Shown here piece after piece: positions 1 through 64,000 of a stretch of 64,000 nt of DNA (positions within the stretch are counted from its first letter, which is position 1; every line of letters starts with the position of its first letter). The DNA is from Belliella alkalica (lineage in GTDB: Bacteria; Bacteroidota; Bacteroidia; Cytophagales; Cyclobacteriaceae). The DNA is taken from positions 238,860-302,859 of the forward strand of contig NZ_JAKZGO010000005.1 in assembly GCF_022549785.1 (NCBI RefSeq). The letters are read 5' to 3'. The translations under genes and the position numbers were made by a program. The notes beneath the pieces are model-generated. The model saw only the letters and a program-made list of their open reading frames with translations, was not told the DNA's origin and did not search any database.

Positions 1-338
1 GAAACCAAGTCTATCTATATGCAGCTTCCAATGCATACATAGAAGCTTCTGTTGAGGCTACAAACCTATTTATAGAAGCCAACACCAATTCAAAAATAGC
101 TGTAAAAGGCTCCAGCGAAAACTTCGACCTGAAGGCATATACAAATGCTACAGTGGATGCTGCAAAGCTTACCGTTACGCATTCGGAGGTATTGGCCAAT
201 ACTGCAGCCAAAGCTGAATTTAAGGTCACAGAATCCATCAAAGGCTCTGCTGCTACCGGCGCAAAAATCACCTACACAGGTGATCCTAAGTTGATAGATG
301 TCAAAACAAACACTGGTGGAGACATCAAAAAGAAATGA
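1..338 (+). CDS. GIN-domain (DUF2807-type) protein, C-terminal part only
   Basis: The frame is open from base 3 of the window with no start, so the gene begins to the left. The visible stretch of about 110 residues is rich in Ala, Asn, Thr and Ser with short alternating beta-strand patterns. It ends in ATGAKITYTGDPKLIDV followed by TNTGGDIKKK, the usual closing turn of the GIN/DUF2807 beta-helix ('G-a-I-x-Y-x-G-P ... tGG'). Family members are exported or membrane-anchored proteins of Bacteroidota with no agreed biochemical role. The stop overlaps the start of the next gene by 4 bp (ATGA), so the two are probably co-transcribed. A GTG lies at 153, but using it would cut through the repeat fold. 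Family call is by pattern only. Confidence 0.75.
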   Translation, partial: NQVYLYAASNAYIEASVEATNLFIEANTNSKIAVKGSSENFDLKAYTNATVDAAKLTVTHSEVLANTAAKAEFKVTESIKGSAATGAKITYTGDPKLIDVKTNTGGDIKKK

Positions 339-790
339 AAAAATCAATCATCATTTTATCATTGATATTTTCTCAGATTTTCTTTGCAAATGCACAGTCT
401 GAAGAAAATGAGGTAGAAAAAGTCATTGCTTCTCTTTTTGAAGGAATGAAAACAAAAAATCAAGATCTTTTGGAAAATGCTTTCTTAAAAGATGCGATTA
501 TGCAAACAACCATCGATGGACCAAATGGTGCGACTGTAGGCAGCAATTCTGTCCAAGATTTTATAAATAGAATTGCCACAACGCCAGATAATACCATCCT
601 GGATGAGCGAATTCTCGAATATCAAATAAAAATTGATGGAAAAATGGCTTCTGCATGGACTCCGTATGAATTCTATGTCAATGAAGGATTTAGCCATTGT
701 GGTGTCAACTCTTTCCAATTGATCAAAACATCAGCGGGTTGGAAAATCACATATATTATTGACACCAGACACAAAGTAGGGTGCAAATGA
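335..790 (+). CDS. Secreted NTF2-like (DUF4440/SnoaL-fold) protein
   Basis: 151 residues with a signal peptide (KK, hydrophobic core, cleavage near FANAQ/SE). The mature part begins with helix EVEKVIASLFEGMKTKN, followed by a strand-rich half ending ...GWKITYIIDTRHKVGC. This matches the nuclear transport factor 2 family proteins common in Bacteroidota, which form a cone-shaped pocket. No catalytic residues can be assigned and the ligand is unknown. Two Cys residues (in SHCGV and VGCK) could form a disulfide in the periplasm. It overlaps the GIN-domain gene by 4 bp and is followed by a strong hairpin terminator, so it is the last gene of that unit. Confidence 0.75.
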   Translation: MKKSIIILSLIFSQIFFANAQSEENEVEKVIASLFEGMKTKNQDLLENAFLKDAIMQTTIDGPNGATVGSNSVQDFINRIATTPDNTILDERILEYQIKIDGKMASAWTPYEFYVNEGFSHCGVNSFQLIKTSAGWKITYIIDTRHKVGCK

Positions 791-831
791 AAAAAGAGGA
801 TGTTGCATATGTCTTCTAGACAAACAAGTTG

Positions 832-868
832 AATGGTTACCTATTTTATCAGGTAGCCATTTTTTTTC
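832..868 (+). terminator. Rho-independent terminator after the NTF2-like gene
   Basis: Arms AATGGTTACCT and AGGTAGCCATT pair over 11 bp with one G-U pair and an 8-nt loop, and are followed by a run of T. The AGGTAGCC arm recurs in the terminator near 2.88 kb. Confidence 0.85.
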
Positions 869-937
869 TTCACCTCAAAATTGATATTTACTTTTTTCAT
901 TCTCATTTTTACTATTCTTATATTCAGAATCATAACA

Positions 938-1675
938 ATGCAAAAAACGATCATTGATATATTAAAAAGTCTACCTCTAGACGAGCCTCACATATTTAGG
1001 AAGGAAGATTTTGAAGGATGGCAAGCCAATGCTAACTATTCAAAGTTGGTTGTGTTGGAAGGAGCAGGTCGCAATATTAGCTTTGCATCGGGAAATGATT
1101 ACCCCATTGAGGTAGTTCATCGCAATCATACAGCTGAATTTTGCGGGTATAAGGAGAGTTTTTTACAATTAGGCACTGACCTAATAGCAATGACCTTGCG
1201 TCAAGAGAAAGTACTGGAAATTGAATTATCCCATCCCAAGTCGGGCATAAAAAAACTATTCGTGTATCTTGATGCGAACAAACCTATTGATTATTTTGGC
1301 TTGAAGTATCAGTATTCAATAGCAATGGAGTCATTTCGATACTTCACAAGAGCCGTTGAAAGACACCCTTTCTATGATTTGCAGGACAGCCACCGACCGG
1401 GTATCTATTACGCTTGGGAAAATCAACACGAGCGCTACCAACAAAACACACCTGCTGATTATGTAGTAATTACAGCAACTACTGAGGGCTTGTTATCCTT
1501 GGCTGAAATGCTTTTAAACTTTGTTAGAACTGAGAACAACACTGATGAAATCAACCTAGAGACTGCACTGTATGGAGGCTATTCTGGCGCATTATTGGGG
1601 AGTATTGAAAGCAGGTTTTGGCTGCCAGGCAGCCCTTTCTTCTATAATGATAATCTAGACGATTTTAATCCTTAA
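938..1675 (+). CDS. Uncharacterised protein, possibly Imm32-like
   Basis: 245 residues from the ATG at 938. A TTG 57 bp upstream would add a hydrophobic leader but starts inside the U-tract of the previous terminator, so it is not preferred. The product looks soluble and cytoplasmic, with no signal peptide after the chosen start and no known catalytic motif. The C-terminal third (VVITATTEGLLSLAEMLLN, then a two-strand segment ending GSIESRFWLPG) faintly resembles the layout of Imm32-type immunity proteins. I see no toxin gene beside it, so I leave it unassigned. Three bases separate it from the next ORF, which suggests co-transcription. Confidence 0.55.
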   Translation: MQKTIIDILKSLPLDEPHIFRKEDFEGWQANANYSKLVVLEGAGRNISFASGNDYPIEVVHRNHTAEFCGYKESFLQLGTDLIAMTLRQEKVLEIELSHPKSGIKKLFVYLDANKPIDYFGLKYQYSIAMESFRYFTRAVERHPFYDLQDSHRPGIYYAWENQHERYQQNTPADYVVITATTEGLLSLAEMLLNFVRTENNTDEINLETALYGGYSGALLGSIESRFWLPGSPFFYNDNLDDFNP

Positions 1676-1678
1676 ATA

Positions 1679-2491
1679 ATGAAAAAAATGTTTTTATCAA
1701 CATTTGTGCTTGTCTTGTTAGTAACTGGATTTTTTATTTATCAGCTCAATAAGCACAAAGTACAAAACTCGATGTGGGAGAAATGGAACTTTCCTTATCT
1801 CGACCAGATCAATGATTCACGCACTTTCGAAGTTTCAGGATATGAATTTATCAAAATAACCGATAAAGATTTAGGGTTGAAAAACAGAATGTCAATATAC
1901 CCAAGTGAAAATTGGAACAATAAAGAGACGAGTGATGACCCACATTTCTGGACACAGGAATCAAGGGTGTTTTACAATAAGGACAAAGCGCTATTTGCTG
2001 TAGAAGTGCAGTATCAGGCAGTTTGGATATTATTTAATACGAAGGGTGAGATTATAGAGGATATTGCGGAAGAAGACTATCCAAATGGCAATTATCAATC
2101 TTGGGTAATGGTCAATAATCTGGGTAATTATTACCGGTTTGCTAACCAAAATACTGATATCGATGTTGTTTTTTTTGCAAAGCAACGCTACAACTGGTCA
2201 CGACATAATCCACTGGCGAATATTGGCAGCCCCACCGGCGGACACGGGAGCTATTGGTGGTGGTTTGGTAATGCCTTTATGAAAATACCCTTAGAAAAAG
2301 AAGCATTCGTATTTAAAACAGATGGGCAAATGGTAGGCTACACCTCAGACACTCCGGACTATAAAGTGATGATCGATTTATACAAAATCCCCAAGGAATA
2401 TACCAATGGGAAAGAGGCTGTGTTAATCTATCAAGGGAAGTCTTTTGAAAATATGAATGATGGCCTTTTTATGATAAGAGAAAAAGATTAA
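1679..2491 (+). CDS. Membrane-anchored protein of unknown function
   Basis: 270 residues. Residues 5-23 form one hydrophobic segment (FLSTFVLVLLVTGFFIYQL) without a lipobox or clear cleavage site, so it is probably an N-terminal anchor with the rest in the periplasm. The body is aromatic-rich (SYWWWFGN; many Trp/Tyr) and mostly beta by pattern, but I recognise no family. It starts 3 bp after the preceding ORF, and the two look like a small operon. No terminator is seen directly downstream. Confidence 0.55.
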   Translation: MKKMFLSTFVLVLLVTGFFIYQLNKHKVQNSMWEKWNFPYLDQINDSRTFEVSGYEFIKITDKDLGLKNRMSIYPSENWNNKETSDDPHFWTQESRVFYNKDKALFAVEVQYQAVWILFNTKGEIIEDIAEEDYPNGNYQSWVMVNNLGNYYRFANQNTDIDVVFFAKQRYNWSRHNPLANIGSPTGGHGSYWWWFGNAFMKIPLEKEAFVFKTDGQMVGYTSDTPDYKVMIDLYKIPKEYTNGKEAVLIYQGKSFENMNDGLFMIREKD

Positions 2492-2866
2492 TATGATTAT
2501 TAGCAATGACTCCAAAAGGTTAATTTGAAATGGAATGATGCGGATAATCGTTATTTACGCAAGGCCTGTGCGCCTAGGCGCAGCAGCACACAAGGGTTAT
2601 CGGTAGATTAGTTTTTAGTCATCAATTGACATAAAATATATCAATGTATTTGGCTATTGGTAAAAAAACGGATACTCATAGAGTATAACATGGCCAATAT
2701 GTTATTTACATGAATTTATAAAGGCTTACGATTTTAAGCCATAGGCCATTCATAAGGGATGTTGACCATACTGGAGAGCTGCTCTGATAGAAGTAAGTCA
2801 TAACCTTTACAGTCAATACTTGAATATTGATTTTTCACACATCAAAACGACAATTATGATTTAAAC
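2492..2866. other. Intergenic region with a dispersed repeat copy
   Basis: No credible ORF on either strand. It holds a 12-bp palindrome GCGCCTAGGCGC at 2570-2581 and a roughly 75-bp element at 2606-2680 that recurs near 11.9 kb (listed separately). Confidence 0.5.
2606..2680 (+). repeat. Dispersed intergenic repeat, copy 1
   Basis: Alignable by eye over about 75 bp with 11893-11970: both contain GATTAGTT, then CAATTGAC, ATATCAAT, TTTGGCTA and CGGATA in the same order and spacing. A weaker match to the last third (GGTATGAAAACGGATATACAT) occurs near 10.21 kb. No coding capacity. Confidence 0.6.
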
Positions 2867-2894
2867 AAAAAAGCTACCTGAGAATTCAGGTAGC
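2867..2894 (-). terminator. Terminator of the META-domain gene
   Basis: Perfect 9-bp stem GCTACCTGA/TCAGGTAGC (2873-2881 and 2886-2894) with a 4-nt loop. Read on the minus strand it is followed by a T-rich tract, so it fits the minus-strand gene that stops at 2989. Confidence 0.8.
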
Positions 2895-2988
2895 CATGTG
2901 TTTTAAAAAAGACTTATGAAACAGCCTTTTTTCATTGAATCTACTATTCCAAATTTCCCGAAAGAAGAATTTTGGAAAAACCCTTTCA

Positions 2989-3414
2989 TCATTTCGCTTG
3001 CGGAACAAAACTCATCAGCTCCTTTGCACCATCAAACAGCGTCAATTTATCTTTGGCAACTTTCATGTTTTTAGCTTGAGAAAGCAATGAGACAAACTGA
3101 TTTTCACCATTTCCGTCTCCGCATGCCTTTTTGGTCATAGCCCCTGGATCCAAATTCAATGCTGTACCATCCAACTTAAAGTTTCCTGAAAAATTATTAC
3201 ATCCAGCAAAACCTGACAGTTTGCCTCCATCCATAAAATTCAAAAATGGAAGTCCAGCCGTAAATTTACTAGCATCTAAACCTCCACCCAAAATAGAGGA
3301 CAATACCCAGTTATTTCCTGTTAGCATACTAAGAGGATTCATCTTGCTGATCGAATCGCACGACGAAAATGATAAGAAGACAAGAAGGAGCAATACATTC
3401 GATAATTTTTTCAT
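2989..3414 (-). CDS. META-domain (HslJ-like) lipoprotein
   Basis: 141 residues from the ATG at 3414. An in-frame extension to 3510 adds 32 residues ahead of an evident lipoprotein signal and is rejected. MKK, a hydrophobic core and LSFSSC form a lipobox. The mature part follows the META/HslJ pattern: NNWVLSSI, a P-x-L-x-F segment (LPFLNFMDGG), GFAGCNNFSGNFK, T-K-K-A-C, an F-x-x-L-L helix, then KLTLFDG. The conserved GCNxF and the later Cys are present. In E. coli HslJ belongs to an outer-membrane-related heat-shock and novobiocin-resistance response. The role here is unknown, likely envelope-associated. Confidence 0.85.
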   Translation of the reverse strand: MKKLSNVLLLLVFLSFSSCDSISKMNPLSMLTGNNWVLSSILGGGLDASKFTAGLPFLNFMDGGKLSGFAGCNNFSGNFKLDGTALNLDPGAMTKKACGDGNGENQFVSLLSQAKNMKVAKDKLTLFDGAKELMSFVPQAK

Positions 3415-3975
3415 AGTTAAATAATTTAAATGGTCATTTTTATTAATGGATTTAGTTAAATTGATTTTGACTTTTTGATCAGCTATTTTGAGGCCAACTT
3501 GTAAATTCATTGAAGGATTTAAAGCATTAGGCTAAAACATTGGTAATTTGAAGTTGATAAAATAAAGTAGATAGCACTAATTTAATAAAATTCTAAAATA
3601 AATCAGTCTTTTTTAAATTTTCCATTATTCACAACTTGAATATAATTTATAATAAGAGTATCCACAATGTTGCACGTTAGGTAAGAAGGAGCTTTGTAAG
3701 TTGCGGATACTCGTCAGCCTCAAGAGTTCACAGTCAACAGAACCACAAATCGTTCATCCAACAATCTATTTTTGGCTACGTGCAAGAAAGCGAATAGTCA
3801 TAATTTATTATAGACTTTTCGAAAAATAGAAAAATTATCATAATCAAGTCTCAAAATGATTTATTTTAGAACAATCTTTAAAATATAATTAACAAAACCA
3901 AATTTAAATCTGAAATAGGCAGTTACAATACGTAATAAAAGCAATGAAAAATTAATAAATCCTTAACAGATGAAG
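3415..3975. other. AT-rich intergenic region upstream of the thr leader
   Basis: No credible gene. An inverted repeat GAGTATCC/GGATACTC (3656-3663 and 3705-3712) encloses about 40 nt of higher GC than its surroundings. This could be a structured RNA element or a chance palindrome. Confidence 0.35.
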
Positions 3976-3976
3976 T

Positions 3977-4008
3977 GTTAATTTAAAAAAACAACAAATT
4001 TATTTTTG
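3977..4008 (+). promoter_or_regulatory. Candidate promoter of the thr leader/operon
   Basis: TATTTTTG at 4001-4008 fits the Bacteroidota -7 consensus TAnnTTTG. A weak TGTTA lies about 20 bp upstream. A start near 4015 would put the leader peptide about 40 nt into the transcript. Confidence 0.45.
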
Positions 4009-4054
4009 GTTTTTGAAAAAATGTAACTAGAATTGTGTCATCAAAAAATAACTC

Positions 4055-4171
4055 ATGCAATTCTCGGCAAAAAACATATCCAAAACAGTAATTTCAGTAG
4101 TTTATACTGAGGGTGACTGCATTTTTGGCATGAGCACATCTACTTTTACGACTACCACCATTACGGGTTAA
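4055..4171 (+). CDS. Threonine-rich leader peptide of the thr operon
   Basis: 38-codon ORF, too short for standard gene calling. Its last 13 codons read MSTSTFTTTTITG followed by TAA: seven Thr codons and one Ile codon. An internal in-frame ATG at 4130 would give only that 13-residue peptide. E. coli thrL has the same character, a Thr/Ile run stalling the ribosome to relieve attenuation of thrABC. The ORF lies about 100 bp before thrA, and its stop codon falls in the loop of a small hairpin. Function is inferred from codon content and position; no homology search was made. Confidence 0.8.
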   Translation: MQFSAKNISKTVISVVYTEGDCIFGMSTSTFTTTTITG

Positions 4172-4227
4172 TCCCGTGATCCCTTATACATATAGCCCTT
4201 TCTATCAAGGTCCGATTTATTGGACTT
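4163..4227 (+). promoter_or_regulatory. Candidate attenuator hairpins between leader peptide and thrA
   Basis: Hairpin 1, ACGGG-TTAAT-CCCGT (4163-4177), includes the leader stop in its loop. Hairpin 2, AGGTCC/GGACTT with an 8-nt loop (4208-4227), is followed by only TACTATCA, so it is a weak terminator by E. coli rules. No convincing anti-terminator pairing was found by eye. Confidence 0.45.
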
Positions 4228-4269
4228 TACTATCATATTATATTATTCATCATAAAGCAATCAATTTTT

Positions 4270-6726
4270 ATGAAAATCTTAAAATTCGGAGGATCCTCAG
4301 TCGCAAATCAAGAGAATATCAAAAAGGTATTTGATATCATTAGAAAAAGTCAATCAGAAGGAAATATAGCTGTAGTTTTCTCAGCATTTGGAGGCGTGAC
4401 GGAAGTTTTGCTCAATAGTGCTGCTGCTGCAAAAAATGGTGATAAATCTTATACAGAAGATATTAAAGTACTGGAAGATCGTCACATAGAATTGGTGAGA
4501 CAGCTTTTCCCGATTCATTTGCAATCCCCTGTACTCACTTATGTCAAAGTCCGTTTCAATGAATTGGAAGACCTTTTTCACGGAATATTTTTAATAAAAG
4601 AATGTTCCCCTCGTACCTTGGATTATGTGGCAAGTTTTGGAGAAAGATTATCAGCATTCGTATTGGCAGAAGCACTCAAAGTAGAAGGCTTCAACTCGAA
4701 GTATCTAGATGCAAGGGATGTCATCCGTACCAATGATAGATTTGGAAATGCCAAAGTTGATTTTCCTGCTACCAATGATTTGATCCTTGACTATTTCCAT
4801 AACAATAACACTATCCAAATCATAACTGGATTTGTAGCATCTACTTCCAAAGGTGAAACCACGACTTTGGGAAGAAGTGGCTCTGATTACACCGCTTCTA
4901 TCTTTGCCTCTGCCCTACATGCTGAAAGTTTGGAGATTTGGACAGATGTATCTGGAGTAATGACTTCTGATCCAAGGTTGGTATATACTGCATTCACTAT
5001 TCCTCAATTGAGTTACAGTGAAGCGATGGAGCTGTCGCATTTTGGAGCCAAGGTGATTTTCCCTTCTACCATGATGCCTGCGATGAAAAAAGGGATTCCG
5101 ATCTATATCAAAAACACTTTTGAACCTTCAAATCCTGGCACTTTGATCAATGGTGATGCTCCTTCGGGCAAGTTGATCAAGGGGATTTCTTCCATGTCTG
5201 ACATATCCCTACTCAATATCCAAGGTGCAGGCATATTGGATGTGATAGATGTCAACAGAAGGATATTTACCGCTTTGGCAAGTGTGAACATCAATGTGAT
5301 CTTGATCTCTCAGGCATCATCAGAGCAGATTACCTGTCTGGCAATCAGATCATTTGAAGTAACCTTGGCCAAAGAAGCAATAGAAAAGGAATTTTTCCAT
5401 GAAATCAGAAATGGAGAAATCGATGTGGTCCATGTGATCTCTGACTTGGCAATCGTAGCCGTGGTGGGAGAAAATATGAAACAAAATCCAGGAGCAAGTG
5501 GAAGGATGTTCCAAGCTTTGGGAAGAAACAACGTGAACGTTTATGCTATTGCACAAGGAAGTTCTGAGTTGAATATTTCTGCTGTGGTGTCAAAATCCGA
5601 TTTGCAAAAAGCACTCAATGCATTGCACGAAGCATTTTTCCTATCTGACAATAAAGTACTACACGTATTCTTGGTTGGTGTAGGTCTGATCGGTCAGGCA
5701 TTGACCAAAATGATCGCAACTCAGCAGCAAAAGCTCCAAAAAGAAAACCTACTTGACATACAAATTCACGGAATTGCCAATTCCAGGTTTATGGCATTCA
5801 ATGAAGATGGATTCGATTTGAAAAATTGTCCCCTTCCTGAGAATGCTGATGGAGCTATGGAAATGGATTTGGATAAATTCATTACCCAAATGGAATCCAT
5901 GAACTTCTCCAATTCAGTTTTTGTGGACTGTACTGCCAGCCAAGATGTGGCGGATTTCTATGAGAGAGTCTTGGAAGCAAAAGTGGCTATAGTCACACCT
6001 AACAAAAAGGCAAATTCAAGTTCATTGGAAAAATACAAGAATCTCAAGAAACTGGCCGGAAAAAGAAGTGTGAAGTTTCTTTATGAAACCAATGTAGCTG
6101 CCGGACTTCCAGTCATCAACACACTACAAGATCTCATGCTAAGTGGTGATAAAGTGATCAAAATTGAGGCTGTATTGAGTGGATCGATGAATTATATTTT
6201 CAGTGAATTGGAAAAAGGTGCTCCATTCAGCGAGGTGGTGAAGCTTGCAAAAGAGAAAGGATACACAGAACCAGATCCAAGAGACGACTTGAGCGGAATG
6301 GATGTTGCCAGAAAAATATTGATCTTGGGAAGAGAAGCCGAGCAGGATTTGCATTTTGAAGACATCAGCATACAGAGTATGGTGCCAGAGGACTGTGTTG
6401 AAGCTAAATCTGTCGATGAATTCTTCCAAAAGCTTCAAGGTCATGATGGCGAATTTGCGCAGCTTCTTGCCGAAGCAGCAGAAAGAGGTGAAAAACTCCG
6501 CTTCATGGCAACCCTTGAAAATGGAAAAGCTAAAGTTGGCTTGAAATCACTGGATAATTCGCATCCATTCAGCACATTGAAGGGAAGTGATAATATGATT
6601 CTTTTCACAACTGAAAGGTACCATGATTTCCCAATGATCATCAGAGGTCCTGGAGCAGGTGCGGATGTGACTGCGGCAGGTGTATTTGCAGATGTTATCC
6701 GACTAGGAAATTATACAAGATCATGA
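4270..6726 (+). CDS. thrA: Bifunctional aspartokinase / homoserine dehydrogenase
   Basis: 818 residues, the usual length for ThrA. It catalyses the first and third steps from aspartate to homoserine in the cytoplasm: phosphorylation of aspartate, and NAD(P)H reduction of aspartate semialdehyde. Kinase domain 1 to about 290 begins KFGGSSVAN and contains TLGRSGSDYTA. Tandem ACT regulatory domains lie at about 310-460. The dehydrogenase begins with the Rossmann motif VGVGLIGQAL and contains the NVAAGLPV and KEKGYTEPDPRDDLSGMD signatures. The ACT pair suggests threonine feedback inhibition. It overlaps thrB by 4 bp and is the first structural gene behind the Thr-rich leader. Confidence 0.97.
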   Translation: MKILKFGGSSVANQENIKKVFDIIRKSQSEGNIAVVFSAFGGVTEVLLNSAAAAKNGDKSYTEDIKVLEDRHIELVRQLFPIHLQSPVLTYVKVRFNELEDLFHGIFLIKECSPRTLDYVASFGERLSAFVLAEALKVEGFNSKYLDARDVIRTNDRFGNAKVDFPATNDLILDYFHNNNTIQIITGFVASTSKGETTTLGRSGSDYTASIFASALHAESLEIWTDVSGVMTSDPRLVYTAFTIPQLSYSEAMELSHFGAKVIFPSTMMPAMKKGIPIYIKNTFEPSNPGTLINGDAPSGKLIKGISSMSDISLLNIQGAGILDVIDVNRRIFTALASVNINVILISQASSEQITCLAIRSFEVTLAKEAIEKEFFHEIRNGEIDVVHVISDLAIVAVVGENMKQNPGASGRMFQALGRNNVNVYAIAQGSSELNISAVVSKSDLQKALNALHEAFFLSDNKVLHVFLVGVGLIGQALTKMIATQQQKLQKENLLDIQIHGIANSRFMAFNEDGFDLKNCPLPENADGAMEMDLDKFITQMESMNFSNSVFVDCTASQDVADFYERVLEAKVAIVTPNKKANSSSLEKYKNLKKLAGKRSVKFLYETNVAAGLPVINTLQDLMLSGDKVIKIEAVLSGSMNYIFSELEKGAPFSEVVKLAKEKGYTEPDPRDDLSGMDVARKILILGREAEQDLHFEDISIQSMVPEDCVEAKSVDEFFQKLQGHDGEFAQLLAEAAERGEKLRFMATLENGKAKVGLKSLDNSHPFSTLKGSDNMILFTTERYHDFPMIIRGPGAGADVTAAGVFADVIRLGNYTRS

Positions 6727-7652
6727 AAAAATCGATAAGGGCATTTGCCCCAGCAACCGTCGCCAATGTTTCATGTGGTTTCGACATCTTAGGTTTCGCT
6801 ATAGATGAATTGGGAGATCAGGTGGAAGTTTCCCTGTGTGAGACTCCCGGTCTTAGGGTAGTCAATATCGAAGGAGATGGAGGAAGATTGCCTTATGAAG
6901 CAGACAAGAATACATGCACTGTAGCAATCCAAGCCATGTTGGATCAGTTGGATTATAAAAAAGGTATGGAAATATCTTTGTACAAAGGTCTTCCTCTTGG
7001 TTCTGGAATGGGCTCTTCGGCAGCCAGTGCAGCTGCAGCGCTTGTAGCCGCCAATGCACTCTTGGGTTATCCATTTGACAAAAAGCAACTGGTAGATTTT
7101 GCTGTCAAGGCAGAGCTAATCGCATGCGGGGCAGCACATGCTGACAATGTCGCACCTTCCTTGCTTGGAGGATTTGTATTGATCAGGGATTACGAACCAC
7201 TCGATGTCATCAAACTACCTGTTCCCAGTGGGCTTTATTGTACCCTTTTGCATCCCCATCTCGAACTCAACACATCTGATTCAAGATCTGTATTGAGAAA
7301 ACAGATTTCCCTCAAAGACTCTACAATCCAGTCTGGAAATATCGCAGGTTTGATCGCAGGTTTGTTCCAAAAAGATTTCGATCTGATCAGCAGATCGCTT
7401 AAGGATGTCATTGCAGAACCAACAAGGGCACTTTTGATCCCAGGTTTTTATGAATTGAGAGATGCCATCAAATCTGTCGGAGCATTGGGTTCAGGAATCT
7501 CAGGCTCAGGCCCAACGATTTTTGTCCTGTCACCCTCCAAAAAGATCGCTACAGCAGTAGGTACAAAAGGCAGCGAAGTATTCAAAAAAATAGGACTCGA
7601 TGTGGATGTTTACATTTCTGAAGTCAATGACAGAGGCGCCTACGTAATTTGA
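6723..7652 (+). CDS. thrB: Homoserine kinase
   Basis: 309 residues, GHMP-kinase family. It phosphorylates L-homoserine with ATP to give O-phosphohomoserine, the substrate of thrC. N-terminal FAPATVANVSCGFDILGFA and the phosphate-binding loop LPLGSGMGSSAASAAAAL are intact, as is the C-terminal glycine motif GSGISGSGPT. ATGA overlap with thrA indicates translational coupling. Between it and thrC lie 218 bp with a small AT-rich hairpin (GATTTT/AAAATC near 7.67 kb) but no ORF, so thrC may have an extra promoter. Confidence 0.97.
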   Translation: MKKSIRAFAPATVANVSCGFDILGFAIDELGDQVEVSLCETPGLRVVNIEGDGGRLPYEADKNTCTVAIQAMLDQLDYKKGMEISLYKGLPLGSGMGSSAASAAAALVAANALLGYPFDKKQLVDFAVKAELIACGAAHADNVAPSLLGGFVLIRDYEPLDVIKLPVPSGLYCTLLHPHLELNTSDSRSVLRKQISLKDSTIQSGNIAGLIAGLFQKDFDLISRSLKDVIAEPTRALLIPGFYELRDAIKSVGALGSGISGSGPTIFVLSPSKKIATAVGTKGSEVFKKIGLDVDVYISEVNDRGAYVI

Positions 7653-7870
7653 TACATCATAAAAAATCTGATTTTACAAAATCATGTCAATATTCAAAGC
7701 ATTAACTCCAGTTTAATCCATTTCGATCCACCAGAGGCGGACAAGTTATTTATTGATACATGACACTTGTTGATATTAAACAAAAACTATAATTAACACT
7801 TGTAATTCAGGGTGGAACAAATACTGAAATTACTGGCGAAAAAGCATATATCCATAATAAAATCATCACA

Positions 7871-9169
7871 ATGAATTTTTACAGTACAAATAACCCAGAG
7901 CATAGAGTAAGCCTCAAGGAAGCTGTGATCAAAGGTCTTGCACCCGATCAAGGGCTTTATATGCCAGAAAAAATCCCTACACTCCCTCAGGATTTTTTTG
8001 ATAAGTTACCAGACCTTAGCTTTCAGGAAATTGGCTATGAAGTTATCACAGCATTGTTTGGTGAGGATTTGTCTGTGGAGCAGATCAAAGAACTTGTTGA
8101 CCACACTTTGACCTTTGATGCTCCATTGGTGAAAATTGAGGAGGGAGTCTATACTTTGGAATTATTTCATGGCCCAACATTGGCGTTCAAAGATTTTGGG
8201 GCGAGGTTTTGCTCAAAATTGATGTCGATTTTGATGGAAGACGAAGACAGGCAAGTAAGAGTGCTTGTGGCCACTTCAGGTGATACAGGCAGTGCTGTCG
8301 CCAATGGTTTCTACAAAGTACCCGGGGTAGAAGTCATCATTCTCTATCCTAAGGGGAAAGTAAGTGAACTACAAGAAAAGCAGTTTACCACGCTCGGAGA
8401 AAACATCTCAACTTTGGAAGTCGATGGTGTATTTGATGATTGTCAAAAAATGGTCAAAGAGGCATTTTTGGATAAGGAACTGAATGAAAAAATGCTCTTG
8501 ACTTCGGCCAACTCTATCAATATAGCAAGATGGATTCCACAGTGCCTGTATTATTTCTATGCTTATTCCAGACTTCCGAAAACTGACAAAAAGCTGGCAA
8601 TATCTGTTCCTAGCGGGAATTTCGGGAATCTTGGAGCGGGAATTTTGGCTGAGAGAATGGGCTTGCCTATTGACACTTTCATCGCTTCCACAAATGTAAA
8701 CAGGGTCGTTCCCAATTATTTGGCAGGAAACCCATTTACTTCGGAGTCCTCACTACAAACTATCAGTAATAGCATGGACGTAGGTAATCCCAGCAATTTC
8801 TACAGACTACTGGCATTGTTTGGCAATGATGAGGCACTTTTCAGGCAAAAGGTAAAGGGTTTTTACTTTGATGATCAAGATACTATCAATGGAATGAAAA
8901 ATGTCAAACAAAACAGCAACTACATCATGGATCCGCATGGTGCAGTGGGATATTTGGGTTTAAGAAATTTCCGAAACATCTCTCCAGACGAATATGTGGG
9001 GATTTTCTTGGAAACCGCACATCCTGGCAAATTCAGAAATGTAGTAGAAGAAGTCTTGGAACTAAAGCTTGAACTCCCAGAAAGACTTGCAAAGTTTATG
9101 GAAGGCGAAAAGAAAACTACAGCATTGAAAAATGATTATCAGGAGTTTAAGAAGTATCTCTGTAATTAG
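7871..9169 (+). CDS. thrC: Threonine synthase
   Basis: 432 residues. PLP-dependent conversion of O-phosphohomoserine to threonine, the last step of the pathway. The N-terminus (FYSTNNPEHRVSLKEAVIKGL) and the PLP-lysine segment GPTLAFKDFGARF are typical of the ThrC class found in enteric bacteria and Bacteroidota. VATSGDTGSAVA is the phosphate/PLP loop and VPSGNFGNLGAG the second glycine-rich loop. It closes the thrA-thrB-thrC cluster and is followed by a strong bidirectional terminator shared with the convergent gene. Confidence 0.97.
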   Translation: MNFYSTNNPEHRVSLKEAVIKGLAPDQGLYMPEKIPTLPQDFFDKLPDLSFQEIGYEVITALFGEDLSVEQIKELVDHTLTFDAPLVKIEEGVYTLELFHGPTLAFKDFGARFCSKLMSILMEDEDRQVRVLVATSGDTGSAVANGFYKVPGVEVIILYPKGKVSELQEKQFTTLGENISTLEVDGVFDDCQKMVKEAFLDKELNEKMLLTSANSINIARWIPQCLYYFYAYSRLPKTDKKLAISVPSGNFGNLGAGILAERMGLPIDTFIASTNVNRVVPNYLAGNPFTSESSLQTISNSMDVGNPSNFYRLLALFGNDEALFRQKVKGFYFDDQDTINGMKNVKQNSNYIMDPHGAVGYLGLRNFRNISPDEYVGIFLETAHPGKFRNVVEEVLELKLELPERLAKFMEGEKKTTALKNDYQEFKKYLCN

Positions 9170-9182
9170 TTTTTCGTAAAAT

Positions 9183-9214
9183 AAATAGGCTATCCTGATT
9201 TGGATAGCCTATTT
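9183..9214. terminator. Bidirectional terminator between thrC and the convergent barrel gene
   Basis: Perfect 13-bp stem AAATAGGCTATCC/GGATAGCCTATTT with a 6-nt loop. A/T tracts on both sides let it work in both directions. Confidence 0.9.
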
Positions 9215-9232
9215 TATTCTAAAGCAAGGCAA

Positions 9233-9982
9233 TTAAAACCCAAATTCATAACCTGCCTGCAAAGTTGTATAAGAACCGCCAAATCTATGACGAGCCGCAA
9301 AATATTCATTTTCAAATGAAATAGAAGTATATTCAATCTTGGAAATTGGATCACTCAAAGCATGACTGTAAGAAAATGCAGCCAAAAACTTATGTCTTCC
9401 AAACTTCTTAAATACTGATATTTCTGGCCGAAGATGCAACAATATTTTTTGGTCGGAAAAAGAATATGCCACCTCATGCCCACGAAGATAAGAATCAATC
9501 AAATCCCCATTTTCATTTCTGCTAATATAGCCTGCCAAGAAAATCCCATCAGCATCCAAAACATGTATATCTGAATATTGGTGTGCGAGATTGCTATTGA
9601 TACCAGCAGATAAAATCAGACCAAATCCACTGTTTCCAAAATCTACATGATAATCCAAACTGGACATTGCTTGTGGCTGAACTCCGGAAAACCCTGTAGT
9701 TCGTAAATCTGAATTAAACTCATGCGCTGACTTATATCCTAGAATCCCTGTTCCTAACCTGACACTCCAACTTGGTCGAATAAAATATCTTCCATACAGT
9801 ATAAAGTTAACTCCACCAGCTCCCCTGGCGTCAAAACCTACCAATTGATTTGGAACATTTAGAGTTTCGGGTATCAAAACAGATCTACCGCCCTGTAATC
9901 CTATAGAAAACTTGCTTTGGGCATTGATTTGTAATGTGATTACAAATACTAGAAATAAGAAAACAATTAATTTTTTATTCAT
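9233..9982 (-). CDS. Outer-membrane beta-barrel-like protein, uncharacterised
   Basis: 249 residues from the ATG at 9982 (MNKKL...). An 18-residue extension upstream lacks signal-peptide character. Signal peptide with cleavage near INAQ/SK. The mature chain shows alternating strands rich in Gly and aromatics (FSIGLQGGRS, WSVRLGTGILGY, LQAGYEFGF) and ends in Phe, the usual signature for BAM-assembled barrels. About 8-10 strands are plausible. Substrate unknown. It stands alone, convergent with thrC. Confidence 0.65.
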   Translation of the reverse strand: MNKKLIVFLFLVFVITLQINAQSKFSIGLQGGRSVLIPETLNVPNQLVGFDARGAGGVNFILYGRYFIRPSWSVRLGTGILGYKSAHEFNSDLRTTGFSGVQPQAMSSLDYHVDFGNSGFGLILSAGINSNLAHQYSDIHVLDADGIFLAGYISRNENGDLIDSYLRGHEVAYSFSDQKILLHLRPEISVFKKFGRHKFLAAFSYSHALSDPISKIEYTSISFENEYFAARHRFGGSYTTLQAGYEFGF

Positions 9983-10036
9983 AATCCTAAAGGTTGATTT
10001 TTTACAAAAAAATAGAAAATAAATGACATTTTTCAA

Positions 10037-10377
10037 ATGAAAACTACTTGCATTTACTCAAACTTTAATTTTTGTATTTGATTATCCCCAATCATGCCAC
10101 TAATCAATTAAACGATTGTTTTTTGGCAAACTGATACTAATAGATATTGGATATTTATTGATATTGGTTCGAAATCACAGGTTAATTCAATTATTTAGAT
10201 TCTACTGGTATGAAAACGGATATACATAAAAAGGAAAAATCAAATTTAGATTTTTCCTTTACATAATTCTAAAGAAAGCTGGACTTAAAACATGGATAAG
10301 CTTTAGTTTAAATATTTTTTACTCTCTAAGGTTCTATGATTATAAAATTTTTTAACCTTAAATCATCTAACCCAGAA
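10037..10377. other. AT-rich intergenic region
   Basis: No credible ORF. It contains a terminator-like hairpin at 10230-10260 and, near 10.20-10.23 kb, a stretch resembling the end of the dispersed repeat at 2.6 and 11.9 kb. Confidence 0.4.
10230..10260. terminator. Hairpin terminator
   Basis: Perfect 12-bp stem AAAGGAAAAATC/GATTTTTCCTTT with a 7-nt loop. It lies about 120 bp beyond the stop of the minus-strand PepSY gene and is the best terminator candidate for it. Confidence 0.7.
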
Positions 10378-11682
10378 TTAATTTAACACCTCTGAATGTG
10401 TTTTTGTATCAGAAGTCTGGACTTTTCTTCTTGGATTTGGTTTTTTCTTTTTCATTTTGTTGATCCAAATCAGCGTCCCGGTGACAGGTAAGCTAGTGGC
10501 TATCAGACAAGCAATAAAATACAACAATTTTGAAAATTGCCCATAAACATCACCTAGATGTAGCGCTTTGATCGAACTGGAAACCCTCTCGTTGAAAGGT
10601 TTGTCTCTAAAGATATCCTTCTCTATGACTTCCAAGTTGGCAGAATTCAAAACAACTTTGTCACCAGCAGATGGTGCAAAAAAACCTGTCCTTCCTTTTT
10701 GGATATTCACTGGATCTCCAGCTTTTTGTGGCAAATTTACTCTGTAATTCCCCTCATACTGTAAGTGATGGTCAACCACTGCTATGTAATCCATAATAGA
10801 ATGAATTGGCACATTGACTTCTTCTTGGGTCAAATCTCCCTGTTTTTCATCATCGACTCCCCTTTTTTGACCTTCTCTTCCTTGCCCTCTTTCAGCATTA
10901 GGAGCAGGTCTTTCTTGATAAGTGCCCAATGATTTTTGCAATGCTTCCCTATACCATGGAAATGACCAAAATGGGCCTGTGACACCCATAAAAAAAAGAA
11001 TGATAATCGAATAAAAAGCCAAGGTATTGTGCAAATCATGGTTTGTCCGCTTCCAGCTTTTCCCAAATTTGACTTTCAATCCTTGTCGCCAATTTTTGAT
11101 TCTTTGGGGAAACCAGATGATCATTCCCGTAATCACCCCTATAGTGAACAAAATCGTACATGCACCTGTAATATAACTCCCCAGAGTCCTGTTTGGCAAT
11201 TCCCCAATCAATGGTTCCTCGATTTTGTCCAACAACAACCATCTGTGAAGACTAAACATATATCCCATGAATTCTGCCACCTGATTGGGCTCATCACTTT
11301 TGCCCAAGATTTGACCAGTGTAGGGATTTACAAAATAAGTTACTCCAAACCTACTATTGCCGCCTTCTGGCCTTGTATTTACTTGAAATGGTCGACTTGC
11401 AGATTTTTCAATGCTAATTCCTGTAATAGGTGCATCTGTCTCAGCTTTGACAAGTTCAATAACCTTGTCAGGACTGAGCTTTCTTGTATCCTGCGGCACT
11501 TCAACTTTATACAGATGTGATGCTCCCATCTCCCTGATTTCCGTATTATATACATAAATAGTCCCTGTCAGGCAAACTACAAGAATTACCAACCCACTAA
11601 TCAAGCCTGCCCATAAATGGACATCATTGAAGAATTTTCTGGTTTTCTGCCAGAGACCTTTTGTTTGATTTGTATTTGCCAT
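10378..11682 (-). CDS. PepSY-associated transmembrane protein (PiuB-like)
   Basis: 434 residues. Four hydrophobic spans: HLWAGLISGLVILVVCLTGT near residue 25, a segment around ITGACTILFTIGVITGMIIW, LAFYSIIILFFMGVTG, and the C-terminal LLYFIACLIATSLPVTGTLIW. The first periplasmic loop carries a PepSY-like stretch (KVIELVKAETDAPITGISI). Conserved His residues flank the helices (DVHLW, LHRWL, HDLHN, ALHLGDV), as in the 'iron-regulated membrane protein' family thought to reduce or handle heme, siderophore or metal. It lies downstream of a SusC/SusD-like_2 pair and a divergent AraC gene, a context often linked to iron acquisition. The function is inferred. Confidence 0.85.
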   Translation of the reverse strand: MANTNQTKGLWQKTRKFFNDVHLWAGLISGLVILVVCLTGTIYVYNTEIREMGASHLYKVEVPQDTRKLSPDKVIELVKAETDAPITGISIEKSASRPFQVNTRPEGGNSRFGVTYFVNPYTGQILGKSDEPNQVAEFMGYMFSLHRWLLLDKIEEPLIGELPNRTLGSYITGACTILFTIGVITGMIIWFPQRIKNWRQGLKVKFGKSWKRTNHDLHNTLAFYSIIILFFMGVTGPFWSFPWYREALQKSLGTYQERPAPNAERGQGREGQKRGVDDEKQGDLTQEEVNVPIHSIMDYIAVVDHHLQYEGNYRVNLPQKAGDPVNIQKGRTGFFAPSAGDKVVLNSANLEVIEKDIFRDKPFNERVSSSIKALHLGDVYGQFSKLLYFIACLIATSLPVTGTLIWINKMKKKKPNPRRKVQTSDTKTHSEVLN

Positions 11683-11806
11683 ATTAGAGTATTTATATGT
11701 TTCCTTTTTACTATTTGATAATATTTCCTAGTCTTAGAACTTGGACAAACTTTATCCTTTGATCTGTGAGTGCGGCTCTCTACAACTATCTTGGTAGAAT
11801 GTTCAA

Positions 11807-11860
11807 TGTTAAGCGTTAAAAGCACGTCACGTTTAACGTGTTAACGCTTAACACTTTTTT
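11807..11860 (+). terminator. Strong orphan hairpin with T-tract on the plus strand
   Basis: Perfect 13-bp outer stem TGTTAAGCGTTAA/TTAACGCTTAACA, inner 5-bp stem CACGT/ACGTG, then C and six T. It looks like a plus-strand terminator, but no plus-strand gene ends here. Confidence 0.55.
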
Positions 11861-11892
11861 ATTTAGGCCACAGGTTAAAATGGTTATTAGTC

Positions 11893-11970
11893 GATTAGTT
11901 GTTAGTGCACCAATTGACTTAAAACATATCAATTTGTTTGGCTACTGATAAGTAAGCGGATATAATCATT
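11893..11970 (+). repeat. Dispersed intergenic repeat, copy 2
   Basis: Second copy of the element at 2606-2680, in the same orientation, sharing CAATTGAC, ATATCAAT, TTTGGCTA and GCGGATA-type blocks in order. It lies between the PepSY gene and the SusD-like_2 gene. No other gene or ORF is credible in 11683-12034. Confidence 0.6.
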
Positions 11971-12034
11971 CTTTATAAATGGATATACAAACCGAAAACC
12001 CAATCAACTACACTTTTGACAGTTGACTCTTTCC

Positions 12035-13543
12035 TTACGGCATCCACCATATTTTTGCAGTCAGCATTTCGTCATTTCCTTGGGCTACGACCTCTTCGTT
12101 GTTTGTTCCTCTTTCTGTTTCTGGGTACATCAATCTCAAAGGTCTTCCGGTCACGCCACTAGCGGCTGTTCTTGGATAATTTGGAATGCCCAACCTTCTG
12201 TAATCATTCCATGCTTCTATGCTGCTGACACTGTTTAGAGCCAACCATTTCTGTTCTATGATTCTTTCCAGACGATTTGGAGCTGAAGTGATCGCCACCG
12301 ATTCTTGATCTAGATAGCTGCTCAATGCGGCTACTGGGACTTTAGTGTAAGAAAATGACTGTGCAATAGCCTGATTGTAAAGCAACGCTACATCTTGGGA
12401 AACCCAACCTCTGTGTGCCGCTTCTGCTTGCAAAAACAAACTTTCAAAATCACTCAAAATCACACTGGATTGATTCAGTGCATGAAAAATACCAGTCGCT
12501 TGACCTCCATTTTCATTTGGCCCCCTAAATGCCGATGTTGCATTCCTTTCAAAGTCCGGATTTCCTGCATCTGAATTTCCAAACACCACACCTTTGTAAC
12601 TTCCACCCACGGCTACATACAATCGCTCCAACCTTGGATCATTTTTACTTTCCAGTTGACTTAGCAAGTAATTTGTAGGACGAATATTCTGGTAGTTGGC
12701 AGTAGTATTTCCCTGAACATCCCTATAGTAGGATGCCCAAAACGGATTCATTTTCCCATTGGAATTCAGATATCCCGGATTGACAGCGGCAGTTTCACCT
12801 GCTGACAAAAACCCACTTCCTTCAGCACTTATTTTTTGAATTTCTGAAGTAATATAACCTGCATCAGCTTTTTCGCTTTGCCTAATCAAAGCCCTTAGCT
12901 TCAAGGTATTTCCAAATTTTGCCCAAAGCACTTTGTCACCATTGAACAATACATCTCCGTGATTTTGGGGAATTACTCCAGAAGCTTTCACATCGTCAAT
13001 CCCAGCTGAGATCAAATCGATAGATTTCTGATAGACAACATTTCCCGGTTCGTACTTGGGGTTGATTACATCACTTCCCTGCGCAGCATCGTCAAAAGGG
13101 ATATTGTTATACATATCTACCAATCTCAAAAACAGCATTCCTTGCATTATTTTCGAAGTACCGGCATAAAACAATTGCCCATTCTCTTCGGCTTCTTCCT
13201 GAATCAATCTGAAGTAAAGGATGTTGTTGAAGCCATTTTCCCAAACAGGAATACCTTCTCTTTGACTTCTGATATTTTGGCCATTGTAGGTTTTCAAATC
13301 AAAAAACTGATTGATTCCTTCATTGTTCGTCCCCCAATAACCTCCCCAGAATGAACCTATTTGATTTAGTTGGAGTGTTTCTTGGTTGGCGACTGACACC
13401 AATGCCCCAGGCAGCTTAGCGCTCAGTGGAAGATTGTCACCAATTGGGCTGTTGGGATTGCTATTCACGTCCAGAAATTCGTCGCAAGAATACAGGGCAA
13501 ATAGTGAAAGTGCAAAAAGGGTATTTAAAATATATCTTTTCAT
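12035..13543 (-). CDS. SusD/RagB-like outer-membrane lipoprotein (SusD-like_2 type)
   Basis: 502 residues from the ATG at 13543. The longer reading to 13585 would run into the upstream SusC gene. Lipobox FALYSC at the end of the signal peptide places it on the outer membrane. The mature start DEFLDVNSNPNSP and the motifs WKALNSVSSIEAWNDYRRLGIP-like (seen as NSVSSIEAWNDYRRLG) and GRPLRLMYPETER are hallmarks of the SusD-like_2 branch. SusD proteins form the lid of the SusC channel and bind the ligand outside the cell. SusD-like_2 members are less often tied to glycans, so the ligand is open. It sits 28 bp after its SusC partner. Confidence 0.93.
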   Translation of the reverse strand: MKRYILNTLFALSLFALYSCDEFLDVNSNPNSPIGDNLPLSAKLPGALVSVANQETLQLNQIGSFWGGYWGTNNEGINQFFDLKTYNGQNIRSQREGIPVWENGFNNILYFRLIQEEAEENGQLFYAGTSKIMQGMLFLRLVDMYNNIPFDDAAQGSDVINPKYEPGNVVYQKSIDLISAGIDDVKASGVIPQNHGDVLFNGDKVLWAKFGNTLKLRALIRQSEKADAGYITSEIQKISAEGSGFLSAGETAAVNPGYLNSNGKMNPFWASYYRDVQGNTTANYQNIRPTNYLLSQLESKNDPRLERLYVAVGGSYKGVVFGNSDAGNPDFERNATSAFRGPNENGGQATGIFHALNQSSVILSDFESLFLQAEAAHRGWVSQDVALLYNQAIAQSFSYTKVPVAALSSYLDQESVAITSAPNRLERIIEQKWLALNSVSSIEAWNDYRRLGIPNYPRTAASGVTGRPLRLMYPETERGTNNEEVVAQGNDEMLTAKIWWMP

Positions 13544-13571
13544 TTTTGAATTCGATTGGAGATTTATAATA

Positions 13572-16500
13572 TTAGAAAGAAGCATTCACAGTGAAGCCAA
13601 TTGTTCGCATCGGAGGAACTTGCCTAAAACTGTAATACCCATCTGTGTTGTTGTATAAATACTCTGGGTCACCGATATTATTACTTGAATGAGTTATGAT
13701 AAATAAATTCGTAGCAACCACTCCTACGGAAGCTTCGCGGAAAATTTTCTGACCCTGCAAAAGTGTTGCTGGAACTGTATAGCTAAGGCTCAATTCACGA
13801 AGTTTGAAGAAATCAGCTTTTGCAGCAGTATTACTTTGAACAGCGCCTTGTCTCGTCCAAAATTCCTTTCCTCCACCTGATGTGGTCAGACTTGTGTTTT
13901 CTACAAACACTCCTGGTGAAGTTTCTATCACTGAATTTGGCCATACGAAAGCTTCCCTTCCATAAGCTGCTGTGATTGGGTGTGTTCCGAATTCATACAT
14001 CGGTGGAATTGTCTCAGAGTAGAACCATCCTCCCATTCTCCAATCAAACTGTGCCGCTAGGGAAAAACCTTTGTAATCTATCCTAGAGTTGATCCCCATC
14101 ATGTAAGGAGGAACCATCGGACCTAACTTCACATTATCCGGTGCTACTAATGGATCACCTGTTTCGGCATCTACCACTACCCTTCCGTCAGGAGTTCTTT
14201 GGTAGTCACTCACCCACAGCATTGGGAATTGATCACCGACAAAAGCATAAGATTGTCTGAAATTCTGACGAAACTCAGCACCTCCATAAAGTTCCCGAAC
14301 CACATTGTTGGTATAGGTGAAATTGAAACCTAGATTGAAATTCCAATCCATGGTCCTCACCACATCCCCACTTACACTCAATTCAACAATATTATTCGTC
14401 ATTCTACCTGAATTAACCAACATGGCATTATATCCTGTAGCCCTGGAGATGTTGGCATTTGAAATCTGACCGTCTGCATCAGAATATACATAAGCACCGT
14501 CCACGTACAATCTATGGTTGAACATTCCCAATTGGAATCCTGCTTCAAAGGAAGTCACAAACTCAGGTTGGATATTTGGATTAGGATTGGTCAGGCCAGG
14601 TAAGAATCCTATTGAATTTCCAAAAGGGAAACCATTACTTTGGCTATAGGCATTGTTCAATTGGTAAGGAGAAAGTGTTACGTTTCCAGTCTTATTCCAT
14701 GAAGTGTAGATCTTTGCAAATGATAATTTCCTAATCTGTCTCAATGCCGGGATCGCTTCAGAAGCTACCAAAGATGCACTTACCCCTGGATAGAAGTAAG
14801 ACCTGTTTTCCTTGCTTAATGTAGAGATCCAATCATTTCGACCTGTAAATGTCACAAACAAGAGATCCTTGTATCCAGCAACATATTCACCATACACAGC
14901 AAGTGATCTTTGCTCAGTAATACCAGATCCACCGCCTAACTCACCTTGCCTACTGTCTGGATTGATGATGTCAGTGTAAAGCAAGTTACTGGCCGATACA
15001 TTTTGGGTTTTTCTATAATCAGTTCTGATATTCTGTCCAAGGAGCAATCTATTGCTGAAGTCACCAAAATCTTTCTTCAAGCTAATGATCAAGTCAGAAT
15101 TCAACCTTCTATAAAAGAGACTTTGATCACTTACTGATCCAGGTGTATTTCTTGTACCTTCTGCTTGATATTTATTGGTGAAATTCCGCACTTCATCTGT
15201 GGAAGAATACATCCCCACTCGGTACAAAACATCCATCCAAGGAGCTACCGCATAATTCAGTTCAATCTTTCCGTTTAGGATTTGCTGATTATTTTGGTTT
15301 CTCATATTATCAATCAAAAAATATGGATTTCTTAGCCAGCTACCATTGGGTATAAAGTAGTTATTGGGGTTCCCTGGAGAATTGAGATCCTCCCAGTTTC
15401 TGATCAAATCATAATCGAAATTTGCCGGAAATCTATACGAGCTGATCCAAGGTCCATCGGGGGTAACATCTTTTTTGTTGTTGATAAAATTGATATTGTA
15501 GGAAGTTTTCAGTTTTCCGAAATCTCTAGATCCATTGAATCTCAAATTGACTCTATTGTTTTTATCTTCAGGAATTATCCCTGTTTGGGTTACGTATTGG
15601 GCAGAAAGAAAATAGGTGCTTACATCATCTCCACCAGAAAAAGAGACATCATTCTGGACATTGACACCAGTTTGGAATAAGTTCAGTCTATTGTCCCTAG
15701 ATGGGGCAGCATAAGTTAGCATAGGCTGAGTTCCGTCAGGCAAGGGATTTCCAAATGGTCTAGAAGTACCATCAAATGCCGGCCCCCATGACTCGAAAGT
15801 TGTTGGACTATAGACACCATTGTTTCCTTGTCCATACAAGGTCTGCGCTTCAGGAAGAAAATAGACATTTGAGAATGTCGTGGTATTACTAATCCTCACG
15901 ATACCCTCACCTTTTCTTCCTCTCTTTGTTGTGATCATCAAGGCACCATTTACACCTTCAGAACCATATAGAGCAGCAGCATTTGCACCTTTGAGGACAG
16001 TGATGCTTTCTATGTCATTGGGATTCAATCTGCTGATATCCGGAATAGGAACACCATCTACAACATAAATTGGTTCATTAGGATTTCTTCCATCTATTCC
16101 CGAAGATCTTTGCAAAGACCTATTTCCCCTCAATACAACTTGAGCTGCAGGATCTACTTTACTGTCATACATATTGATCCTCAGACCAGCCACTTTACTT
16201 GACAAACCAAACAAAGGGTTCACAGTCTTGCCTTGATTCAAATTCTCAGAATCCACAATTTGGGCAGAACTGCCCAATTCCTTTGCTGGTCTGGAAAATC
16301 CCAATGCAGCAGTAACTTCCACTTGCGACAATTCCGTTATATTCTCTTTGAGATATATTGTCACATTCTGTTCATCTTCGGAAGCCAAGATCTCCTGAGA
16401 TTTGAACCCTACAAATTTGATCAGCAAGATATCTCCAACTTCTGCATACATCCTGAACCTTCCCTCAGCGTCAGTAACGGCTGTGGCAGGGCTGTCCTTT

Positions 16501-16664
16501 ACTTGGATTGTAGCTCCAGGAAGCGATTCTCTGGAATAACTATCCAACACCTGTCCATTCACATGGATTCTTTGTGCCAAGATTTCATTCGAAATCAACA
16601 TAAGAATCAGAAGAGTTACGAGCTTAAAGCAACTTGTTTTTAATGTATGTAAATTTTTCTTCAT
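13572..16664 (-). CDS. SusC/RagA-type TonB-linked outer-membrane transporter
   Basis: 1030 residues. Signal peptide (cleavage near ILAQ/RI), then a carboxypeptidase-D-like repeat domain (VNGQVLDSYSRESLPGATI), a plug domain (YVVDGVPI, NPNDIESITVLKGANAAALYG, GVNGALMITTKRG) and a long barrel ending FTVNASF. It imports a ligand across the outer membrane using TonB energy. Unlike the other two SusC proteins in the window, it lacks the VVVGYG TonB-box-like segment and has LSQVEVTAALGF there. It is transcribed with the SusD-like_2 gene. A 93-bp gap separates it from a divergent AraC gene, and CCCTTAAGGG at 16741-16750 in that gap is a possible operator. Confidence 0.96.
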   Translation of the reverse strand: MKKNLHTLKTSCFKLVTLLILMLISNEILAQRIHVNGQVLDSYSRESLPGATIQVKDSPATAVTDAEGRFRMYAEVGDILLIKFVGFKSQEILASEDEQNVTIYLKENITELSQVEVTAALGFSRPAKELGSSAQIVDSENLNQGKTVNPLFGLSSKVAGLRINMYDSKVDPAAQVVLRGNRSLQRSSGIDGRNPNEPIYVVDGVPIPDISRLNPNDIESITVLKGANAAALYGSEGVNGALMITTKRGRKGEGIVRISNTTTFSNVYFLPEAQTLYGQGNNGVYSPTTFESWGPAFDGTSRPFGNPLPDGTQPMLTYAAPSRDNRLNLFQTGVNVQNDVSFSGGDDVSTYFLSAQYVTQTGIIPEDKNNRVNLRFNGSRDFGKLKTSYNINFINNKKDVTPDGPWISSYRFPANFDYDLIRNWEDLNSPGNPNNYFIPNGSWLRNPYFLIDNMRNQNNQQILNGKIELNYAVAPWMDVLYRVGMYSSTDEVRNFTNKYQAEGTRNTPGSVSDQSLFYRRLNSDLIISLKKDFGDFSNRLLLGQNIRTDYRKTQNVSASNLLYTDIINPDSRQGELGGGSGITEQRSLAVYGEYVAGYKDLLFVTFTGRNDWISTLSKENRSYFYPGVSASLVASEAIPALRQIRKLSFAKIYTSWNKTGNVTLSPYQLNNAYSQSNGFPFGNSIGFLPGLTNPNPNIQPEFVTSFEAGFQLGMFNHRLYVDGAYVYSDADGQISNANISRATGYNAMLVNSGRMTNNIVELSVSGDVVRTMDWNFNLGFNFTYTNNVVRELYGGAEFRQNFRQSYAFVGDQFPMLWVSDYQRTPDGRVVVDAETGDPLVAPDNVKLGPMVPPYMMGINSRIDYKGFSLAAQFDWRMGGWFYSETIPPMYEFGTHPITAAYGREAFVWPNSVIETSPGVFVENTSLTTSGGGKEFWTRQGAVQSNTAAKADFFKLRELSLSYTVPATLLQGQKIFREASVGVVATNLFIITHSSNNIGDPEYLYNNTDGYYSFRQVPPMRTIGFTVNASF

Positions 16665-16757
16665 CGATTTATTTAGATTAAGTCTAAAAAAGAATTAATT
16701 TTGTGATGCAAAAGTAAATGATGAATTACTTGATTAATGACCCTTAAGGGAATTAAA

Positions 16758-17768
16758 ATGACGAAAGAGGGAGAAAAAGAAACAAAGCAATTTGAACGAC
16801 TTTTAGATAAAATTGATCCAAAAGGTCAGGATATGAGCGATTATTGGCAAGTCTCTACCGATACTTCATCGAGCAAACTTCTTTTTAAGGAAATAGAAGA
16901 AGAAGGTATAACTGGTCAGGAATTTTTGTCCGAGAAAATATATTATTGCTATGCCAAAAGCATAACAAATAGGCAAAACACTATAATTATAAAAACACGA
17001 CCTGATTATATACAGGTTAATTTTTGTCTGAAGGGCAAATTAAGGTACAACTTGAGGGAAAGCAATAAAACCATCTACCAAATCAATCCACTCACTGCCA
17101 ATTTTATTTATTATAAATGTGATGAAATTGCCATTGAAAATGAATCTGCGGATGGTTTTGAGGTTTTGGTTTTCAATATTCATTTAGGTTTTTTGGAAAA
17201 AAACTTTCCTGATTTCTATTTGAGGATTGGTGATTTCATAAAAAAAATCAAACATGGCCAAGGTGAGTCACTTTCTCCAAATAACATTTCGATAAGCACC
17301 ACTTTGCGGACCATGATCCAAGACTTTACCTCAAAGAGATACTCAGGCTGTTTTTTGAGTCATTATGTAGAGTTGAAAACCTTGGAATTCGTCATCTTAT
17401 TGATGAATGAATTTGACAACATCCAGATATCCGAAAAATCTCCATTGAGTGAAACTGATCTAGAAAAAATGAACTTGGCAAAAGAAATCTTAATCCAAAG
17501 AATGTCTAATCCCCCAAGCCTGAAAGACTTGGCGAACATGGTAGGGACGAATGAATTTGATCTTAAGAAAAAATTCAAAGAAGCTTTTGGTATGACTGCT
17601 TTTGCACTTTTGCAAGATTATAAAATGGAGCTGGCACGAAAAAAACTCATGGAAACTGACCTGAAAATTGTAGAAATCGCCGAGGAATTGGGATATAGTC
17701 ATGCGACCCATTTCACATCAGCTTTCAAAAAAGCCTTCGGGGTATTGCCAAAGGATGTGAAAAAATGA
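16758..17768 (+). CDS. AraC-family transcriptional regulator
   Basis: 336 residues from the ATG at 16758; an in-frame ATG at 16737 would add seven residues. The N-terminal half (QVNFCLKGKLRYNL, then a cupin-like stretch) resembles PchR-type sensors. The C-terminal 100 residues hold two helix-turn-helix units: PPSLKDLANMVGTNEFDLKKKFKEAFG and KIVEIAEELGYSHATHF followed by SAFKKAFGVLP. PchR-type regulators in known bacteria respond to ferric siderophores. It is divergent from the SusC/SusD-like_2 genes and so is the natural candidate for their control. The inducer is not deducible. Confidence 0.93.
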   Translation: MTKEGEKETKQFERLLDKIDPKGQDMSDYWQVSTDTSSSKLLFKEIEEEGITGQEFLSEKIYYCYAKSITNRQNTIIIKTRPDYIQVNFCLKGKLRYNLRESNKTIYQINPLTANFIYYKCDEIAIENESADGFEVLVFNIHLGFLEKNFPDFYLRIGDFIKKIKHGQGESLSPNNISISTTLRTMIQDFTSKRYSGCFLSHYVELKTLEFVILLMNEFDNIQISEKSPLSETDLEKMNLAKEILIQRMSNPPSLKDLANMVGTNEFDLKKKFKEAFGMTAFALLQDYKMELARKKLMETDLKIVEIAEELGYSHATHFTSAFKKAFGVLPKDVKK

Positions 17769-17789
17769 AACAATAGAAAATTTATTAAA

Positions 17790-17823
17790 AAAAAGTCTCT
17801 CAGATTTCTCCGAGAGACTTTTT
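17790..17823. terminator. Bidirectional terminator between the AraC gene and convergent susD
   Basis: 12-bp stem AAAAAGTCTCTC/GAGAGACTTTTT with a 10-nt loop, A- and T-tracts on both sides. Confidence 0.9.
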
Positions 17824-17872
17824 GAATTATATGAATACTATTGAATGAATTTCCTCTTGATTTTCGCAAGAT

Positions 17873-19246
17873 TTAATTACCATAACCTTCATTCTGAACT
17901 AAGTTAGGATTTGCGTCCATTTCTCGTTGAGGAATAGGAAATACTAGCCTAGGGTCATTGAATTGAAAAGTTACACTATTTGGTGTACCGGCATTTTCAG
18001 TAACAGATCCACGCGTTCTTCTTACGTCATGAATTGCATGACCTTCATGTGCAAGTTCGAGTTTTCTTTCATTCAAAATATCAGGTATCGAAACAGTCAA
18101 CAAAGCAGGTAAACTGACTCTAGCTCTGATCCTGTTAACATCTTCCAACGGAGTTGCACCAATAGCTGTTCCTTCTCTAAGGTTTGCTTCTGCTCTTGTC
18201 AAGTACAATTCAGCGAGTCTAAACACCTTAACATTTCTGAATTGATCTCTCCATTTGGAAGTTCTCTCTTCTCCAGCAGAGAAGAAAAACTGCAACAACC
18301 TATCATCATCCTGATTGTAAAGGTCAATATGCCTTTGCATGATGGCTACATCTCCACCTCTAGCCCCAAATTCAGGCAATGAATAGAACAAAAACATGTC
18401 ATTTGCAGGGTCTTGAGTATTTACCTGAATTGTGAACAAATCTTCGTTGGAATCATTTTCTGTATTGAAAGCATTTAAGAATACTGGGATAAGACTTTTC
18501 CCGTTTGCTGTGGCGGCAGTAATTGCTCTATTTGCAGCATCTCTTGCATCTGCAAAACGCTCCATTTGCAGATATACTCTCGAAAGCTGGGCAGCCACAA
18601 CGTAGTTCCTTGCCAAGAAGCTATTCACAGCAGGAACCAAAGATTCGGAACGATTTAAATCTGAAAGGATCTGCTGATAAACTTCCCCAATGGTGTTTCT
18701 ACTTACAAAATTCTCTTCAGTAACTGCTCTTGTTGGTGTCAAAACCAAAGGAACACCCAATCCCGAGGTTCCAGCTGTGTAAGGCTGAGCGTACAATTTT
18801 ATCAATTCGAAATACATCGAACCTCTGATAAACAAAGCCTCACCTTCTACCCTTCCTCGATCAGCTTCATTTACTACATCCAATGAAGCAAGCACATTAT
18901 TGGCAACATTGATTGCCCTATAAGCTGCAGCCCAAGTCCCCTCTACAAAAGAATTTGTAACAAAAATCTGTTTGTTAAACATTTCCCTTGGCTGATTGAA
19001 GGTTCCTTCCCAACGGACTTCACTATTCGCACCCAACATTTCTGCATATAACTGAACCCTTCCCCCATAAAGAAAAGTACTCCTGATCTCTGAGTATGCA
19101 CCAAGCAAAGTACTTTTTACATTGGCATCATTACTCAAAGCTAAGTTTTGGTCTATACTCTGTCTTGGCACTTGATTCAGTTGATCATCGCAACCACTGA
19201 ATATTGCCAAAGAGCAAATCAATCCTGTAATTATATATTTTTTCAT
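17873..19246 (-). CDS. RagB/SusD family outer-membrane lipoprotein
   Basis: 457 residues. Lipobox AIFSGC ends the signal peptide. The mature part shows the SusD plan: an N-terminal helix region, TPR-like helices (FIRGSMYFELIKLYAQPY, AQLSRVYLQMERFADARDAANRAI), RLAELYLTRAEANLREG, and the C-terminal ILNERKLELAHEGHAIHDVRRTRG with PIPQREMDANPNL. It captures ligand at the cell surface for the SusC partner, whose stop lies 13 bp upstream. No polysaccharide-degrading enzyme is nearby, so the substrate is unknown. Confidence 0.95.
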   Translation of the reverse strand: MKKYIITGLICSLAIFSGCDDQLNQVPRQSIDQNLALSNDANVKSTLLGAYSEIRSTFLYGGRVQLYAEMLGANSEVRWEGTFNQPREMFNKQIFVTNSFVEGTWAAAYRAINVANNVLASLDVVNEADRGRVEGEALFIRGSMYFELIKLYAQPYTAGTSGLGVPLVLTPTRAVTEENFVSRNTIGEVYQQILSDLNRSESLVPAVNSFLARNYVVAAQLSRVYLQMERFADARDAANRAITAATANGKSLIPVFLNAFNTENDSNEDLFTIQVNTQDPANDMFLFYSLPEFGARGGDVAIMQRHIDLYNQDDDRLLQFFFSAGEERTSKWRDQFRNVKVFRLAELYLTRAEANLREGTAIGATPLEDVNRIRARVSLPALLTVSIPDILNERKLELAHEGHAIHDVRRTRGSVTENAGTPNSVTFQFNDPRLVFPIPQREMDANPNLVQNEGYGN

Positions 19247-19259
19247 GATCTTATCTTAG

Positions 19260-22200
19260 TTAAAATCCTACATTAATACCGAGAGAGAAGGTTTTAGCCT
19301 GTGGAGCAGAGTAAAAATCATTCCCTTGGAAAATATTACCACTCAAACCATCTGTGCTTACCTCTGGATCCCATCCTCTGTAGTTTGTGAAAGTCAACAA
19401 GTTTTGTCCAGTGAAGAAAATTCTAGCTGAACTCAACTTAAACTTAGTCAACTGATCTGATGGGATACTATACCCAAGAGTCAAAGTCCTTAATCTTAAA
19501 TAACTTCCATCTGACAAATACCTACTTGAAGCATTACAACCATTACATTCTCCTAACCTAGCCTGAGGTATATTTGTAAGGTCTCCAGGATTTTGCCATC
19601 TTCCCATTTGGTCTCTTGTAGAATTGTCAAACCAATCTCCATTGGCTGCGAAGAACCCTCCACCACCGTCGTAAATGTCATTTCCAAAGACACCCTGGAA
19701 TAAAATACTCAAGTCAAAGTTTTTGAACTTGATGTTATTTGTAATACCACCAAAGAACTTTGGATTAGGGTCTCCAACAAAAGTCCTTTCTGCATCATTA
19801 AAACTGCTTGTAGTTTCTGTCCTATCAGCATTTGTATAATATAATGCATCACCATTTTGAGGATCTACTCCTGCATAAGCAGGCCCATAGAATACACCGA
19901 TTGGTTGACCCACAAAAACCGCATTCAAAAATCTTGATGACGATGATGGTATAGAAGTTTGTCCAGGCGCTAATTCTTTAACCTCGTTAATATTTCTTGC
20001 AAAATTCACCGATGTATTCCAAGAGAAATTCTGCTTGGAAACATTGACTGAATTTAGGACAATTTCGAAACCATAGTTTACCATTCGTCCGATATTCTGT
20101 CTCTGCACATTGAAACCAGTAGTTGCTGGAACCGGAACGTTCAGTAGCAAGTCTGTTGTGTTTTTGTTATAATAATCTAACTCACCCGTAATTCTGTCAT
20201 TGAACAATGCAAATTCAACCCCAAAATTCAATTGGGCTGTTTTCTCCCAAGTTAAGTTAGGATTAGGGATTTGAGTTGGTCTCAAACCTGGAATCAAAGC
20301 GTAGGAAGAAGTACCAAATAGGCCAAGGTGATCGAAATTGCCTATTTCCGCATTTCCTGTAAGACCATAAGAACCTCTTACTTTCAATAAGCTTAGTTTA
20401 TCGTTTCCTTTGAGGAAGCCTTCTTCAGAAACAATCCATCCCAAAGAAGCTGCTGGGAAGAAACCGTATCTACTATTTTCTCCAAATCTTGAAGATCCGT
20501 CTATCCTAGCACTTAATGTAGCAAGATATTTATTTGCATATTTATAATTTATTCTTGAAAAATAGGACAAGAAAGTGAAGTTGGTAATGGAAGACTCACC
20601 ACCTGTAATCTCAGCTGCTGATGCCAAAGTCCTCAACTGATCGAGTGGAAACTCCTGCCCTTCTACAAAAGTGAAGTACCTATCAGATTTTTGGAAAGAC
20701 ATCCCTGCAACTGCCTCAAAATTATGTTTTTCAGCAAATATTTTATTATAAGTAAAATAATTGTTCGTGTTGTAGTTGAAAACCCTAACCCATCTTGACC
20801 TTGCAAAACCATTTGTGGAAAGTCCCAAATTAGTTTGAGAGCCGAAGAACTGCTCTTCGTTTTGATTGAATACATCGACACCAAATTCTGATCTAAATTT
20901 AAGGTCGTTTGTCAACTTATATTCACCAAAGATGTTAGATATATTTCTAAAAGAAGTATTCAACCACTCAGCATTTTCCGAATCAATTAGGTTATTATAA
21001 TAAGTAGCAGTAGGCCTATCATATAATTGTCCATTTAGATCCCTAATTGGAGTAATTGGCGCTAATGCAACTAATTGTATCGGATTGTTGAACTGATTGT
21101 CATCGGAAAGTCTATTGTTTTGGGTTCTACTCAATCCAAAATTAGCTCCAATAGTAAATCTTTTAGAAACAGTGTGGTCAAGATTCAATCTACCTGAAAT
21201 TCTTTGAAAATCATTTCGAATCAAGATACCTGTCTGATCATCATATGCACCGCTAAAGAAGAATCTCGTTTTTTCATCACCACCTGATGCAGAGAAATTA
21301 ACATTTGTGGTTCCAGCATCTGGGTTAAAAGCTTGCTTTTGCCAATCTGTATCTGTTTCTCCATTTCTCCAATCAGACCAGCCAGAATACCTATCCAATC
21401 TCGACTCTACAAAGGCAAGATCTCCAACATTTTCACCAGCTTCTCTCATCAACTCTACAAATTCTTGTGCATTCAAAAACTCACGAAGTCTAGTAGGAGA
21501 TGAAATACCCCTTTGAATTCCTACATTAAACTTTGTTTTCCCTTTTGCACCTGATTTAGTAGTAATCAATACAACACCATTGGCACCACGCGCACCATAG
21601 ATTGCTGCTGATGAGGCGTCTTTCAAAACTTCAAATGACTCAATATCATTGAAATTAATATCTGCTAATGGGTTATAAAGTCCAATACCACCGGACGTAG
21701 TCATTGGTATTCCGTCAATTACATACAATGGATCATTTCCACCAGAAATAGATGTAGTACCTCTGACTCTAATTTTAACACCTTCACCAAGTTTTCCACT
21801 TGAAGACTCTACAAATACACCGGCCATTCTACCTTGTAGAGCTTCTTGGAAGTTTGGTACTGGAATAGTGGCTAATGCCTCACCTTTTACTGAAGCGACA
21901 TTTCCAGTCAAATCACCTTTGGTGGTACTACCATAACCTACTACCACTACTTCTCCCAAAACTTTTGCATCCGGAGCAAGGGTCAAATTAATTATTGAGT
22001 TGTTCCCAACTGCTAATTCTTGGGAAACAAAACCTACAAATGAAAACACCAATGTTTCATTTGCATCTGCTTGGATAGCATATCTACCATCCAAATCTGA
22101 AATTGCACCTCGGGTAGTTCCTTTGACGATGACATTGACCCCTGGTAGCGGTTCATTGTCCTCACCGGAAATAATCGTCCCCGAAATCTGTCGCTGTTGC

Positions 22201-22265
22201 GCCGAAACTTCAAAACTGAAGGCCAACGTAAAGAGCGCAATTACAAAGAGTAAAGCTTTTCTCAT
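19260..22265 (-). CDS. SusC/RagA-type TonB-linked outer-membrane transporter
   Basis: 1001 residues. Signal peptide (cleavage near VSAQ/QR), carboxypeptidase-D-like domain (LPGVNVIVKGTTRGAISD), TonB-box-like VVVGYGS, plug (LYVIDGIPM, DIESFEVLKDASSAAIYG, GANGVVLITTKSG) and a barrel ending FSLGINVGF. It forms a unit with the following SusD gene. The leader upstream of its start holds a nearly perfect inverted repeat (22281-22309), listed separately. Its N-terminal 90 residues are very like those of the SusC at 24640-27726, so the two probably arose by duplication. Confidence 0.96.
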   Translation of the reverse strand: MRKALLFVIALFTLAFSFEVSAQQRQISGTIISGEDNEPLPGVNVIVKGTTRGAISDLDGRYAIQADANETLVFSFVGFVSQELAVGNNSIINLTLAPDAKVLGEVVVVGYGSTTKGDLTGNVASVKGEALATIPVPNFQEALQGRMAGVFVESSSGKLGEGVKIRVRGTTSISGGNDPLYVIDGIPMTTSGGIGLYNPLADINFNDIESFEVLKDASSAAIYGARGANGVVLITTKSGAKGKTKFNVGIQRGISSPTRLREFLNAQEFVELMREAGENVGDLAFVESRLDRYSGWSDWRNGETDTDWQKQAFNPDAGTTNVNFSASGGDEKTRFFFSGAYDDQTGILIRNDFQRISGRLNLDHTVSKRFTIGANFGLSRTQNNRLSDDNQFNNPIQLVALAPITPIRDLNGQLYDRPTATYYNNLIDSENAEWLNTSFRNISNIFGEYKLTNDLKFRSEFGVDVFNQNEEQFFGSQTNLGLSTNGFARSRWVRVFNYNTNNYFTYNKIFAEKHNFEAVAGMSFQKSDRYFTFVEGQEFPLDQLRTLASAAEITGGESSITNFTFLSYFSRINYKYANKYLATLSARIDGSSRFGENSRYGFFPAASLGWIVSEEGFLKGNDKLSLLKVRGSYGLTGNAEIGNFDHLGLFGTSSYALIPGLRPTQIPNPNLTWEKTAQLNFGVEFALFNDRITGELDYYNKNTTDLLLNVPVPATTGFNVQRQNIGRMVNYGFEIVLNSVNVSKQNFSWNTSVNFARNINEVKELAPGQTSIPSSSSRFLNAVFVGQPIGVFYGPAYAGVDPQNGDALYYTNADRTETTSSFNDAERTFVGDPNPKFFGGITNNIKFKNFDLSILFQGVFGNDIYDGGGGFFAANGDWFDNSTRDQMGRWQNPGDLTNIPQARLGECNGCNASSRYLSDGSYLRLRTLTLGYSIPSDQLTKFKLSSARIFFTGQNLLTFTNYRGWDPEVSTDGLSGNIFQGNDFYSAPQAKTFSLGINVGF

Positions 22266-22280
22266 AAGGTTTTTAGTTTA

Positions 22281-22309
22281 GTTGAACCGTAAATATTACG
22301 GAATTCAAC
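22281..22309 (-). promoter_or_regulatory. Inverted repeat in the susC 5' leader
   Basis: Nested arms GTTGAA/TTCAAC outside and CCGTAA/TTACGG inside, with a 3-nt centre and a 2-nt asymmetry. It begins 16 bp upstream of the susC start, where it could act as an operator or as an mRNA hairpin limiting translation. Confidence 0.4.
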
Positions 22310-23013
22310 CAAATATCAAAATAATCTAATTATAGCTTAGTTATATGTTAATTAACATTGAAAAATGATATAATCCTTTTTAATATCATTATCTGAAAAT
22401 AATCCTTATAAATCCGAAACACTGTACCATTTATTATGCATATAAATTTTTTAACGGTATTTTACCTATTTAATAGGTTATTTAAGGCAATTATTTGGTT
22501 TGTTGTATCATAAAAAACCTATCTTTCTGTTTTTTACGTTTTTTTATCATATTTTGGTATTTTATATTGTCCATCTCTTAAATATTATTTTTTACTTTTG
22601 TCAAAAAAAAAGATATATATTTCAATTTTAGAAATTTATATATAAAATTTTTTAGAAAAAGATAATTGTAGAGAACATAAATTTAAATTATGTAATTAGC
22701 ATTAGACTTGATCAAAAAATAAAATTTTATCTTTTAAAAAAATAGCTTCACTTAGTTCTTTTGCGATGAAATTAAAAGATTAATTTTCAAAGGTAAACCC
22801 CTACAGATGTCACCGAAAAACACAAAAAGTAAGATTCCCAAAAATATTATATTTTCATACATCTGCCATAAAGAATTATTAGTATTCCCATCACAAGCGT
22901 AACTATTTTTTGTAGAAATATTTAATCAATATGGATATACGACACCTTGCCTGTGACGCTAAAAGAACCTGATTTAGCTAAGCTCGAATATTGAATGAAA
23001 TAAGATCCTGCAA
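22310..23013. other. AT-rich intergenic region
   Basis: Long A/T tracts, no credible ORF, no recognised RNA. It presumably carries the promoter of the susC gene ending at 19260. Confidence 0.4.
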
Positions 23014-23181
23014 GTGAAATTGTTATTCTTAGATAATGAATATAAGCGAGCATTCAACCTTGAAATTGAACCTCCTGGCGAAGATGCATATAATCAACTT
23101 ACCAAATACACAACAGCCTATATTCAAAAACTTTATGAATCAAAAGAAAAAGGGAAAGTTAAAAGAAATAAATCCTTTTAA
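23014..23181 (+). CDS. Possible 55-residue protein or gene remnant
   Basis: GTG-started ORF of 55 residues beginning VKLLFLDNEYKRAFNLEIE, with a charged helix-like second half (YNQLTKYTTAYIQKLYESK). The composition is more protein-like than the overlapping ORF in another frame. Against it: no ATG, no promoter seen, and its 3' end overlaps the terminator of the minus-strand susD gene. It may be a decayed fragment. No family recognised. Confidence 0.25.
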   Translation: MKLLFLDNEYKRAFNLEIEPPGEDAYNQLTKYTTAYIQKLYESKEKGKVKRNKSF

Positions 23182-23190
23182 CTTTCCCTT
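23150..23190 (-). terminator. Terminator of the susD gene at 23273
   Basis: 16-bp arms AAGGGAAAGTTAAAAG/CTTTTAACTTTCCCTT with a 9-nt loop. On the minus strand they are followed by TTTTCTTTTG. Confidence 0.85.
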
Positions 23191-23272
23191 AATTAAGGTT
23201 AGATATACAACTTTTTAATTGAAATATATCTTTCAATTAGCTTAAAATAAAATTGCTAATTGAATCTAAAAC

Positions 23273-24634
23273 TTAATAACCTGGATTCTGTTCAAGCAAT
23301 TGATTTACCTCAATTTCTTGTAACGGAATTGGCCAAATCACTCTGAATTGTTCATTCGCTGGAAATAACGTTCCAACCAATCCATATCTCTGCAGGTCTG
23401 TATATCTATGACCTTCAAATGCGAACTCAAGCCTTCTTTGCTGAAGGATTTCTGTCAAAGCAGCTGCATTGGTAGGTAAGTCCAAGAGAAGAAGACTTGG
23501 AAGACCAGCTCTGCTTCTAATCATATTGATATCATCAATAATCTGTACATTAGTCAATACGCCAGTTCCAGCCGCCCTAGCATTTGCTTCAGCTCTTATA
23601 AGGTACATTTCAGCAAGTCTGATCAATGGAACATTATCATCATTGGTGGCAGATCTGAAGTACTTTACTACTCTCAGTCTACTACTTGCTGACAATACAG
23701 AAGCTGCAAACCTAGAGTCGCCACTATTTCCTGATGCTTGGAAGAGATTAAAGAAGTCTGTTCTAAGGTAAAACTTCTGTCCACCCGTAGCTGGATCAGA
23801 AGATATCGCCAACAGACTTTGATCTCCATCTACATTTGTGAAGTTCAATTCCAAAATCATTTCATTGTTACCTTTGATCCTAAAGATATCACTGTAAGCT
23901 GACTGCAATGCATATGTACCAGAACTGATAACTTCTGAGGCTTTTTGCGCTGCTAATGCATTATTACCTTGCTGCAAATATACACGAGCAAGTAGCGCTG
24001 TAGCAGCAAATCTTCTCGCTCTAAATGGTGCATTTGCAGTGTTTCCAAGATTAGTCTCTGCAAAAGTAAGGTCATCAATTATGAATTGATATACCTCCTG
24101 AACAGATGCTCGTGGAGAAAAGTCCAGACTTTCAGTATCTGCAATAAAATCTGAAATCAAAGGTACTCCACCAAATACTCTAAGCATATCAAAATACACA
24201 TAAGATCTCATAAACCTCGCCTCTGCAATGATTGCTAATCTCTGTGCATCGGAAATATTTTCTATATCTGGTGCTGAGAAGATTACAAAGTTTGCATTTC
24301 TAATCACAGAATACATTGTTTGCCAAGTACTTCTGATCTGAAGATTGGAAGGATTTATCCTTCTAGAGCTCACTTCTTGATCAGTGGTAAATGTGCCTGC
24401 ATGTGCAAGGTTGTCTGTATATGCATCTTGATAATACAAGTACCTCAGTCCATAATAATTGGTGCTCTGCATCGCATCATAAATACCTGCCAAAGCTAAT
24501 TGCGCGTTTCTGTTGGTGGTTATTGCACCTTCAACTTCAATCTGATTGACTGGTTCTTGCTCCAAAGTATCACAAGAAACTCCAATAAATAAAAGGAGTA
24601 CAACCAGGTAATTATATATATTATATCTTTTCAT
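23273..24634 (-). CDS. RagB/SusD family outer-membrane lipoprotein
   Basis: 453 residues from the ATG at 24634. The reading from 24643 begins with TTG, inside the SusC stop region. Lipobox FIGVSC, then DTLEQEPVNQI, the typical SusD mature start. Helical repeats (AEARFMRSYVYFDMLRVFGGVPL, ALLARVYLQQGNNALAAQKASEVI), RLAEMYLIRAEANARA and the C-terminal ILQQRRLEFAFEGHRYTDLQRYG with WPIPLQEIEVN. It is the ligand-binding partner of the SusC ending 5 bp upstream. Substrate unknown; no linked hydrolase. Confidence 0.95.
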   Translation of the reverse strand: MKRYNIYNYLVVLLLFIGVSCDTLEQEPVNQIEVEGAITTNRNAQLALAGIYDAMQSTNYYGLRYLYYQDAYTDNLAHAGTFTTDQEVSSRRINPSNLQIRSTWQTMYSVIRNANFVIFSAPDIENISDAQRLAIIAEARFMRSYVYFDMLRVFGGVPLISDFIADTESLDFSPRASVQEVYQFIIDDLTFAETNLGNTANAPFRARRFAATALLARVYLQQGNNALAAQKASEVISSGTYALQSAYSDIFRIKGNNEMILELNFTNVDGDQSLLAISSDPATGGQKFYLRTDFFNLFQASGNSGDSRFAASVLSASSRLRVVKYFRSATNDDNVPLIRLAEMYLIRAEANARAAGTGVLTNVQIIDDINMIRSRAGLPSLLLLDLPTNAAALTEILQQRRLEFAFEGHRYTDLQRYGLVGTLFPANEQFRVIWPIPLQEIEVNQLLEQNPGY

Positions 24635-24639
24635 ATTGA

Positions 24640-27600
24640 TCAAAATCCTATGTTAACACCGAATGTATAAGTTCTAGGCTGTGGGAAAGTGTAGAAATCT
24701 ACACCAATCGTTGTATTTGAAGTACCAGAGAAGTTTACTTCAGGGTCAAATCCAGAGTAGTTAGTGAACGTCAATAGGTTTTGGGCTTGTGCATAGAACC
24801 TAACACTTCTTAACTTCACTCTCTCCAATACATCCGCAGGAAGTCTATAACCGATCACAAGGTTTTTAACCCTTAGGTACGATCCATCCTCTATAAATCT
24901 TGTTGTATTTGATTGATTGTTTCTATTTGCAGACACATCATAAGCAGCTCTTGGCATAGATCCATTTCCAGGCTGCTCCTCTGATCTCCATCTTCCTTCT
25001 ACTGTCGCTTTGTTGTTGTCATCGAAGAAATTAGCAAACATACCTTCTTGGAATGATCCTGCTGCATTCCAAATATCATTTCCATAAGAAAACTGCATGA
25101 ATATTTGAGCATCAAAACCTTTGTAACTGATACTATTGGTAAATCCTCCGAAAAATTTCGGCTGGGCATTTCCTATTACCGTAAAGTCATCATCAGTAAT
25201 TATCCCATCTCCGTTGATATCTCTATAGTTCATATCTCCAGCTCTAATTCCAAATTCCTGTCTTGACTCTGGAACATCCGCTTGGGTAGCAAAAACTCCG
25301 TCAGATATAAATCCATAGAAAGTACCTATAGGCTGACCTTCTCTCAAGACGATAGAATTACCTCCAAACCCATAAAATACATCTTCACCATTGTACAGTT
25401 CAAGAATTTTATTTCTATTGAAAGTCAAATTAAGGTCTGTTCTCCAATTCAATCCATTCGGTCTGTCGATATTAACTGTGGACACAGTAAATTCCCAACC
25501 TTTGTTCTCTACAGATCCTACGTTTGATTGGAAAGAGCCATAACCATTTTGAGTAGGAATAGGTCTTGCAAAAAGCAAATCAGTAGTCTTTTTGTAATAA
25601 TAGTCAGCTACCAAAGTCAAACGACCATTGAATAACCCAACATCCAATCCAATATCAGTCTGAGCAGTGTTTTCCCACTTCAAATCAGGATTACCCAGCT
25701 GAACAGGTACGATAGAAGGTGAACCCAAATAGTTTCCTGATCCTACTAGGCCTCTCCAAGAAAAGTTACCAATCTCTTGATTACCTGTCAAACCAAAGCT
25801 ACCTCTAATTTTCAAGTCTGAGAATACATCCAAGTCTTGCATAAAAGCCTCCTCATTGATTCTCCAGCCTGCTGAAACCGATGGGAAATATCCCCATCTA
25901 TTGTTAGGACCAAATCTTGAAGATGCATCTGCCCTAAATGAAGAACTGAATAAGTACCTTTCCTTGTAGTTGTAATTAACTCGACCAAAGTATGACTCTA
26001 ATCCCCAACCAACAAAATTGTTGGAACCTTCATTTACCAATGCAGCTGCTCCAATATATCTAAATCTATCTCCTGGAAACTGAATTCCTCTTACAAATGA
26101 AGATGATATCAAGTTTTCCTCTCTGTTGTGACCTACTACAAAATTTAAGCTATGACCACCGTCAAACACTTTTGAATAGTCCACAAATGCTTCAGCTACC
26201 CATTTGATAGGATTGAAAGTAGAGAAAGAACCAGATCCTCCTTCTGCCGCAGAAGAACTTCCTGGGAAATTATCGGGTGTATATCTTCTTTCTGAGAAAT
26301 TCAAGATATCAGCACCTACCCTCACATTAAGGTTTAAACCCTCCATCAATTTATACTTTGCAAGAGCATTTGTGAAAATACGTATTGACTGATTTTCGTC
26401 ATCATTCTCCGTACCTTCTGCTACTGGATTTGAGTAAAAAAACTGAGGTCTCGTGTACGCACCATTGTCTTCAAAAACTGGCCATAAAGGTGATGCTGCC
26501 AAAGCATTTGCAAATGGTCCATTCAAAGTATTATCAGACACAATCCTTGTTTGGACCGCCCTACTGATACCGGAATTGAAGGAGATGTCCATTCTCTCAT
26601 TGATTTTGTGATCAAGATTGAATCTTGTTGACATCCTTGAATAACTGGAGTTAATGACCGTTCCTTGCTGATCAAAATAATTACCAGAAAGGTAATATTT
26701 AGTCCTTTCGTTTCCACCACTTACACTCAACTCGTAGTTTTGAATAGGTGCAGATCTTGTCACTTGGTTTACCCAATTCGTATTTACATCTTCACCATAA
26801 GGGATACCACCATAATAAAAATCCAAGATTTCCTCATCAGTAATATCCTCAGCAGGTACACCGAAGAAGTCTTCTGCAAATGCATCTTTCATCAATCCCA
26901 AATAACCATTTCTATCTAGGAAATTTGGTTTTCTCCAAAGCTCTTGGGTACCTCCGTAAACGTTCAAATTAACCTGCGTTTTTTGATCTGAACCTCTTTT
27001 TGTCGTGATCAAAACAACACCATTTGCTGCTCTTGAACCGTAAATTGCAGCAGCTGCAGCATCTTTCAATACTTCCATAGATTCAATATCACTCGGATTC
27101 AAATCAGCCAAAGCACTTGAAGATTGTCCTCCAAAGCCTAACTGGGAAGGATCACCTGTTGTCATTGGAACGCCATCGATCACAAATAGAGGTTGATTAG
27201 ATGCCGAGATAGAAGATGAACCTCGAATCCTTACAGAAATACCTGCTCCTGGAGTACCTGCATTTTGAGTGATTTGCACTCCTGCTATCCTTCCTTGAAG
27301 CGCTTGATCTACACCTAGCGCTGGAACATCCCTGATTACTGATGCACTAAGCTGTCCTACAGAACCTGTCAACTCCTTTTTTTCTACACTACCATAACCT
27401 ACCACTACAACTTCGCTTAGCGTTTTGGAGTCTAATTGTAAGGTTACATCAATCGATGACCTATTACCAACTGCCACTTCTTGTGCTATGAAACCAACAA
27501 ATGAATAAACCAAAACCTCATTGGCTGCAGCTTGAATACTATAATTGCCATCAATATCAGTTATAGCACCTCGTGTTGTTCCTTTTATTCGGATGTTTAC

Positions 27601-27726
27601 TCCAGGAAGTGGTAAATTATCCTCAGCAGATATTACCACACCCGTCACTTGCCGCTGTTGCGCCCAGACCTCTCCATCTAGAGACAAGACGAAAAGCGAG
27701 ATAATTAATAGTAAAGCTTTTCTCAT
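24640..27726 (-). CDS. SusC/RagA-type TonB-linked outer-membrane transporter
   Basis: 1028 residues. Signal peptide (cleavage near VWAQ/QR), carboxypeptidase-D-like domain (LPLPGVNIRIKGTTRGAITD), TonB-box-like VVVGYGS, plug (LFVIDGVPM, DIESMEVLKDAAAAAIYG, AANGVVLITTKRG) and a barrel ending YTFGVNIGF. It is the first gene of a two-gene unit with the SusD at 23273. The N-terminal third is closely similar to the SusC at 19260, while the barrels differ, so ligand choice has probably diverged after duplication. Confidence 0.96.
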   Translation of the reverse strand: MRKALLLIISLFVLSLDGEVWAQQRQVTGVVISAEDNLPLPGVNIRIKGTTRGAITDIDGNYSIQAAANEVLVYSFVGFIAQEVAVGNRSSIDVTLQLDSKTLSEVVVVGYGSVEKKELTGSVGQLSASVIRDVPALGVDQALQGRIAGVQITQNAGTPGAGISVRIRGSSSISASNQPLFVIDGVPMTTGDPSQLGFGGQSSSALADLNPSDIESMEVLKDAAAAAIYGSRAANGVVLITTKRGSDQKTQVNLNVYGGTQELWRKPNFLDRNGYLGLMKDAFAEDFFGVPAEDITDEEILDFYYGGIPYGEDVNTNWVNQVTRSAPIQNYELSVSGGNERTKYYLSGNYFDQQGTVINSSYSRMSTRFNLDHKINERMDISFNSGISRAVQTRIVSDNTLNGPFANALAASPLWPVFEDNGAYTRPQFFYSNPVAEGTENDDENQSIRIFTNALAKYKLMEGLNLNVRVGADILNFSERRYTPDNFPGSSSAAEGGSGSFSTFNPIKWVAEAFVDYSKVFDGGHSLNFVVGHNREENLISSSFVRGIQFPGDRFRYIGAAALVNEGSNNFVGWGLESYFGRVNYNYKERYLFSSSFRADASSRFGPNNRWGYFPSVSAGWRINEEAFMQDLDVFSDLKIRGSFGLTGNQEIGNFSWRGLVGSGNYLGSPSIVPVQLGNPDLKWENTAQTDIGLDVGLFNGRLTLVADYYYKKTTDLLFARPIPTQNGYGSFQSNVGSVENKGWEFTVSTVNIDRPNGLNWRTDLNLTFNRNKILELYNGEDVFYGFGGNSIVLREGQPIGTFYGFISDGVFATQADVPESRQEFGIRAGDMNYRDINGDGIITDDDFTVIGNAQPKFFGGFTNSISYKGFDAQIFMQFSYGNDIWNAAGSFQEGMFANFFDDNNKATVEGRWRSEEQPGNGSMPRAAYDVSANRNNQSNTTRFIEDGSYLRVKNLVIGYRLPADVLERVKLRSVRFYAQAQNLLTFTNYSGFDPEVNFSGTSNTTIGVDFYTFPQPRTYTFGVNIGF

Positions 27727-28173
27727 AAAGTAATTAGTTAAATTAATTGGTAAATTTTATATTATTCAAACTTAAATCAAAGCAGAATGTTAAAACAAGT
27801 TAAACAATTTTTGTTATTTTAACTTTTAATAGTATAATTTTTAATGTTTCTGCTGAAAACAGATATTAAAACTTAACATATAAAAACTATAAAAGCAGAA
27901 TAAGGATTATACTATTAATATTTTTACAAAATATTACATCAACCAAAAATGTAATTATATATATTTTATACTTTAAGCTGTTCTGTCAAAATCAAAATAA
28001 AAAATAGTTTTTCAGATTTTTTTTAATTTTAAAACAACAAATTGCTGATTAACATATTTATATGCCATTTCCAGCTCAAAAAACTCAATAAACTGTGAAA
28101 ATCAATAGTTCTGATATGCTACACATAAAATGATGATGACCAATCTAAAGTTTCAATAATTATACTTACAAGA
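27727..28173. other. AT-rich intergenic region
   Basis: No ORF or RNA gene is visible. It presumably holds the promoter of the susC gene at 24640. Several A/T homopolymer tracts. Confidence 0.4.
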
Positions 28174-28207
28174 AAAAATCCATGGAAATACTCCCATGGA
28201 TTTTTTA
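28174..28207 (-). terminator. Terminator of the small barrel gene
   Basis: 13-bp stem AAAAAATCCATGG/CCATGGATTTTTT, 8-nt loop, lying 23 bp past the stop on the minus strand. Confidence 0.85.
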
Positions 28208-28229
28208 CCTATTTTCTATTTGTTATGAT

Positions 28230-28712
28230 TTAGAATGTAAATCTAATCGACAAAGCCACTTCATCTCCCCAAAAGCCAGTGTAACCTGTAAGATTGAAGG
28301 CTGGTTTATAATCCAAAGACAAGTTGACTGGTGCCCCTTCAAACTTATAATCAAGTCCTATGATACCATCAATACCTACTACTGTATAGCTTCTGTTTTG
28401 GTCTCCCCAAGGTTGATTTCCTCTGTTGGCATTCCAAGTCCCAATATGAGCACCACCTCCATAAAACCAACTCAGACCTCTTACTTCGCTGATATCATTA
28501 TGGATTTCATATAGACCAGTCACCAAAAGACCTCTCCATCTTGTATGAAGAATACCTTCCAAAGCAGCCTTATCACTGATAAAGTGCTTTACTGTGAGTC
28601 CATTTCCTACACCAGCTCTCAAACCTATGCCAGTGTTATAGCCTTGAGCTAAGGTTTCATTTCTGATTGCCATGAAGGCAAATAGCACCAAAGTGTAAAG
28701 AATCTTTTTCAT
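28230..28712 (-). CDS. Small outer-membrane beta-barrel protein, uncharacterised
   Basis: 160 residues. Signal peptide with cleavage near TLAQ/GY. The mature part is strand-rich (TGIGLRAGVGNGLTVKHF, LSWFYGGGAHIG, VALSIRFTF) and ends in Phe, fitting an eight-strand barrel of the OmpA/OmpW size class. Ligand and role unknown. It has its own terminator and lies 36 bp downstream of the 5-formyl-THF cyclo-ligase gene, so it may be read from the same transcript. Confidence 0.65.
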   Translation of the reverse strand: MKKILYTLVLFAFMAIRNETLAQGYNTGIGLRAGVGNGLTVKHFISDKAALEGILHTRWRGLLVTGLYEIHNDISEVRGLSWFYGGGAHIGTWNANRGNQPWGDQNRSYTVVGIDGIIGLDYKFEGAPVNLSLDYKPAFNLTGYTGFWGDEVALSIRFTF

Positions 28713-28748
28713 TTTTAATAATTTTAATTGTTTAAATAAATAAAATAG

Positions 28749-29315
28749 TCAGAATAAAAACACCTCTGTGGGCGTGATACAAATATCTAAGGGAATATCG
28801 TGCCATTCTGTTGGAATCAGGTCTTCTGGAGGAAAAAAACTTGCTCCAATTTTCAAAACTTCTGATTTCAAACCATTTAAAAATCTATCGTAATATCCTT
28901 TCCCATATCCCAGACGATTGCCATTTTTGTCATAAGCCAATAAGGGAATCAAAACTGCTTGAATATTCTCTTCTGACACTTTTTCCCTGTTTAAAGGAAC
29001 AGGAATACCATATCTATCAATTTCAAACTTACTTAAATCTCGCAAAATTACTGTTTCCATCAATTCCGTAGAACTGTTGAGTACTGATGTATATAGTGTA
29101 TATCCACTTTTATCCAACTTTTCAAGAAACGGAAAAGTATTGACTTCTTTCAGATGCTTAATGGGTAGAAAGATATGAATGTGTTGGATTTCTTCCCGAC
29201 TATTTAGATAATGTATTAAATTTTCCCCAATCTTAAAAGAAAGTAATTCCAAATCATCTTCTGAAAGCTGTTGCCTTTTGGATTTATGAAGTTTTCTGAT
29301 TTCCTCTTTTGTCAT
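28749..29315 (-). CDS. 5-formyltetrahydrofolate cyclo-ligase
   Basis: 188 residues. It converts 5-formyl-THF with ATP to 5,10-methenyl-THF in the cytoplasm, returning a storage folate to one-carbon metabolism. The N-terminus MTKEEIRKLHKSKRQQLS is typical (K-R-R/K at the ATP site). The family signature NRLGYGKGYYDRFL near the C-terminus is intact, followed by the usual P-x-x-x-D-I-x-I-T-P close (DIPLDICITPTEVF). Its start overlaps the bshC stop by 32 bp, indicating tight coupling with the upstream gene. Confidence 0.95.
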   Translation of the reverse strand: MTKEEIRKLHKSKRQQLSEDDLELLSFKIGENLIHYLNSREEIQHIHIFLPIKHLKEVNTFPFLEKLDKSGYTLYTSVLNSSTELMETVILRDLSKFEIDRYGIPVPLNREKVSEENIQAVLIPLLAYDKNGNRLGYGKGYYDRFLNGLKSEVLKIGASFFPPEDLIPTEWHDIPLDICITPTEVFLF

Positions 29316-30876
29316 CTTTGGGCTTTAATATCATAAATGAAAAATCCAATGGGTCAAATGCCTCTATCAGCATCTCAATAAAGCTTTCTTCCTCGAGGTA
29401 AAATTTCATAAAATTTTCCACTCGCTCTTGTGGGCTCCCTCCAGGCAAGATAAAATCCCTGATCGTGTCCATTCTCTTGATTTGGATTTCGAGCCTTTTT
29501 TCCTCAGCCTTTCTAACTTTCCCCGAAAGGTGATCCATGATTTTCGAAATCCTGACTTTGGCAGATGCATAAGCACTTTCTAGGGTAGCATCTACTTCTT
29601 TGGCTTTCACAGCCGATCTGTCTATCACTTCTTCAAGCTTCTCCTTTTCTTGATTTAAGAAAATATCCAAACTGGAATGTTTCGCTACAAACTCTTTCTT
29701 CCATGCGATATAGTCCACAAAAAGCTCTGAATCTTTCAATGCCAATTGATCTTGCTTTTGGGCTGTCAAACTATCCAGAATCAAGGCGAAATTTCTAGGC
29801 ATCACCGCTGGAAACTGAACCCCAAAATAATCAAAGACTCCTTTGAGTTGCAGCCAATATACCACTTCTGCAGGACCACCGATATATGCAATATTTGGCA
29901 ATATCATCTCTTGATACAACGGCCTCAACACCACATTGGGACTAAAACGCTCTGGATTTGACTGAATCAAAGCTTTGATTTCCGATGTCTCGAACTTCAG
30001 CTCGGACTCTAAAACATGGTAAAAATCTCCGGATTTTTCGATTCTTTCCCTAAGACCATTTTCCATATAGAAAAAATTAATCTCACGGGGAAAAATCTGA
30101 CTTTTGTAACCTAATGCTTCCAACTTATCAGTCTGCTCTTGAGCTTTTTTATTTGGAATATTGTCAAGTATATCCTTTTCAATCACTGGAATAAAAATCT
30201 TCTTGAACGCAGGATCATTCGCATCCACTACGACTAAGCCCTTTTCTCCAAACAAATGATGAACATACTTCCTTACAGCCTCAGAAAGTGTCTTGGATTT
30301 GGAATAAGCCTCCACAAAAAACTCTGGTGCAAACTCAACTGATTTAAGGAATTCTTTAAATGAATCATCCAAGAAAAAATCACCAACTGCTCCTTTTTGA
30401 TTTGTATTCCATTGGTATTTTTTTCCTTCAAGCTTAAAGTAATTGATCTCTTCAAAATCATGATCCTCAGTTGCCATCCAGTACACAGGTACAAAGTTGT
30501 TTTCAGGATATTGTTTTGCTAGTTTTTTGGCCAAATTGATCGTAGAGACGATTTTATAGATAAAATAAAGTGGGCCGGTGAATAAATTCAACTGATGACC
30601 GGTGGTAACTGTAAAGGTATTTTTCTCTCCCAAGAGCTTCAGTTGCTGCTCAAAATCTTCGCTAAGAGAAAAATCAGCATATTGCTTTTGAAGTGTAGTT
30701 ACCAAAACATCCCTGTTTTCTCGGGGCATTCTTTTTTCTTCAATGAGCCTTCCAAAATTTTCCAATCTCGGAAAATGACTGTAAAATTCAGCTAAAGCTG
30801 GTTTTTCGTCAAGGTAATCTAAAAATAACTGAGAAAATTGGCCTGTACAGGCGGGGTCCACTTGTGACTTGATCAT
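29284..30876 (-). CDS. bshC: Bacillithiol biosynthesis cysteine-adding enzyme BshC
   Basis: 530 residues, the usual length. It adds cysteine to glucosaminyl malate, the last step of bacillithiol synthesis. Signature segments are TVTTGHQLNLFTGPLYFIYKI-type (seen as GHQLNLFTGPLYFIYK), VYWMATEDHDFEEINYF and IAYIGGPAEVVYWLQLK, followed by a C-terminal coiled-coil (about residues 380-480, many Lys/Glu). bshA and bshB are not in the window. BshC is known from Firmicutes and is widespread in Bacteroidota. Divergent from copA across about 310 bp. Confidence 0.96.
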   Translation of the reverse strand: MIKSQVDPACTGQFSQLFLDYLDEKPALAEFYSHFPRLENFGRLIEEKRMPRENRDVLVTTLQKQYADFSLSEDFEQQLKLLGEKNTFTVTTGHQLNLFTGPLYFIYKIVSTINLAKKLAKQYPENNFVPVYWMATEDHDFEEINYFKLEGKKYQWNTNQKGAVGDFFLDDSFKEFLKSVEFAPEFFVEAYSKSKTLSEAVRKYVHHLFGEKGLVVVDANDPAFKKIFIPVIEKDILDNIPNKKAQEQTDKLEALGYKSQIFPREINFFYMENGLRERIEKSGDFYHVLESELKFETSEIKALIQSNPERFSPNVVLRPLYQEMILPNIAYIGGPAEVVYWLQLKGVFDYFGVQFPAVMPRNFALILDSLTAQKQDQLALKDSELFVDYIAWKKEFVAKHSSLDIFLNQEKEKLEEVIDRSAVKAKEVDATLESAYASAKVRISKIMDHLSGKVRKAEEKRLEIQIKRMDTIRDFILPGGSPQERVENFMKFYLEEESFIEMLIEAFDPLDFSFMILKPKDDKRGNQKTS

Positions 30877-31156
30877 GGAAATATCGGGTTCAATAAGATG
30901 ATTACGGATACAAGATCAATAAACTTGTTGATAAACCATAAAGTTCGCAAAATTTTGTCAATTACAAGAATGGTCTAATTCGAATGAAAAAGAGAACAGG
31001 TGGACGGGAGATATGAGATGGATGCTAGAAGCTTCCAGGTTTTTTGAATCCTCGAAGATTAACATTAAAAAATGTCCCAATATTTCTGGTATCTAAGAAT
31101 CAAGATACAATTGAATAATATCAAAAATTATGTAAGTCTGACGAAAGCATCAACTT
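30877..31156. other. Divergent intergenic region bshC/copA
   Basis: No ORF. It should contain the bshC promoter on the minus strand; no clear consensus was found for it. The copA -7 box lies at its right end. Confidence 0.4.
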
Positions 31157-31164
31157 TACCTTTG
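31157..31164 (+). promoter_or_regulatory. copA promoter -7 element
   Basis: TACCTTTG matches TAnnTTTG exactly, 23 bp upstream of the copA start. No clear -33 TTTG was found at the expected spacing. Confidence 0.5.
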
Positions 31165-31187
31165 CTTCAACTTAAAGTTTCAATAAA

Positions 31188-33368
31188 ATGAAAAAAGAAA
31201 TCCCTGTAGAGGGCATGAGCTGTGCTGCATGCGCTATTTCTGTAGAAAACACATTAAGGAATTCACCCGGTGTGAAAAATGCTTCTGTGAATTATGCAAA
31301 TCATGCCGCTACGATAGAGTGGGAAGAGCAGACCATTTCATTGAATGAACTTCAGAAAAAAATCCAAGCCACAGGTTACGATTTATTAATTGAAGAAATT
31401 GAACAAGCCGAATTAGAAGAAAAAGCTAAAGATGCCTTCAAAAAACTAAAGCTTAAAACGATATTTGCGGGGATTTTAGCCTTACCTGTATTTGTAATAG
31501 GCATGTTCTGGATGGATATGCCATATGGAAATTACATTATGTGGGTATTCACGACCCCTATTCTATTTGTTTTTGGGAATCAATTCTTCAAAAATGCATG
31601 GAAGCAAACAAAAAATCTCAGTGCGAATATGGATACTCTAGTCGCAATAAGTACTGGAATTGCATATTTGTACAGTAGCTTCAACACATTTTTTCCTACA
31701 TTTTTGGAAGCTAAAGGGCTTGAGCCCCATGTATATTTTGAGGCGGCAGCAGTGATCTTGTTTTTTATTCTTTTGGGAAAAACCTTAGAAGCAGGTGCAA
31801 AAGCCGGGACTGGTGAAGCGCTGAAAAAGTTAATGGGATTGCAACCAACTGATCTTATTGTTTTGCAAAACGGTAAGGAGCTAACCAAAAAAACTATCGA
31901 TGTACAACTTGGTGAGTTGATACTGATCAAACCTGGGCAAAAAATCCCACTGGATGGAAAAACCGTTGAAGGTGAGTCTTATGTAAACGAAAATATGTTG
32001 ACAGGTGAACCCATTCCAGTATTGAAATCCATTCAATCAAAAGTGTTTGCAGGAACAATAAATCAAGCTGGAAGTTTTGTTTTTGAAGTAGAAAAAATCA
32101 GTAAAAACACCCTATTGTCCCAAATAATTGATCGTGTCAAAGCTGCACAAGGCTCCAAAGCGCCTGTCCAAAAACTTGTTGATAAAGTTGCTGCTGTTTT
32201 TGTACCAGTAGTTCTTCTTATTGGACTTTTGACAATGTTAGTCTGGGGATTTAGCGGTGTTGATGAAGCTTGGCTGCGAGGAATTATGGCAATGATAACA
32301 GTATTTGTCATTGCTTGCCCCTGTGCTTTGGGATTGGCAACACCAACCGCAATCATCACAGCCATAGGCAAAGGCGCTGATATGGGAATATTGATCAAAG
32401 ATGCCGAAAGTCTTGAAAAAGGAATTAAAATAGATACTATAATTCTCGATAAAACGGGTACAATTACAGAAGGAAAACCAAAAGTATCCCATTTTATCAC
32501 ATCAGAAGACTGTACTGAATTAGATAGAAAGGCTATTTTTTCTCTTGAAAAAAAGAGTGAGCACCCGTTGGCAAATGCTATTGCGGCCTATTTATCTCAA
32601 GAAAATCTGGAAATAAAAAGTTTCAAAAGTATCACTGGACACGGGGTGCAAGGAATTATTGAGGGGGATATTTATAGAGTAGGAAACTTAAAATGGATCA
32701 AATCAGAAGGAGTAACTTCCAACACAGAACTTAAAAACAAAGCTGAAAAGGCTCTTGAAGAAGGATTTATAATAGTATTTGCATCAAAAAATGATCATCT
32801 GATAGGATTTTTCATGATTGGAGACCTTGTGAAGGAGACTTCAAAGGAAGCGATTACCAACTTAAAACATATGGGCATAGAAGTTCATATGCTGACCGGG
32901 GATCAGGAAAAAACGGCATGGTTGATTGCCAAAAGTGTCGATATTGAGCATTATAAATCAGAAATGCTACCGCAGGATAAAGCTGAATACATCAAAACCC
33001 TTCAATCAAAAGGGAAAAAGGTAGGTATGGTTGGCGATGGAATCAATGACAGTGAAGCATTGAGTATTGCAGATTTGAGTATCGCGATGGGGCATGGCAC
33101 CGACATTGCCATGGACATTGCAGAGATTACTTTGGTTCACTCAGACCTGAATGACATCCCAAAATCGCTAAAATTGACAAAAAAATCAATCAAAATAATT
33201 CATCAAAATCTATTCTGGGCATTCATTTATAACATCATCGGAATTCCTGTGGCTGCAGGCTTGTTGTATCCTATGTTTGGGTTTCTACTGAATCCAATGA
33301 TCGCGGGAGCAGCGATGGCCCTTTCATCTGTATCGGTGGTAACAAATAGCTTGAGGTTGAGAAAGTAA
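31188..33368 (+). CDS. copA: Copper-type heavy-metal P1B ATPase
   Basis: 726 residues. It exports Cu(I) from cytoplasm to periplasm using ATP. One N-terminal heavy-metal-associated domain with GMSCAAC (Cys12, Cys15), eight predicted membrane helices, the intramembrane CPC motif (residues 377-379), phosphorylation motif DKTGTITEGK (Asp421), TGEP, the SEHPLANAI His of P1B pumps and GDGINDSEAL. The C-terminal helices carry an N and an MxxSS-type motif (YNIIGIPVAAG, MALSSVSVVTNSLRL), typical of copper rather than zinc or cadmium pumps. It is followed by a small HMA protein on the same strand. Confidence 0.95.
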   Translation: MKKEIPVEGMSCAACAISVENTLRNSPGVKNASVNYANHAATIEWEEQTISLNELQKKIQATGYDLLIEEIEQAELEEKAKDAFKKLKLKTIFAGILALPVFVIGMFWMDMPYGNYIMWVFTTPILFVFGNQFFKNAWKQTKNLSANMDTLVAISTGIAYLYSSFNTFFPTFLEAKGLEPHVYFEAAAVILFFILLGKTLEAGAKAGTGEALKKLMGLQPTDLIVLQNGKELTKKTIDVQLGELILIKPGQKIPLDGKTVEGESYVNENMLTGEPIPVLKSIQSKVFAGTINQAGSFVFEVEKISKNTLLSQIIDRVKAAQGSKAPVQKLVDKVAAVFVPVVLLIGLLTMLVWGFSGVDEAWLRGIMAMITVFVIACPCALGLATPTAIITAIGKGADMGILIKDAESLEKGIKIDTIILDKTGTITEGKPKVSHFITSEDCTELDRKAIFSLEKKSEHPLANAIAAYLSQENLEIKSFKSITGHGVQGIIEGDIYRVGNLKWIKSEGVTSNTELKNKAEKALEEGFIIVFASKNDHLIGFFMIGDLVKETSKEAITNLKHMGIEVHMLTGDQEKTAWLIAKSVDIEHYKSEMLPQDKAEYIKTLQSKGKKVGMVGDGINDSEALSIADLSIAMGHGTDIAMDIAEITLVHSDLNDIPKSLKLTKKSIKIIHQNLFWAFIYNIIGIPVAAGLLYPMFGFLLNPMIAGAAMALSSVSVVTNSLRLRK

Positions 33369-33573
33369 AATTCAACAGTCAAGGATCAACGATCCACAAA
33401 ACTGGAATTGGTGGTTAGTTGAATAGTTGATTGGTGAATGATACTAATGACGAGTGATTTACACCGTAAGGTTTCGGATTCTTTGCGACTGTGGTGAGGA
33501 AGTGCTTGTCATTTCCTCTCTGTATAAGCTGATATTAACAAACTGTTTGACAATAAGGAAAAAATATAAAGAC

Positions 33574-33777
33574 ATGAAAACACAACAATTTAAGACCAAT
33601 GTAAAATGCGGAGCCTGCGTGGCTGCAATAACTCCTGAAATGGAAAAAATAGAAAATACTACGTGGAAAGTTGATTTGGCACATCCTGATAGGATCCTGA
33701 CAGTCGAAGGAGTTTTTTCATCACTAGATGTATTTACTGCCCTTGAAAAATCCGGCTACAAAGCGGAAAAGATTTGA
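33574..33777 (+). CDS. Small heavy-metal-associated (HMA) domain protein
   Basis: 67 residues from the ATG at 33574; a 40-residue in-frame extension upstream has no family character. The chain follows the betaalphabetabetaalphabeta HMA plan: QFKTNVKCGACVAAITPEM with the metal-binding C-G-A-C, WKVDLAHPDRILTVEG, and a final helix ALEKSGYKAEKI. Likely a cytoplasmic copper chaperone for the adjacent ATPase. The usual Met before the first Cys is replaced by Lys (VKCGAC), a variant seen in other Bacteroidota HMA proteins. It lies about 205 bp downstream of copA. Confidence 0.85.
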   Translation: MKTQQFKTNVKCGACVAAITPEMEKIENTTWKVDLAHPDRILTVEGVFSSLDVFTALEKSGYKAEKI

Positions 33778-33833
33778 TCAAACAATTTTCAGGCAAATAG
33801 CTTTATTTTATTAGCTTTGCCCAAAACAAAAAT

Positions 33834-35078
33834 ATGATTAGCTACCAACAATTCACGCTTGACAATGGTCTTCAAGTACTAGTCCACGAGGATCACAGTA
33901 CCAAAATCGCCGTAGTCAATATATTGTATAAAGTTGGCTCAAGAAACGAGATTGAAGGAAAAACAGGATTGGCCCATTATTTTGAGCACTTGATGTTTGG
34001 TAGTTCTAAACACGTACCTGTATTCGATAGTGCACTTGAGAAAGTAGGGGGATCATGCAATGCCTTCACGAATACAGATATTACCAACTACTACATCACT
34101 TTGCCAGCTGTAAATATTGAAACAGCCTTCTGGCTGGAATCTGACAGAATGTTGCATTTGAGCCTGAGTGATAAAACAATCGAAACCCAGAGAAAGGTAG
34201 TCATAGAAGAATTCAAGCAGCGGTATCTCAATCAGCCATATGGAGATGTATTTCACCATATTAGAGACATGGCATATGACAGACATCCATACCAATGGCC
34301 CACTATAGGTAAGGAAATAGAGGATATTGTTAATTACAAGAAGGAACATGTCGAAGAATTCTATTTCACTCATTACAGGCCTGACAATGCCATCATGGTG
34401 GTAGCCGGCAATGTCACACTTGAGCAAGTAAAGCAACTTTCAGAAAAATGGTTTGCCCCTATACCTTCTGGCCAAATCCCAAAGAAAACAATCACAGAAG
34501 AGTTACCTCAAATCCATAAGAAAACTAAGGTAATTGAAGCAGATGTCCCTACGGATGCATTATATAAAGTGTACCACATGCCAGGCAGATTACACGATGG
34601 TTATCTGGAAGCTGATTTGATCACAGACATTCTTGGTTTTGGGAGGTCTTCAACTCTTGAGCAAAGTCTTGTCAAAAACGGAAGTATCTTTGCATCAGTT
34701 GGAGGCTATATACTTGGAACTGTAGATCCAGGACTTATGGTTTTTTCTGGGAAAATGGAAAAGGGACAAAGTGCCGAAGATGCAGAAAAAGCATTGGACG
34801 AAGTAATTGAGAATTTCAAAAGGAATTCTATTTCAGATAGCATTTTGGTCAAAGTTAAAAATCAGGCTGAAGCGATGAAAACTTATGAATCTATTCAACT
34901 ATTGAACAGAGCCATGAGCTTGGCATACCATGCCCACCTTGGCAATCCTGATTATCATCAATTAGAATACGAAAAGAAAACGAAAATCCCTTCTGATCAA
35001 ATATTAAAATGGGCAAATACAATCTTGAAAGAGGAAAATTCTTCTGTCTTGTATTATAAAAGTAAGGCTTCTAGTTAA
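33834..35078 (+). CDS. M16 family zinc peptidase
   Basis: 414 residues. The inverted zinc motif HYFEHLMF (HxxEH) near residue 47, with a downstream Glu in VVIEEF, completes the metal site. The layout is two M16 domains as in processing-peptidase beta subunits (FTNTDITNYYITLP, RPDNAIMVVAGNV, LVKNGSIFASVGG). No signal peptide, so cytoplasmic unless exported otherwise. In many Bacteroidota an inactive M16 partner follows directly; here none does, and 250 bp of non-coding DNA with palindromes follows instead. Confidence 0.9.
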   Translation: MISYQQFTLDNGLQVLVHEDHSTKIAVVNILYKVGSRNEIEGKTGLAHYFEHLMFGSSKHVPVFDSALEKVGGSCNAFTNTDITNYYITLPAVNIETAFWLESDRMLHLSLSDKTIETQRKVVIEEFKQRYLNQPYGDVFHHIRDMAYDRHPYQWPTIGKEIEDIVNYKKEHVEEFYFTHYRPDNAIMVVAGNVTLEQVKQLSEKWFAPIPSGQIPKKTITEELPQIHKKTKVIEADVPTDALYKVYHMPGRLHDGYLEADLITDILGFGRSSTLEQSLVKNGSIFASVGGYILGTVDPGLMVFSGKMEKGQSAEDAEKALDEVIENFKRNSISDSILVKVKNQAEAMKTYESIQLLNRAMSLAYHAHLGNPDYHQLEYEKKTKIPSDQILKWANTILKEENSSVLYYKSKASS

Positions 35079-35187
35079 GATATTGGGAAGTGGTTATGTG
35101 TTGTTAGGTTATTGAGGGAACTAGGAAGGAGAAAGGGTGATGGAGGAAGGTAGAAGGTGTCATTTCCTGACAAAGAAATAAGGATAT

Positions 35188-35274
35188 GCCCTGTAAGGGC
35201 AACTGACACTAACATTGGGTTTCAACCCAATGCAATGGTAAATGTCTGATTCACTTTTGCCCTGACGGGGCAAA
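35188..35274. repeat. REP-like cluster of three palindromes
   Basis: Three hairpins in 87 bp: GCCCTGTAAGGGC (35188-35200), CATTGGGTTTCAACCCAATG (35213-35232, 9-bp arms) and TTTGCCCTGACGGGGCAAA (35256-35274). The GGGTTTcAACCC core reappears truncated at the window end. Resembles REP elements mobilised by TnpA-REP (RAYT) transposases; none is present here. Confidence 0.65.
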
Positions 35275-35324
35275 TGAATAGCTTATAAGAATATAGAAAA
35301 ACACTTGAAAATATTATTTAATAA

Positions 35325-35807
35325 ATGGGAAAAATAAGAGTAGGCTTCGGCTATGATGTTCACCAATTGAAAGAAGGATATGATTTTTGGTTGGGAGGAA
35401 TACAGATTCCATTTGAAAAAGGCGCAGTAGGCCATTCTGATGCAGATGTGCTAATTCATGTAATCTGCGATGCATTGCTTGGTGCTGCCAACATGCGGGA
35501 TATCGGATTTCATTTTTCTGACACAGATCCTCAATACAAAGGTATTGATAGTAAAATCTTACTAAAGGACGTCATGCTGCTGCTAAAAGACAAAGGATAT
35601 GTAATTGGGAATATTGACTCCACTATATGCCTTCAACTTCCAAAAATAAATCCACACATTCCTGAGATGAAAAAATGCCTTGCAGAAGTAATGGGAATAG
35701 ATGAAGATGATATTTCCATCAAAGCTACAACTACAGAGAAATTGGGATTTGTAGGTAGACAGGAAGGGATATCGGCTTATTGCGCAGTACTTATAGAGAA
35801 AAAATGA
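35325..35807 (+). CDS. ispF: 2-C-methyl-D-erythritol 2,4-cyclodiphosphate synthase
   Basis: 160 residues. It cyclises CDP-methylerythritol 2-phosphate in the non-mevalonate isoprenoid pathway, as a trimer with zinc. RVGFGYDVHQL supplies the metal Asp/His pair, GHSDADVLIHVICDALLGA is the conserved metal and substrate loop, DIGFHFSDTDPQYKG follows, and KATTTEKLGFVGRQEGI closes the active site. All key residues are intact. Only 1 bp separates its stop from mnmD. Confidence 0.97.
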   Translation: MGKIRVGFGYDVHQLKEGYDFWLGGIQIPFEKGAVGHSDADVLIHVICDALLGAANMRDIGFHFSDTDPQYKGIDSKILLKDVMLLLKDKGYVIGNIDSTICLQLPKINPHIPEMKKCLAEVMGIDEDDISIKATTTEKLGFVGRQEGISAYCAVLIEKK

Positions 35808-35808
35808 C

Positions 35809-36498
35809 ATGAAAAGAGAGATAAAAATCATTACGACTGAGGATGGCTCAAATTCATTGTTTCTACCAGAATTGAACGAATCATATCATTCTTTTCATGG
35901 AGCTTACAGAGAATCTGTTCATGTATTTATGCTTTATGGCTTAGAATCATGGTTTATGCATAATCAAAACTTGCAGCCTATAAGGGTCTTTGAAGTTGGA
36001 TTTGGTACAGGATTGAATGCTTGGCTGACGCTTGTATGGGCAGAGCAAAACAAAACCTCTATTTTGTATCACACAATAGAACCTTTCCCAATTGAAGAAA
36101 GTATCTATAGCCAATTGAATTATACCAAGATCGATGAGACGATTATGCATTACGAGCCATTTTTTCAAATTATCCATAAAGAACCTTGGAATGAAGGAGG
36201 AGTAGTCACGGAATATTTCAATATGAAAAAAGATGTGGTTAGCTTAGAAGATGCGCAGCTATATCCTATCGATGTGGTTTTTTATGATGCTTTTGCTCCA
36301 AACAAGCAGCCTGAATTATGGACAAAAGATATCCTTGCCAAAGTAGTGGAAGCCATGAATCCTGGGGGTATTTTTGTAACCTACTCTGCTAAAGGACAAC
36401 TCAAAAGGGATCTGGAAGAACTTGGAATGATAGTAGAAACACTTCCAGGTCCTCCTGGAAAAAAAGAAATGACTCGGGCGATCAAACAGAACACGTAA
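35809..36498 (+). CDS. mnmD: tRNA (mnm5s2U34) methyltransferase MnmD
   Basis: 229 residues, the stand-alone methyltransferase half of enterobacterial MnmC. It methylates 5-aminomethyl-2-thiouridine at the wobble position using SAM. Visible are DGSNSLFLPELNESYHS and GAYRESVHVF at the N-terminus, the SAM motif FEVGFGTGLNAWLT, YDAFAPNKQPELW as the catalytic-site loop, and GGIFVTYSAKGQLKRDL. The FAD oxidase half is absent, which is normal in Bacteroidota. Co-directional with ispF at a 1-bp gap. Confidence 0.95.
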   Translation: MKREIKIITTEDGSNSLFLPELNESYHSFHGAYRESVHVFMLYGLESWFMHNQNLQPIRVFEVGFGTGLNAWLTLVWAEQNKTSILYHTIEPFPIEESIYSQLNYTKIDETIMHYEPFFQIIHKEPWNEGGVVTEYFNMKKDVVSLEDAQLYPIDVVFYDAFAPNKQPELWTKDILAKVVEAMNPGGIFVTYSAKGQLKRDLEELGMIVETLPGPPGKKEMTRAIKQNT

Positions 36499-36563
36499 TT
36501 AAAACCACTTTCTTAACACCCTCCTTTTCGCCACCCATTTGAGACTCCCTACGCCTTCTACAA

Positions 36564-36592
36564 AAACATGAAACAGAGGTGGTTTCATGTTT
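36564..36592 (+). terminator. Weak hairpin after mnmD
   Basis: 11-bp perfect stem AAACATGAAAC/GTTTCATGTTT with a 7-nt loop, but only TTTA after the stem. Possible end of the ispF-mnmD transcript. Confidence 0.45.
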
Positions 36593-36694
36593 ACCTAATT
36601 CAGATCGCATTAGATAAAATATGTAGCTTGCCGTTTGGATAATTTTTCTAATACTTGTCATATATTCTCTATTTTTAGACACTAAGACATAAGT

Positions 36695-37186
36695 ATGAAG
36701 CAAAAGCTACTAGATCAAATCATCAAAGAACTGCATCGTGAGGCCTATCTCTGGTCTCGGCAGTGCTGTGGTTTTGATGATGAACTAGCAAAAGATGTGC
36801 TTCAACATGTATACCTCAAAATATGGGAAGAAAAAGCCAAATACAATGCCGAATCAAAAGTCAAGACCTGGCTGTTTTCGGTAATTAGGTTTACAGCAAT
36901 CGAATGGTTGAAAAAAAACAAGAAATTGGTCCCTCTCCATGAAGATTATGATTTGGTGGAAGAAGAAAAAATACCTGAGGCAGCATCGCACGAGGAATTG
37001 ATCCAATTACTTCCTGAGCGACAAAAAGAGATTCTGCTGTTGGTCTTTTACCATCAACTGACCTTGGAAAAAGCAGCTGACATAATGGAAGTGAGCTTGG
37101 GTACAGCACGGACACACTATGACAGAGGAAAGAAAAAACTCAAGGAACTTATCCTAAAAAAACAAGTCTATGAAGCTACAAGATGA
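36695..37186 (+). CDS. ECF-type RNA polymerase sigma factor
   Basis: 163 residues. Region 2 includes DDELAKDVLQHVYLKIWEE and TWLFSVIRFTAIEWLKKNK. Region 4 includes LPERQKEILLLVFYHQLTLEKAADIMEVSLGTARTHYDRGKKKL, with the helix-turn-helix at about 120-150. It directs RNA polymerase to a small regulon when released from its anti-sigma factor. The next gene overlaps its 3' end and looks like that anti-sigma factor; the third gene is a periplasmic Spy/CpxP-like protein. The trio has the parts list of CnrH/CnrY/CnrX. Confidence 0.9.
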   Translation: MKQKLLDQIIKELHREAYLWSRQCCGFDDELAKDVLQHVYLKIWEEKAKYNAESKVKTWLFSVIRFTAIEWLKKNKKLVPLHEDYDLVEEEKIPEAASHEELIQLLPERQKEILLLVFYHQLTLEKAADIMEVSLGTARTHYDRGKKKLKELILKKQVYEATR

Positions 37187-37496
37187 TATGAATGACAAGG
37201 AGCTCGAAATGTTTTTTTCTGAGCTAAGAAATGAGAATAATAAGTTAACCATACCCGAATATCCAAAAAAACCATCTTCCAATTTCCGGAAACTGATACC
37301 AATTGGCATTGCAGCATCACTACTATTGGGGATTTTTGTTTGGAATCAAACGAAAGAAGAAACACCACTTTATCAGGACTTGATCATCATTTCACTGATA
37401 GAAGGGGAAGACAATGAACAAAGATTTGTCATAGAGCAAGCATCCTCCATGGATGTCTGGGAATCCCCCACGGCATCATTACTTAATGAATTCTAA
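37170..37496 (+). CDS. Small one-pass membrane protein, probable anti-sigma factor
   Basis: 108 residues (102 if it starts at the second ATG, 37188, just after the sigma stop). A short charged N-terminal helix (NDKELEMFFSELRNEN) would be cytoplasmic. One membrane span lies at about residues 43-59 (LIPIGIAASLLLGIFVW), and the periplasmic tail is acidic. Size and topology are like CnrY-type anti-sigma factors. No zinc-binding HxxxCxxC motif. It overlaps the sigma gene by 17 bp. Function is inferred from position and topology. Confidence 0.6.
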   Translation: MKLQDDMNDKELEMFFSELRNENNKLTIPEYPKKPSSNFRKLIPIGIAASLLLGIFVWNQTKEETPLYQDLIIISLIEGEDNEQRFVIEQASSMDVWESPTASLLNEF

Positions 37497-37511
37497 ACCA
37501 ATTATCACATT

Positions 37512-38258
37512 ATGAAACAATTACTCACAATTTATCTACTACTCCTGACAGGTTTTGTACAAGGTCAGGATTTATTTCAAGGCTCACTTTTTCCTGCTGA
37601 ATTGATCATGAAAAACAGGGACAAAATATCCTTGACAGACCAACAAGCTGATAAAATCAAAGCCATCCACGGAAAGAATGCCGGTGAATTCAGTACACTG
37701 AGATGGGACTTAGATGCAGAGAATGAAAAGCTCAAGAAAATGCTTCAAGAACCAAAAATAAATACTGAAGCAGCTCAGAAGCAGATGGACAAGGTCCTTA
37801 ATTTGGAAAACCAACTCAAAAAGAAGCAGTTTACTAATCTTTTGGCAATAAGAAATGAACTGAATGAAAAGCAAACAACGGAGTTATCGCAACTAGGAAA
37901 AAATACTACATTTAATTGGACAACAAGCGAAAGGGTTCAAGGAACTTCTTCACCAAACGTGGTTTCTGTCTTTAGTACAAAAGGATCAACTTCAGCCACT
38001 ACTTTAGATGGTGAGAAAAAAGCAAGTGTTGTCCTAAGAGGAACGAGTAACCTATCGGGAGAAAATAAACCACTTTTTATTGTCAAAAAGGACGGCAAAG
38101 AAACCGAGGTGAAGGACATGAATGATATGAATCCAACTGATATTGAAAGCATCACAGTATTAAAAGATGCTACGGCTACATTTCAATATGGTGCACGAGG
38201 TTCAAATGGAGTAGTTATCATTACATTGAAAAAAGATTCAGATTTCAAATTTGAATAA
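37512..38258 (+). CDS. Periplasmic Spy/CpxP-like domain fused to a TonB-receptor plug domain
   Basis: 248 residues. Signal peptide (cleavage near FVQGQ). Residues about 40-130 are helical with LTDQQADKIKAIH and LNEKQTTELSQL, two copies of the LTxxQ motif of the Spy/CpxP/CnrX fold. Residues about 165-245 read like the core of a SusC plug: VVLRGTSNLSGENKPLFIV, MNPTDIESITVLKDATATFQYGA and GSNGVVIITLKKD. No barrel follows. The ORF is intact with a good terminator, so it is not a cut-down SusC pseudogene. Third gene after a sigma and its anti-sigma; likely an envelope sensor or its reporter. Confidence 0.8.
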   Translation: MKQLLTIYLLLLTGFVQGQDLFQGSLFPAELIMKNRDKISLTDQQADKIKAIHGKNAGEFSTLRWDLDAENEKLKKMLQEPKINTEAAQKQMDKVLNLENQLKKKQFTNLLAIRNELNEKQTTELSQLGKNTTFNWTTSERVQGTSSPNVVSVFSTKGSTSATTLDGEKKASVVLRGTSNLSGENKPLFIVKKDGKETEVKDMNDMNPTDIESITVLKDATATFQYGARGSNGVVIITLKKDSDFKFE

Positions 38259-38265
38259 TAGATAC

Positions 38266-38303
38266 TTCCTCTTTGAAAAAACCTTGGTCTTTTCAAAGAG
38301 GAA
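38266..38303 (+). terminator. Terminator of the sigma/anti-sigma/Spy-plug operon
   Basis: 14-bp stem TTCCTCTTTGAAAA/TTTTCAAAGAGGAA, 10-nt loop, then GATATTTTTC. Confidence 0.85.
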
Positions 38304-38333
38304 GATATTTTTCACTGTTAAAGCAAAAAAGAA

Positions 38334-39767
38334 TCAATTCCAACAATCACATGGTCTAGATTGGGTTTCCCCGAATTTTTCATAAACCTCATCTAAGCGA
38401 TCTTGTTTTTCATCATAGGATATCCTGCTGTTTTTTTGAATTGCCAAGACCTGCTTTTTCAAGTTTTCGATTTCCGATTTTTTCTTGGTGTAGCAATTTA
38501 AATTACATTGAGCCTCGGCTCTTCTTCGTGAAGCCTCCTCCCCACTACTATTACGGAGTTCACTGAGGGCTGTATTTGCACCCAATATGTGATTCTCCAT
38601 AGTTGCAATCATCATATCATAAACCTCAATGGTAAAATCAGGACTATCATATCCTTGTCCCAGTGAAAGGATTTCATTGCTTTCCATAAACTGTGACCAA
38701 TTTTCACTATTCTGTTTTTCGACCATCGTATTGTAGCCGCTTGGATCACCATTGGCAAATGGATTTCCTCCCAACTGCTCTGTAAGGTAAGTATTGAAAC
38801 CCTTGTAGCCTCTGGAGTCGAAGGAAAAGTTGATGTTTTCATAACCTGTCATCAAGATCAAAGAGTTGGAATTTCTCATCCCAACAATCAGGTATGTATT
38901 TCCCTTGCCATCATACACGTAGCCAAGCCCTGAATAGCCAAGGACCTGTTTTGGACTTTCACCTGCAAATTTCACATCCGGTGATTTGGCCAGCCAGATC
39001 CCTACTTTTTTTCCTTCCAGAAAAACCACATATTCTTCACATTCCAAACCCAAAAAATCAACCTTCGTTTTTCGTCCAGATTTTTTAGCGAATTCAAAGA
39101 AATTTCGTCCATCAAAATCCGCTTTCCCATCATCATCCCCGCCCATATTCATAATAGTATAAAATGCCCCTTCCCGATTCTTGATGTAGGCAGCGAATCT
39201 TTCATTATGAGGATCAAAAACCTGGTGTATTTGACCATCCATTTTTTCTTTACTCATCATTTCCAAAGCTTTATTATCTTTGATTGACAAGCCATCATCT
39301 GTGCTATGATAAAAGTAGCTTCTTGCAAGTTCACTCGGCGCCATATAGATCAAGTAGCTTATTTTCTTATCAAACTGCATAATTGAAGGAGGAGGCAAGT
39401 CGTAATCTTTTGGTGTTTTTGATTTTACATTTTCACCAGGATTGTTTGAAGACACTGGTTTCGAAGGAGTTCCTAAACCAGACCCTTCGGAGCTGTCATT
39501 ACCCACAGCCCCTTGAAAATGACAAGGAAAACTGAAAATCCTCAATAATTCATTGTCCTGGAATTTCCCTGACAATTGATCGTCATCACAGTCTCCACTA
39601 TCGGAATCACTTTTTTCGGAATTTCCCAGACTTGTCTGTACCATTTTTTCAGAAGCATCTAGTGTTGCCCTGATTACTTTTCTTTGTTGGGCATAGGAAG
39701 ATGTAGCCAGCAAGAGGCTACACCACAATATTCCCAAAGTAGTTGTTGAAATCTTATTTAAGTTCAT
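38334..39767 (-). CDS. Large exported protein with a DUF4412-like segment
   Basis: 477 residues. Signal peptide with cleavage near SYAQ/QR. A low-complexity acidic/Ser stretch at about 45-70 is followed by a central part containing KKSGRKTKVDFLGLECEEY and GIWLAKSPDVKF, the arrangement of DUF4412 proteins ('G-x-x-C-x-x-Y ... v-W-v/l-A'). The C-terminal helical region is Lys/Glu-rich and ends with a CDC motif. No catalytic motif. Last gene of a five-gene operon of exported proteins; it overlaps the upstream gene by 4 bp. Confidence 0.65.
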   Translation of the reverse strand: MNLNKISTTTLGILWCSLLLATSSYAQQRKVIRATLDASEKMVQTSLGNSEKSDSDSGDCDDDQLSGKFQDNELLRIFSFPCHFQGAVGNDSSEGSGLGTPSKPVSSNNPGENVKSKTPKDYDLPPPSIMQFDKKISYLIYMAPSELARSYFYHSTDDGLSIKDNKALEMMSKEKMDGQIHQVFDPHNERFAAYIKNREGAFYTIMNMGGDDDGKADFDGRNFFEFAKKSGRKTKVDFLGLECEEYVVFLEGKKVGIWLAKSPDVKFAGESPKQVLGYSGLGYVYDGKGNTYLIVGMRNSNSLILMTGYENINFSFDSRGYKGFNTYLTEQLGGNPFANGDPSGYNTMVEKQNSENWSQFMESNEILSLGQGYDSPDFTIEVYDMMIATMENHILGANTALSELRNSSGEEASRRRAEAQCNLNCYTKKKSEIENLKKQVLAIQKNSRISYDEKQDRLDEVYEKFGETQSRPCDCWN

Positions 39768-40162
39768 AATATTCTTCCTTTAAATGACTCCTTCCTTTCT
39801 ACTGGTTTACTTCCATTATTGTAATCCGTAGTGGATTTGATATGAGCTGTATATCTATCAGCGGACTTGATATGCATCCAGAAGATCTCGTAAGCAATTG
39901 TAGCTTTACCCATATTTTGTGAAACAACCATTTTATACCTAGATCTTCCATCCGAGTTATCAAAATTCACAGGAACCTGACTCCAAATATGTTCAGATAT
40001 CGCATTGGATCCTTGTACAGATAGGATAGTCTTACCTTCTATAAGCACGAATTTTGGATAGATCCCATCTGATTTGATGTTGATAAACTCTAGGTTTTGC
40101 CCACATAATCCATTCATGCCAATGATATATACCAAGATTAGAGTAAGGATTGCACTTTTCAT
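39764..40162 (-). CDS. Small exported protein of unknown function
   Basis: 132 residues. Signal peptide with cleavage near GLCGQ/NL. The mature chain looks mostly beta (KFVLIEGKTILSVQG, YKMVVSQNMGKATIAYEIFW, YTAHIKSTTDY) and contains no recognised motif. It overlaps the DUF4412-like gene by 4 bp and begins 5 bp after the preceding stop, so it clearly belongs to the operon. Not recognised. Confidence 0.6.
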   Translation of the reverse strand: MKSAILTLILVYIIGMNGLCGQNLEFINIKSDGIYPKFVLIEGKTILSVQGSNAISEHIWSQVPVNFDNSDGRSRYKMVVSQNMGKATIAYEIFWMHIKSADRYTAHIKSTTDYNNGSKPVERKESFKGRIL

Positions 40163-40167
40163 TGGAG

Positions 40168-40881
40168 TTAAAGTTTATCTTTGACAATCATCTTGGCAAT
40201 ATCGATAGCTGTTTGCCTATTTTCACTTTGCTCATCGCTGATATCTGCTAAGATTGAGAAGGATAGGCCATTATATAGAACTTTGAGGCTTTTGTCATCT
40301 TCCATCCAAACTGCTTTTTCTCCTACTCCCTCTACCCATTCCCTGCTATTCTTCCCCGCCATGAAACCTTCCGCCATTTCTTTGGCAAGTTTGGCAGCTT
40401 CGGGATCTAAATCTCCTTTGTTGATGCGTTCATCCAAGGCTTTTCGGGCGTTGGAAATATCCTCATCTGTGATTTCACGATACAAATTTGTGAAATTCTC
40501 CAAAGTCATCGTAGTGAGCCAGCTTAGCTGTACCACATCCGGTTTATCTGTTTCTATCTTAGTGAACCCTAGATCTGTGACATGCATTCTCCCCTTTTCC
40601 CAACTATAGGATACATAGTGGGTTTTTGGATCTTCCAATACTTGGCTGTAATTTTTCGTTGCTTCGCTAGCTTCATAGCCAGTACATTTTGAAGCCATCT
40701 CCAATGTCAACAACTCATCCAATCTTCCATTAAATTTTTCCACATTTTGGATCCCCAGTTTTGCCGTCGTTTCGGCAATTTTTTCGGAAGCGACTATTGC
40801 CTCTGAGGACACCTTATCCCCAGCGCAGTTTTCGGCAGCCAAGAGAATAAATGCTAAGGAACTATATATAATTAGTCTCAT
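40168..40881 (-). CDS. Exported protein of unknown function
   Basis: 237 residues. The N-terminal hydrophobic segment ends LLAAENCAGDK. The Cys suggests a lipoprotein, but A-E-N-C is a poor lipobox, so plain secretion is also possible. The mature part is helical at the start (EKIAETTAKLGIQNVEKFNGRL) with a mixed middle (HYVSYSWEKGRMHVTDLGF) and a Lys/Ala-rich helix. No family recognised. ATGA overlap with the MORN-like gene upstream indicates coupling. Confidence 0.6.
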   Translation of the reverse strand: MRLIIYSSLAFILLAAENCAGDKVSSEAIVASEKIAETTAKLGIQNVEKFNGRLDELLTLEMASKCTGYEASEATKNYSQVLEDPKTHYVSYSWEKGRMHVTDLGFTKIETDKPDVVQLSWLTTMTLENFTNLYREITDEDISNARKALDERINKGDLDPEAAKLAKEMAEGFMAGKNSREWVEGVGEKAVWMEDDKSLKVLYNGLSFSILADISDEQSENRQTAIDIAKMIVKDKL

Positions 40882-42089
40882 AGTTTTTCAATTGTAAAGG
40901 TGATATAAACCTTATCCCCATCTCTATCGTGGGTAAAAAAGTAAGTTCTATTTGGAACTAGGTCTTTGATGAAAACCTCTAGATTAGTTGGCTTGTAGGC
41001 AACAGTGCTTAATGTCTGCTTTTCCATTATAAACCCTGAAATGATTATTTGGAGGTTTTCATTGCCAAGATTGTTGCTTACATCAAATTCGATCGTACGG
41101 TTTATAGCATGTCTACCTGCATACATAGGTCCATTCTGAAGAGACTTCAGAGGAGAGCTTTGATTGATCCTAAGCAGGTTTGAATTGCTAAGACTCCAGA
41201 TTCTTTTACTTTGATTATTTCTGGCTCGGATCTCCACTCTTGAACCATTGTTTGGCTTTGAAAACATTTGCACATCGGCTTGACCAAAAATATCCACATT
41301 GGGATAAAAAACCCCCGACTTGATGTCAGTATATATACCCTGAATTCTGACTCTGTATCTTCCTGCCAATGAAGGAGAAGAGCTCGCCAATGCAGGCATA
41401 TTCACATTGGATTTGGTAAATTTTGTTCCATTCCACGATCCTTCATTCAGCATTGCTCCCCAACCCCAAATGCCTGTAAAATCATTTCCTGTGATAGTAA
41501 ATTCAAAAGAACCTACTCTTCCTCCTTGGACAAATTTACCACGTAGCTTTCTATCAGAAGGATTATAGGTACCCTCTATTCTATTACCATTTCCATAAGT
41601 GCCCGTGACTTCATTGCCAATTTGCTCTAAAAATATCGGATCAAAATTAGTATTCCATCTTCCAGACCAAACAGCAGTACGAATTCTTCCCAGTGTCTGA
41701 ATATTCACCCGGTTTCCATCCCATTTATCCTGAGGTCTTGTGCTATTTCTATTATCTGTATTGGTACCAAAAAAACCTTTGAAGGAAAAGTTTTCAGATT
41801 GCCTGGACCCCATTAAAACAAATGATCTATCAAAGAAGAACTTCCCTTTCCAACTGCCATTATGGAAATCTCCTCGGTATTCTCTTCCTCCGTTGTCCAT
41901 TTCGCCGACAACAGTCCCATCACCTTTGTAATCGCCATAGACTACGAACTTCCCATTAGGCCATGATTCTTCTATCAGTCTAAGCTCTCCATAGGTTGAA
42001 TTGTGCGTGCCCGCCCAAATTTGAGCATAGGATTCCTGTGATCCCAACCAGCCTAGGGTCAGAATCAGCAATATCAGTGTCTTTTTCAT
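40878..42089 (-). CDS. Exported protein with MORN-like / Gly-Trp beta repeats
   Basis: 403 residues. Signal peptide with cleavage near SYAQ/IW. Residues about 25-230 repeat a short pattern of the type W-x-G-x(n)-G-x-Y/F-x-G-x-x-x-G (TYGNGNRIEGTYNPSDRKLRG, FTGIWGWGAMLNEGSWNG), similar to MORN strands, where each repeat adds a beta hairpin. The C-terminal part (about 240-403) is a separate beta domain with a basic stretch. Function unknown; MORN-type repeats often bind lipids or proteins. Second gene of the five-gene operon, 10 bp after the OmpA-family gene. Confidence 0.65.
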   Translation of the reverse strand: MKKTLILLILTLGWLGSQESYAQIWAGTHNSTYGELRLIEESWPNGKFVVYGDYKGDGTVVGEMDNGGREYRGDFHNGSWKGKFFFDRSFVLMGSRQSENFSFKGFFGTNTDNRNSTRPQDKWDGNRVNIQTLGRIRTAVWSGRWNTNFDPIFLEQIGNEVTGTYGNGNRIEGTYNPSDRKLRGKFVQGGRVGSFEFTITGNDFTGIWGWGAMLNEGSWNGTKFTKSNVNMPALASSSPSLAGRYRVRIQGIYTDIKSGVFYPNVDIFGQADVQMFSKPNNGSRVEIRARNNQSKRIWSLSNSNLLRINQSSPLKSLQNGPMYAGRHAINRTIEFDVSNNLGNENLQIIISGFIMEKQTLSTVAYKPTNLEVFIKDLVPNRTYFFTHDRDGDKVYITFTIEKL

Positions 42090-42099
42090 GATTTTTTAA

Positions 42100-43410
42100 T
42101 TATAGCTTGATGAACTCTACTCTTCTATTTTGTGCTTTTCCTGCGGAAGTATTATTTGGAGCTACAGGCTCAGACTGACCCTTTCCGTCGGTTTCGAGTC
42201 TTGAAGCCGCTATCCCAAAGTCATTGACAAGTGCAGTCTTCACAGCAGCAGCCCTCCTCTTTGATAAATCTAAATTTAGGCTTTCCGAGCCGTCACTATC
42301 CGTATGGCCTATGATCTGCACATTGACACCTGCATTTTGCTGAAGCGTCTCTGCAATCTCCTTCAATACCCCATAGGATGAATTCTTCAGCACATCAGAA
42401 TTGACATCAAACGTGATACTATTGGTAACAAACTTACCCTCAGTGATGAGCTTACTTCTTGTATCAGGTTCTCCAGCAGCAATCTTGAGATCGGCAAAAA
42501 ATAGATCTCCAGACCAATAATTAGTTCCAAATAGCAAAGAATAATCAACACCATCAGAAAATGCCCTAGGAAGATCGTATATTTTTTCATCATCTATGTA
42601 TACCCTTAACCTCGGACCTTGTCTCCACATCGAGACGCGATATTCGGCCAGATAATCCCCTGATTTACCTCCTTGGTTTCTAAGCTCAGTACCTGTTTTA
42701 CTTTTTGCAAAATAAGAGTATTGAATCCCCTCTGGAAGAGGGTGGATATCTACCAAAACCTGTGTTTCGGCACTCCAATGTATATCATAAGCCATTCTAT
42801 CAGGCATTGTTTCGACGAATATCGTCTTCATTCCACCCATGCTGTTAGAAAAATCTTCGCTCACTGTGATGCTAAATTCCAAAGTGAAATTTACAGGTAA
42901 CTTATTGATAAAATCAGGAACAAACACACCAGACTTGGCCGGAAGTAGCCAATTCATATCACTACCTTCAAACCTCACAATTTCTCCCCCGGAATCAGTA
43001 TTCCAATCAACAGGGAAATCTCCCATGGCAACATTTTCAAAATTTTCATAGGCAATTACTTTTTCTCCTGATACAAAATCAAACTTGGAATTTATATTTC
43101 TTTGTTGATTCCCACGAACCGGAAGCTCTACTTGCTGCTGCTGCTGTGAATTTTCTGAAGAACTTACTTCATAATCCTCATCAGCTTGAGTTTCCTGACG
43201 GCTGTTCTTTTTATCTCTCTTTCTGAAAATACTTCCAATTCCTTCTTCTATTTTATTGAGTGCCTTATCTACACCCTGCTCAGATTTTGATTCAGCGCGT
43301 TGAGTAGTTTGGTCTTTGCTACGCTGAATGACACGCTGCCCTACATTGTTTTGAGCCGCCAATTCTTCATGAAAAGCAAGAAGAATAAGAATTATTAAAA
43401 TTTTTTTCAT
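42100..43410 (-). CDS. OmpA-family exported protein, first gene of the operon
   Basis: 436 residues from the ATG at 43410. The 32-residue upstream extension lacks signal character. Signal peptide ending ELAAQ/NN, a charged helical stretch (VGQRVIQRSKDQTTQRAE) with a Gln run, a central beta-sandwich-like domain (about 120-310, LamG-like by pattern: FTLEFSITVSED, RLRVYIDDEKIYDLP), and a C-terminal OmpA domain with ITFDVNSDVLKNSSYGVLKEIA, IIGHTDSDGSESLNLDLSKRRA and GQSEPVAPNNTSAGKAQNRRVE. The OmpA domain binds peptidoglycan, so it ties the complex to the wall. Divergent from an ECF sigma gene. Confidence 0.9.
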   Translation of the reverse strand: MKKILIILILLAFHEELAAQNNVGQRVIQRSKDQTTQRAESKSEQGVDKALNKIEEGIGSIFRKRDKKNSRQETQADEDYEVSSSENSQQQQQVELPVRGNQQRNINSKFDFVSGEKVIAYENFENVAMGDFPVDWNTDSGGEIVRFEGSDMNWLLPAKSGVFVPDFINKLPVNFTLEFSITVSEDFSNSMGGMKTIFVETMPDRMAYDIHWSAETQVLVDIHPLPEGIQYSYFAKSKTGTELRNQGGKSGDYLAEYRVSMWRQGPRLRVYIDDEKIYDLPRAFSDGVDYSLLFGTNYWSGDLFFADLKIAAGEPDTRSKLITEGKFVTNSITFDVNSDVLKNSSYGVLKEIAETLQQNAGVNVQIIGHTDSDGSESLNLDLSKRRAAAVKTALVNDFGIAASRLETDGKGQSEPVAPNNTSAGKAQNRRVEFIKL

Positions 43411-43464
43411 CTCTCGTATGGTTTTGGTGATTTTTAATTTTATACTTAGTGCAAAAACCAACAT

Positions 43465-43506
43465 TTGGTAAACCCAACAAAAAAAAAAAAATTGAGGGTT
43501 TACCAA
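43465..43506. promoter_or_regulatory. 11-bp perfect inverted repeat flanking a 13-A tract
   Basis: TTGGTAAACCC (43465-43475) and GGGTTTACCAA (43496-43506) surround AACA..., a run of 13 A, and TTGA. It lies in the 125-bp divergent gap between the OmpA-family operon and the ECF sigma gene. Likely operator or bent-DNA site; no T-tract supports a terminator. Confidence 0.55.
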
Positions 43507-43535
43507 GACAAATTCCTTACACTAAAGGAGTAGAT

Positions 43536-44072
43536 GTGAAAGAATTATTGGACAGGTTACAAAATGGTGATCAATCTGCACTCGAGGAAGTGTATGTTGA
43601 CTATCGTGATCCTTTTTTAGATTTTCTAAAAAAGTATAAGTTGGATAGGAATCTTGCTGAGGATATCTATCAGGATGCTGTATTGGCATTATTTGAGAAT
43701 GCTGTCAAAGGAAAACTCAAGGACATCAAGAGCAGCATCAAGACTTATCTTTTTGCAATTGGAAAATACATGGTCTACAAAAAGTTGGCTGGCAATAAAA
43801 AAGACTCATTGCTATTCGCAGAATTGCCAGATGAGTTGGAGTGGGATAATTTGGAGTCTGAACAAACCAATACTATGCTTATCAAACTACAAACTTACCT
43901 AGGTCAGTTGGGGGAGAAATGTCAGGAGATAATCAGGATGAGCTATTTCGAAGAAAAATCGGCAGAAGAAATAGTCAATCTACTTGGATATCCAAACAAA
44001 GAAACACTGAAAAGCCAAAAATCCAGATGTATCCAACATCTAAAGAAAAAATTTGAGGTCTATGAGAAATAA
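43536..44072 (+). CDS. ECF-type RNA polymerase sigma factor
   Basis: 178 residues from the GTG at 43536. An in-frame GTG at 43449 would start inside the inverted repeat and A-tract region and gives no family sequence. An AAAGGAG at 43524-43530 sits at ribosome-binding distance, unusual in this genome and decisive for the start. KELLDRLQNGDQSALEEVYVDYRDPFLDFL is the typical ECF beginning, AEDIYQDAVLALFENAV is region 2, and CQEIIRMSYFEEKSAEEIVNLLGYPNKETLKSQKSRCIQHL is region 4. It overlaps the next gene, a membrane anti-sigma-like protein. Confidence 0.9.
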   Translation: MKELLDRLQNGDQSALEEVYVDYRDPFLDFLKKYKLDRNLAEDIYQDAVLALFENAVKGKLKDIKSSIKTYLFAIGKYMVYKKLAGNKKDSLLFAELPDELEWDNLESEQTNTMLIKLQTYLGQLGEKCQEIIRMSYFEEKSAEEIVNLLGYPNKETLKSQKSRCIQHLKKKFEVYEK

Positions 44073-44784
44073 TATGGAAGAGCTATTTGAAAAATACTTG
44101 AACAATAAGCTCAGTGAAGGAGAAAAGCATGATTTTGAAAATAGACTTGCTGAGGAGCCTGAATTGAAGTCAGAACTTGAGTTTAGGTATCAAATAAAAA
44201 TTGCAGTTACCTTGAACGAGAGAAAAAGACTCAAGGAGATTTTACAAAAAAAATCTCTTGAAGTCAGAAAACCAAGATTTGAGATTTGGAAAGTAGCGGC
44301 AGCTATCGTGACACTTCTGTCACTGACATTGACGGGATATTGGCTATTGAATCAAAACTCACAAAAAAGTGACTTTTATGTAACTTATTACGAGACTTTT
44401 CCAAACTTGGAAATGCCATCAATACGAGGTGGAAATACAGACAATAATTTGTCAGAGGCTTATCTTGCCTACGAAAATGAAGAATACCAGATTGCCAAAA
44501 ATCTTTTATTAGCAGACTTTGAAGAATCTGGAAGTCTGGTAAGCAAATTTTACGCAGCCATGGCAGCATTGGAACTCAACGAGTATACTGTCGCATACAA
44601 TCTTCTTGATAGTATTGGAGACAATATCCCAAGCATTTACCAAAACCCAAGAGATTATTATCTGGCACTACTTCTTTTACAAAAAAATAAAGTTGAACGA
44701 GCGAGGGTTAAATTGGAAAAAGTAGCAAACTCTGAGCACATCCTTGCTGGCAGGGCCAAACAATTACTTATGGAGATTTCTTAA
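44062..44784 (+). CDS. Membrane anti-sigma-like protein with TPR-like periplasmic part
   Basis: 240 residues from the ATG at 44062 (236 from the ATG at 44074). The N-terminal cytoplasmic helices EELFEKYLNNKLSEGEKHDFENRL and PELKSELEFR match the start of many Bacteroidota anti-sigma proteins. One membrane span (about 77-96, VAAAIVTLLSLTLTGYWLL). The outer part has TPR-like helix pairs (SEAYLAYENEEYQIAKNLLL, YYLALLLLQKNKVERARVKLEKVA). It likely holds the sigma factor and senses a periplasmic partner. Its 3' end overlaps the convergent CHAT gene by 21 bp. Confidence 0.75.
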   Translation: MRNNMEELFEKYLNNKLSEGEKHDFENRLAEEPELKSELEFRYQIKIAVTLNERKRLKEILQKKSLEVRKPRFEIWKVAAAIVTLLSLTLTGYWLLNQNSQKSDFYVTYYETFPNLEMPSIRGGNTDNNLSEAYLAYENEEYQIAKNLLLADFEESGSLVSKFYAAMAALELNEYTVAYNLLDSIGDNIPSIYQNPRDYYLALLLLQKNKVERARVKLEKVANSEHILAGRAKQLLMEIS

Positions 44785-47538
44785 CTTCCACCTTCTGTAA
44801 AGCCAAAAAAACGCAACTATCAAAATCACCATTAAAAAAATCACCAAATAATAATTGTAGCCGATTGGTGTATTCATCACTTCGGAAGTGTCACCGTTTA
44901 GGACAAATCCGGCCCAAAAATAGGGATGCATTTTAAGGGAGTTTTTATTAATGAAATCATTCTTGGCCATCCTGAGTGCTTCATCTTTAGAATGTCCATG
45001 TTTGAGATAAGTATAGAAATATTCCATTAATATACTGGTCTCTTTGTCTGAAACTGGCCAAAGGCTATATATAGATGCGCCTACTCCAGCATAAGTCAAT
45101 GCTCTCCCTAGCCCCATCAATCCAATACCTGGCTCCAGACTGCCCACCCCAGTATTGCAAGCGCTAAGCACAACCAAGTCAGCTGGGAAATTCAAGTTAT
45201 AAAGTTCATGAAAAAACAATTTCTCCTCATTCGAAAAAACTAATGCGGAATTTTCAAAAGAAAAATCCGCTTGCTCGGCATGCAATGCTAGATGATGTAT
45301 TTTGAATTTTGTCATATTTGAAATAAAAGAGCTCTTGGTAGCTTCAGAATCAAGAAATTCTATTCCACCAAATATGCTACTCACACGCGAAGCTTCCTTT
45401 TTATTGTTTTTGATACTGGTATATCTACTCCCCTCGTAAGAAGGAGCATAGCTTGCCAAAAATTTCCTGTAGAATGAGCTCTTCTTTTTTGCCCTATATT
45501 CAAAAAGCTGTAAGGAATAGGCATAACTTACCGAATTAGTCTCAATAAGGAATTTCCCATCAGAATCCACCAAAGCTTCAAATGGAATATAACTCAATTC
45601 AGCATGAGGGATGATTACCAACTTTCCCCTCCCAATTTCTAAATCTGACGGGAGTAATTTGTTGAAAAGTACTTTTGCTTCATTTACAAAATCTAATCTA
45701 GGGTCTGATAATTTATCTTTGAAAGCAAAGACTTCCTTCTGAATATCATCTCTCTTTCCGAGATCAAACAACTGAATCGTAGTTTCATTTATATTTAGAA
45801 GAAAAACTTTCTGAGGCGTTAAATAATATTTCAGTATTTGCTCGCTGGATTTCAGCATTTCCTGAATACGAATCAACTCAAAATTTAGGGATTCGCTTGT
45901 AAATTCATTCAAAGATTTTTCTTGGATTTGATTATCAATACTATCCAATAGTAATCTATACCTGATCAAATCTGGACTTTCATGAATTCCAGACTCTTCC
46001 AAAGTCTTAATAGCCAAAACCATTTCATTCTTCTTGTTTATCAACTCAAATGAACCACTTAGATTTTGAACATTTTTACTCAAAAACTCTTTGATATATT
46101 GTTGGGATTCGTTCTTTTCTATCTGATTTACACCAGTATGCAGCCCCTCAATGTTGACATTTGTTTTAGAAGTAAGGATTTTCAGCAATCCTTCAGAGAT
46201 TTGACCTTGTTTGGAAGCTAAACTTGGATTGTAGGCGCCTTTGAGATAAAATACTCCGAAGGTATTTGAAGCAAGGATGTACAAATTAAAGGCTGCCTGA
46301 ATCAAAGAATCATCATTTTCAAGTAGCGCCATCTCATAAATAATATTCGCAGATTTGATCAGTACATCAATATAACCTAAGTTGTTTTTACCTTGAAGAG
46401 AATTTATATCCAAGAGCCCTACTTCTGAAAATTCAACCACATTCCCTGTCCATATACTATATATTTCTGAAACCATTTTTTTTGATTCATCAATTTCCCC
46501 TATCCGAAAAAGCAACTCAGCTTTAATAACAGTTAAAATTAATTCACTTGTACCAATTTTAACGTTGTCAAAAAATTTGAGCGCATTGTTACAGTGAAAC
46601 AAAGAAGATTGCCATTGTTTATCATCATAATATACAATTGATTTATTTGCCTCCATTTTCATCTCAAAAAAATCTCTTGCGCCAAATGAGGACATTTCAT
46701 CATAGTAAGATAAGGCAAGGTCATATTGGCCTTTAGTTTTATACATGAAACCGATGTTTTCCAAAGAGGCCAAAAAATATGAGTCTAATCTTGTCAACTT
46801 GCTTTCTTTTACGGATGGGTAAAGTAACTTCATTTCTTTCCATCTCTGCGTTGCCGCTGCTTCTTCAAGACTAGCAGAAAGAAAAGTCACTTGGATAAAC
46901 AAAAAGCGAACCTCAAATTCCAGCAAATCCAACCTGTCATCAATGAGATTTTCTTTTGCATATTCAGCATATTGAGCAAACTTATCCATATAAAACCTTC
47001 CTCTCTTCAAGTCGCCATACTGGATAAAGGCATCTCGCAGATTATTGAAAATGGTCAACATATTCCAGTAATCATCAGAATAGTTATTGGACCACAGCTC
47101 GTAGGCTTTTTCATAGTGATAAATACATTGATTGGAATAGCCTGCCCAATCATATGCAAAAGCAAGGTTGTTGTGACATAAAGCCAATAAATTCAAATCC
47201 GCTGCAGGAAATTCCCCAAGCATTTCTACTGCATAATTTAAATATTCGGAAGCTTTGAGATAATTACCAAATTGCGAATAGATATCACCAAGATCATTTA
47301 ACAATTGAGCTTTCTCATTTGAGATCTCATCATTAGGAAACTTTTGAAGAGAATCCAAAGCCAATTCTAAGGCTCTTTCATAATCTCCTGCATCGTAAAA
47401 AAATATATAACCTTTATTGGTTTCCTCTTCTTTCTGAAATGCAAACAAATTAAATGTGACTAAAAATAAACTAATTAAAAAGCATTTACCTCCAATAAAA
47501 ACAAAATCCAAAAACACGGTCTTTTTCTTGGTATACAT
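44764..47538 (-). CDS. TPR-CHAT caspase-like protein, membrane anchored
   Basis: 924 residues. An N-terminal hydrophobic signal (about 15-35, FLISLFLVTFNLFAFQ), then TPR-like helices (GDYERALELALDSLQKFP, LNDLGDIYSQFGNYLKASEYL, QYDLALSYYDEM) to about 400, a helical linker, and the CHAT domain at about 600-880. The catalytic dyad is present: His753 in IHHLALHAE and Cys794 in VVLSACNTGVG. LGRALTYAGVGASIYSLWPVSD follows, as in other CHAT proteins. A C-terminal span (about 896-914) ends in a basic tail, so TPR and CHAT parts should face the periplasm. Convergent with the sigma/anti-sigma pair. Confidence 0.9.
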   Translation of the reverse strand: MYTKKKTVFLDFVFIGGKCFLISLFLVTFNLFAFQKEEETNKGYIFFYDAGDYERALELALDSLQKFPNDEISNEKAQLLNDLGDIYSQFGNYLKASEYLNYAVEMLGEFPAADLNLLALCHNNLAFAYDWAGYSNQCIYHYEKAYELWSNNYSDDYWNMLTIFNNLRDAFIQYGDLKRGRFYMDKFAQYAEYAKENLIDDRLDLLEFEVRFLFIQVTFLSASLEEAAATQRWKEMKLLYPSVKESKLTRLDSYFLASLENIGFMYKTKGQYDLALSYYDEMSSFGARDFFEMKMEANKSIVYYDDKQWQSSLFHCNNALKFFDNVKIGTSELILTVIKAELLFRIGEIDESKKMVSEIYSIWTGNVVEFSEVGLLDINSLQGKNNLGYIDVLIKSANIIYEMALLENDDSLIQAAFNLYILASNTFGVFYLKGAYNPSLASKQGQISEGLLKILTSKTNVNIEGLHTGVNQIEKNESQQYIKEFLSKNVQNLSGSFELINKKNEMVLAIKTLEESGIHESPDLIRYRLLLDSIDNQIQEKSLNEFTSESLNFELIRIQEMLKSSEQILKYYLTPQKVFLLNINETTIQLFDLGKRDDIQKEVFAFKDKLSDPRLDFVNEAKVLFNKLLPSDLEIGRGKLVIIPHAELSYIPFEALVDSDGKFLIETNSVSYAYSLQLFEYRAKKKSSFYRKFLASYAPSYEGSRYTSIKNNKKEASRVSSIFGGIEFLDSEATKSSFISNMTKFKIHHLALHAEQADFSFENSALVFSNEEKLFFHELYNLNFPADLVVLSACNTGVGSLEPGIGLMGLGRALTYAGVGASIYSLWPVSDKETSILMEYFYTYLKHGHSKDEALRMAKNDFINKNSLKMHPYFWAGFVLNGDTSEVMNTPIGYNYYLVIFLMVILIVAFFWLYRRWKLRNLHK

Positions 47539-47634
47539 TTTAACTTAAGTTCAGAAACCAGTTAAAAGTAACAAAAAAGATTAAAAAATGATGTTTTTCC
47601 CAATCTATTTGCTGCAGAAATCCCCCAACCTGAC

Positions 47635-48450
47635 TTACCCCAGCAGCATCTCCTCTATCATCACCGCTACACCATCTTCTTTATTGCTTAAAGTCACTCG
47701 ATCTGAAATTGCTTTGACTTCTTCGCGGGCATTACCTACTGCCACACCAAGACCTACTGCTTCAAGCATTTCTATGTCGTTATAGTTATCTCCAAAGGCC
47801 ATCACTTCATCCATCCTAATTTGATATTTTCTTTCAAGAAGCAATTCTAGGGCTGATGCTTTGGAAATCGACTTGGGTGCAATTTCTATATAGGTATCCT
47901 TCGACCGATAAAGGTGTAGATCAGACCCCATATGTTGCTCCGCATTTTGGAAGAAAAAATCGATCTCTTCTGCCGGCCCCATACACATTACTTTATGGGC
48001 ACCTTTGTTCCTACCTCTCCAAAGCGCCAAGACCTGATCCAAAGGTTGGAGTGTGGGGTCAACTTTTGTATTCCTAGCTTCACGCTGAGCCCAATAGTCA
48101 AATTCTGGCTCATACCAATCCTCGGCTTGATACAGGCTCACATGAACTTGTGTTCCTTTGGCGATTTTCACCAATGCCTCACAGTGGTCCAATGAAATAG
48201 ACACGTCATCAAGTACCTCTTTTGGTTTATCATGAATGACAAATCCGCCATTGTAACAAATTAGTGGCTCGCCCAATCTGCCCATATCCCTTTGCAAATG
48301 CCGCATGGCATCTGGCATTCTAGAGGATGCAAGAATTATTGGAAAGTCTTCAGGCAATCTGGAAATCGCCTGAAGTAATCTTGGGGAAAGAACTCTGTCC
48401 CCGTTCAATAGTGTACCGTCTATATCGGTACAGATCGCCTTGATTTGCAT
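47635..48450 (-). CDS. HAD-superfamily hydrolase, Cof-type
   Basis: 271 residues from the ATG at 48450. The 75-residue in-frame extension is not part of the fold and overlaps the upstream membrane-protein gene in another frame. Motif I CTDIDGTLL with the nucleophile Asp, motif II ILASSR, a Cof-type C2 cap in the middle, a motif III Lys (SKASALELLL) and motif IV FGDNYNDIEMLEAVG are all intact. Phosphatase acting on a small sugar phosphate or cofactor phosphate; the exact substrate is not predictable. Start and upstream stop overlap (TAATG). Confidence 0.92.
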   Translation of the reverse strand: MQIKAICTDIDGTLLNGDRVLSPRLLQAISRLPEDFPIILASSRMPDAMRHLQRDMGRLGEPLICYNGGFVIHDKPKEVLDDVSISLDHCEALVKIAKGTQVHVSLYQAEDWYEPEFDYWAQREARNTKVDPTLQPLDQVLALWRGRNKGAHKVMCMGPAEEIDFFFQNAEQHMGSDLHLYRSKDTYIEIAPKSISKASALELLLERKYQIRMDEVMAFGDNYNDIEMLEAVGLGVAVGNAREEVKAISDRVTLSNKEDGVAVMIEEMLLG

Positions 48451-48722
48451 TATTCTATAGGAAAGTCTTTGAAATTTTCGAAAAATCCAGAAATAGCTCC
48501 AAAACCAATAAAGAGGAAAAATAAAGTAAAAAGCGAAAACCAAACTGCTACCCATAGCAATTTTGCTTTGGCCCAATTGGATTTGTTGGGGTTTCCATTT
48601 TTGTCGAGTGCCCACACGATCAGCATGATAAATCCAATCAATGGCAATCTTGCAATAAATACTGTCAAAAACCAATCACTTGTGTTGACCGGGGGATGTT
48701 GAAATTCTTGGTTAAAGTTCAT
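48450..48722 (-). CDS. Small two-span membrane protein of unknown function
   Basis: 90 residues with two hydrophobic spans (about 18-38, FLTVFIARLPLIGFIMLIVWAL, and 55-78, LLWVAVWFSLFTLFFLFIGFG), joined by a short polar loop with DKNGNPNKSNWAKAK. Both ends probably lie on the same side. No family recognised. TAATG coupling to the HAD gene downstream suggests joint expression. Confidence 0.65.
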   Translation of the reverse strand: MNFNQEFQHPPVNTSDWFLTVFIARLPLIGFIMLIVWALDKNGNPNKSNWAKAKLLWVAVWFSLFTLFFLFIGFGAISGFFENFKDFPIE

Positions 48723-48753
48723 AAGGTTGTTGTTTGGTGGAAATTTGTGTTTG

Positions 48754-49188
48754 TTATAGATTGGGATCCAGAAAATCCTTTATCTCAAATTGGTATTCAT
48801 TGATTGCGACATTCTCCATGTTCATGGGGTCTGTTTGTACAAAATAAATGATGATATTTTGGTAATCAGAAACTTTCGAAAACCCTTCTACGTAAAGCGC
48901 TGCACATTCTCTGGCTACACTTTCTTGATTTCTCACAAAAGCTTCTGATTTTCCATTATATAACCTAATTTCTATCAGTCCAGAGGATTCACCATTAACT
49001 GTTTCTTTTTTGACATTGACTTCAGAACTCTCAAATTCACCAAGAGCCAAGATTTCGCTAGATGGAAAAAAACCTTCCCCCATCATTTTATTCATTCCCC
49101 AAACAAATCTCTTGAGGGCTAACTCTGAATCGCAAGAGGCATGCAATACAGTAAAAAGCAATAAGTAAAGGATGGAAATTCTTTTCAT
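48754..49188 (-). CDS. Lipoprotein of unknown function
   Basis: 144 residues. Lipobox LHASC after a hydrophobic core. The mature part has a strand-rich centre (GLIEIRLYNGKSEAF, YQNIIIYFVQTDP) and one helix (ESVARECAALYVEGFSKV). Not recognised. It overlaps the exported RidA gene upstream by 4 bp (ATGA), so the two are translated together and probably act in the same compartment. Confidence 0.65.
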   Translation of the reverse strand: MKRISILYLLLFTVLHASCDSELALKRFVWGMNKMMGEGFFPSSEILALGEFESSEVNVKKETVNGESSGLIEIRLYNGKSEAFVRNQESVARECAALYVEGFSKVSDYQNIIIYFVQTDPMNMENVAINEYQFEIKDFLDPNL

Positions 49189-49709
49189 TTTGCAGCTACA
49201 GCTTCTATTTCTATCAATAAATCTGGATTTGCCAAAGCATATACAGCTATCGTACTTCTGGCTACTTTATTTGGATTATCTTCATTATTGAAATATTCTC
49301 CATAAGCCTTGAACCATGCATCCCAATCAACTACACCTTCTTTGTTTGGTGCGAGATAAACTCTTAGAAAAAATACATCTTTCAGATCAAATCCTCCTTC
49401 ATTCAAAGTAGCCTGAATTTTATCTAAGATGCTGATACTTTGCTGATAGGTATTTCCATAACGTTCATAATTACCAACTGCCGCATCTGGATTGATTGGG
49501 TCAGCTACCAACCCTGAAGTGTAAAAATATGCCTTATCACCTGGGATTTTGACTCCTTTCAGAATACTTGCTTCAGGCCTATCAAATCTGGTAACGTCTT
49601 CCTTTTTTTTATTGGAAGAAACCCCAACTGCCCTATCTTCAATTTGCAAACTACATGACACAACCAAAAGGACGCTGAAAAGGGTACAAATCAAAGATAT
49701 TTTTCTCAT
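49185..49709 (-). CDS. RidA/YjgF-family protein with a lipoprotein signal
   Basis: 174 residues. Unlike typical RidA (about 130 residues, cytoplasmic), this one has an N-terminal signal with lipobox LLVVSC, so it should be lipid-anchored in the envelope. The family body is clear: AYFYTSGLVADPINPDAAVG, SISILDKIQATLNEGGFDLKDVFFLRVYL, then ARSTIAVYALANPDLLIEIEAVA. The Arg of the A-R-S-T segment, which in cytoplasmic RidA binds the imine/enamine substrate, is conserved, so deaminase activity is plausible. It forms a two-gene unit with the next lipoprotein. Confidence 0.9.
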   Translation of the reverse strand: MRKISLICTLFSVLLVVSCSLQIEDRAVGVSSNKKKEDVTRFDRPEASILKGVKIPGDKAYFYTSGLVADPINPDAAVGNYERYGNTYQQSISILDKIQATLNEGGFDLKDVFFLRVYLAPNKEGVVDWDAWFKAYGEYFNNEDNPNKVARSTIAVYALANPDLLIEIEAVAAK

Positions 49710-49764
49710 TTAAATAAATGTTGATTCTGTTTGTGCCAAAGGTTTTGGCACAAACAGTTTAGAA

Positions 49765-50973
49765 TTATGAAGATTTATTGTCTTTAACCTTTTTTTCTAC
49801 TCTCAAGATAAAATCGCTCAATACATTCATATAATTGATAAATGCATCATAAGGAGAATCATAAGGGCTAAAATATGCATGGATATCTCCGTCTGAGAAA
49901 AACTTGGTACACATATAGTAGAAGTGATCCGATGTCTGTAAGTATATCCAATCCCTCTGAATCTCTTCATCATCAATTCCTTTAACTTTATCAGCCAATT
50001 CGTATAGCTTCCCAAACGCTTCATCCTGAAGATCATTACCCAACCATGCGGTCAAATCCCGCTCTTCATCCGCCCATGAAATCGGAGTAGGTACGTGAAT
50101 GGAAGAAACTATTTTGGCATTTCTTGCAACTTCTGATGTGGTAGAAAACCCAAAATCACTTCCTCTGAAAACCGCTTCCGGCAAAGCTCTCATAAACTCA
50201 AAAATCCCTGAATCTGCCCATTGATGCTCTCCGAATGTTTCATAATCCATAAATAAATTCAGAGTTTCTTCTTCTTTTGGTATTGCATTGATCCATTTGA
50301 CAAACTTATCAGTGGTCAAAGGATAATCTGGCCACGATTTGTTACTAAATCTAAAGGCTATATCATCACTCAATTGGAAGTTTTTCAACAGAACTTTTAA
50401 CTCTGGATTGATTGAATTTTTATAAACAAAATTCGGACTTTTCCAGCCTAAGATATGCTTTGCACCTTCGGTGAGTATGCCTTCATATCCAAGTTCTGCT
50501 ACAGTTGCCCCAATAGTATCTGAATATATTAATTCTGTGTTTCTGAAAATTTTTGGCTCATATCCATTGAAATGCTTTTTGATTTTTTCTTGATGGATTT
50601 TCACTAGTCTTACAAACTCATCTTTGTTTTTTAATGCACTTAGAGAGTGTCCATCAGTCTCATTCAATAGTTCTACATGCCCTGTGGCAACGAGCTTCTT
50701 GAAACTTTCCAAAACATCCGGCGCATAAGCTTCAAACTGATCCAAGCATACGCCTGAGATTGAAAAACTAACTTTGAAAGCCCCGTTATAATGATTAATT
50801 AAATCCAAAAGCAGCGCATTCATTGGCAGGTAACACTTTTGTGCTACTTTTCTCATGATGCTCTTATTGCTATAGTCATCCCAGTAATAATGGTCATCTC
50901 CAATATCAAAAAAACGATAAGGCTTGATCCTTAATGGTTGGTGTACTTGAAAGTAAAAACAGATAGTTCTCAT
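49765..50973 (-). CDS. Glycoside hydrolase family 57 (alpha-amylase-like)
   Basis: 402 residues. ICFYFQVHQPLR is the first GH57 conserved region with its His. HVELLNETDGHSLSAL and FRNTELIYSDTIG, which carries the likely catalytic Glu (in RNTELIYS), follow. LFMDYETFGEHQWAD is the region around the second acid (Asp). It hydrolyses or transfers alpha-1,4 glucan. No signal peptide, so it acts on internal glycogen or imported maltodextrin. It lies 3 bp after the GT4 gene; GH57, GT4 and debranching enzyme side by side is a conserved arrangement in Bacteroidota. Confidence 0.93.
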   Translation of the reverse strand: MRTICFYFQVHQPLRIKPYRFFDIGDDHYYWDDYSNKSIMRKVAQKCYLPMNALLLDLINHYNGAFKVSFSISGVCLDQFEAYAPDVLESFKKLVATGHVELLNETDGHSLSALKNKDEFVRLVKIHQEKIKKHFNGYEPKIFRNTELIYSDTIGATVAELGYEGILTEGAKHILGWKSPNFVYKNSINPELKVLLKNFQLSDDIAFRFSNKSWPDYPLTTDKFVKWINAIPKEEETLNLFMDYETFGEHQWADSGIFEFMRALPEAVFRGSDFGFSTTSEVARNAKIVSSIHVPTPISWADEERDLTAWLGNDLQDEAFGKLYELADKVKGIDDEEIQRDWIYLQTSDHFYYMCTKFFSDGDIHAYFSPYDSPYDAFINYMNVLSDFILRVEKKVKDNKSS

Positions 50974-50975
50974 GG

Positions 50976-52256
50976 CTATTCTTTTGTTATTTTATCGTAA
51001 ACAGTTACTAGTTTGGCGGCGACATGCTCCCACTTGAGGTTTTTTAGTTCCTCACTTCCTAATTCTTTAAACATTTTGGAAATACTAGGATAGTGTAAAA
51101 GAGCAAAAACTGCATCAGCCATTGCATCCACATCCCAAAAATCAATTTTCACGGCATTTTGTAAAACTTCAGCAACCCCCGATTGCTTAGAAATAATTAC
51201 AGGAGTATTGTGCCTTACGGCCTCAAGTGGTGCTATTCCAAACGGTTCGGAGACAGATGGCATCACATACACATCAGACATGGCATACATATCATCTACA
51301 TCTTGACCTTTTAGAAATCCTGTAAAATGAAACCGAGTACCCATTCCAAGCTCAGCTACGCGATCAATCATTCTATTGAGTAGATCACCATTCCCTGCCA
51401 TCACAAACCTTACATTAGGATCCCTATCAATGACTTTTTTGGCTGCTTCCACAAAATATTCTGGCCCTTTTTGGAAAGTAATTCTTCCCAAGAAAGTAAC
51501 AATTTTCTCTGGCACTTTCTTTTTGACTTTGGATTCTATGATACTTGCATCCAATACTGCATTGTGCAACACACTTACCTTATCTGGATGAACCCCATAC
51601 TTATTGATAACAATATTACGGGTCAAATGACTAACAGCTACCACATGATCCGCTGCATGAAGTCCAGCATATTCAATGTCAAAAACAGGCTTGTTGACTG
51701 ACTCTCCAGATCTATCAAACTCAGTAGCATGTATGTGCGCAACCAAAGGTTTTCCACTAATTTGCTTTGCTGCTATTCCTGCAGGATATGCCAACCAGTC
51801 ATGTGCATGAATCACATCATGGTCTTTTGATTTGGCGATTTGGGCTGCTACTAGAGCATATCGGGAAACCTCCTTCATCAAATCCTTTCCATATTTCCCA
51901 CTGAACTCAAACTTATTGCTAAAAACACTTTCATCTACATCCACGCGGTCATGCAAGGCATAGTCAGTATATTTTTTGAATTCTTCTGGACCAAGATAGG
52001 GCACCAAAAAGCTACCCACTTCAAGATAGGTGAGGTTTTTCCAAATCTTTTTGAATTTTTTTTCTTTATAATCTATCGTCACATCGCTGGCATTGACAAA
52101 ATCTGCCAAAGGCTCTTCATCTCCCCAGAGCTTCGGGACGACAAAAATGATATCTTGGTTATGATGAACCAACCCTTTGACAAGTCCATAGCAGGCAGTA
52201 CCAAGACCCCCAGAAATATGTGGCGGGAATTCCCACCCAAACATTAAAACCTTCAT
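50976..52256 (-). CDS. GT4-family glycosyltransferase / glycogen-synthase-like
   Basis: 426 residues. MKVLMFGWEFPPHISGGLGTA is the nucleotide-sugar N-terminal motif seen in glycogen synthases (W-E-x-x-P-x-x-x-G-G-L). IHAHDWLAY, FLGRITFQKGPEYFVEAA (second Rossmann domain, phosphate-binding R/K) and MPSVSEPFGIAPLEAV (E-x(7)-E retaining motif) are intact. It probably extends alpha-1,4 glucan using ADP- or UDP-glucose in the cytoplasm. Sits between GH57 and debranching-enzyme genes, with gaps of 2 and 9 bp. Confidence 0.92.
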   Translation of the reverse strand: MKVLMFGWEFPPHISGGLGTACYGLVKGLVHHNQDIIFVVPKLWGDEEPLADFVNASDVTIDYKEKKFKKIWKNLTYLEVGSFLVPYLGPEEFKKYTDYALHDRVDVDESVFSNKFEFSGKYGKDLMKEVSRYALVAAQIAKSKDHDVIHAHDWLAYPAGIAAKQISGKPLVAHIHATEFDRSGESVNKPVFDIEYAGLHAADHVVAVSHLTRNIVINKYGVHPDKVSVLHNAVLDASIIESKVKKKVPEKIVTFLGRITFQKGPEYFVEAAKKVIDRDPNVRFVMAGNGDLLNRMIDRVAELGMGTRFHFTGFLKGQDVDDMYAMSDVYVMPSVSEPFGIAPLEAVRHNTPVIISKQSGVAEVLQNAVKIDFWDVDAMADAVFALLHYPSISKMFKELGSEELKNLKWEHVAAKLVTVYDKITKE

Positions 52257-52265
52257 AAAAATAAT

Positions 52266-54182
52266 TTATACTTGTTTCACTAGATACATCATTCTCAATA
52301 ATTCTCCAATACTCCATGCTTGTGAAATAGCGCCTTTTGGTCTATGTGGAGGATCTCCATCATAAATCTCAGCTATAGTTCCCACACCGTATTGCGCCAT
52401 AACCTCATCAAAACCCTTGATGATCTTCTCGATAAAATTCTTCCCAGATTTGCCATGTAATCTCAAATAGCCTTCGGCAAAATGACCTAACAACCAAGGC
52501 CAAACAGTTCCGTTGTGATAGGCGACATCTCTTGTAAATTGATTCCCAAAATAATATCCTTTATATGCTGGATCATCTGGAGAAAGTGATCTAAGACCTT
52601 TTGGAGTCAACAACTTTGACTTTACAATCTCCAAGACTCTGTCCATTTGACCTTCCTCTAAAGGGCTATATGGCAATGATGTCGCAAAAAGCATATTTGG
52701 TCTGATTGACCAATCTTTGAAATTGCCATCTACATAATCTGCAAGATAACCTTTCTTCTCATCCCAAAAAACATCAACAAAGGTAGCTTTGACCTTTTCT
52801 GCTAAATCTGAAATTTCTTTATCACCTGTCAATTCATTATAAAAACACAAGGCGTTATACCATAATGCATTAATTTCCACTGGACATCCGATTCTTGGAG
52901 TAACAGGTCCATCTGAATTTACAGCATCCATCCAAGTAAGCGCAATCCCTTCTTCTCCTCCATACATCAAGCCATTTTCTTGCATGTGTATATTGTAGTC
53001 AGTTCCCGAACGGTATCCATCGATGATGCCTTTCATTTTTTCGAGATACTTCTTTTTGATAGTTTTGGTATCTCCTGTGAAGTTTTGATACTGCTGCAGT
53101 GACCAGAAGAACCAAAGAGGAGCGTCCATCGAATTCATGTTTCGCATCACTCCACTTCCTACATTAGGAAATAGCGGGCCATGCAAATCTGCAACCATCG
53201 TATCCATTATTTCTAAGAAAGTCTCCTTGTTGCCATCTGCCAAGGTCAAGCCCGGAGTAGCTACAAATGTATCTCTACCCCACCAGCCAAACCATGGGTA
53301 ACCTGCGATAACATGTGTTTTGCCATCTCTCTTTTGGATAAATTGACCAGCTGAATTTTTAAGACAGTTTTCAAAATTATTTCTGGGAATTCTTCTTGCC
53401 AACTCTTTTTCAAAAGCCCTCTGCCTTGTGCTTGGATCCGCTTCAGTCAAGCCAGCAGAAAAAATAACCGATTCCCCCTTTTCAATATCAAATTCAAAAT
53501 AGCCTGGAACAAATAAATCCTCCTGATAATCATAACCTCGCTCTCTTTCAAGGATATATTCAATATTATTATACCAGTTAGGATTTGAAACAAACTGATT
53601 CTTTTTTGACAATTGTAAAAATAAAGGGTTGTACTCTGGGTAAAGTTGAAAACTTGCACCGTTTGGGACTTTTTGAAAATCCCTATTCAAATTTTCATTT
53701 TCTTTTGAAAGATTATGATACCCTCTGAACGCCAAAAAAGGACTAATTCTAATTTTTGTAGGAGAATGTGCATCCAAGAGCGTATATCTTATCATCACAC
53801 GATCTCGGTTTGTATCCAAAATCAATTCTTTTTGAAGCGAAACTCCTCCTACCCTGTATGTTAATTTAGGAATAGGTTCAGAATCAAAATCTTCAAGATA
53901 CTTGTGTCCTCTTGGAGAATAATTCCCTGGGTATTTGTTGATCCCTAGATTAAAACTTGCCCCTCTTTGAATAACCGTCTCGTGAACAGTGGATAAAAGC
54001 ACATGTAGCTGTGTGTCAATTTGTGGTTGAGGAGAGACCAACAACCCATGATACTTCCTTGTATTACAACCTATGATCGACGTAGATGTATATGAACCAC
54101 CTCTATTGGTTCTAATAATTTCGCGATCTAGTGAATAGTTAAGGTTTATTAATTGGGTTTTGTCAAAATGTATGTAACTCAT
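52266..54182 (-). CDS. Glycogen debranching enzyme (amylo-alpha-1,6-glucosidase type)
   Basis: 638 residues from the ATG at 54182. The reading from 54230 starts with TTG and adds 16 residues of no family character. The N-terminal beta-sandwich (EIIRTNRGGSYTSTSIIGCNTRKYHGLLV) is the GDE N-domain. The (alpha/alpha)6 catalytic half has GYPWFGWWGRDTFVATPGL, ALTWMDAVNSDGPVTPRIG and VEINALWYNAL, and ends ISQAWSIGELLRM. It removes alpha-1,6 branches from glycogen in the cytoplasm. First gene of the GDE-GT4-GH57 operon. Confidence 0.95.
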   Translation of the reverse strand: MSYIHFDKTQLINLNYSLDREIIRTNRGGSYTSTSIIGCNTRKYHGLLVSPQPQIDTQLHVLLSTVHETVIQRGASFNLGINKYPGNYSPRGHKYLEDFDSEPIPKLTYRVGGVSLQKELILDTNRDRVMIRYTLLDAHSPTKIRISPFLAFRGYHNLSKENENLNRDFQKVPNGASFQLYPEYNPLFLQLSKKNQFVSNPNWYNNIEYILERERGYDYQEDLFVPGYFEFDIEKGESVIFSAGLTEADPSTRQRAFEKELARRIPRNNFENCLKNSAGQFIQKRDGKTHVIAGYPWFGWWGRDTFVATPGLTLADGNKETFLEIMDTMVADLHGPLFPNVGSGVMRNMNSMDAPLWFFWSLQQYQNFTGDTKTIKKKYLEKMKGIIDGYRSGTDYNIHMQENGLMYGGEEGIALTWMDAVNSDGPVTPRIGCPVEINALWYNALCFYNELTGDKEISDLAEKVKATFVDVFWDEKKGYLADYVDGNFKDWSIRPNMLFATSLPYSPLEEGQMDRVLEIVKSKLLTPKGLRSLSPDDPAYKGYYFGNQFTRDVAYHNGTVWPWLLGHFAEGYLRLHGKSGKNFIEKIIKGFDEVMAQYGVGTIAEIYDGDPPHRPKGAISQAWSIGELLRMMYLVKQV

Positions 54183-54254
54183 TTGGTTAAAAGTTTGGAG
54201 ATTTCCATAAAAATAGTTTTTACTATCCAAAAGAAAAACAATTAGGCAAAAAAT

Positions 54255-54278
54255 AAAGGTTATGTTTCCATAACCTTT
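54255..54278 (-). terminator. Terminator of the 46-residue gene
   Basis: 10-bp stem AAAGGTTATG/CATAACCTTT with a 4-nt loop. On the minus strand it is followed by ATTTTTTG. It lies 15 bp past the small ORF stop. Confidence 0.8.
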
Positions 54279-54293
54279 TAAATTATTCTCTAT

Positions 54294-54434
54294 TTAAGAG
54301 CTTACACTTTCTTTTTGTAATTCTTCGAAATTTTTGATAGATTCTTCAAATTTCTCTATGTAGCGCTGGATAAACTTGATGTTCAGAGGCTGCACTTTCG
54401 GAAATTTTGGCGAAGCTTTGTATAATGTAAACAT
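54294..54434 (-). CDS. Small 46-residue basic protein, unrecognised
   Basis: ATG-started ORF too short for usual gene calling. Sequence starts MFTLYKASPKFPKVQPLNIK, continues with an amphipathic charged helix (FIQRYIEKFEESIKNFEELQ) and ends VSS. It is followed 15 bp later by its own strong terminator and preceded by a promoter-like TAAATTTA with TTTTG upstream, so it looks like an independent small gene. No signal peptide or membrane span. No family recognised. Confidence 0.6.
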   Translation of the reverse strand: MFTLYKASPKFPKVQPLNIKFIQRYIEKFEESIKNFEELQKESVSS

Positions 54435-54506
54435 TGCCGTATAGTTAAAATTCTAAATTTATTTTTTTGTCCTAACAAAATTAATGCCACATGAATTATT
54501 AAATGA

Positions 54507-54529
54507 AAAAAACCCCTCTAATCGAGGGG
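54507..54529 (-). terminator. Terminator of tRNA-His
   Basis: Stem CCCCTC/GAGGGG with a 5-nt loop. On the minus strand it is followed by seven T; it begins a few bases after the tRNA 3' end. Confidence 0.85.
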
Positions 54530-54535
54530 CTTAAG

Positions 54536-54610
54536 GGTGGAAGACCGGGTTCGAACCGGCGACCTCTGGATCCACAAACCAGCGCTCTAACCAGCTGAGC
54601 TACAACCACC
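54536..54610 (-). tRNA. tRNA-His (GTG anticodon)
   Basis: Full cloverleaf: D arm GCTC...GAGC, anticodon loop TTGTGGA with GTG, T arm GCCGG-TTCGAAC-CCGGT, and the extra 5' G opposite C73 that marks tRNA-His. CCA is not encoded. The acceptor stem (GTGGTTG with CTTCCAC) has U-U mismatches at 5:68 and 6:67, and the anticodon stem one at 31:39. Confidence 0.93.
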
Positions 54611-54692
54611 ATATATTTGCTCTAACCAGATCATTTACCTGATTGGACTGCAAAAGTAGTATTTCGGATTTTTCAAAGCAAATAATTTCTAA

Positions 54693-56033
54693 TTATTTTC
54701 TAGAAAATTTTAACCTCTCCCCTTTTTTATCTTCATTGAATGTCCCATTATCGTACGCTAAATGTCCTGAAACGACCGTGTGCGTAACTTTAGACTTAAA
54801 TGTATGTCCTTCAAAAGGTGACCATCCACATTTAGACAATACATTTTCCTTACTTACTTCCCACGGACTATCCAAATCCACCATCACTAAATCTGCATGA
54901 TATCCAGGCCTTATAAATCCACGCTTTTCAATTTCAAAAAGAATTGCAACATTGTGACTTGTTTTTTGGGCAATCTCTTCCAATCTAATCTTACGATCAT
55001 GATACATGTCCAACAGTGCAACCAAATTATGCTGCGCCAAAGGCCCTCCAGAAGGTGCTTTCATGTATTTTTCATTTTTCTCTTCCAAAGTATGTGGCGC
55101 ATGATCTGTAGCTATCACATCAATGTTTCCTCTCAAAACCCCTTCCAAAATACCTTCTCTATCTTCAGCTGATTTGATGGCAGGATTCCATTTGATAAAA
55201 TTGCCTTTTTCTTCATAATCCTCATCCGAAAACCAAAGATGATGAACACAAGCCTCAGCAGTGATCCTTTTTTCTTCCAAAGGTAAATTCTCGTCAAACA
55301 ATTCAACTTCTCTAGCAGTGCTAATATGAAGGACATGCAGTTTGGATCCATGCTGCCTTGCCAAATCAACCACTCGCTTCGATGCGTCGTAACATGCTTC
55401 TGCAGTCCTTATTTTGGGATGATATGAAGAAGGGATATCTTCACCAAATTCAGCTTTGTACTTCTCAAGGTTTTCTTTGATGATATCATCATTTTCGCTA
55501 TGCGTAGCGATCAGCAATTTGCACTCTGAAAAAATTCGCTTTAAGCTTTCCTGATTGTCCACTAGCATATTTCCGGTAGAGGACCCTTGAAACACCTTGA
55601 TTCCACAGACATTTTCTGGATCAACTTTCAGAATTTCTTCAATGTTGTCATTGGTAGCCCCCAGATAAAAAGAATAGTTGGCAAGAGATTTTGCGGAAGC
55701 AATCTTATATTTATCCTCGAGAAGTTCAATAGTTGTTGCTTGTGGAACAGTATTTGGCATTTCCATGTAAGAAGTAATACCGCCTGCCACAGCTGACTTA
55801 CTCTCTGTGTAAATATCCGCCTTATGTGTCAATCCCGGTTCTCTAAAATGAACTTGATCATCAATAAGCCCTGGGAAAATATACTTTCCAGTCCCATCTA
55901 TTTTGATATCCGCGTCAAATTCTGAAAGATCATTTCCGATATTATAAAATAAGCCGTCCTTGATAAGGATATCAAGGGGGGTAATCTTACCTTCATTTAC
56001 TATATTTGCACCGGTGATCAAAATACTTTTCAT
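54693..56033 (-). CDS. pyrC: Dihydroorotase
   Basis: 446 residues. It cyclises carbamoyl aspartate to dihydroorotate in pyrimidine synthesis. KYIFPGLIDDQVHFREPGLTHKAD is the metal-site motif; the first His of the usual H-x-H is Gln here (DDQVHFR), as I recall from other Bacteroidota dihydroorotases. GITSYMEMPNT, GIKVFQGSSTGNML (with the Lys of the metal bridge position), HVLHISTAREVEL, TAEACVHHLWF and DVIATDHAPHT complete the amidohydrolase core, so activity is likely. Monocistronic by context, divergent from the helicase gene. Confidence 0.94.
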   Translation of the reverse strand: MKSILITGANIVNEGKITPLDILIKDGLFYNIGNDLSEFDADIKIDGTGKYIFPGLIDDQVHFREPGLTHKADIYTESKSAVAGGITSYMEMPNTVPQATTIELLEDKYKIASAKSLANYSFYLGATNDNIEEILKVDPENVCGIKVFQGSSTGNMLVDNQESLKRIFSECKLLIATHSENDDIIKENLEKYKAEFGEDIPSSYHPKIRTAEACYDASKRVVDLARQHGSKLHVLHISTAREVELFDENLPLEEKRITAEACVHHLWFSDEDYEEKGNFIKWNPAIKSAEDREGILEGVLRGNIDVIATDHAPHTLEEKNEKYMKAPSGGPLAQHNLVALLDMYHDRKIRLEEIAQKTSHNVAILFEIEKRGFIRPGYHADLVMVDLDSPWEVSKENVLSKCGWSPFEGHTFKSKVTHTVVSGHLAYDNGTFNEDKKGERLKFSRK

Positions 56034-56170
56034 GGAATTTTATTTTAATGTGAAAGGTTATAAACAACTGTAATTGACAAAAGGAAAAAGCCAATTACTT
56101 AAATCAACCAAAAAAACTTTATTTGAGTTTAGTTCCAAGCCTTTTTCCTATTCTTCAAAAATAAACAATC

Positions 56171-57535
56171 ATGTCCGATAGCACCCAATCTTTTGAAAAT
56201 TTTAAATTAAATAAACAGCTTTTGGAAGCAGTCAAAGAAGCGGGCTATACCAAACCTACTCCTATTCAAGAAAAAGCAATCCCTCTTGCTTTGGCTGGGC
56301 ATGATGTCTTGGGTATTGCTCAAACTGGAACTGGCAAAACCGCAGCTTATGTGCTCCCTGTTCTTTTCAAGGCTAAGTATGCTCAAGGGCAAAATCCTCG
56401 TGTCTTGATTTTAGCTCCGACAAGAGAATTGTGTATGCAAATTGAAGAGGCTGTGATCGATTTCGGTAAATTTACCGATTTGAGATATGTTTGTCTTTTT
56501 GGTGGACTAGGTCCAAAAACACAGATCGAAAAACTTAAAGCCGGTGTGGATATCATCATCTCCACACCAGGAAGATTTATGGATCTGTATAAAAAAGGTG
56601 AAATATTCGTCCGTGAAATCAAAACCATGGTGATGGATGAAGCCGACAAAATGCTTGATATGGGATTTACGCCTCAAATCAGAGCTATTTTAGAAGTAAT
56701 TCCTACGAAAAGACAAAACCTTCTTTTCTCTGCTACTTTTAGTGAAAAAGTAGAGCGACTTTCTACAGAATTTTTGGAATTTCCTGAAAGGGTTGAAATC
56801 TCCGCACAGGCTACAACAGCTGAGACCATTCATCAGATTAAATATTTGGTTCCAAATATCAAAACCAAAACCAACATTCTAGAACATATTCTAGCAGACG
56901 AAAATGTAAAGCGAGTGATCGTTTTCACCAAATCGAGAAAAAATGCAGAGTCTGTTTATACTTACCTAAGCAGAAAAAATCTAGGAGAAATCCGTGTGAT
57001 CCACGCTAACAAAGGACAAAACACTCGTATCAACTCAATGGAGGATTTTAAAGCTGGAGATGTACGAATTCTAGTAGCAACTGACGTAGCAGCAAGGGGT
57101 CTAGACATCACCATGGTAAGCCATGTCATCAATTTTGATGTGCCATTGATTTATGAAGATTATGTTCACCGTATCGGAAGAACAGGTCGTGCTGAGCAAG
57201 ATGGTGCAGCCATTACTTTTGTCAATCCTGCGGAAATCTATCATTTCGAAAGGATTGAAGAAATCATTCGAATGACAGTTACAGAAGCCAACATTCCTGA
57301 TGAGGTTTCCATCACGCCAACTCCTTTTATAGAAAAACAAATCTATGATCGGGAGATTGACGGGCAAAAACGAAAGGAAAACCCTGATTTCAAAGGGGGA
57401 TTCCACGAGAAAAAAGCGATCCCAAGGCCCAATCCAAACAAACCAAAAGAAAAGCGTGGCAACAAAAACTCCAAAGCCAAGCGCAACAGAAATCAGATGA
57501 AAACCCAAGGGAAGTGGAAGAAGAAGGGAGGGTAA
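56171..57535 (+). CDS. DEAD-box RNA helicase, RhlE-like
   Basis: 454 residues. Q motif YTKPTPIQEKAIP, Walker A AQTGTGKTAAY, PTREL, GG, TPGR, DEADKMLDMGF (DEAD box), SATF, VIFTKSRK-type strand, ATDVAARGLDI and HRIGRTGRA are all present. The last 75 residues are a basic, Lys/Arg/Asn-rich tail (PRPNPNKPKEKRGNKNSKAKRN) that probably binds RNA. ATP-dependent unwinding in ribosome assembly or mRNA decay; target not predictable. It is followed by the tandem-repeat region, not by a clear terminator. Confidence 0.94.
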   Translation: MSDSTQSFENFKLNKQLLEAVKEAGYTKPTPIQEKAIPLALAGHDVLGIAQTGTGKTAAYVLPVLFKAKYAQGQNPRVLILAPTRELCMQIEEAVIDFGKFTDLRYVCLFGGLGPKTQIEKLKAGVDIIISTPGRFMDLYKKGEIFVREIKTMVMDEADKMLDMGFTPQIRAILEVIPTKRQNLLFSATFSEKVERLSTEFLEFPERVEISAQATTAETIHQIKYLVPNIKTKTNILEHILADENVKRVIVFTKSRKNAESVYTYLSRKNLGEIRVIHANKGQNTRINSMEDFKAGDVRILVATDVAARGLDITMVSHVINFDVPLIYEDYVHRIGRTGRAEQDGAAITFVNPAEIYHFERIEEIIRMTVTEANIPDEVSITPTPFIEKQIYDREIDGQKRKENPDFKGGFHEKKAIPRPNPNKPKEKRGNKNSKAKRNRNQMKTQGKWKKKGG

Positions 57536-58125
57536 GGGATTAGAAGATTAGAAAATTGAAAAATTGGAAGATTAGGGGATTGGAAGACTTTGTTGGAAGG
57601 TTGCAATGTTGGAAAGTTGGAAAGTTGGAAAGTTGGCTTCCGCGGGAAGAGATAGGGGTTGATTGAGTTATTGGGGATTGGTTAATAAACTTGTGAGTCA
57701 TATCGACCGTTAGGGAGATATCTCAAATTGTAAGATTAAAGATTGGAAGATTTGGGGGAGGTTATATTGGAAGGTTGCAATGTTGAAAAGTTGGAAAGTT
57801 GGCTTCCGCGTGAAGAGATAGGGGTTGATTGAGTTATTGGGGATTGGTTAATAAGTTACTTGTGAGTCATATCGACCGTTAGGGAGATATCTCAAATTGT
57901 AAGATTAAAGATTGGAAGTTTTTTTTTGGGGGGGGGGTATGTTGGAAGGTTGCAATGTTGAAAAGTTGGATTGCGCGTGAAAAGATAGGATTGTTCAAAG
58001 ATTAGAAAATTGAAAAATTGGAAGATTAGGGGGACGGGAAGGTTGGAAGAATATATTGGAAAAACTTGCATACCTAATTGACTTAATAATCTAATTGACC
58101 AATCACTAATCAACAAATAACTTCT
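57536..58125. repeat. Tandem-repeat region, about 174-bp unit
   Basis: Two nearly full units start at 57595 and 57769 (GGAAGGTTGCAATGTTG...) and a third, shorter unit at 57944. Shared blocks are CTTCCGCG, GAGATAGGGGTTGATTGAG, GTGAGTCATATCGACCGTT and GATATCTCAAATTGTAAG. The flanks at 57540 and 58000 repeat GATTAGAAAATTGAAAAATT. A T9-G10 homopolymer at 57919-57937 may be error-prone. No ORF. Confidence 0.8.
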
Positions 58126-58713
58126 CTAATTTCTCGGTGGATTGATCATGATGTGGGCACGATGAGTTCCTGGATCCATGATCCATGGCATGGATGGCCC
58201 TGAAGGACGAAGTGGCAATCCTGTACTTTCGGAAGTAGCCCAAGGGATGTAAACCACATATCTGAGATAGGAATCTTTTACTTCTCCTGTTTTCGGATTG
58301 TAATCAGCTTCATCGGCTGTCAGTACAAAAAGAGTTACACCATCTTTTGGCATCTTCAATTTGCCAGATTTTGTTTCTTCCTCTCTAATATCGAAAATTT
58401 CCTTTGCATTTTTCCCTTCTTTTTTAAGCTGTCTTCCTCGCTCCATAAAAACATCCAGATCCTTATGATAACATGAAGCATTAAATCCAGAACTTGTCGG
58501 ATCATCAGCCAAACAGATCAGCTCATTGCTCCCCTTTCTTAAAACTACAAATTCACCTTTTTCACCATATCCATACACCATCGCGCCTTCTTTCATTTCT
58601 TCTGGAGCAGCAAGCAAGGCTGTTTTGATTTGGATTTCTTTGCTGGGGATTTCCTGTGCATTCACAAATGATATGAAAAGTAAAAAAAAGACAAAAGTCG
58701 GTAGATACTTCAT
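58126..58713 (-). CDS. Exported protein of unknown function
   Basis: 195 residues. Signal peptide with cleavage near FVNAQ/EI. Mature part: KEGAMVYGYGEKGEFVVLRKGSNELICLADDP, a Cys-containing segment (SCYHKDLDVFMERGRQL), KDGVTLFVLT, and a C-terminal YVVYIPWATSESTGLP ending HRAHIMINPP. The two Cys could pair. I recall similar unannotated proteins in Bacteroidota but no function. Own transcription unit by context. Confidence 0.7.
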   Translation of the reverse strand: MKYLPTFVFFLLFISFVNAQEIPSKEIQIKTALLAAPEEMKEGAMVYGYGEKGEFVVLRKGSNELICLADDPTSSGFNASCYHKDLDVFMERGRQLKKEGKNAKEIFDIREEETKSGKLKMPKDGVTLFVLTADEADYNPKTGEVKDSYLRYVVYIPWATSESTGLPLRPSGPSMPWIMDPGTHRAHIMINPPRN

Positions 58714-59021
58714 AGCTTTATCGAGTTTAGGGTTTTCTTAAAGTTAGGGAAAAATCAGTGAAAAGGGAAATAGGGATATTCGTGATTTCTCGGAAAGGTG
58801 AATAAAGGGGCAAAGTTCGCCATTGAATCTTATATCTTGCGTATTGTATTTCTGTCGCGTCCTGAAATTAATTGACACTTTTTTTTGATGTTTCTTTATT
58901 CTCTTCAGCTATTCAATTGCCACGTCAGGGCATATTCTCATTTCTTTGTCAAGACACTAATGTCGCACATCTTATTTCTTTTGTCTCTTGTCTCACATCT
59001 CATATCTATAAACAAAAAAAA
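58714..59021. other. Intergenic region
   Basis: No credible gene. T-rich runs; only the terminator and hairpin repeat to its right are recognisable. Confidence 0.35.
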
Positions 59022-59045
59022 CCTGCCAGATTTAAATCCAGCAGG
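59022..59045 (-). terminator. Terminator of the M28 peptidase gene
   Basis: Imperfect arms CCTGCCAGATTT/AAATCCAGCAGG with two mismatches. On the minus strand the stem is followed by eight T. It lies about 120 bp past the stop. Confidence 0.65.
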
Positions 59046-59056
59046 CTTTAGCATTA

Positions 59057-59089
59057 AAACCTTCGAGGTTTTGGAAACCTCAAAGGTTT
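59057..59089. repeat. Hairpin repeat of the AAACCTTnGAGGTTT type, copy 1
   Basis: AAACCTT-C-GAGGTTT and AAACCTC-A-AAGGTTT pair over 15 positions with one mismatch and a 3-nt loop. The same core recurs at 63841-63873. Confidence 0.6.
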
Positions 59090-59166
59090 GTGTTCAAATC
59101 TAAAATCTGAACTTTTAAATCTAAGACTCATCTTTTACCCTTCCTCAATTCCTCCTTCATCCTTTC

Positions 59167-60663
59167 TTACCTGTCTCCTCTTGTATTCGTGCCATCTACA
59201 GGAGTTCTTTCTTCTCTGTTGGCCAAATCCCAAGATGTGTGGAAGATGAGTTTTGCTCTTTTGGTCATCAGTGGAAACTCGATTTTGTCAACAGTGTCAG
59301 TATGCTGATGGTAATCATCATGGACACCATTGAAGAAGAAAATCACTGGAATGTTGTGCTTGGCAAAGTTGTAATGATCCGATCTGTAATAGAATCTGTT
59401 TGGATCATCTTCAGCATCATATCTGTAATCAAGTTTCAAACCTGTATAGGTAATGTTGTTGTATTCATTGATCACTTTCAAATGGGAAGAAAGCATCTCT
59501 GAACCGATTACATACACATAATCTTGGTCTTCAGCATCTTGATACTCATAATCAATCCTACCGACCATATCAATGTTGATGTTGTTCACCGTATTTTCCA
59601 ATGGAAAAATTGGGTTATTCGAGTAGTATTCAGAACCCAAAAGTCCTTTTTCTTCACCTGTTACATTTAGGAAAAGGATGCTTCTTCTTGGCTTGATGCC
59701 ATCTTTTGCTGCTGCTGCAAAAGCTTCTGCTATCTGCATGACAGAGACAGTTCCAGAACCATCATCATCAGCACCATTGTTGATTCTTCCTTGGCTATCG
59801 ATACCTGTATGGTCATAGTGTGAAGAAATCACCAAAACTTCATCCTTCTTGTCAGTACCTTCCAAATAGCCCATTACGTTTTCCGTTGGTACCAATTTGG
59901 TGGATTTTTTAATTAGGTAAGAAGCTTTTTGAGCCTTGATTGATTCAGGATTGTTTTTGGCAGCTTCTTTCAAAATCTCCACAGGAGTATTAAAAAGCGA
60001 AGACATTTTATCAGAACTCACCAAGAAAATCGGCTCTTGCTTGGATGGCTGCTCAAAACCGAGTCTCCCACGTCCACTTAGGGACTTGTATCTGTTTGCC
60101 AATCTATCAAAATTCGCCTGACCTTCCATAGTCACGATGACAATACCGGCAGCACCAGCATCCATGACATCCCTCACTACTGTTTGCGCACGCTCACCAA
60201 TTGCCCAAAGACCTACGATTTTTCCTTTCACATCTACCTTTGCAAGGTTCTCTTCAGATGCAAGACCAAGAAAGACCAAATCCGCTTTTGCGGCTTTTTT
60301 CATGTCACCATCTCCGATGAAAACAAAATCTTCATTGTTGACAAGTTTTTGCTTTCCTACAATCAAATTGACATCAGAAAAAGATACAGATGCCAGGTTA
60401 AATTTTTGGAGATAGTCACCTTTGACAGGCCCTACCAGACCTAGTTCTTTATAAAAATTTGATAAATATTCCGCTGCCATCTTTTGCCCTTTCTCTCCAG
60501 TATCTCTTCCTTCTAGCTCATCAGACGCCAAATATGTTAATTTCTCTTCCAAACCCTCTGCGGTAATAAGTTCCGCGTATTTCAATTGTGTAAGGTCTTG
60601 TGCATTTGCCTGCCAGACAAGGCACATTGACAGCATTCCTGCTATCCAATAGTTTCTCTTCAT
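59167..60663 (-). CDS. Secreted M28-family zinc aminopeptidase
   Basis: 498 residues. Signal peptide with cleavage near QANAQ/DL. A protease-associated insert (about 130-230, DVKGKIVGLWAIGE and AGAAGIVIVTMEG) sits within the M28 fold. Zinc ligands and catalytic residues are visible: SSHYDHTG (His, Asp), NNGADDDGSGT (bridging Asp), VTGEEKGLLGSEYY (Glu pair), INIDMVGR (Asp) and YHQHTDTVDKIEF (His). It cleaves N-terminal residues from peptides in the periplasm or outside. Preceded by a divergent gcvP. Confidence 0.95.
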   Translation of the reverse strand: MKRNYWIAGMLSMCLVWQANAQDLTQLKYAELITAEGLEEKLTYLASDELEGRDTGEKGQKMAAEYLSNFYKELGLVGPVKGDYLQKFNLASVSFSDVNLIVGKQKLVNNEDFVFIGDGDMKKAAKADLVFLGLASEENLAKVDVKGKIVGLWAIGERAQTVVRDVMDAGAAGIVIVTMEGQANFDRLANRYKSLSGRGRLGFEQPSKQEPIFLVSSDKMSSLFNTPVEILKEAAKNNPESIKAQKASYLIKKSTKLVPTENVMGYLEGTDKKDEVLVISSHYDHTGIDSQGRINNGADDDGSGTVSVMQIAEAFAAAAKDGIKPRRSILFLNVTGEEKGLLGSEYYSNNPIFPLENTVNNINIDMVGRIDYEYQDAEDQDYVYVIGSEMLSSHLKVINEYNNITYTGLKLDYRYDAEDDPNRFYYRSDHYNFAKHNIPVIFFFNGVHDDYHQHTDTVDKIEFPLMTKRAKLIFHTSWDLANREERTPVDGTNTRGDR

Positions 60664-60781
60664 AAGTAATATCTAATGGTTTTTCTATTCTAAGGGATAA
60701 ACTTAGCAAATTATTCTTAATAGAATAAAACCGTTTATCAATTTGAACTGTTACGAAGGTATAAATCTTGAACTTATCAAA

Positions 60782-60810
60782 TTGATATCCTGCAATAATT
60801 TATACCTTTG
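60782..60810 (+). promoter_or_regulatory. gcvP promoter
   Basis: TTG at 60782-60784 and TACCTTTG at 60803-60810, 18 bp apart, match the Bacteroidota -33/-7 pattern. The start codon is 58 bp further. No glycine riboswitch fits in that leader. Confidence 0.65.
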
Positions 60811-60867
60811 CAGTACCAAAAATCAATGAGGATATAACCCCAAAAAATTCCCTTTACATTATTGATT

Positions 60868-63762
60868 ATGAAGATTAATCTTTCCCCTACTACAAAGTTT
60901 GAAAATAGGCACAATGGCCCTTCTCAGGAAGATGTGAACATGATGCTTGAAAAAATTGGTGCTGCTTCGATTGAAGAATTGATAGACCAGACCATACCAA
61001 AATCAATTCAATTGACTAAGCCTTTGGACTTGCCAAGTGCGAAATCTGAAGCAGCTTTCCTCAAGGAGTTCAAGACTTTGGCATCCAAGAACAAAATCTT
61101 CAAATCATTTATTGGTTTGGGATATTATGATACTATCGTACCCGGTGTGATTTTGAGGAATGTTCTTGAAAACCCAGGATGGTACACAGCATATACGCCA
61201 TATCAAGCAGAAATTGCTCAGGGTAGACTAGAAGCTTTGATCAACTATCAGACCATGGTGATGGATCTAACAGGAATGGAAATGGCCAATGCATCCCTTT
61301 TGGATGAAGCAACTGCTGCTGCTGAAGCAATGACCATGCTTTATGCTTCCAAGCCAAGAGAAAAGAAAAATGCACATAAGTTTTTCGTTGATGAGAAAGT
61401 ATTTCCACAGACTAGAGATTTGTTAATAACTCGATCTATTCCAGTTGGGATAGAATTGGTAATAGCTCCTTTGGCTGAATTAGATTTGACTGATGCGGCG
61501 ATTTTTGGTGTTTTGCTTCAATATCCAAATATGGATGGTGAAGCAATCGATCACGCTGCTCTCGTAGAAACTGCCAAAGAAAACAATATCCTAACAGCCT
61601 TTGCCACAGATTTGTTGAGCTTAACCTTACTGACACCTCCGGGAGAAATGGGCGCTGATGTAGTAGTAGGCACTAGCCAAAGACTTGGAGTTCCTATGGG
61701 TTTTGGTGGCCCTCATGCTGCATTTTTCGCTACCAAAGAAACATACAAAAGACAAGTTCCAGGGAGAATCATCGGCGTCTCACAAGACAGAGATGGAAAC
61801 AAGGCCTATAGAATGGCTTTGCAAACTCGTGAGCAACATATCAAAAGAGAAAAAGCAACTTCCAATATCTGTACAGCGCAAGTATTGCTTGCTGTGATGG
61901 CTGGAATGTATTCTGTCTATCACGGGCCAAAAGGCTTGAAAGAAATCGCCGCTAGAACACACGGATTGGCAAGTTTGACAGCCAAAGCATTGAAAACAAT
62001 GGGCTTTGAGCAAGAAAACTACAACTTTTTTGACACAATAAAAATCAAAGTTGATGCCGTACAGAAATCCAAAATTCAGGCTTTTGCCCTATCATCTGAA
62101 ATGAACTTCAGATATGAAGATGGAGCAATATTTCTTTCTTTTGACGAACCAAAAACACTGGAAGATGTGAAAGCGGTGGTAGGGGTTTTTGCAAAATCAA
62201 CCAACCACAAAGCTGAAATAAATTGGGATGAATTGATCAATGGATTGGAATTGAATCTTCCTGAAGGTTTGGCCAGAACTTCTGATTATTTGACTCACCC
62301 AGTTTTCAATCAGTTCCACTCGGAGCACGAAATGCTCAGATATATCAAGCGTTTGGAAAACAAGGATCTTTCATTGGTACATTCCATGATTTCTTTGGGT
62401 TCATGCACCATGAAGCTCAATGCTACTACAGAAATGATTCCTGTAACATGGCCTGAATTCGGTCAATTGCATCCATTCTGTCCGCAAGATCAGGCAGCCG
62501 GATATTATGAATTGTTCCAGAACTTGAGAAATTGGTTGACAGAAATCACCGGTTTCGCAGACACTTCATTACAGCCAAATTCTGGCGCACAAGGGGAATA
62601 TGCTGGCCTGATGGTTATCAGAGCATATCATATGAGCAGAGGAGATCACCACAGGAATATCGCTATCATCCCAACTTCAGCCCATGGAACCAACCCTGCG
62701 TCTGCAGTGATGGCAGGTATGAAAGTGGTATTGGTGAAATGTGATGAAAAAGGGAACATTGACATCGATGATCTAAAGGAAAAAGCCGAAAAACATAGCA
62801 ATGAATTGGCTGCTTTGATGGTGACTTACCCTTCCACGCATGGGGTTTTTGAAGAAGCTATTCAGGAGATCTGCCAAATCATCCATGACCATGGTGGACA
62901 AGTATATATGGATGGCGCCAACATGAATGCACAAGTGGGCTTGACTAGCCCGGGAAGTATCGGTGCTGATGTTTGTCACTTGAACCTCCACAAGACTTTC
63001 TGTATCCCTCACGGTGGTGGTGGACCTGGTATGGGGCCGATTTCTGTAGCTGAGCAACTAGTACCTTTCCTTCCTGGAAATCCACTAGTACAGACTGGTG
63101 GAACCCAAGCAATCAATGCTATTTCGGCTGCTCCATTTGGAAGTGCGAGTATCTTGCCTATCTCTTATGCTTATATCGCAATGATGGGTGGTGATGGACT
63201 GACGAATGCTACCAAGATGGCTATATTGAACGCCAATTATATCAAAACAAAGCTTGAAGAACATTATCCGATCCTTTACACTGGAATCGGAGGAAGAGCA
63301 GCACACGAAATGATCTTGGACTGCAGAGCTTTCAAAGAAGTGGGAATTGAAGTTGAGGATATCGCTAAGCGATTGATGGATTATGGTTTCCACGCCCCAA
63401 CAGTATCATTCCCGGTAGCCGGAACACTGATGATCGAGCCAACAGAATCAGAAACAGTATCAGAATTGGACAGGTTCTGTGATGCCATGATCGCTATCAG
63501 AGCAGAGATTCAAGAAGTATATGATGGAGTTGCGGATAAGGAAAATAACGTTCTCAAAAATGCTCCACATACAGCAAGCTTAGCACTGGCTGATAACTGG
63601 GATCTTCCATATACAAGAGAAAAAGCAGTCTATCCACTACCTTATGTCAAAGGAAACAAATTCTGGCCAACTGTCAGAAGGATTGACTCGGCTTATGGAG
63701 ATAGAAATCTAATCTGTAGTTGTATTCCAGTAGAGGAATATGCATCGGAAGTCGAAGGATAA
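60868..63762 (+). CDS. gcvP: Glycine dehydrogenase (decarboxylating), P protein
   Basis: 964 residues from the ATG at 60868 (a TTG two codons upstream is less likely). Single-chain P protein of the glycine cleavage system: it decarboxylates glycine with PLP and passes the aminomethyl group to the H protein. N-terminal [29 protein letters not shown] and [19 protein letters not shown] mark the first half. In the second half, [12 protein letters not shown] and the PLP lysine Lys709 in [20 protein letters not shown] are intact. gcvT and gcvH are not in the window. Ends in a very strong terminator. Confidence 0.97.
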
Positions 63763-63807
63763 AAACAAAAAATCCCCTATCGTAAATGATAGGGGATTTT
63801 TTGTTTT
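63762..63807 (+). terminator. Terminator of gcvP
   Basis: Perfect 20-bp stem, core AATCCCCTATC/GATAGGGGATT, 6-nt loop, ending in TTTTTTGTTTT. It begins at the last base of the stop codon. Confidence 0.95.
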
Positions 63808-63840
63808 AAGTGGGTTTGGGAGAATGTTATCAGGTAACTC

Positions 63841-63873
63841 AACCTTTGAGGTCTTTTTTAGACCTCAAAGGTT
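63841..63873. repeat. Hairpin repeat of the AACCTTTGAGG type, copy 2
   Basis: Perfect 14-bp arms AACCTTTGAGGTCT/AGACCTCAAAGGTT with a 5-nt T loop. Same core as 59057-59089. Could also serve as a second terminator after gcvP. Confidence 0.65.
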
Positions 63874-63948
63874 TTATATCCAATTAATTGGCATGAGTAA
63901 GTTATTGGTGGATGGGTGACAACGATGTGATTTTTGGGCCTTTTTGTT

Positions 63949-64000
63949 CGACCCCTTTGGGGTCGGGAGAGGGGATTCTGGTCACTTTGTCCATGGGTTT
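63949..64000. repeat. REP-like palindrome cluster, cut by the window end
   Basis: CGACCCC-TTT-GGGGTCG (63949-63965) and, at the very end, CCATGGGTTT, which looks like the left half of a GGGTTTcAACCC palindrome as at 35213-35232. The rest lies outside the window. Confidence 0.5.

Follow-up and report, generated by a model that had tools for sequence, protein, structure and literature searches.

In the RseA system, the site-1 protease is a PDZ serine protease. Other described systems combine a CHAT domain with the control of a sigma factor. DdvS of Myxococcus becomes active once its anti-sigma factor DdvA is inactivated, according to a passage of PMC4374960, and a section of PMC8999054 reports that genes for CHAT-domain proteins are conserved near those of ECF54 sigma factors, a group without an anti-sigma factor nearby. 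In type III-E CRISPR (Craspase), Cas7-11 and target RNA drive Csx29, which cuts Csx30 between residues 427 and 429, as described in part of PMC10028731. A section of PMC9729208 states that separase cuts after Arg and that the separase Asp reading the P1 Arg corresponds to Lys670 in the TPR-CHAT described there, and it cites from others a cut after Leu407.

The window, i.e., the whole 64,000-nt stretch analysed, is from Belliella alkalica (assembly GCF_022549785.1, contig NZ_JAKZGO010000005.1, positions 238,860–302,859, forward strand), and coordinates below are window positions. The ORF list placed three ORFs at the locus, encoding an ECF sigma factor (+), a single-pass anti-sigma factor (+) and a TPR-CHAT protease (-). 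The convergent anti-sigma and CHAT genes share 21 bp at their tails, in agreement with the preliminary description of this DNA. That description also had the anti-sigma gene overlapping the sigma gene, which holds (20 bp) only with a start at TTG 44053; the better start, ATG 44074, lies right past the sigma stop codon and removes the overlap. GTG 43536 is most likely the start of the sigma gene.

Table 1 Features of the sigma/anti-sigma/CHAT locus (window positions).
Feature	Position	Strand	Details and basis
OmpA-family envelope protein, divergent from sigma; candidate target gene	42100..43410	-	PF00691 E 5e-23
Second GTTTACC-N17-CTAA copy, facing OmpA-like gene	43446..43473	-	Pattern search
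Candidate ECF-type promoter GTTTACC-N17-CTAA, facing sigma gene	43498..43525	+	Pattern search
ECF sigma factor, GTG start	43536..44072	+	Longer ORF from 43449; ORF list, family profiles
Single-pass anti-sigma factor	44074..44784	+	N-terminal domain, membrane helix ~residues 74-92, linker 106-124, TPR-like outer domain 125-236
R118-G119, predicted scissile bond of anti-sigma factor	44425..44430	+	Column conservation, covariation with CHAT E715/D831
TPR-CHAT protease, hydrophobic near the N-terminus and membrane-anchored at the C-terminus	44764..47538	-	ORF, profiles, topology, AlphaFold2
C-terminal membrane helix of CHAT, residues 894-914, then basic tail	44797..44859	-	Topology, AlphaFold2
Asp831 of CHAT, predicted S1 pocket residue	45046..45048	-	Covariation
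Catalytic Cys794 of CHAT	45157..45159	-	Alignment
Catalytic His753 of CHAT	45280..45282	-	Alignment
Glu715 of CHAT, predicted S1 pocket residue	45394..45396	-	Covariation

The protease (924 aa) matched PF12770 at residues 624–883 (E 5e-55), with TPR matches N-terminal of the CHAT domain. H753 and C794 were invariant in all 109 aligned CHATs (57 paired and anchored, 52 others), which bears out the earlier reading of an intact TPR-CHAT protein with this dyad and, with the profile match, places the CHAT domain within the PF12770 peptidase family. Alignment of the dyad was one of the checks set beforehand, and it did not count against the proposal. An AlphaFold2 model (mean pLDDT 85.7) had Csx29 as its best Foldseek match, together with separase, securin-bound structures included. 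A PDB search with full-length CHATs returned TPR proteins among the 60 matches listed. The likeness to eukaryotic separase lies in the fold match and the dyad; in the profile alignment D831 falls four residues before the position equated with separase D2151 in a section of PMC9729208, and it was therefore not taken as the same residue.

The sigma protein matched NCBIfam sigma70-ECF (59.6 bits against a cut-off of 42.9), and Pfam sigma models scored slightly under cut-off. Among family profiles, none matched the anti-sigma protein above cut-off, and its N-terminal part matched an anti-sigma model weakly (E 0.002); it was identified by where its gene lies, by the conservation of its N-terminal domain, by its single membrane helix and by the many relatives found at the equivalent place. 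Its gene lies downstream of that of its sigma factor, and the layout is an N-terminal domain, one membrane helix and a predicted extracytoplasmic domain. In the AlphaFold2 model (mean pLDDT 91.6) the N-terminal domain was helical, and its comparison with the class I anti-sigma domain (ASDI) gave no family match above cut-off. The linker around R118 was predicted as a coil joining two folded parts, and Foldseek returned weak TPR matches only.

The locus resembles RseA-DegS-RseP and RsiW-type systems in that a membrane anti-sigma factor is predicted to be cut first outside the membrane, but here site-1 cleavage is proposed to fall to a cysteine protease of caspase/separase type, encoded by the neighbouring gene. 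DdvA is likewise a transmembrane anti-sigma factor, and its structure includes a CHAT domain (PDB 8rot and 8rw5, by entry names); there, both are in one polypeptide, whereas the window module has two separate ORFs. ECF54 shares the CHAT neighbourhood, but the sigma factor of the window differs in having an adjoining anti-sigma factor. As in Craspase (Csx29/Csx30/CASP-sigma/RpoE), a TPR-CHAT protein with a His/Cys dyad would act on the partner of an ECF sigma factor, and here it adjoins both the sigma factor and the partner that presumably binds it. However, no CRISPR-like direct repeats or array were found at 34000–58000, and none of 17 proteins scanned from the locus and its surroundings matched a Cas family, consistent with the earlier proposal of a CRISPR-free version. 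Protease and anti-sigma factor both have membrane helices here, and the predicted P1 is Arg; Csx29 and Csx30 are not known to have membrane helices.

CHAT proteins occur in conflict systems, and the numbers of matches differ among relatives, both of which would suit a shared mobile or defence island whose products have no direct biochemical contact. We consider this reading highly improbable: the sigma factor, anti-sigma factor and CHAT were all without a PADLOC match, no CRISPR-like array was found at 34000–58000, one flank holds metabolic-type genes, and the tail-to-tail gene order recurred in 49 of 67 close pairs.

Conservation of the three-gene linkage had been set beforehand as a check that could count against the proposal, and the linkage was found to be conserved. 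The 4.95-Mb genome encodes four CHATs, each with a sigma/anti-sigma pair no more than 3.4 kb away. This arrangement is far beyond chance, given at least three such anti-sigma factors in the genome (per-genome tallies are lower bounds, with 19 candidates scored in each). In other orders of the class, CHAT occurred with a sigma/anti-sigma pair in 24 of 28 loci, these regions representing 29 rows out of the best-scoring CHAT matches listed and not a random draw. Loci L037–L076 were chosen by likeness to the window CHAT, so that the paired share of CHATs leans towards the module. CHAT was present in 33 of 40 anti-sigma-centred regions (one weak), which were picked partly with CHAT known nearby and in three cases with none known (L237, L238, L258). 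Because of this biased choice, linkage was rested instead on 20 hand-picked genomes, in which 35 of 38 strong anti-sigma matches lay within 10 kb of a CHAT match. Anti-sigma matches at E ≤ 1e-15 occurred in 5 of 27 family genomes shown to be CHAT-less, G082 included, compared with 90 of the 121 others (Fisher p 1e-7, uncorrected for kinship). The sigma/anti-sigma/CHAT module is widespread in Bacteroidota, where the three genes often stand side by side.

Topology was judged from hydropathy and charge. For the N-terminal signal and C-terminal span noted earlier in the CHAT protein, a hydrophobic segment and a membrane helix were predicted. Among 86 linked CHATs, 84 had a C-terminal membrane helix, in every case followed by a tail of net positive charge, and the N side of the anti-sigma helix carried the higher charge in 91 of 100 proteins. 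By prediction, then, the periplasm, outside the inner membrane, holds both the CHAT domain and the TPR part of the anti-sigma factor, in agreement with the shared compartment proposed in the preliminary description, whose check on differing compartments did not count against it. The C-terminal anchor tracked pairing, being present in 57 of 61 paired but 20 of 48 unpaired CHATs.

The variable linker between the membrane helix and the TPR domain of the anti-sigma factor held a near-invariant Arg followed by a small residue (R118-G119 in the window). In 57 linked anti-sigma factors, the Arg column held Arg in 52 (3.72 bits, with immediate neighbours mostly at 0.6–1.5), and the next residue was G in 31, S in 16, N in four and T in three. 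A regular expression for Arg plus a small residue in the linker (94/100) was set aside; background windows matched in 76 of 294 cases, and Arg elsewhere in the linker was counted too.

The linker residue covaried with both CHAT E715 and D831. In 86 pairs, Arg stood opposite 71 of 72 CHATs with E715, and Met or Lys opposite 13 of 14 without it; one of the swapped CHATs (L228) has lost its Cys, the only such loss in this wider set of 86. Linker classes (Met, Lys, Arg) were hand-assigned from the linkers before comparison with CHAT, and a rule-based repeat was run on a named set of loci, in which Lys stood opposite 4 of 42 CHATs with E715 and two were unassignable. Of the 49 loci flagged in that set 43 were counted, after dropping L270, L305, L315 and L342 (the 'anti-sigma' being a CHAT fragment), L292 (no Cys) and L337 (too far); a count of 83 linkers still includes ORF L047|9-1007, which is not an anti-sigma factor. 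In the CHAT tree, which omits L225 (a poor partial ORF), the three branches with a linker swap were also those with a pocket swap. There were only three independent swaps, two of them forced by well-supported branches, and with so few (two to three) the formal test on the tree is without power (sign test p 0.5).

Covariation of this kind is what a P1 residue and the S1 pocket that receives it would show, and the covarying residues give a specific reason to regard the anti-sigma factor as the CHAT substrate. The linker Arg and its covariation with E715/D831 are new here. The earlier proposal that CHAT acts on the anti-sigma factor in the periplasm is supported by the conserved linkage, the aligned dyad and the predicted common compartment as well as by the covariation; its placement of the cut in the TPR part gave way to a predicted site in the linker, R118-G119. 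The covariation fits binding as well as it fits cutting. In a securin-like arrangement the linker Arg would be an uncut pseudosubstrate in the CHAT pocket, and the anti-sigma factor would restrain the protease until an outside signal freed both the sigma factor and CHAT, the latter for another substrate; matched changes are expected from such binding as much as from cutting, and the CHAT model resembles securin-bound separase among others. We judge this unlikely, as the small residue after Arg and the predicted coil between folded parts suit a cut site, and Csx29 cuts the sigma-binding Csx30 (as described in part of PMC10028731).

Several counts would suit a CHAT whose job in the envelope is a different one, such as quality control or cell death, and which is only co-ordinated with the sigma/anti-sigma pair; other proteases would then inactivate the anti-sigma factor. 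Twenty of 77 anchored CHATs had no recognised sigma/anti-sigma pair nearby (three of the 20 had an anti-sigma factor alone), and among the 52 CHATs that are not both paired and anchored, which mostly lack a paired anti-sigma factor, E715 and D831 were each retained in 51. Among six full-length anti-sigma factors from CHAT-less genomes, three linkers (L261, L263, L262) kept R-G, R-S or M-G, although two of these three genomes are drafts 88–91% complete; L137 had Lys-Thr, and only L138 and L139 were clearly without such a site. The motif therefore does not simply disappear along with CHAT, and its loss in CHAT-less genomes was dropped as a clean proof. A separate task would nevertheless leave unexplained both the joint change of linker residue and CHAT pocket and the association of membrane anchor with pairing, and we find it quite doubtful.

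OmpA-family homologues (E < 1e-45) occurred at eight of the other loci retrieved, in four of which (L037, L038, L072, L095) they were divergent from the sigma gene as in the window. The window protein matched PADLOC ZorB models through its OmpA domain. The exact pattern GTTTACC-N17-CTAA, first spotted by eye and searched for only later, occurred twice genome-wide, both times at this locus, and was also paired at L038 and L095. By eye it was present in four of five intergenic stretches (both copies in the window, L038 and L095, a single side in L037) and absent from L072. When the upstream regions of 92 sigma genes were searched for motifs, A/T-rich words were all that emerged, and a looser promoter pattern gave two window matches, a number also reached by 6 of 100 shuffles; judged by composition alone, the candidate promoter motif is weak. 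One copy lies ~11 bases before the sigma start, so that the sigma message would be nearly leaderless. The CHAT gene is without this motif, and its membership of the same regulon is therefore not obvious.

We favour as probable a CRISPR-free envelope relay, in which CHAT is the dedicated site-1 protease of the adjoining anti-sigma factor and frees the ECF sigma factor. The anti-sigma factor would hold the sigma factor at the inner membrane, and CHAT, tethered to that membrane too, would expose its TPR and CHAT domains to the periplasm. An envelope signal, probably acting via the TPR array, would turn CHAT on, and CHAT would cut the extracytoplasmic linker after Arg118 and shed the TPR domain. 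A site-2 protease is presumably still required: a general M50/RseP-type intramembrane protease, followed by cytosolic proteases, would free the sigma factor, whose targets would be the operon that encodes it and the OmpA-family gene divergent from it. The genome holds two M50 peptidase-family (PF02163) genes, which are unspecific, as PF02163 was also present in 14/14 control genomes. We infer the cut, the signal, the site-2 processing, the sigma release and the regulon. The broader claim, of a Bacteroidota-wide class of membrane anti-sigma factors with dedicated CHAT site-1 proteases, in which P1 residue and S1 pocket evolve in matched pairs (Arg goes with Glu715/Asp831, and Met goes with a lost Glu), we hold at even chances.

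A section of PMC7406223 reports class I anti-sigma domains near 6% of Bacteroidetes ECF sigma factors, compared with 32% over all phyla, and suspects other control modes. The proposed relay is one such mode; its protease and the bond to be cut are named, and specificity swaps occur in nature. If true, it would partly answer how Bacteroidota ECF sigma factors are controlled without the usual anti-sigma factors. Relatives of caspase and separase would gain a signalling job in ordinary bacteria, and Craspase would gain a possible setting for its origin: type III-E CRISPR would have captured a relay of this sort as its Csx29/Csx30/sigma branch.

Three adjoining genes of the window, encoding an ECF sigma factor, an anti-sigma-like protein and a TPR-CHAT protease, are read here as a site-1 protease/anti-sigma/sigma relay with a predicted cut. 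The sigma factor scored over the NCBIfam ECF cut-off. The anti-sigma had no family match over cut-off in family-model searches and was identified by its place behind the sigma gene together with its architecture: an N-terminal domain that is conserved, a single membrane helix and, outside, a TPR-like part. Its AlphaFold2 model (mean pLDDT 91.6) comprised helices to residue 105, a coil at 106–124 and helices at 125–235. The best PDB matches of the CHAT model (mean pLDDT 85.7) were Csx29, separases, the Craspase TPR-CHAT and the CHAT-bearing anti-sigma DdvA.

Table. Features of the window and of two further loci (L006, same genome as the window; L228, from a relative).
Feature	Coordinates	Strand	Remarks
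ECF sigma gene	43536–44072	+	GTG start
Anti-sigma-like gene	44074–44784	+	Directly behind sigma gene
TPR-CHAT gene, 924 aa	44764–47538	-	Tail to tail with anti-sigma gene, 21-bp overlap
ECF sigma gene, then gene for protein with heavy-metal-resistance domain (as in CnrX) and TonB-receptor plug domain	36695–38258		Apparently another sigma circuit, including an unusual fusion protein
Four genes without known function	38334–42089		Behind OmpA-family gene; homologues of all four in locus L037, of one also in L093 and L095; no Pfam match for the three scanned
Glycogen-type cluster: GH57, glycosyltransferase, glycogen debranching enzyme	49765–54230		
Two tandem CHAT genes	L006 7240–13676		Behind third sigma/anti-sigma pair
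CHAT gene adjoining Met-type anti-sigma gene	L228 9719–12496		Catalytic Cys lost; possible pseudoprotease

Each of the four CHAT genes in the genome has a sigma/anti-sigma pair no more than 3.4 kb away; besides the tandem genes, the window copy and one other stand tail to tail with their pairs. Among 28 regions around CHAT matches from other orders of the class Bacteroidia, 24 combined a CHAT with a sigma and an anti-sigma at most 4.2 kb away. From the anti-sigma side, a CHAT match lay within 10 kb for 35 of 38 matches at E ≤ 2.2e-17 in 20 genomes of our choosing, 19 of which have CHAT. Named genomes gave 563 CHAT matches, of which the best 80 formed a separate named set; an anti-sigma was flagged at 49 of these loci, and removal of six doubtful ones left 43, including loci of Aquimarina, Gaetbulibacter, Kordia, Moheibacter, Patiriisocius, Spongiivirga and Myroides; at the remaining 31 loci, some of which lay on short contigs, no anti-sigma matched. 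A CHAT was found less than 1 kb from 67 of 100 anti-sigmas; 49 of these pairs were convergent, 16 codirectional and 2 divergent.

A C-terminal hydrophobic helix was present in 84 of the 86 CHATs near an anti-sigma, followed in all 84 by a tail of net positive charge, and an N-terminal hydrophobic segment in 77. In 91/100 anti-sigmas, the N side of the helix carried a more positive charge than the C side. Because of this pattern, taken from hydropathy and charge counts without a dedicated topology program, the outer domains of both proteins should be periplasmic. The C-terminal anchor occurred in 57/61 paired versus 20/48 unpaired CHATs (Fisher p = 2e-9, uncorrected), and CHATs stopping directly past the CHAT domain were mostly unpaired.

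The linker between the anti-sigma membrane helix and TPR part had the consensus Y-P-N-x-x-x-P-x-x-R-G. In an alignment of 59 linked anti-sigmas, the R118 column, read in 57, held Arg in 52, with Gly, Ser, Asn or Thr next in 54; at 3.72 bits it was the second most conserved, start Met apart, its immediate neighbours having mostly 0.6–1.5 bits. In a wider set, Arg occupied the exact column in 83 of 101 rows (one such row is not an anti-sigma) and was shifted one or two places in three (L043, L064 and L257); eleven rows had Met ahead of a small residue or Asp, two had Lys, as did L137 from a CHAT-less genome, and L063 was ambiguous.

Before any comparison of CHAT sequences, each CHAT was assigned to a class by the linker residue of its partner; the columns best separating the classes were E715 and D831. 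E715 was present in 72/73 of the Arg class, 0/11 of the Met class and 0/2 of the Lys class, the Arg-class exception (L225) being a misassigned partial ORF. D831 was present in 73/73 of the Arg class; the Met class had Glu in 10 and Thr in one, and the Lys class Glu in both. With linkers called by rule in 86 pairs, Arg lay opposite 71 of 72 CHATs with E715 (the other being L063), and Met or Lys opposite 13 of 14 without it (the other being L225). Both columns were left out when a tree of 85 CHAT rows was built; on it, linker class, E715 and D831 switched three times each, on common branches (L115 with L219–L224, L226 and L227; L228 with L229; L096 with L102), and two of the switches were forced by well-supported branches. 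E715 was present in 42 of the 43 CHATs kept from the named set, with linker Arg in 35, Lys in four, Met in one (L296, with Arg-Gly two residues further) and two unassigned; the one without E715 (L301) had a linker read as Lys and no recognised sigma. These counts indicate that the acidic pocket accompanies a basic linker residue, with Lys tolerated; no new Met-type pair was found among the 43 loci.

In the AlphaFold2 model of CHAT, strand 692–698 is followed by helix 712–723 with E715 at its beginning, and strand 821–825 by helix 831–846 with D831 at its beginning, the latter downstream of the catalytic Cys; these placements would match where S1 residues sit in clan CD peptidases. Outside the paired-and-anchored set, E715 and D831 were each retained in 51/52 CHATs; substrates of family relatives' CHATs with neither anchor nor sigma/anti-sigma pair (L105–L109 and L111–L114) may therefore also have a basic P1.

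A Pfam search found 27 CHAT-less genomes among 148 of the Cyclobacteriaceae. Anti-sigmas at E ≤ 1e-15 occurred in five of these (four full-length) versus 90 of the other 121 (Fisher p = 1e-7, uncorrected for kinship), and no full-length anti-sigma was found in G040, a CHAT-less congener. CHAT-less genomes yielded six full-length anti-sigmas, two from outside the family; R-G, R-S or M-G was kept in three linkers, Lys-Thr stood in one, and two had none. Presence of CHAT and of the anti-sigma is thus coupled, but the linker site is not simply gone without CHAT. Such retained sites are, with the predicted cut itself and the few independent swaps, the weakest points of the relay reading; its main rival is a securin-like pseudosubstrate, the linker being bound by CHAT without cutting.

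As a relay, the module would function like Csx29/Csx30/CASP-sigma as described in PMC10028731, but has membrane helices; searches of the locus gave neither a CRISPR array nor a Cas gene. DdvA is an anti-sigma with a CHAT domain in its structure (PDB names; PMC4374960). ECF54 sigmas have CHAT neighbours and no anti-sigma (PMC8999054), and caspase conflict systems that include an ECF sigma along with a TPR protein (PMC8195603) differ in make-up from this module. Separase D2151 reads P1 Arg and corresponds to Lys670 in the Craspase TPR-CHAT, for which the same source refers to other work placing the cut after Leu407 (PMC9729208). In a profile alignment D831 falls four residues before the D2151 position, so that the two may not be the same residue. 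No description of the three-gene module was found in the open-access literature searched.

The 125 bases between an OmpA-family gene (start 43410) and the sigma gene contain GTTTACC-N17-CTAA twice, once towards each gene; the sigma-facing copy is very near the start codon. These were the only exact copies in the genome, versus 16 of a reversed control pattern. A looser pattern gave the same two matches in the window, a number reached in 6 of 100 shuffles; in 142 fetched sequences longer than 8 kb, 17 of its 35 matches lay no more than 260 bases from a sigma start, spread over ten sequences, with two apiece in seven (the window, L006, L038, L095, L236, L244 and L253). Homologues of this OmpA-family gene (E < 1e-45) occurred at eight other fetched loci, divergent from sigma in four. 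The paired copies near sigma starts suggest that the operon of the sigma factor and the OmpA-family gene are both transcribed by this sigma, although the short distance to its start codon calls for caution.

In the proposed relay, a signal would activate CHAT, which would cut the anti-sigma at R118-G119 and so shed its TPR domain. Site-2 and cytosolic processing, for which the genome holds M50 genes as candidate site-2 proteases, would then release the sigma factor.
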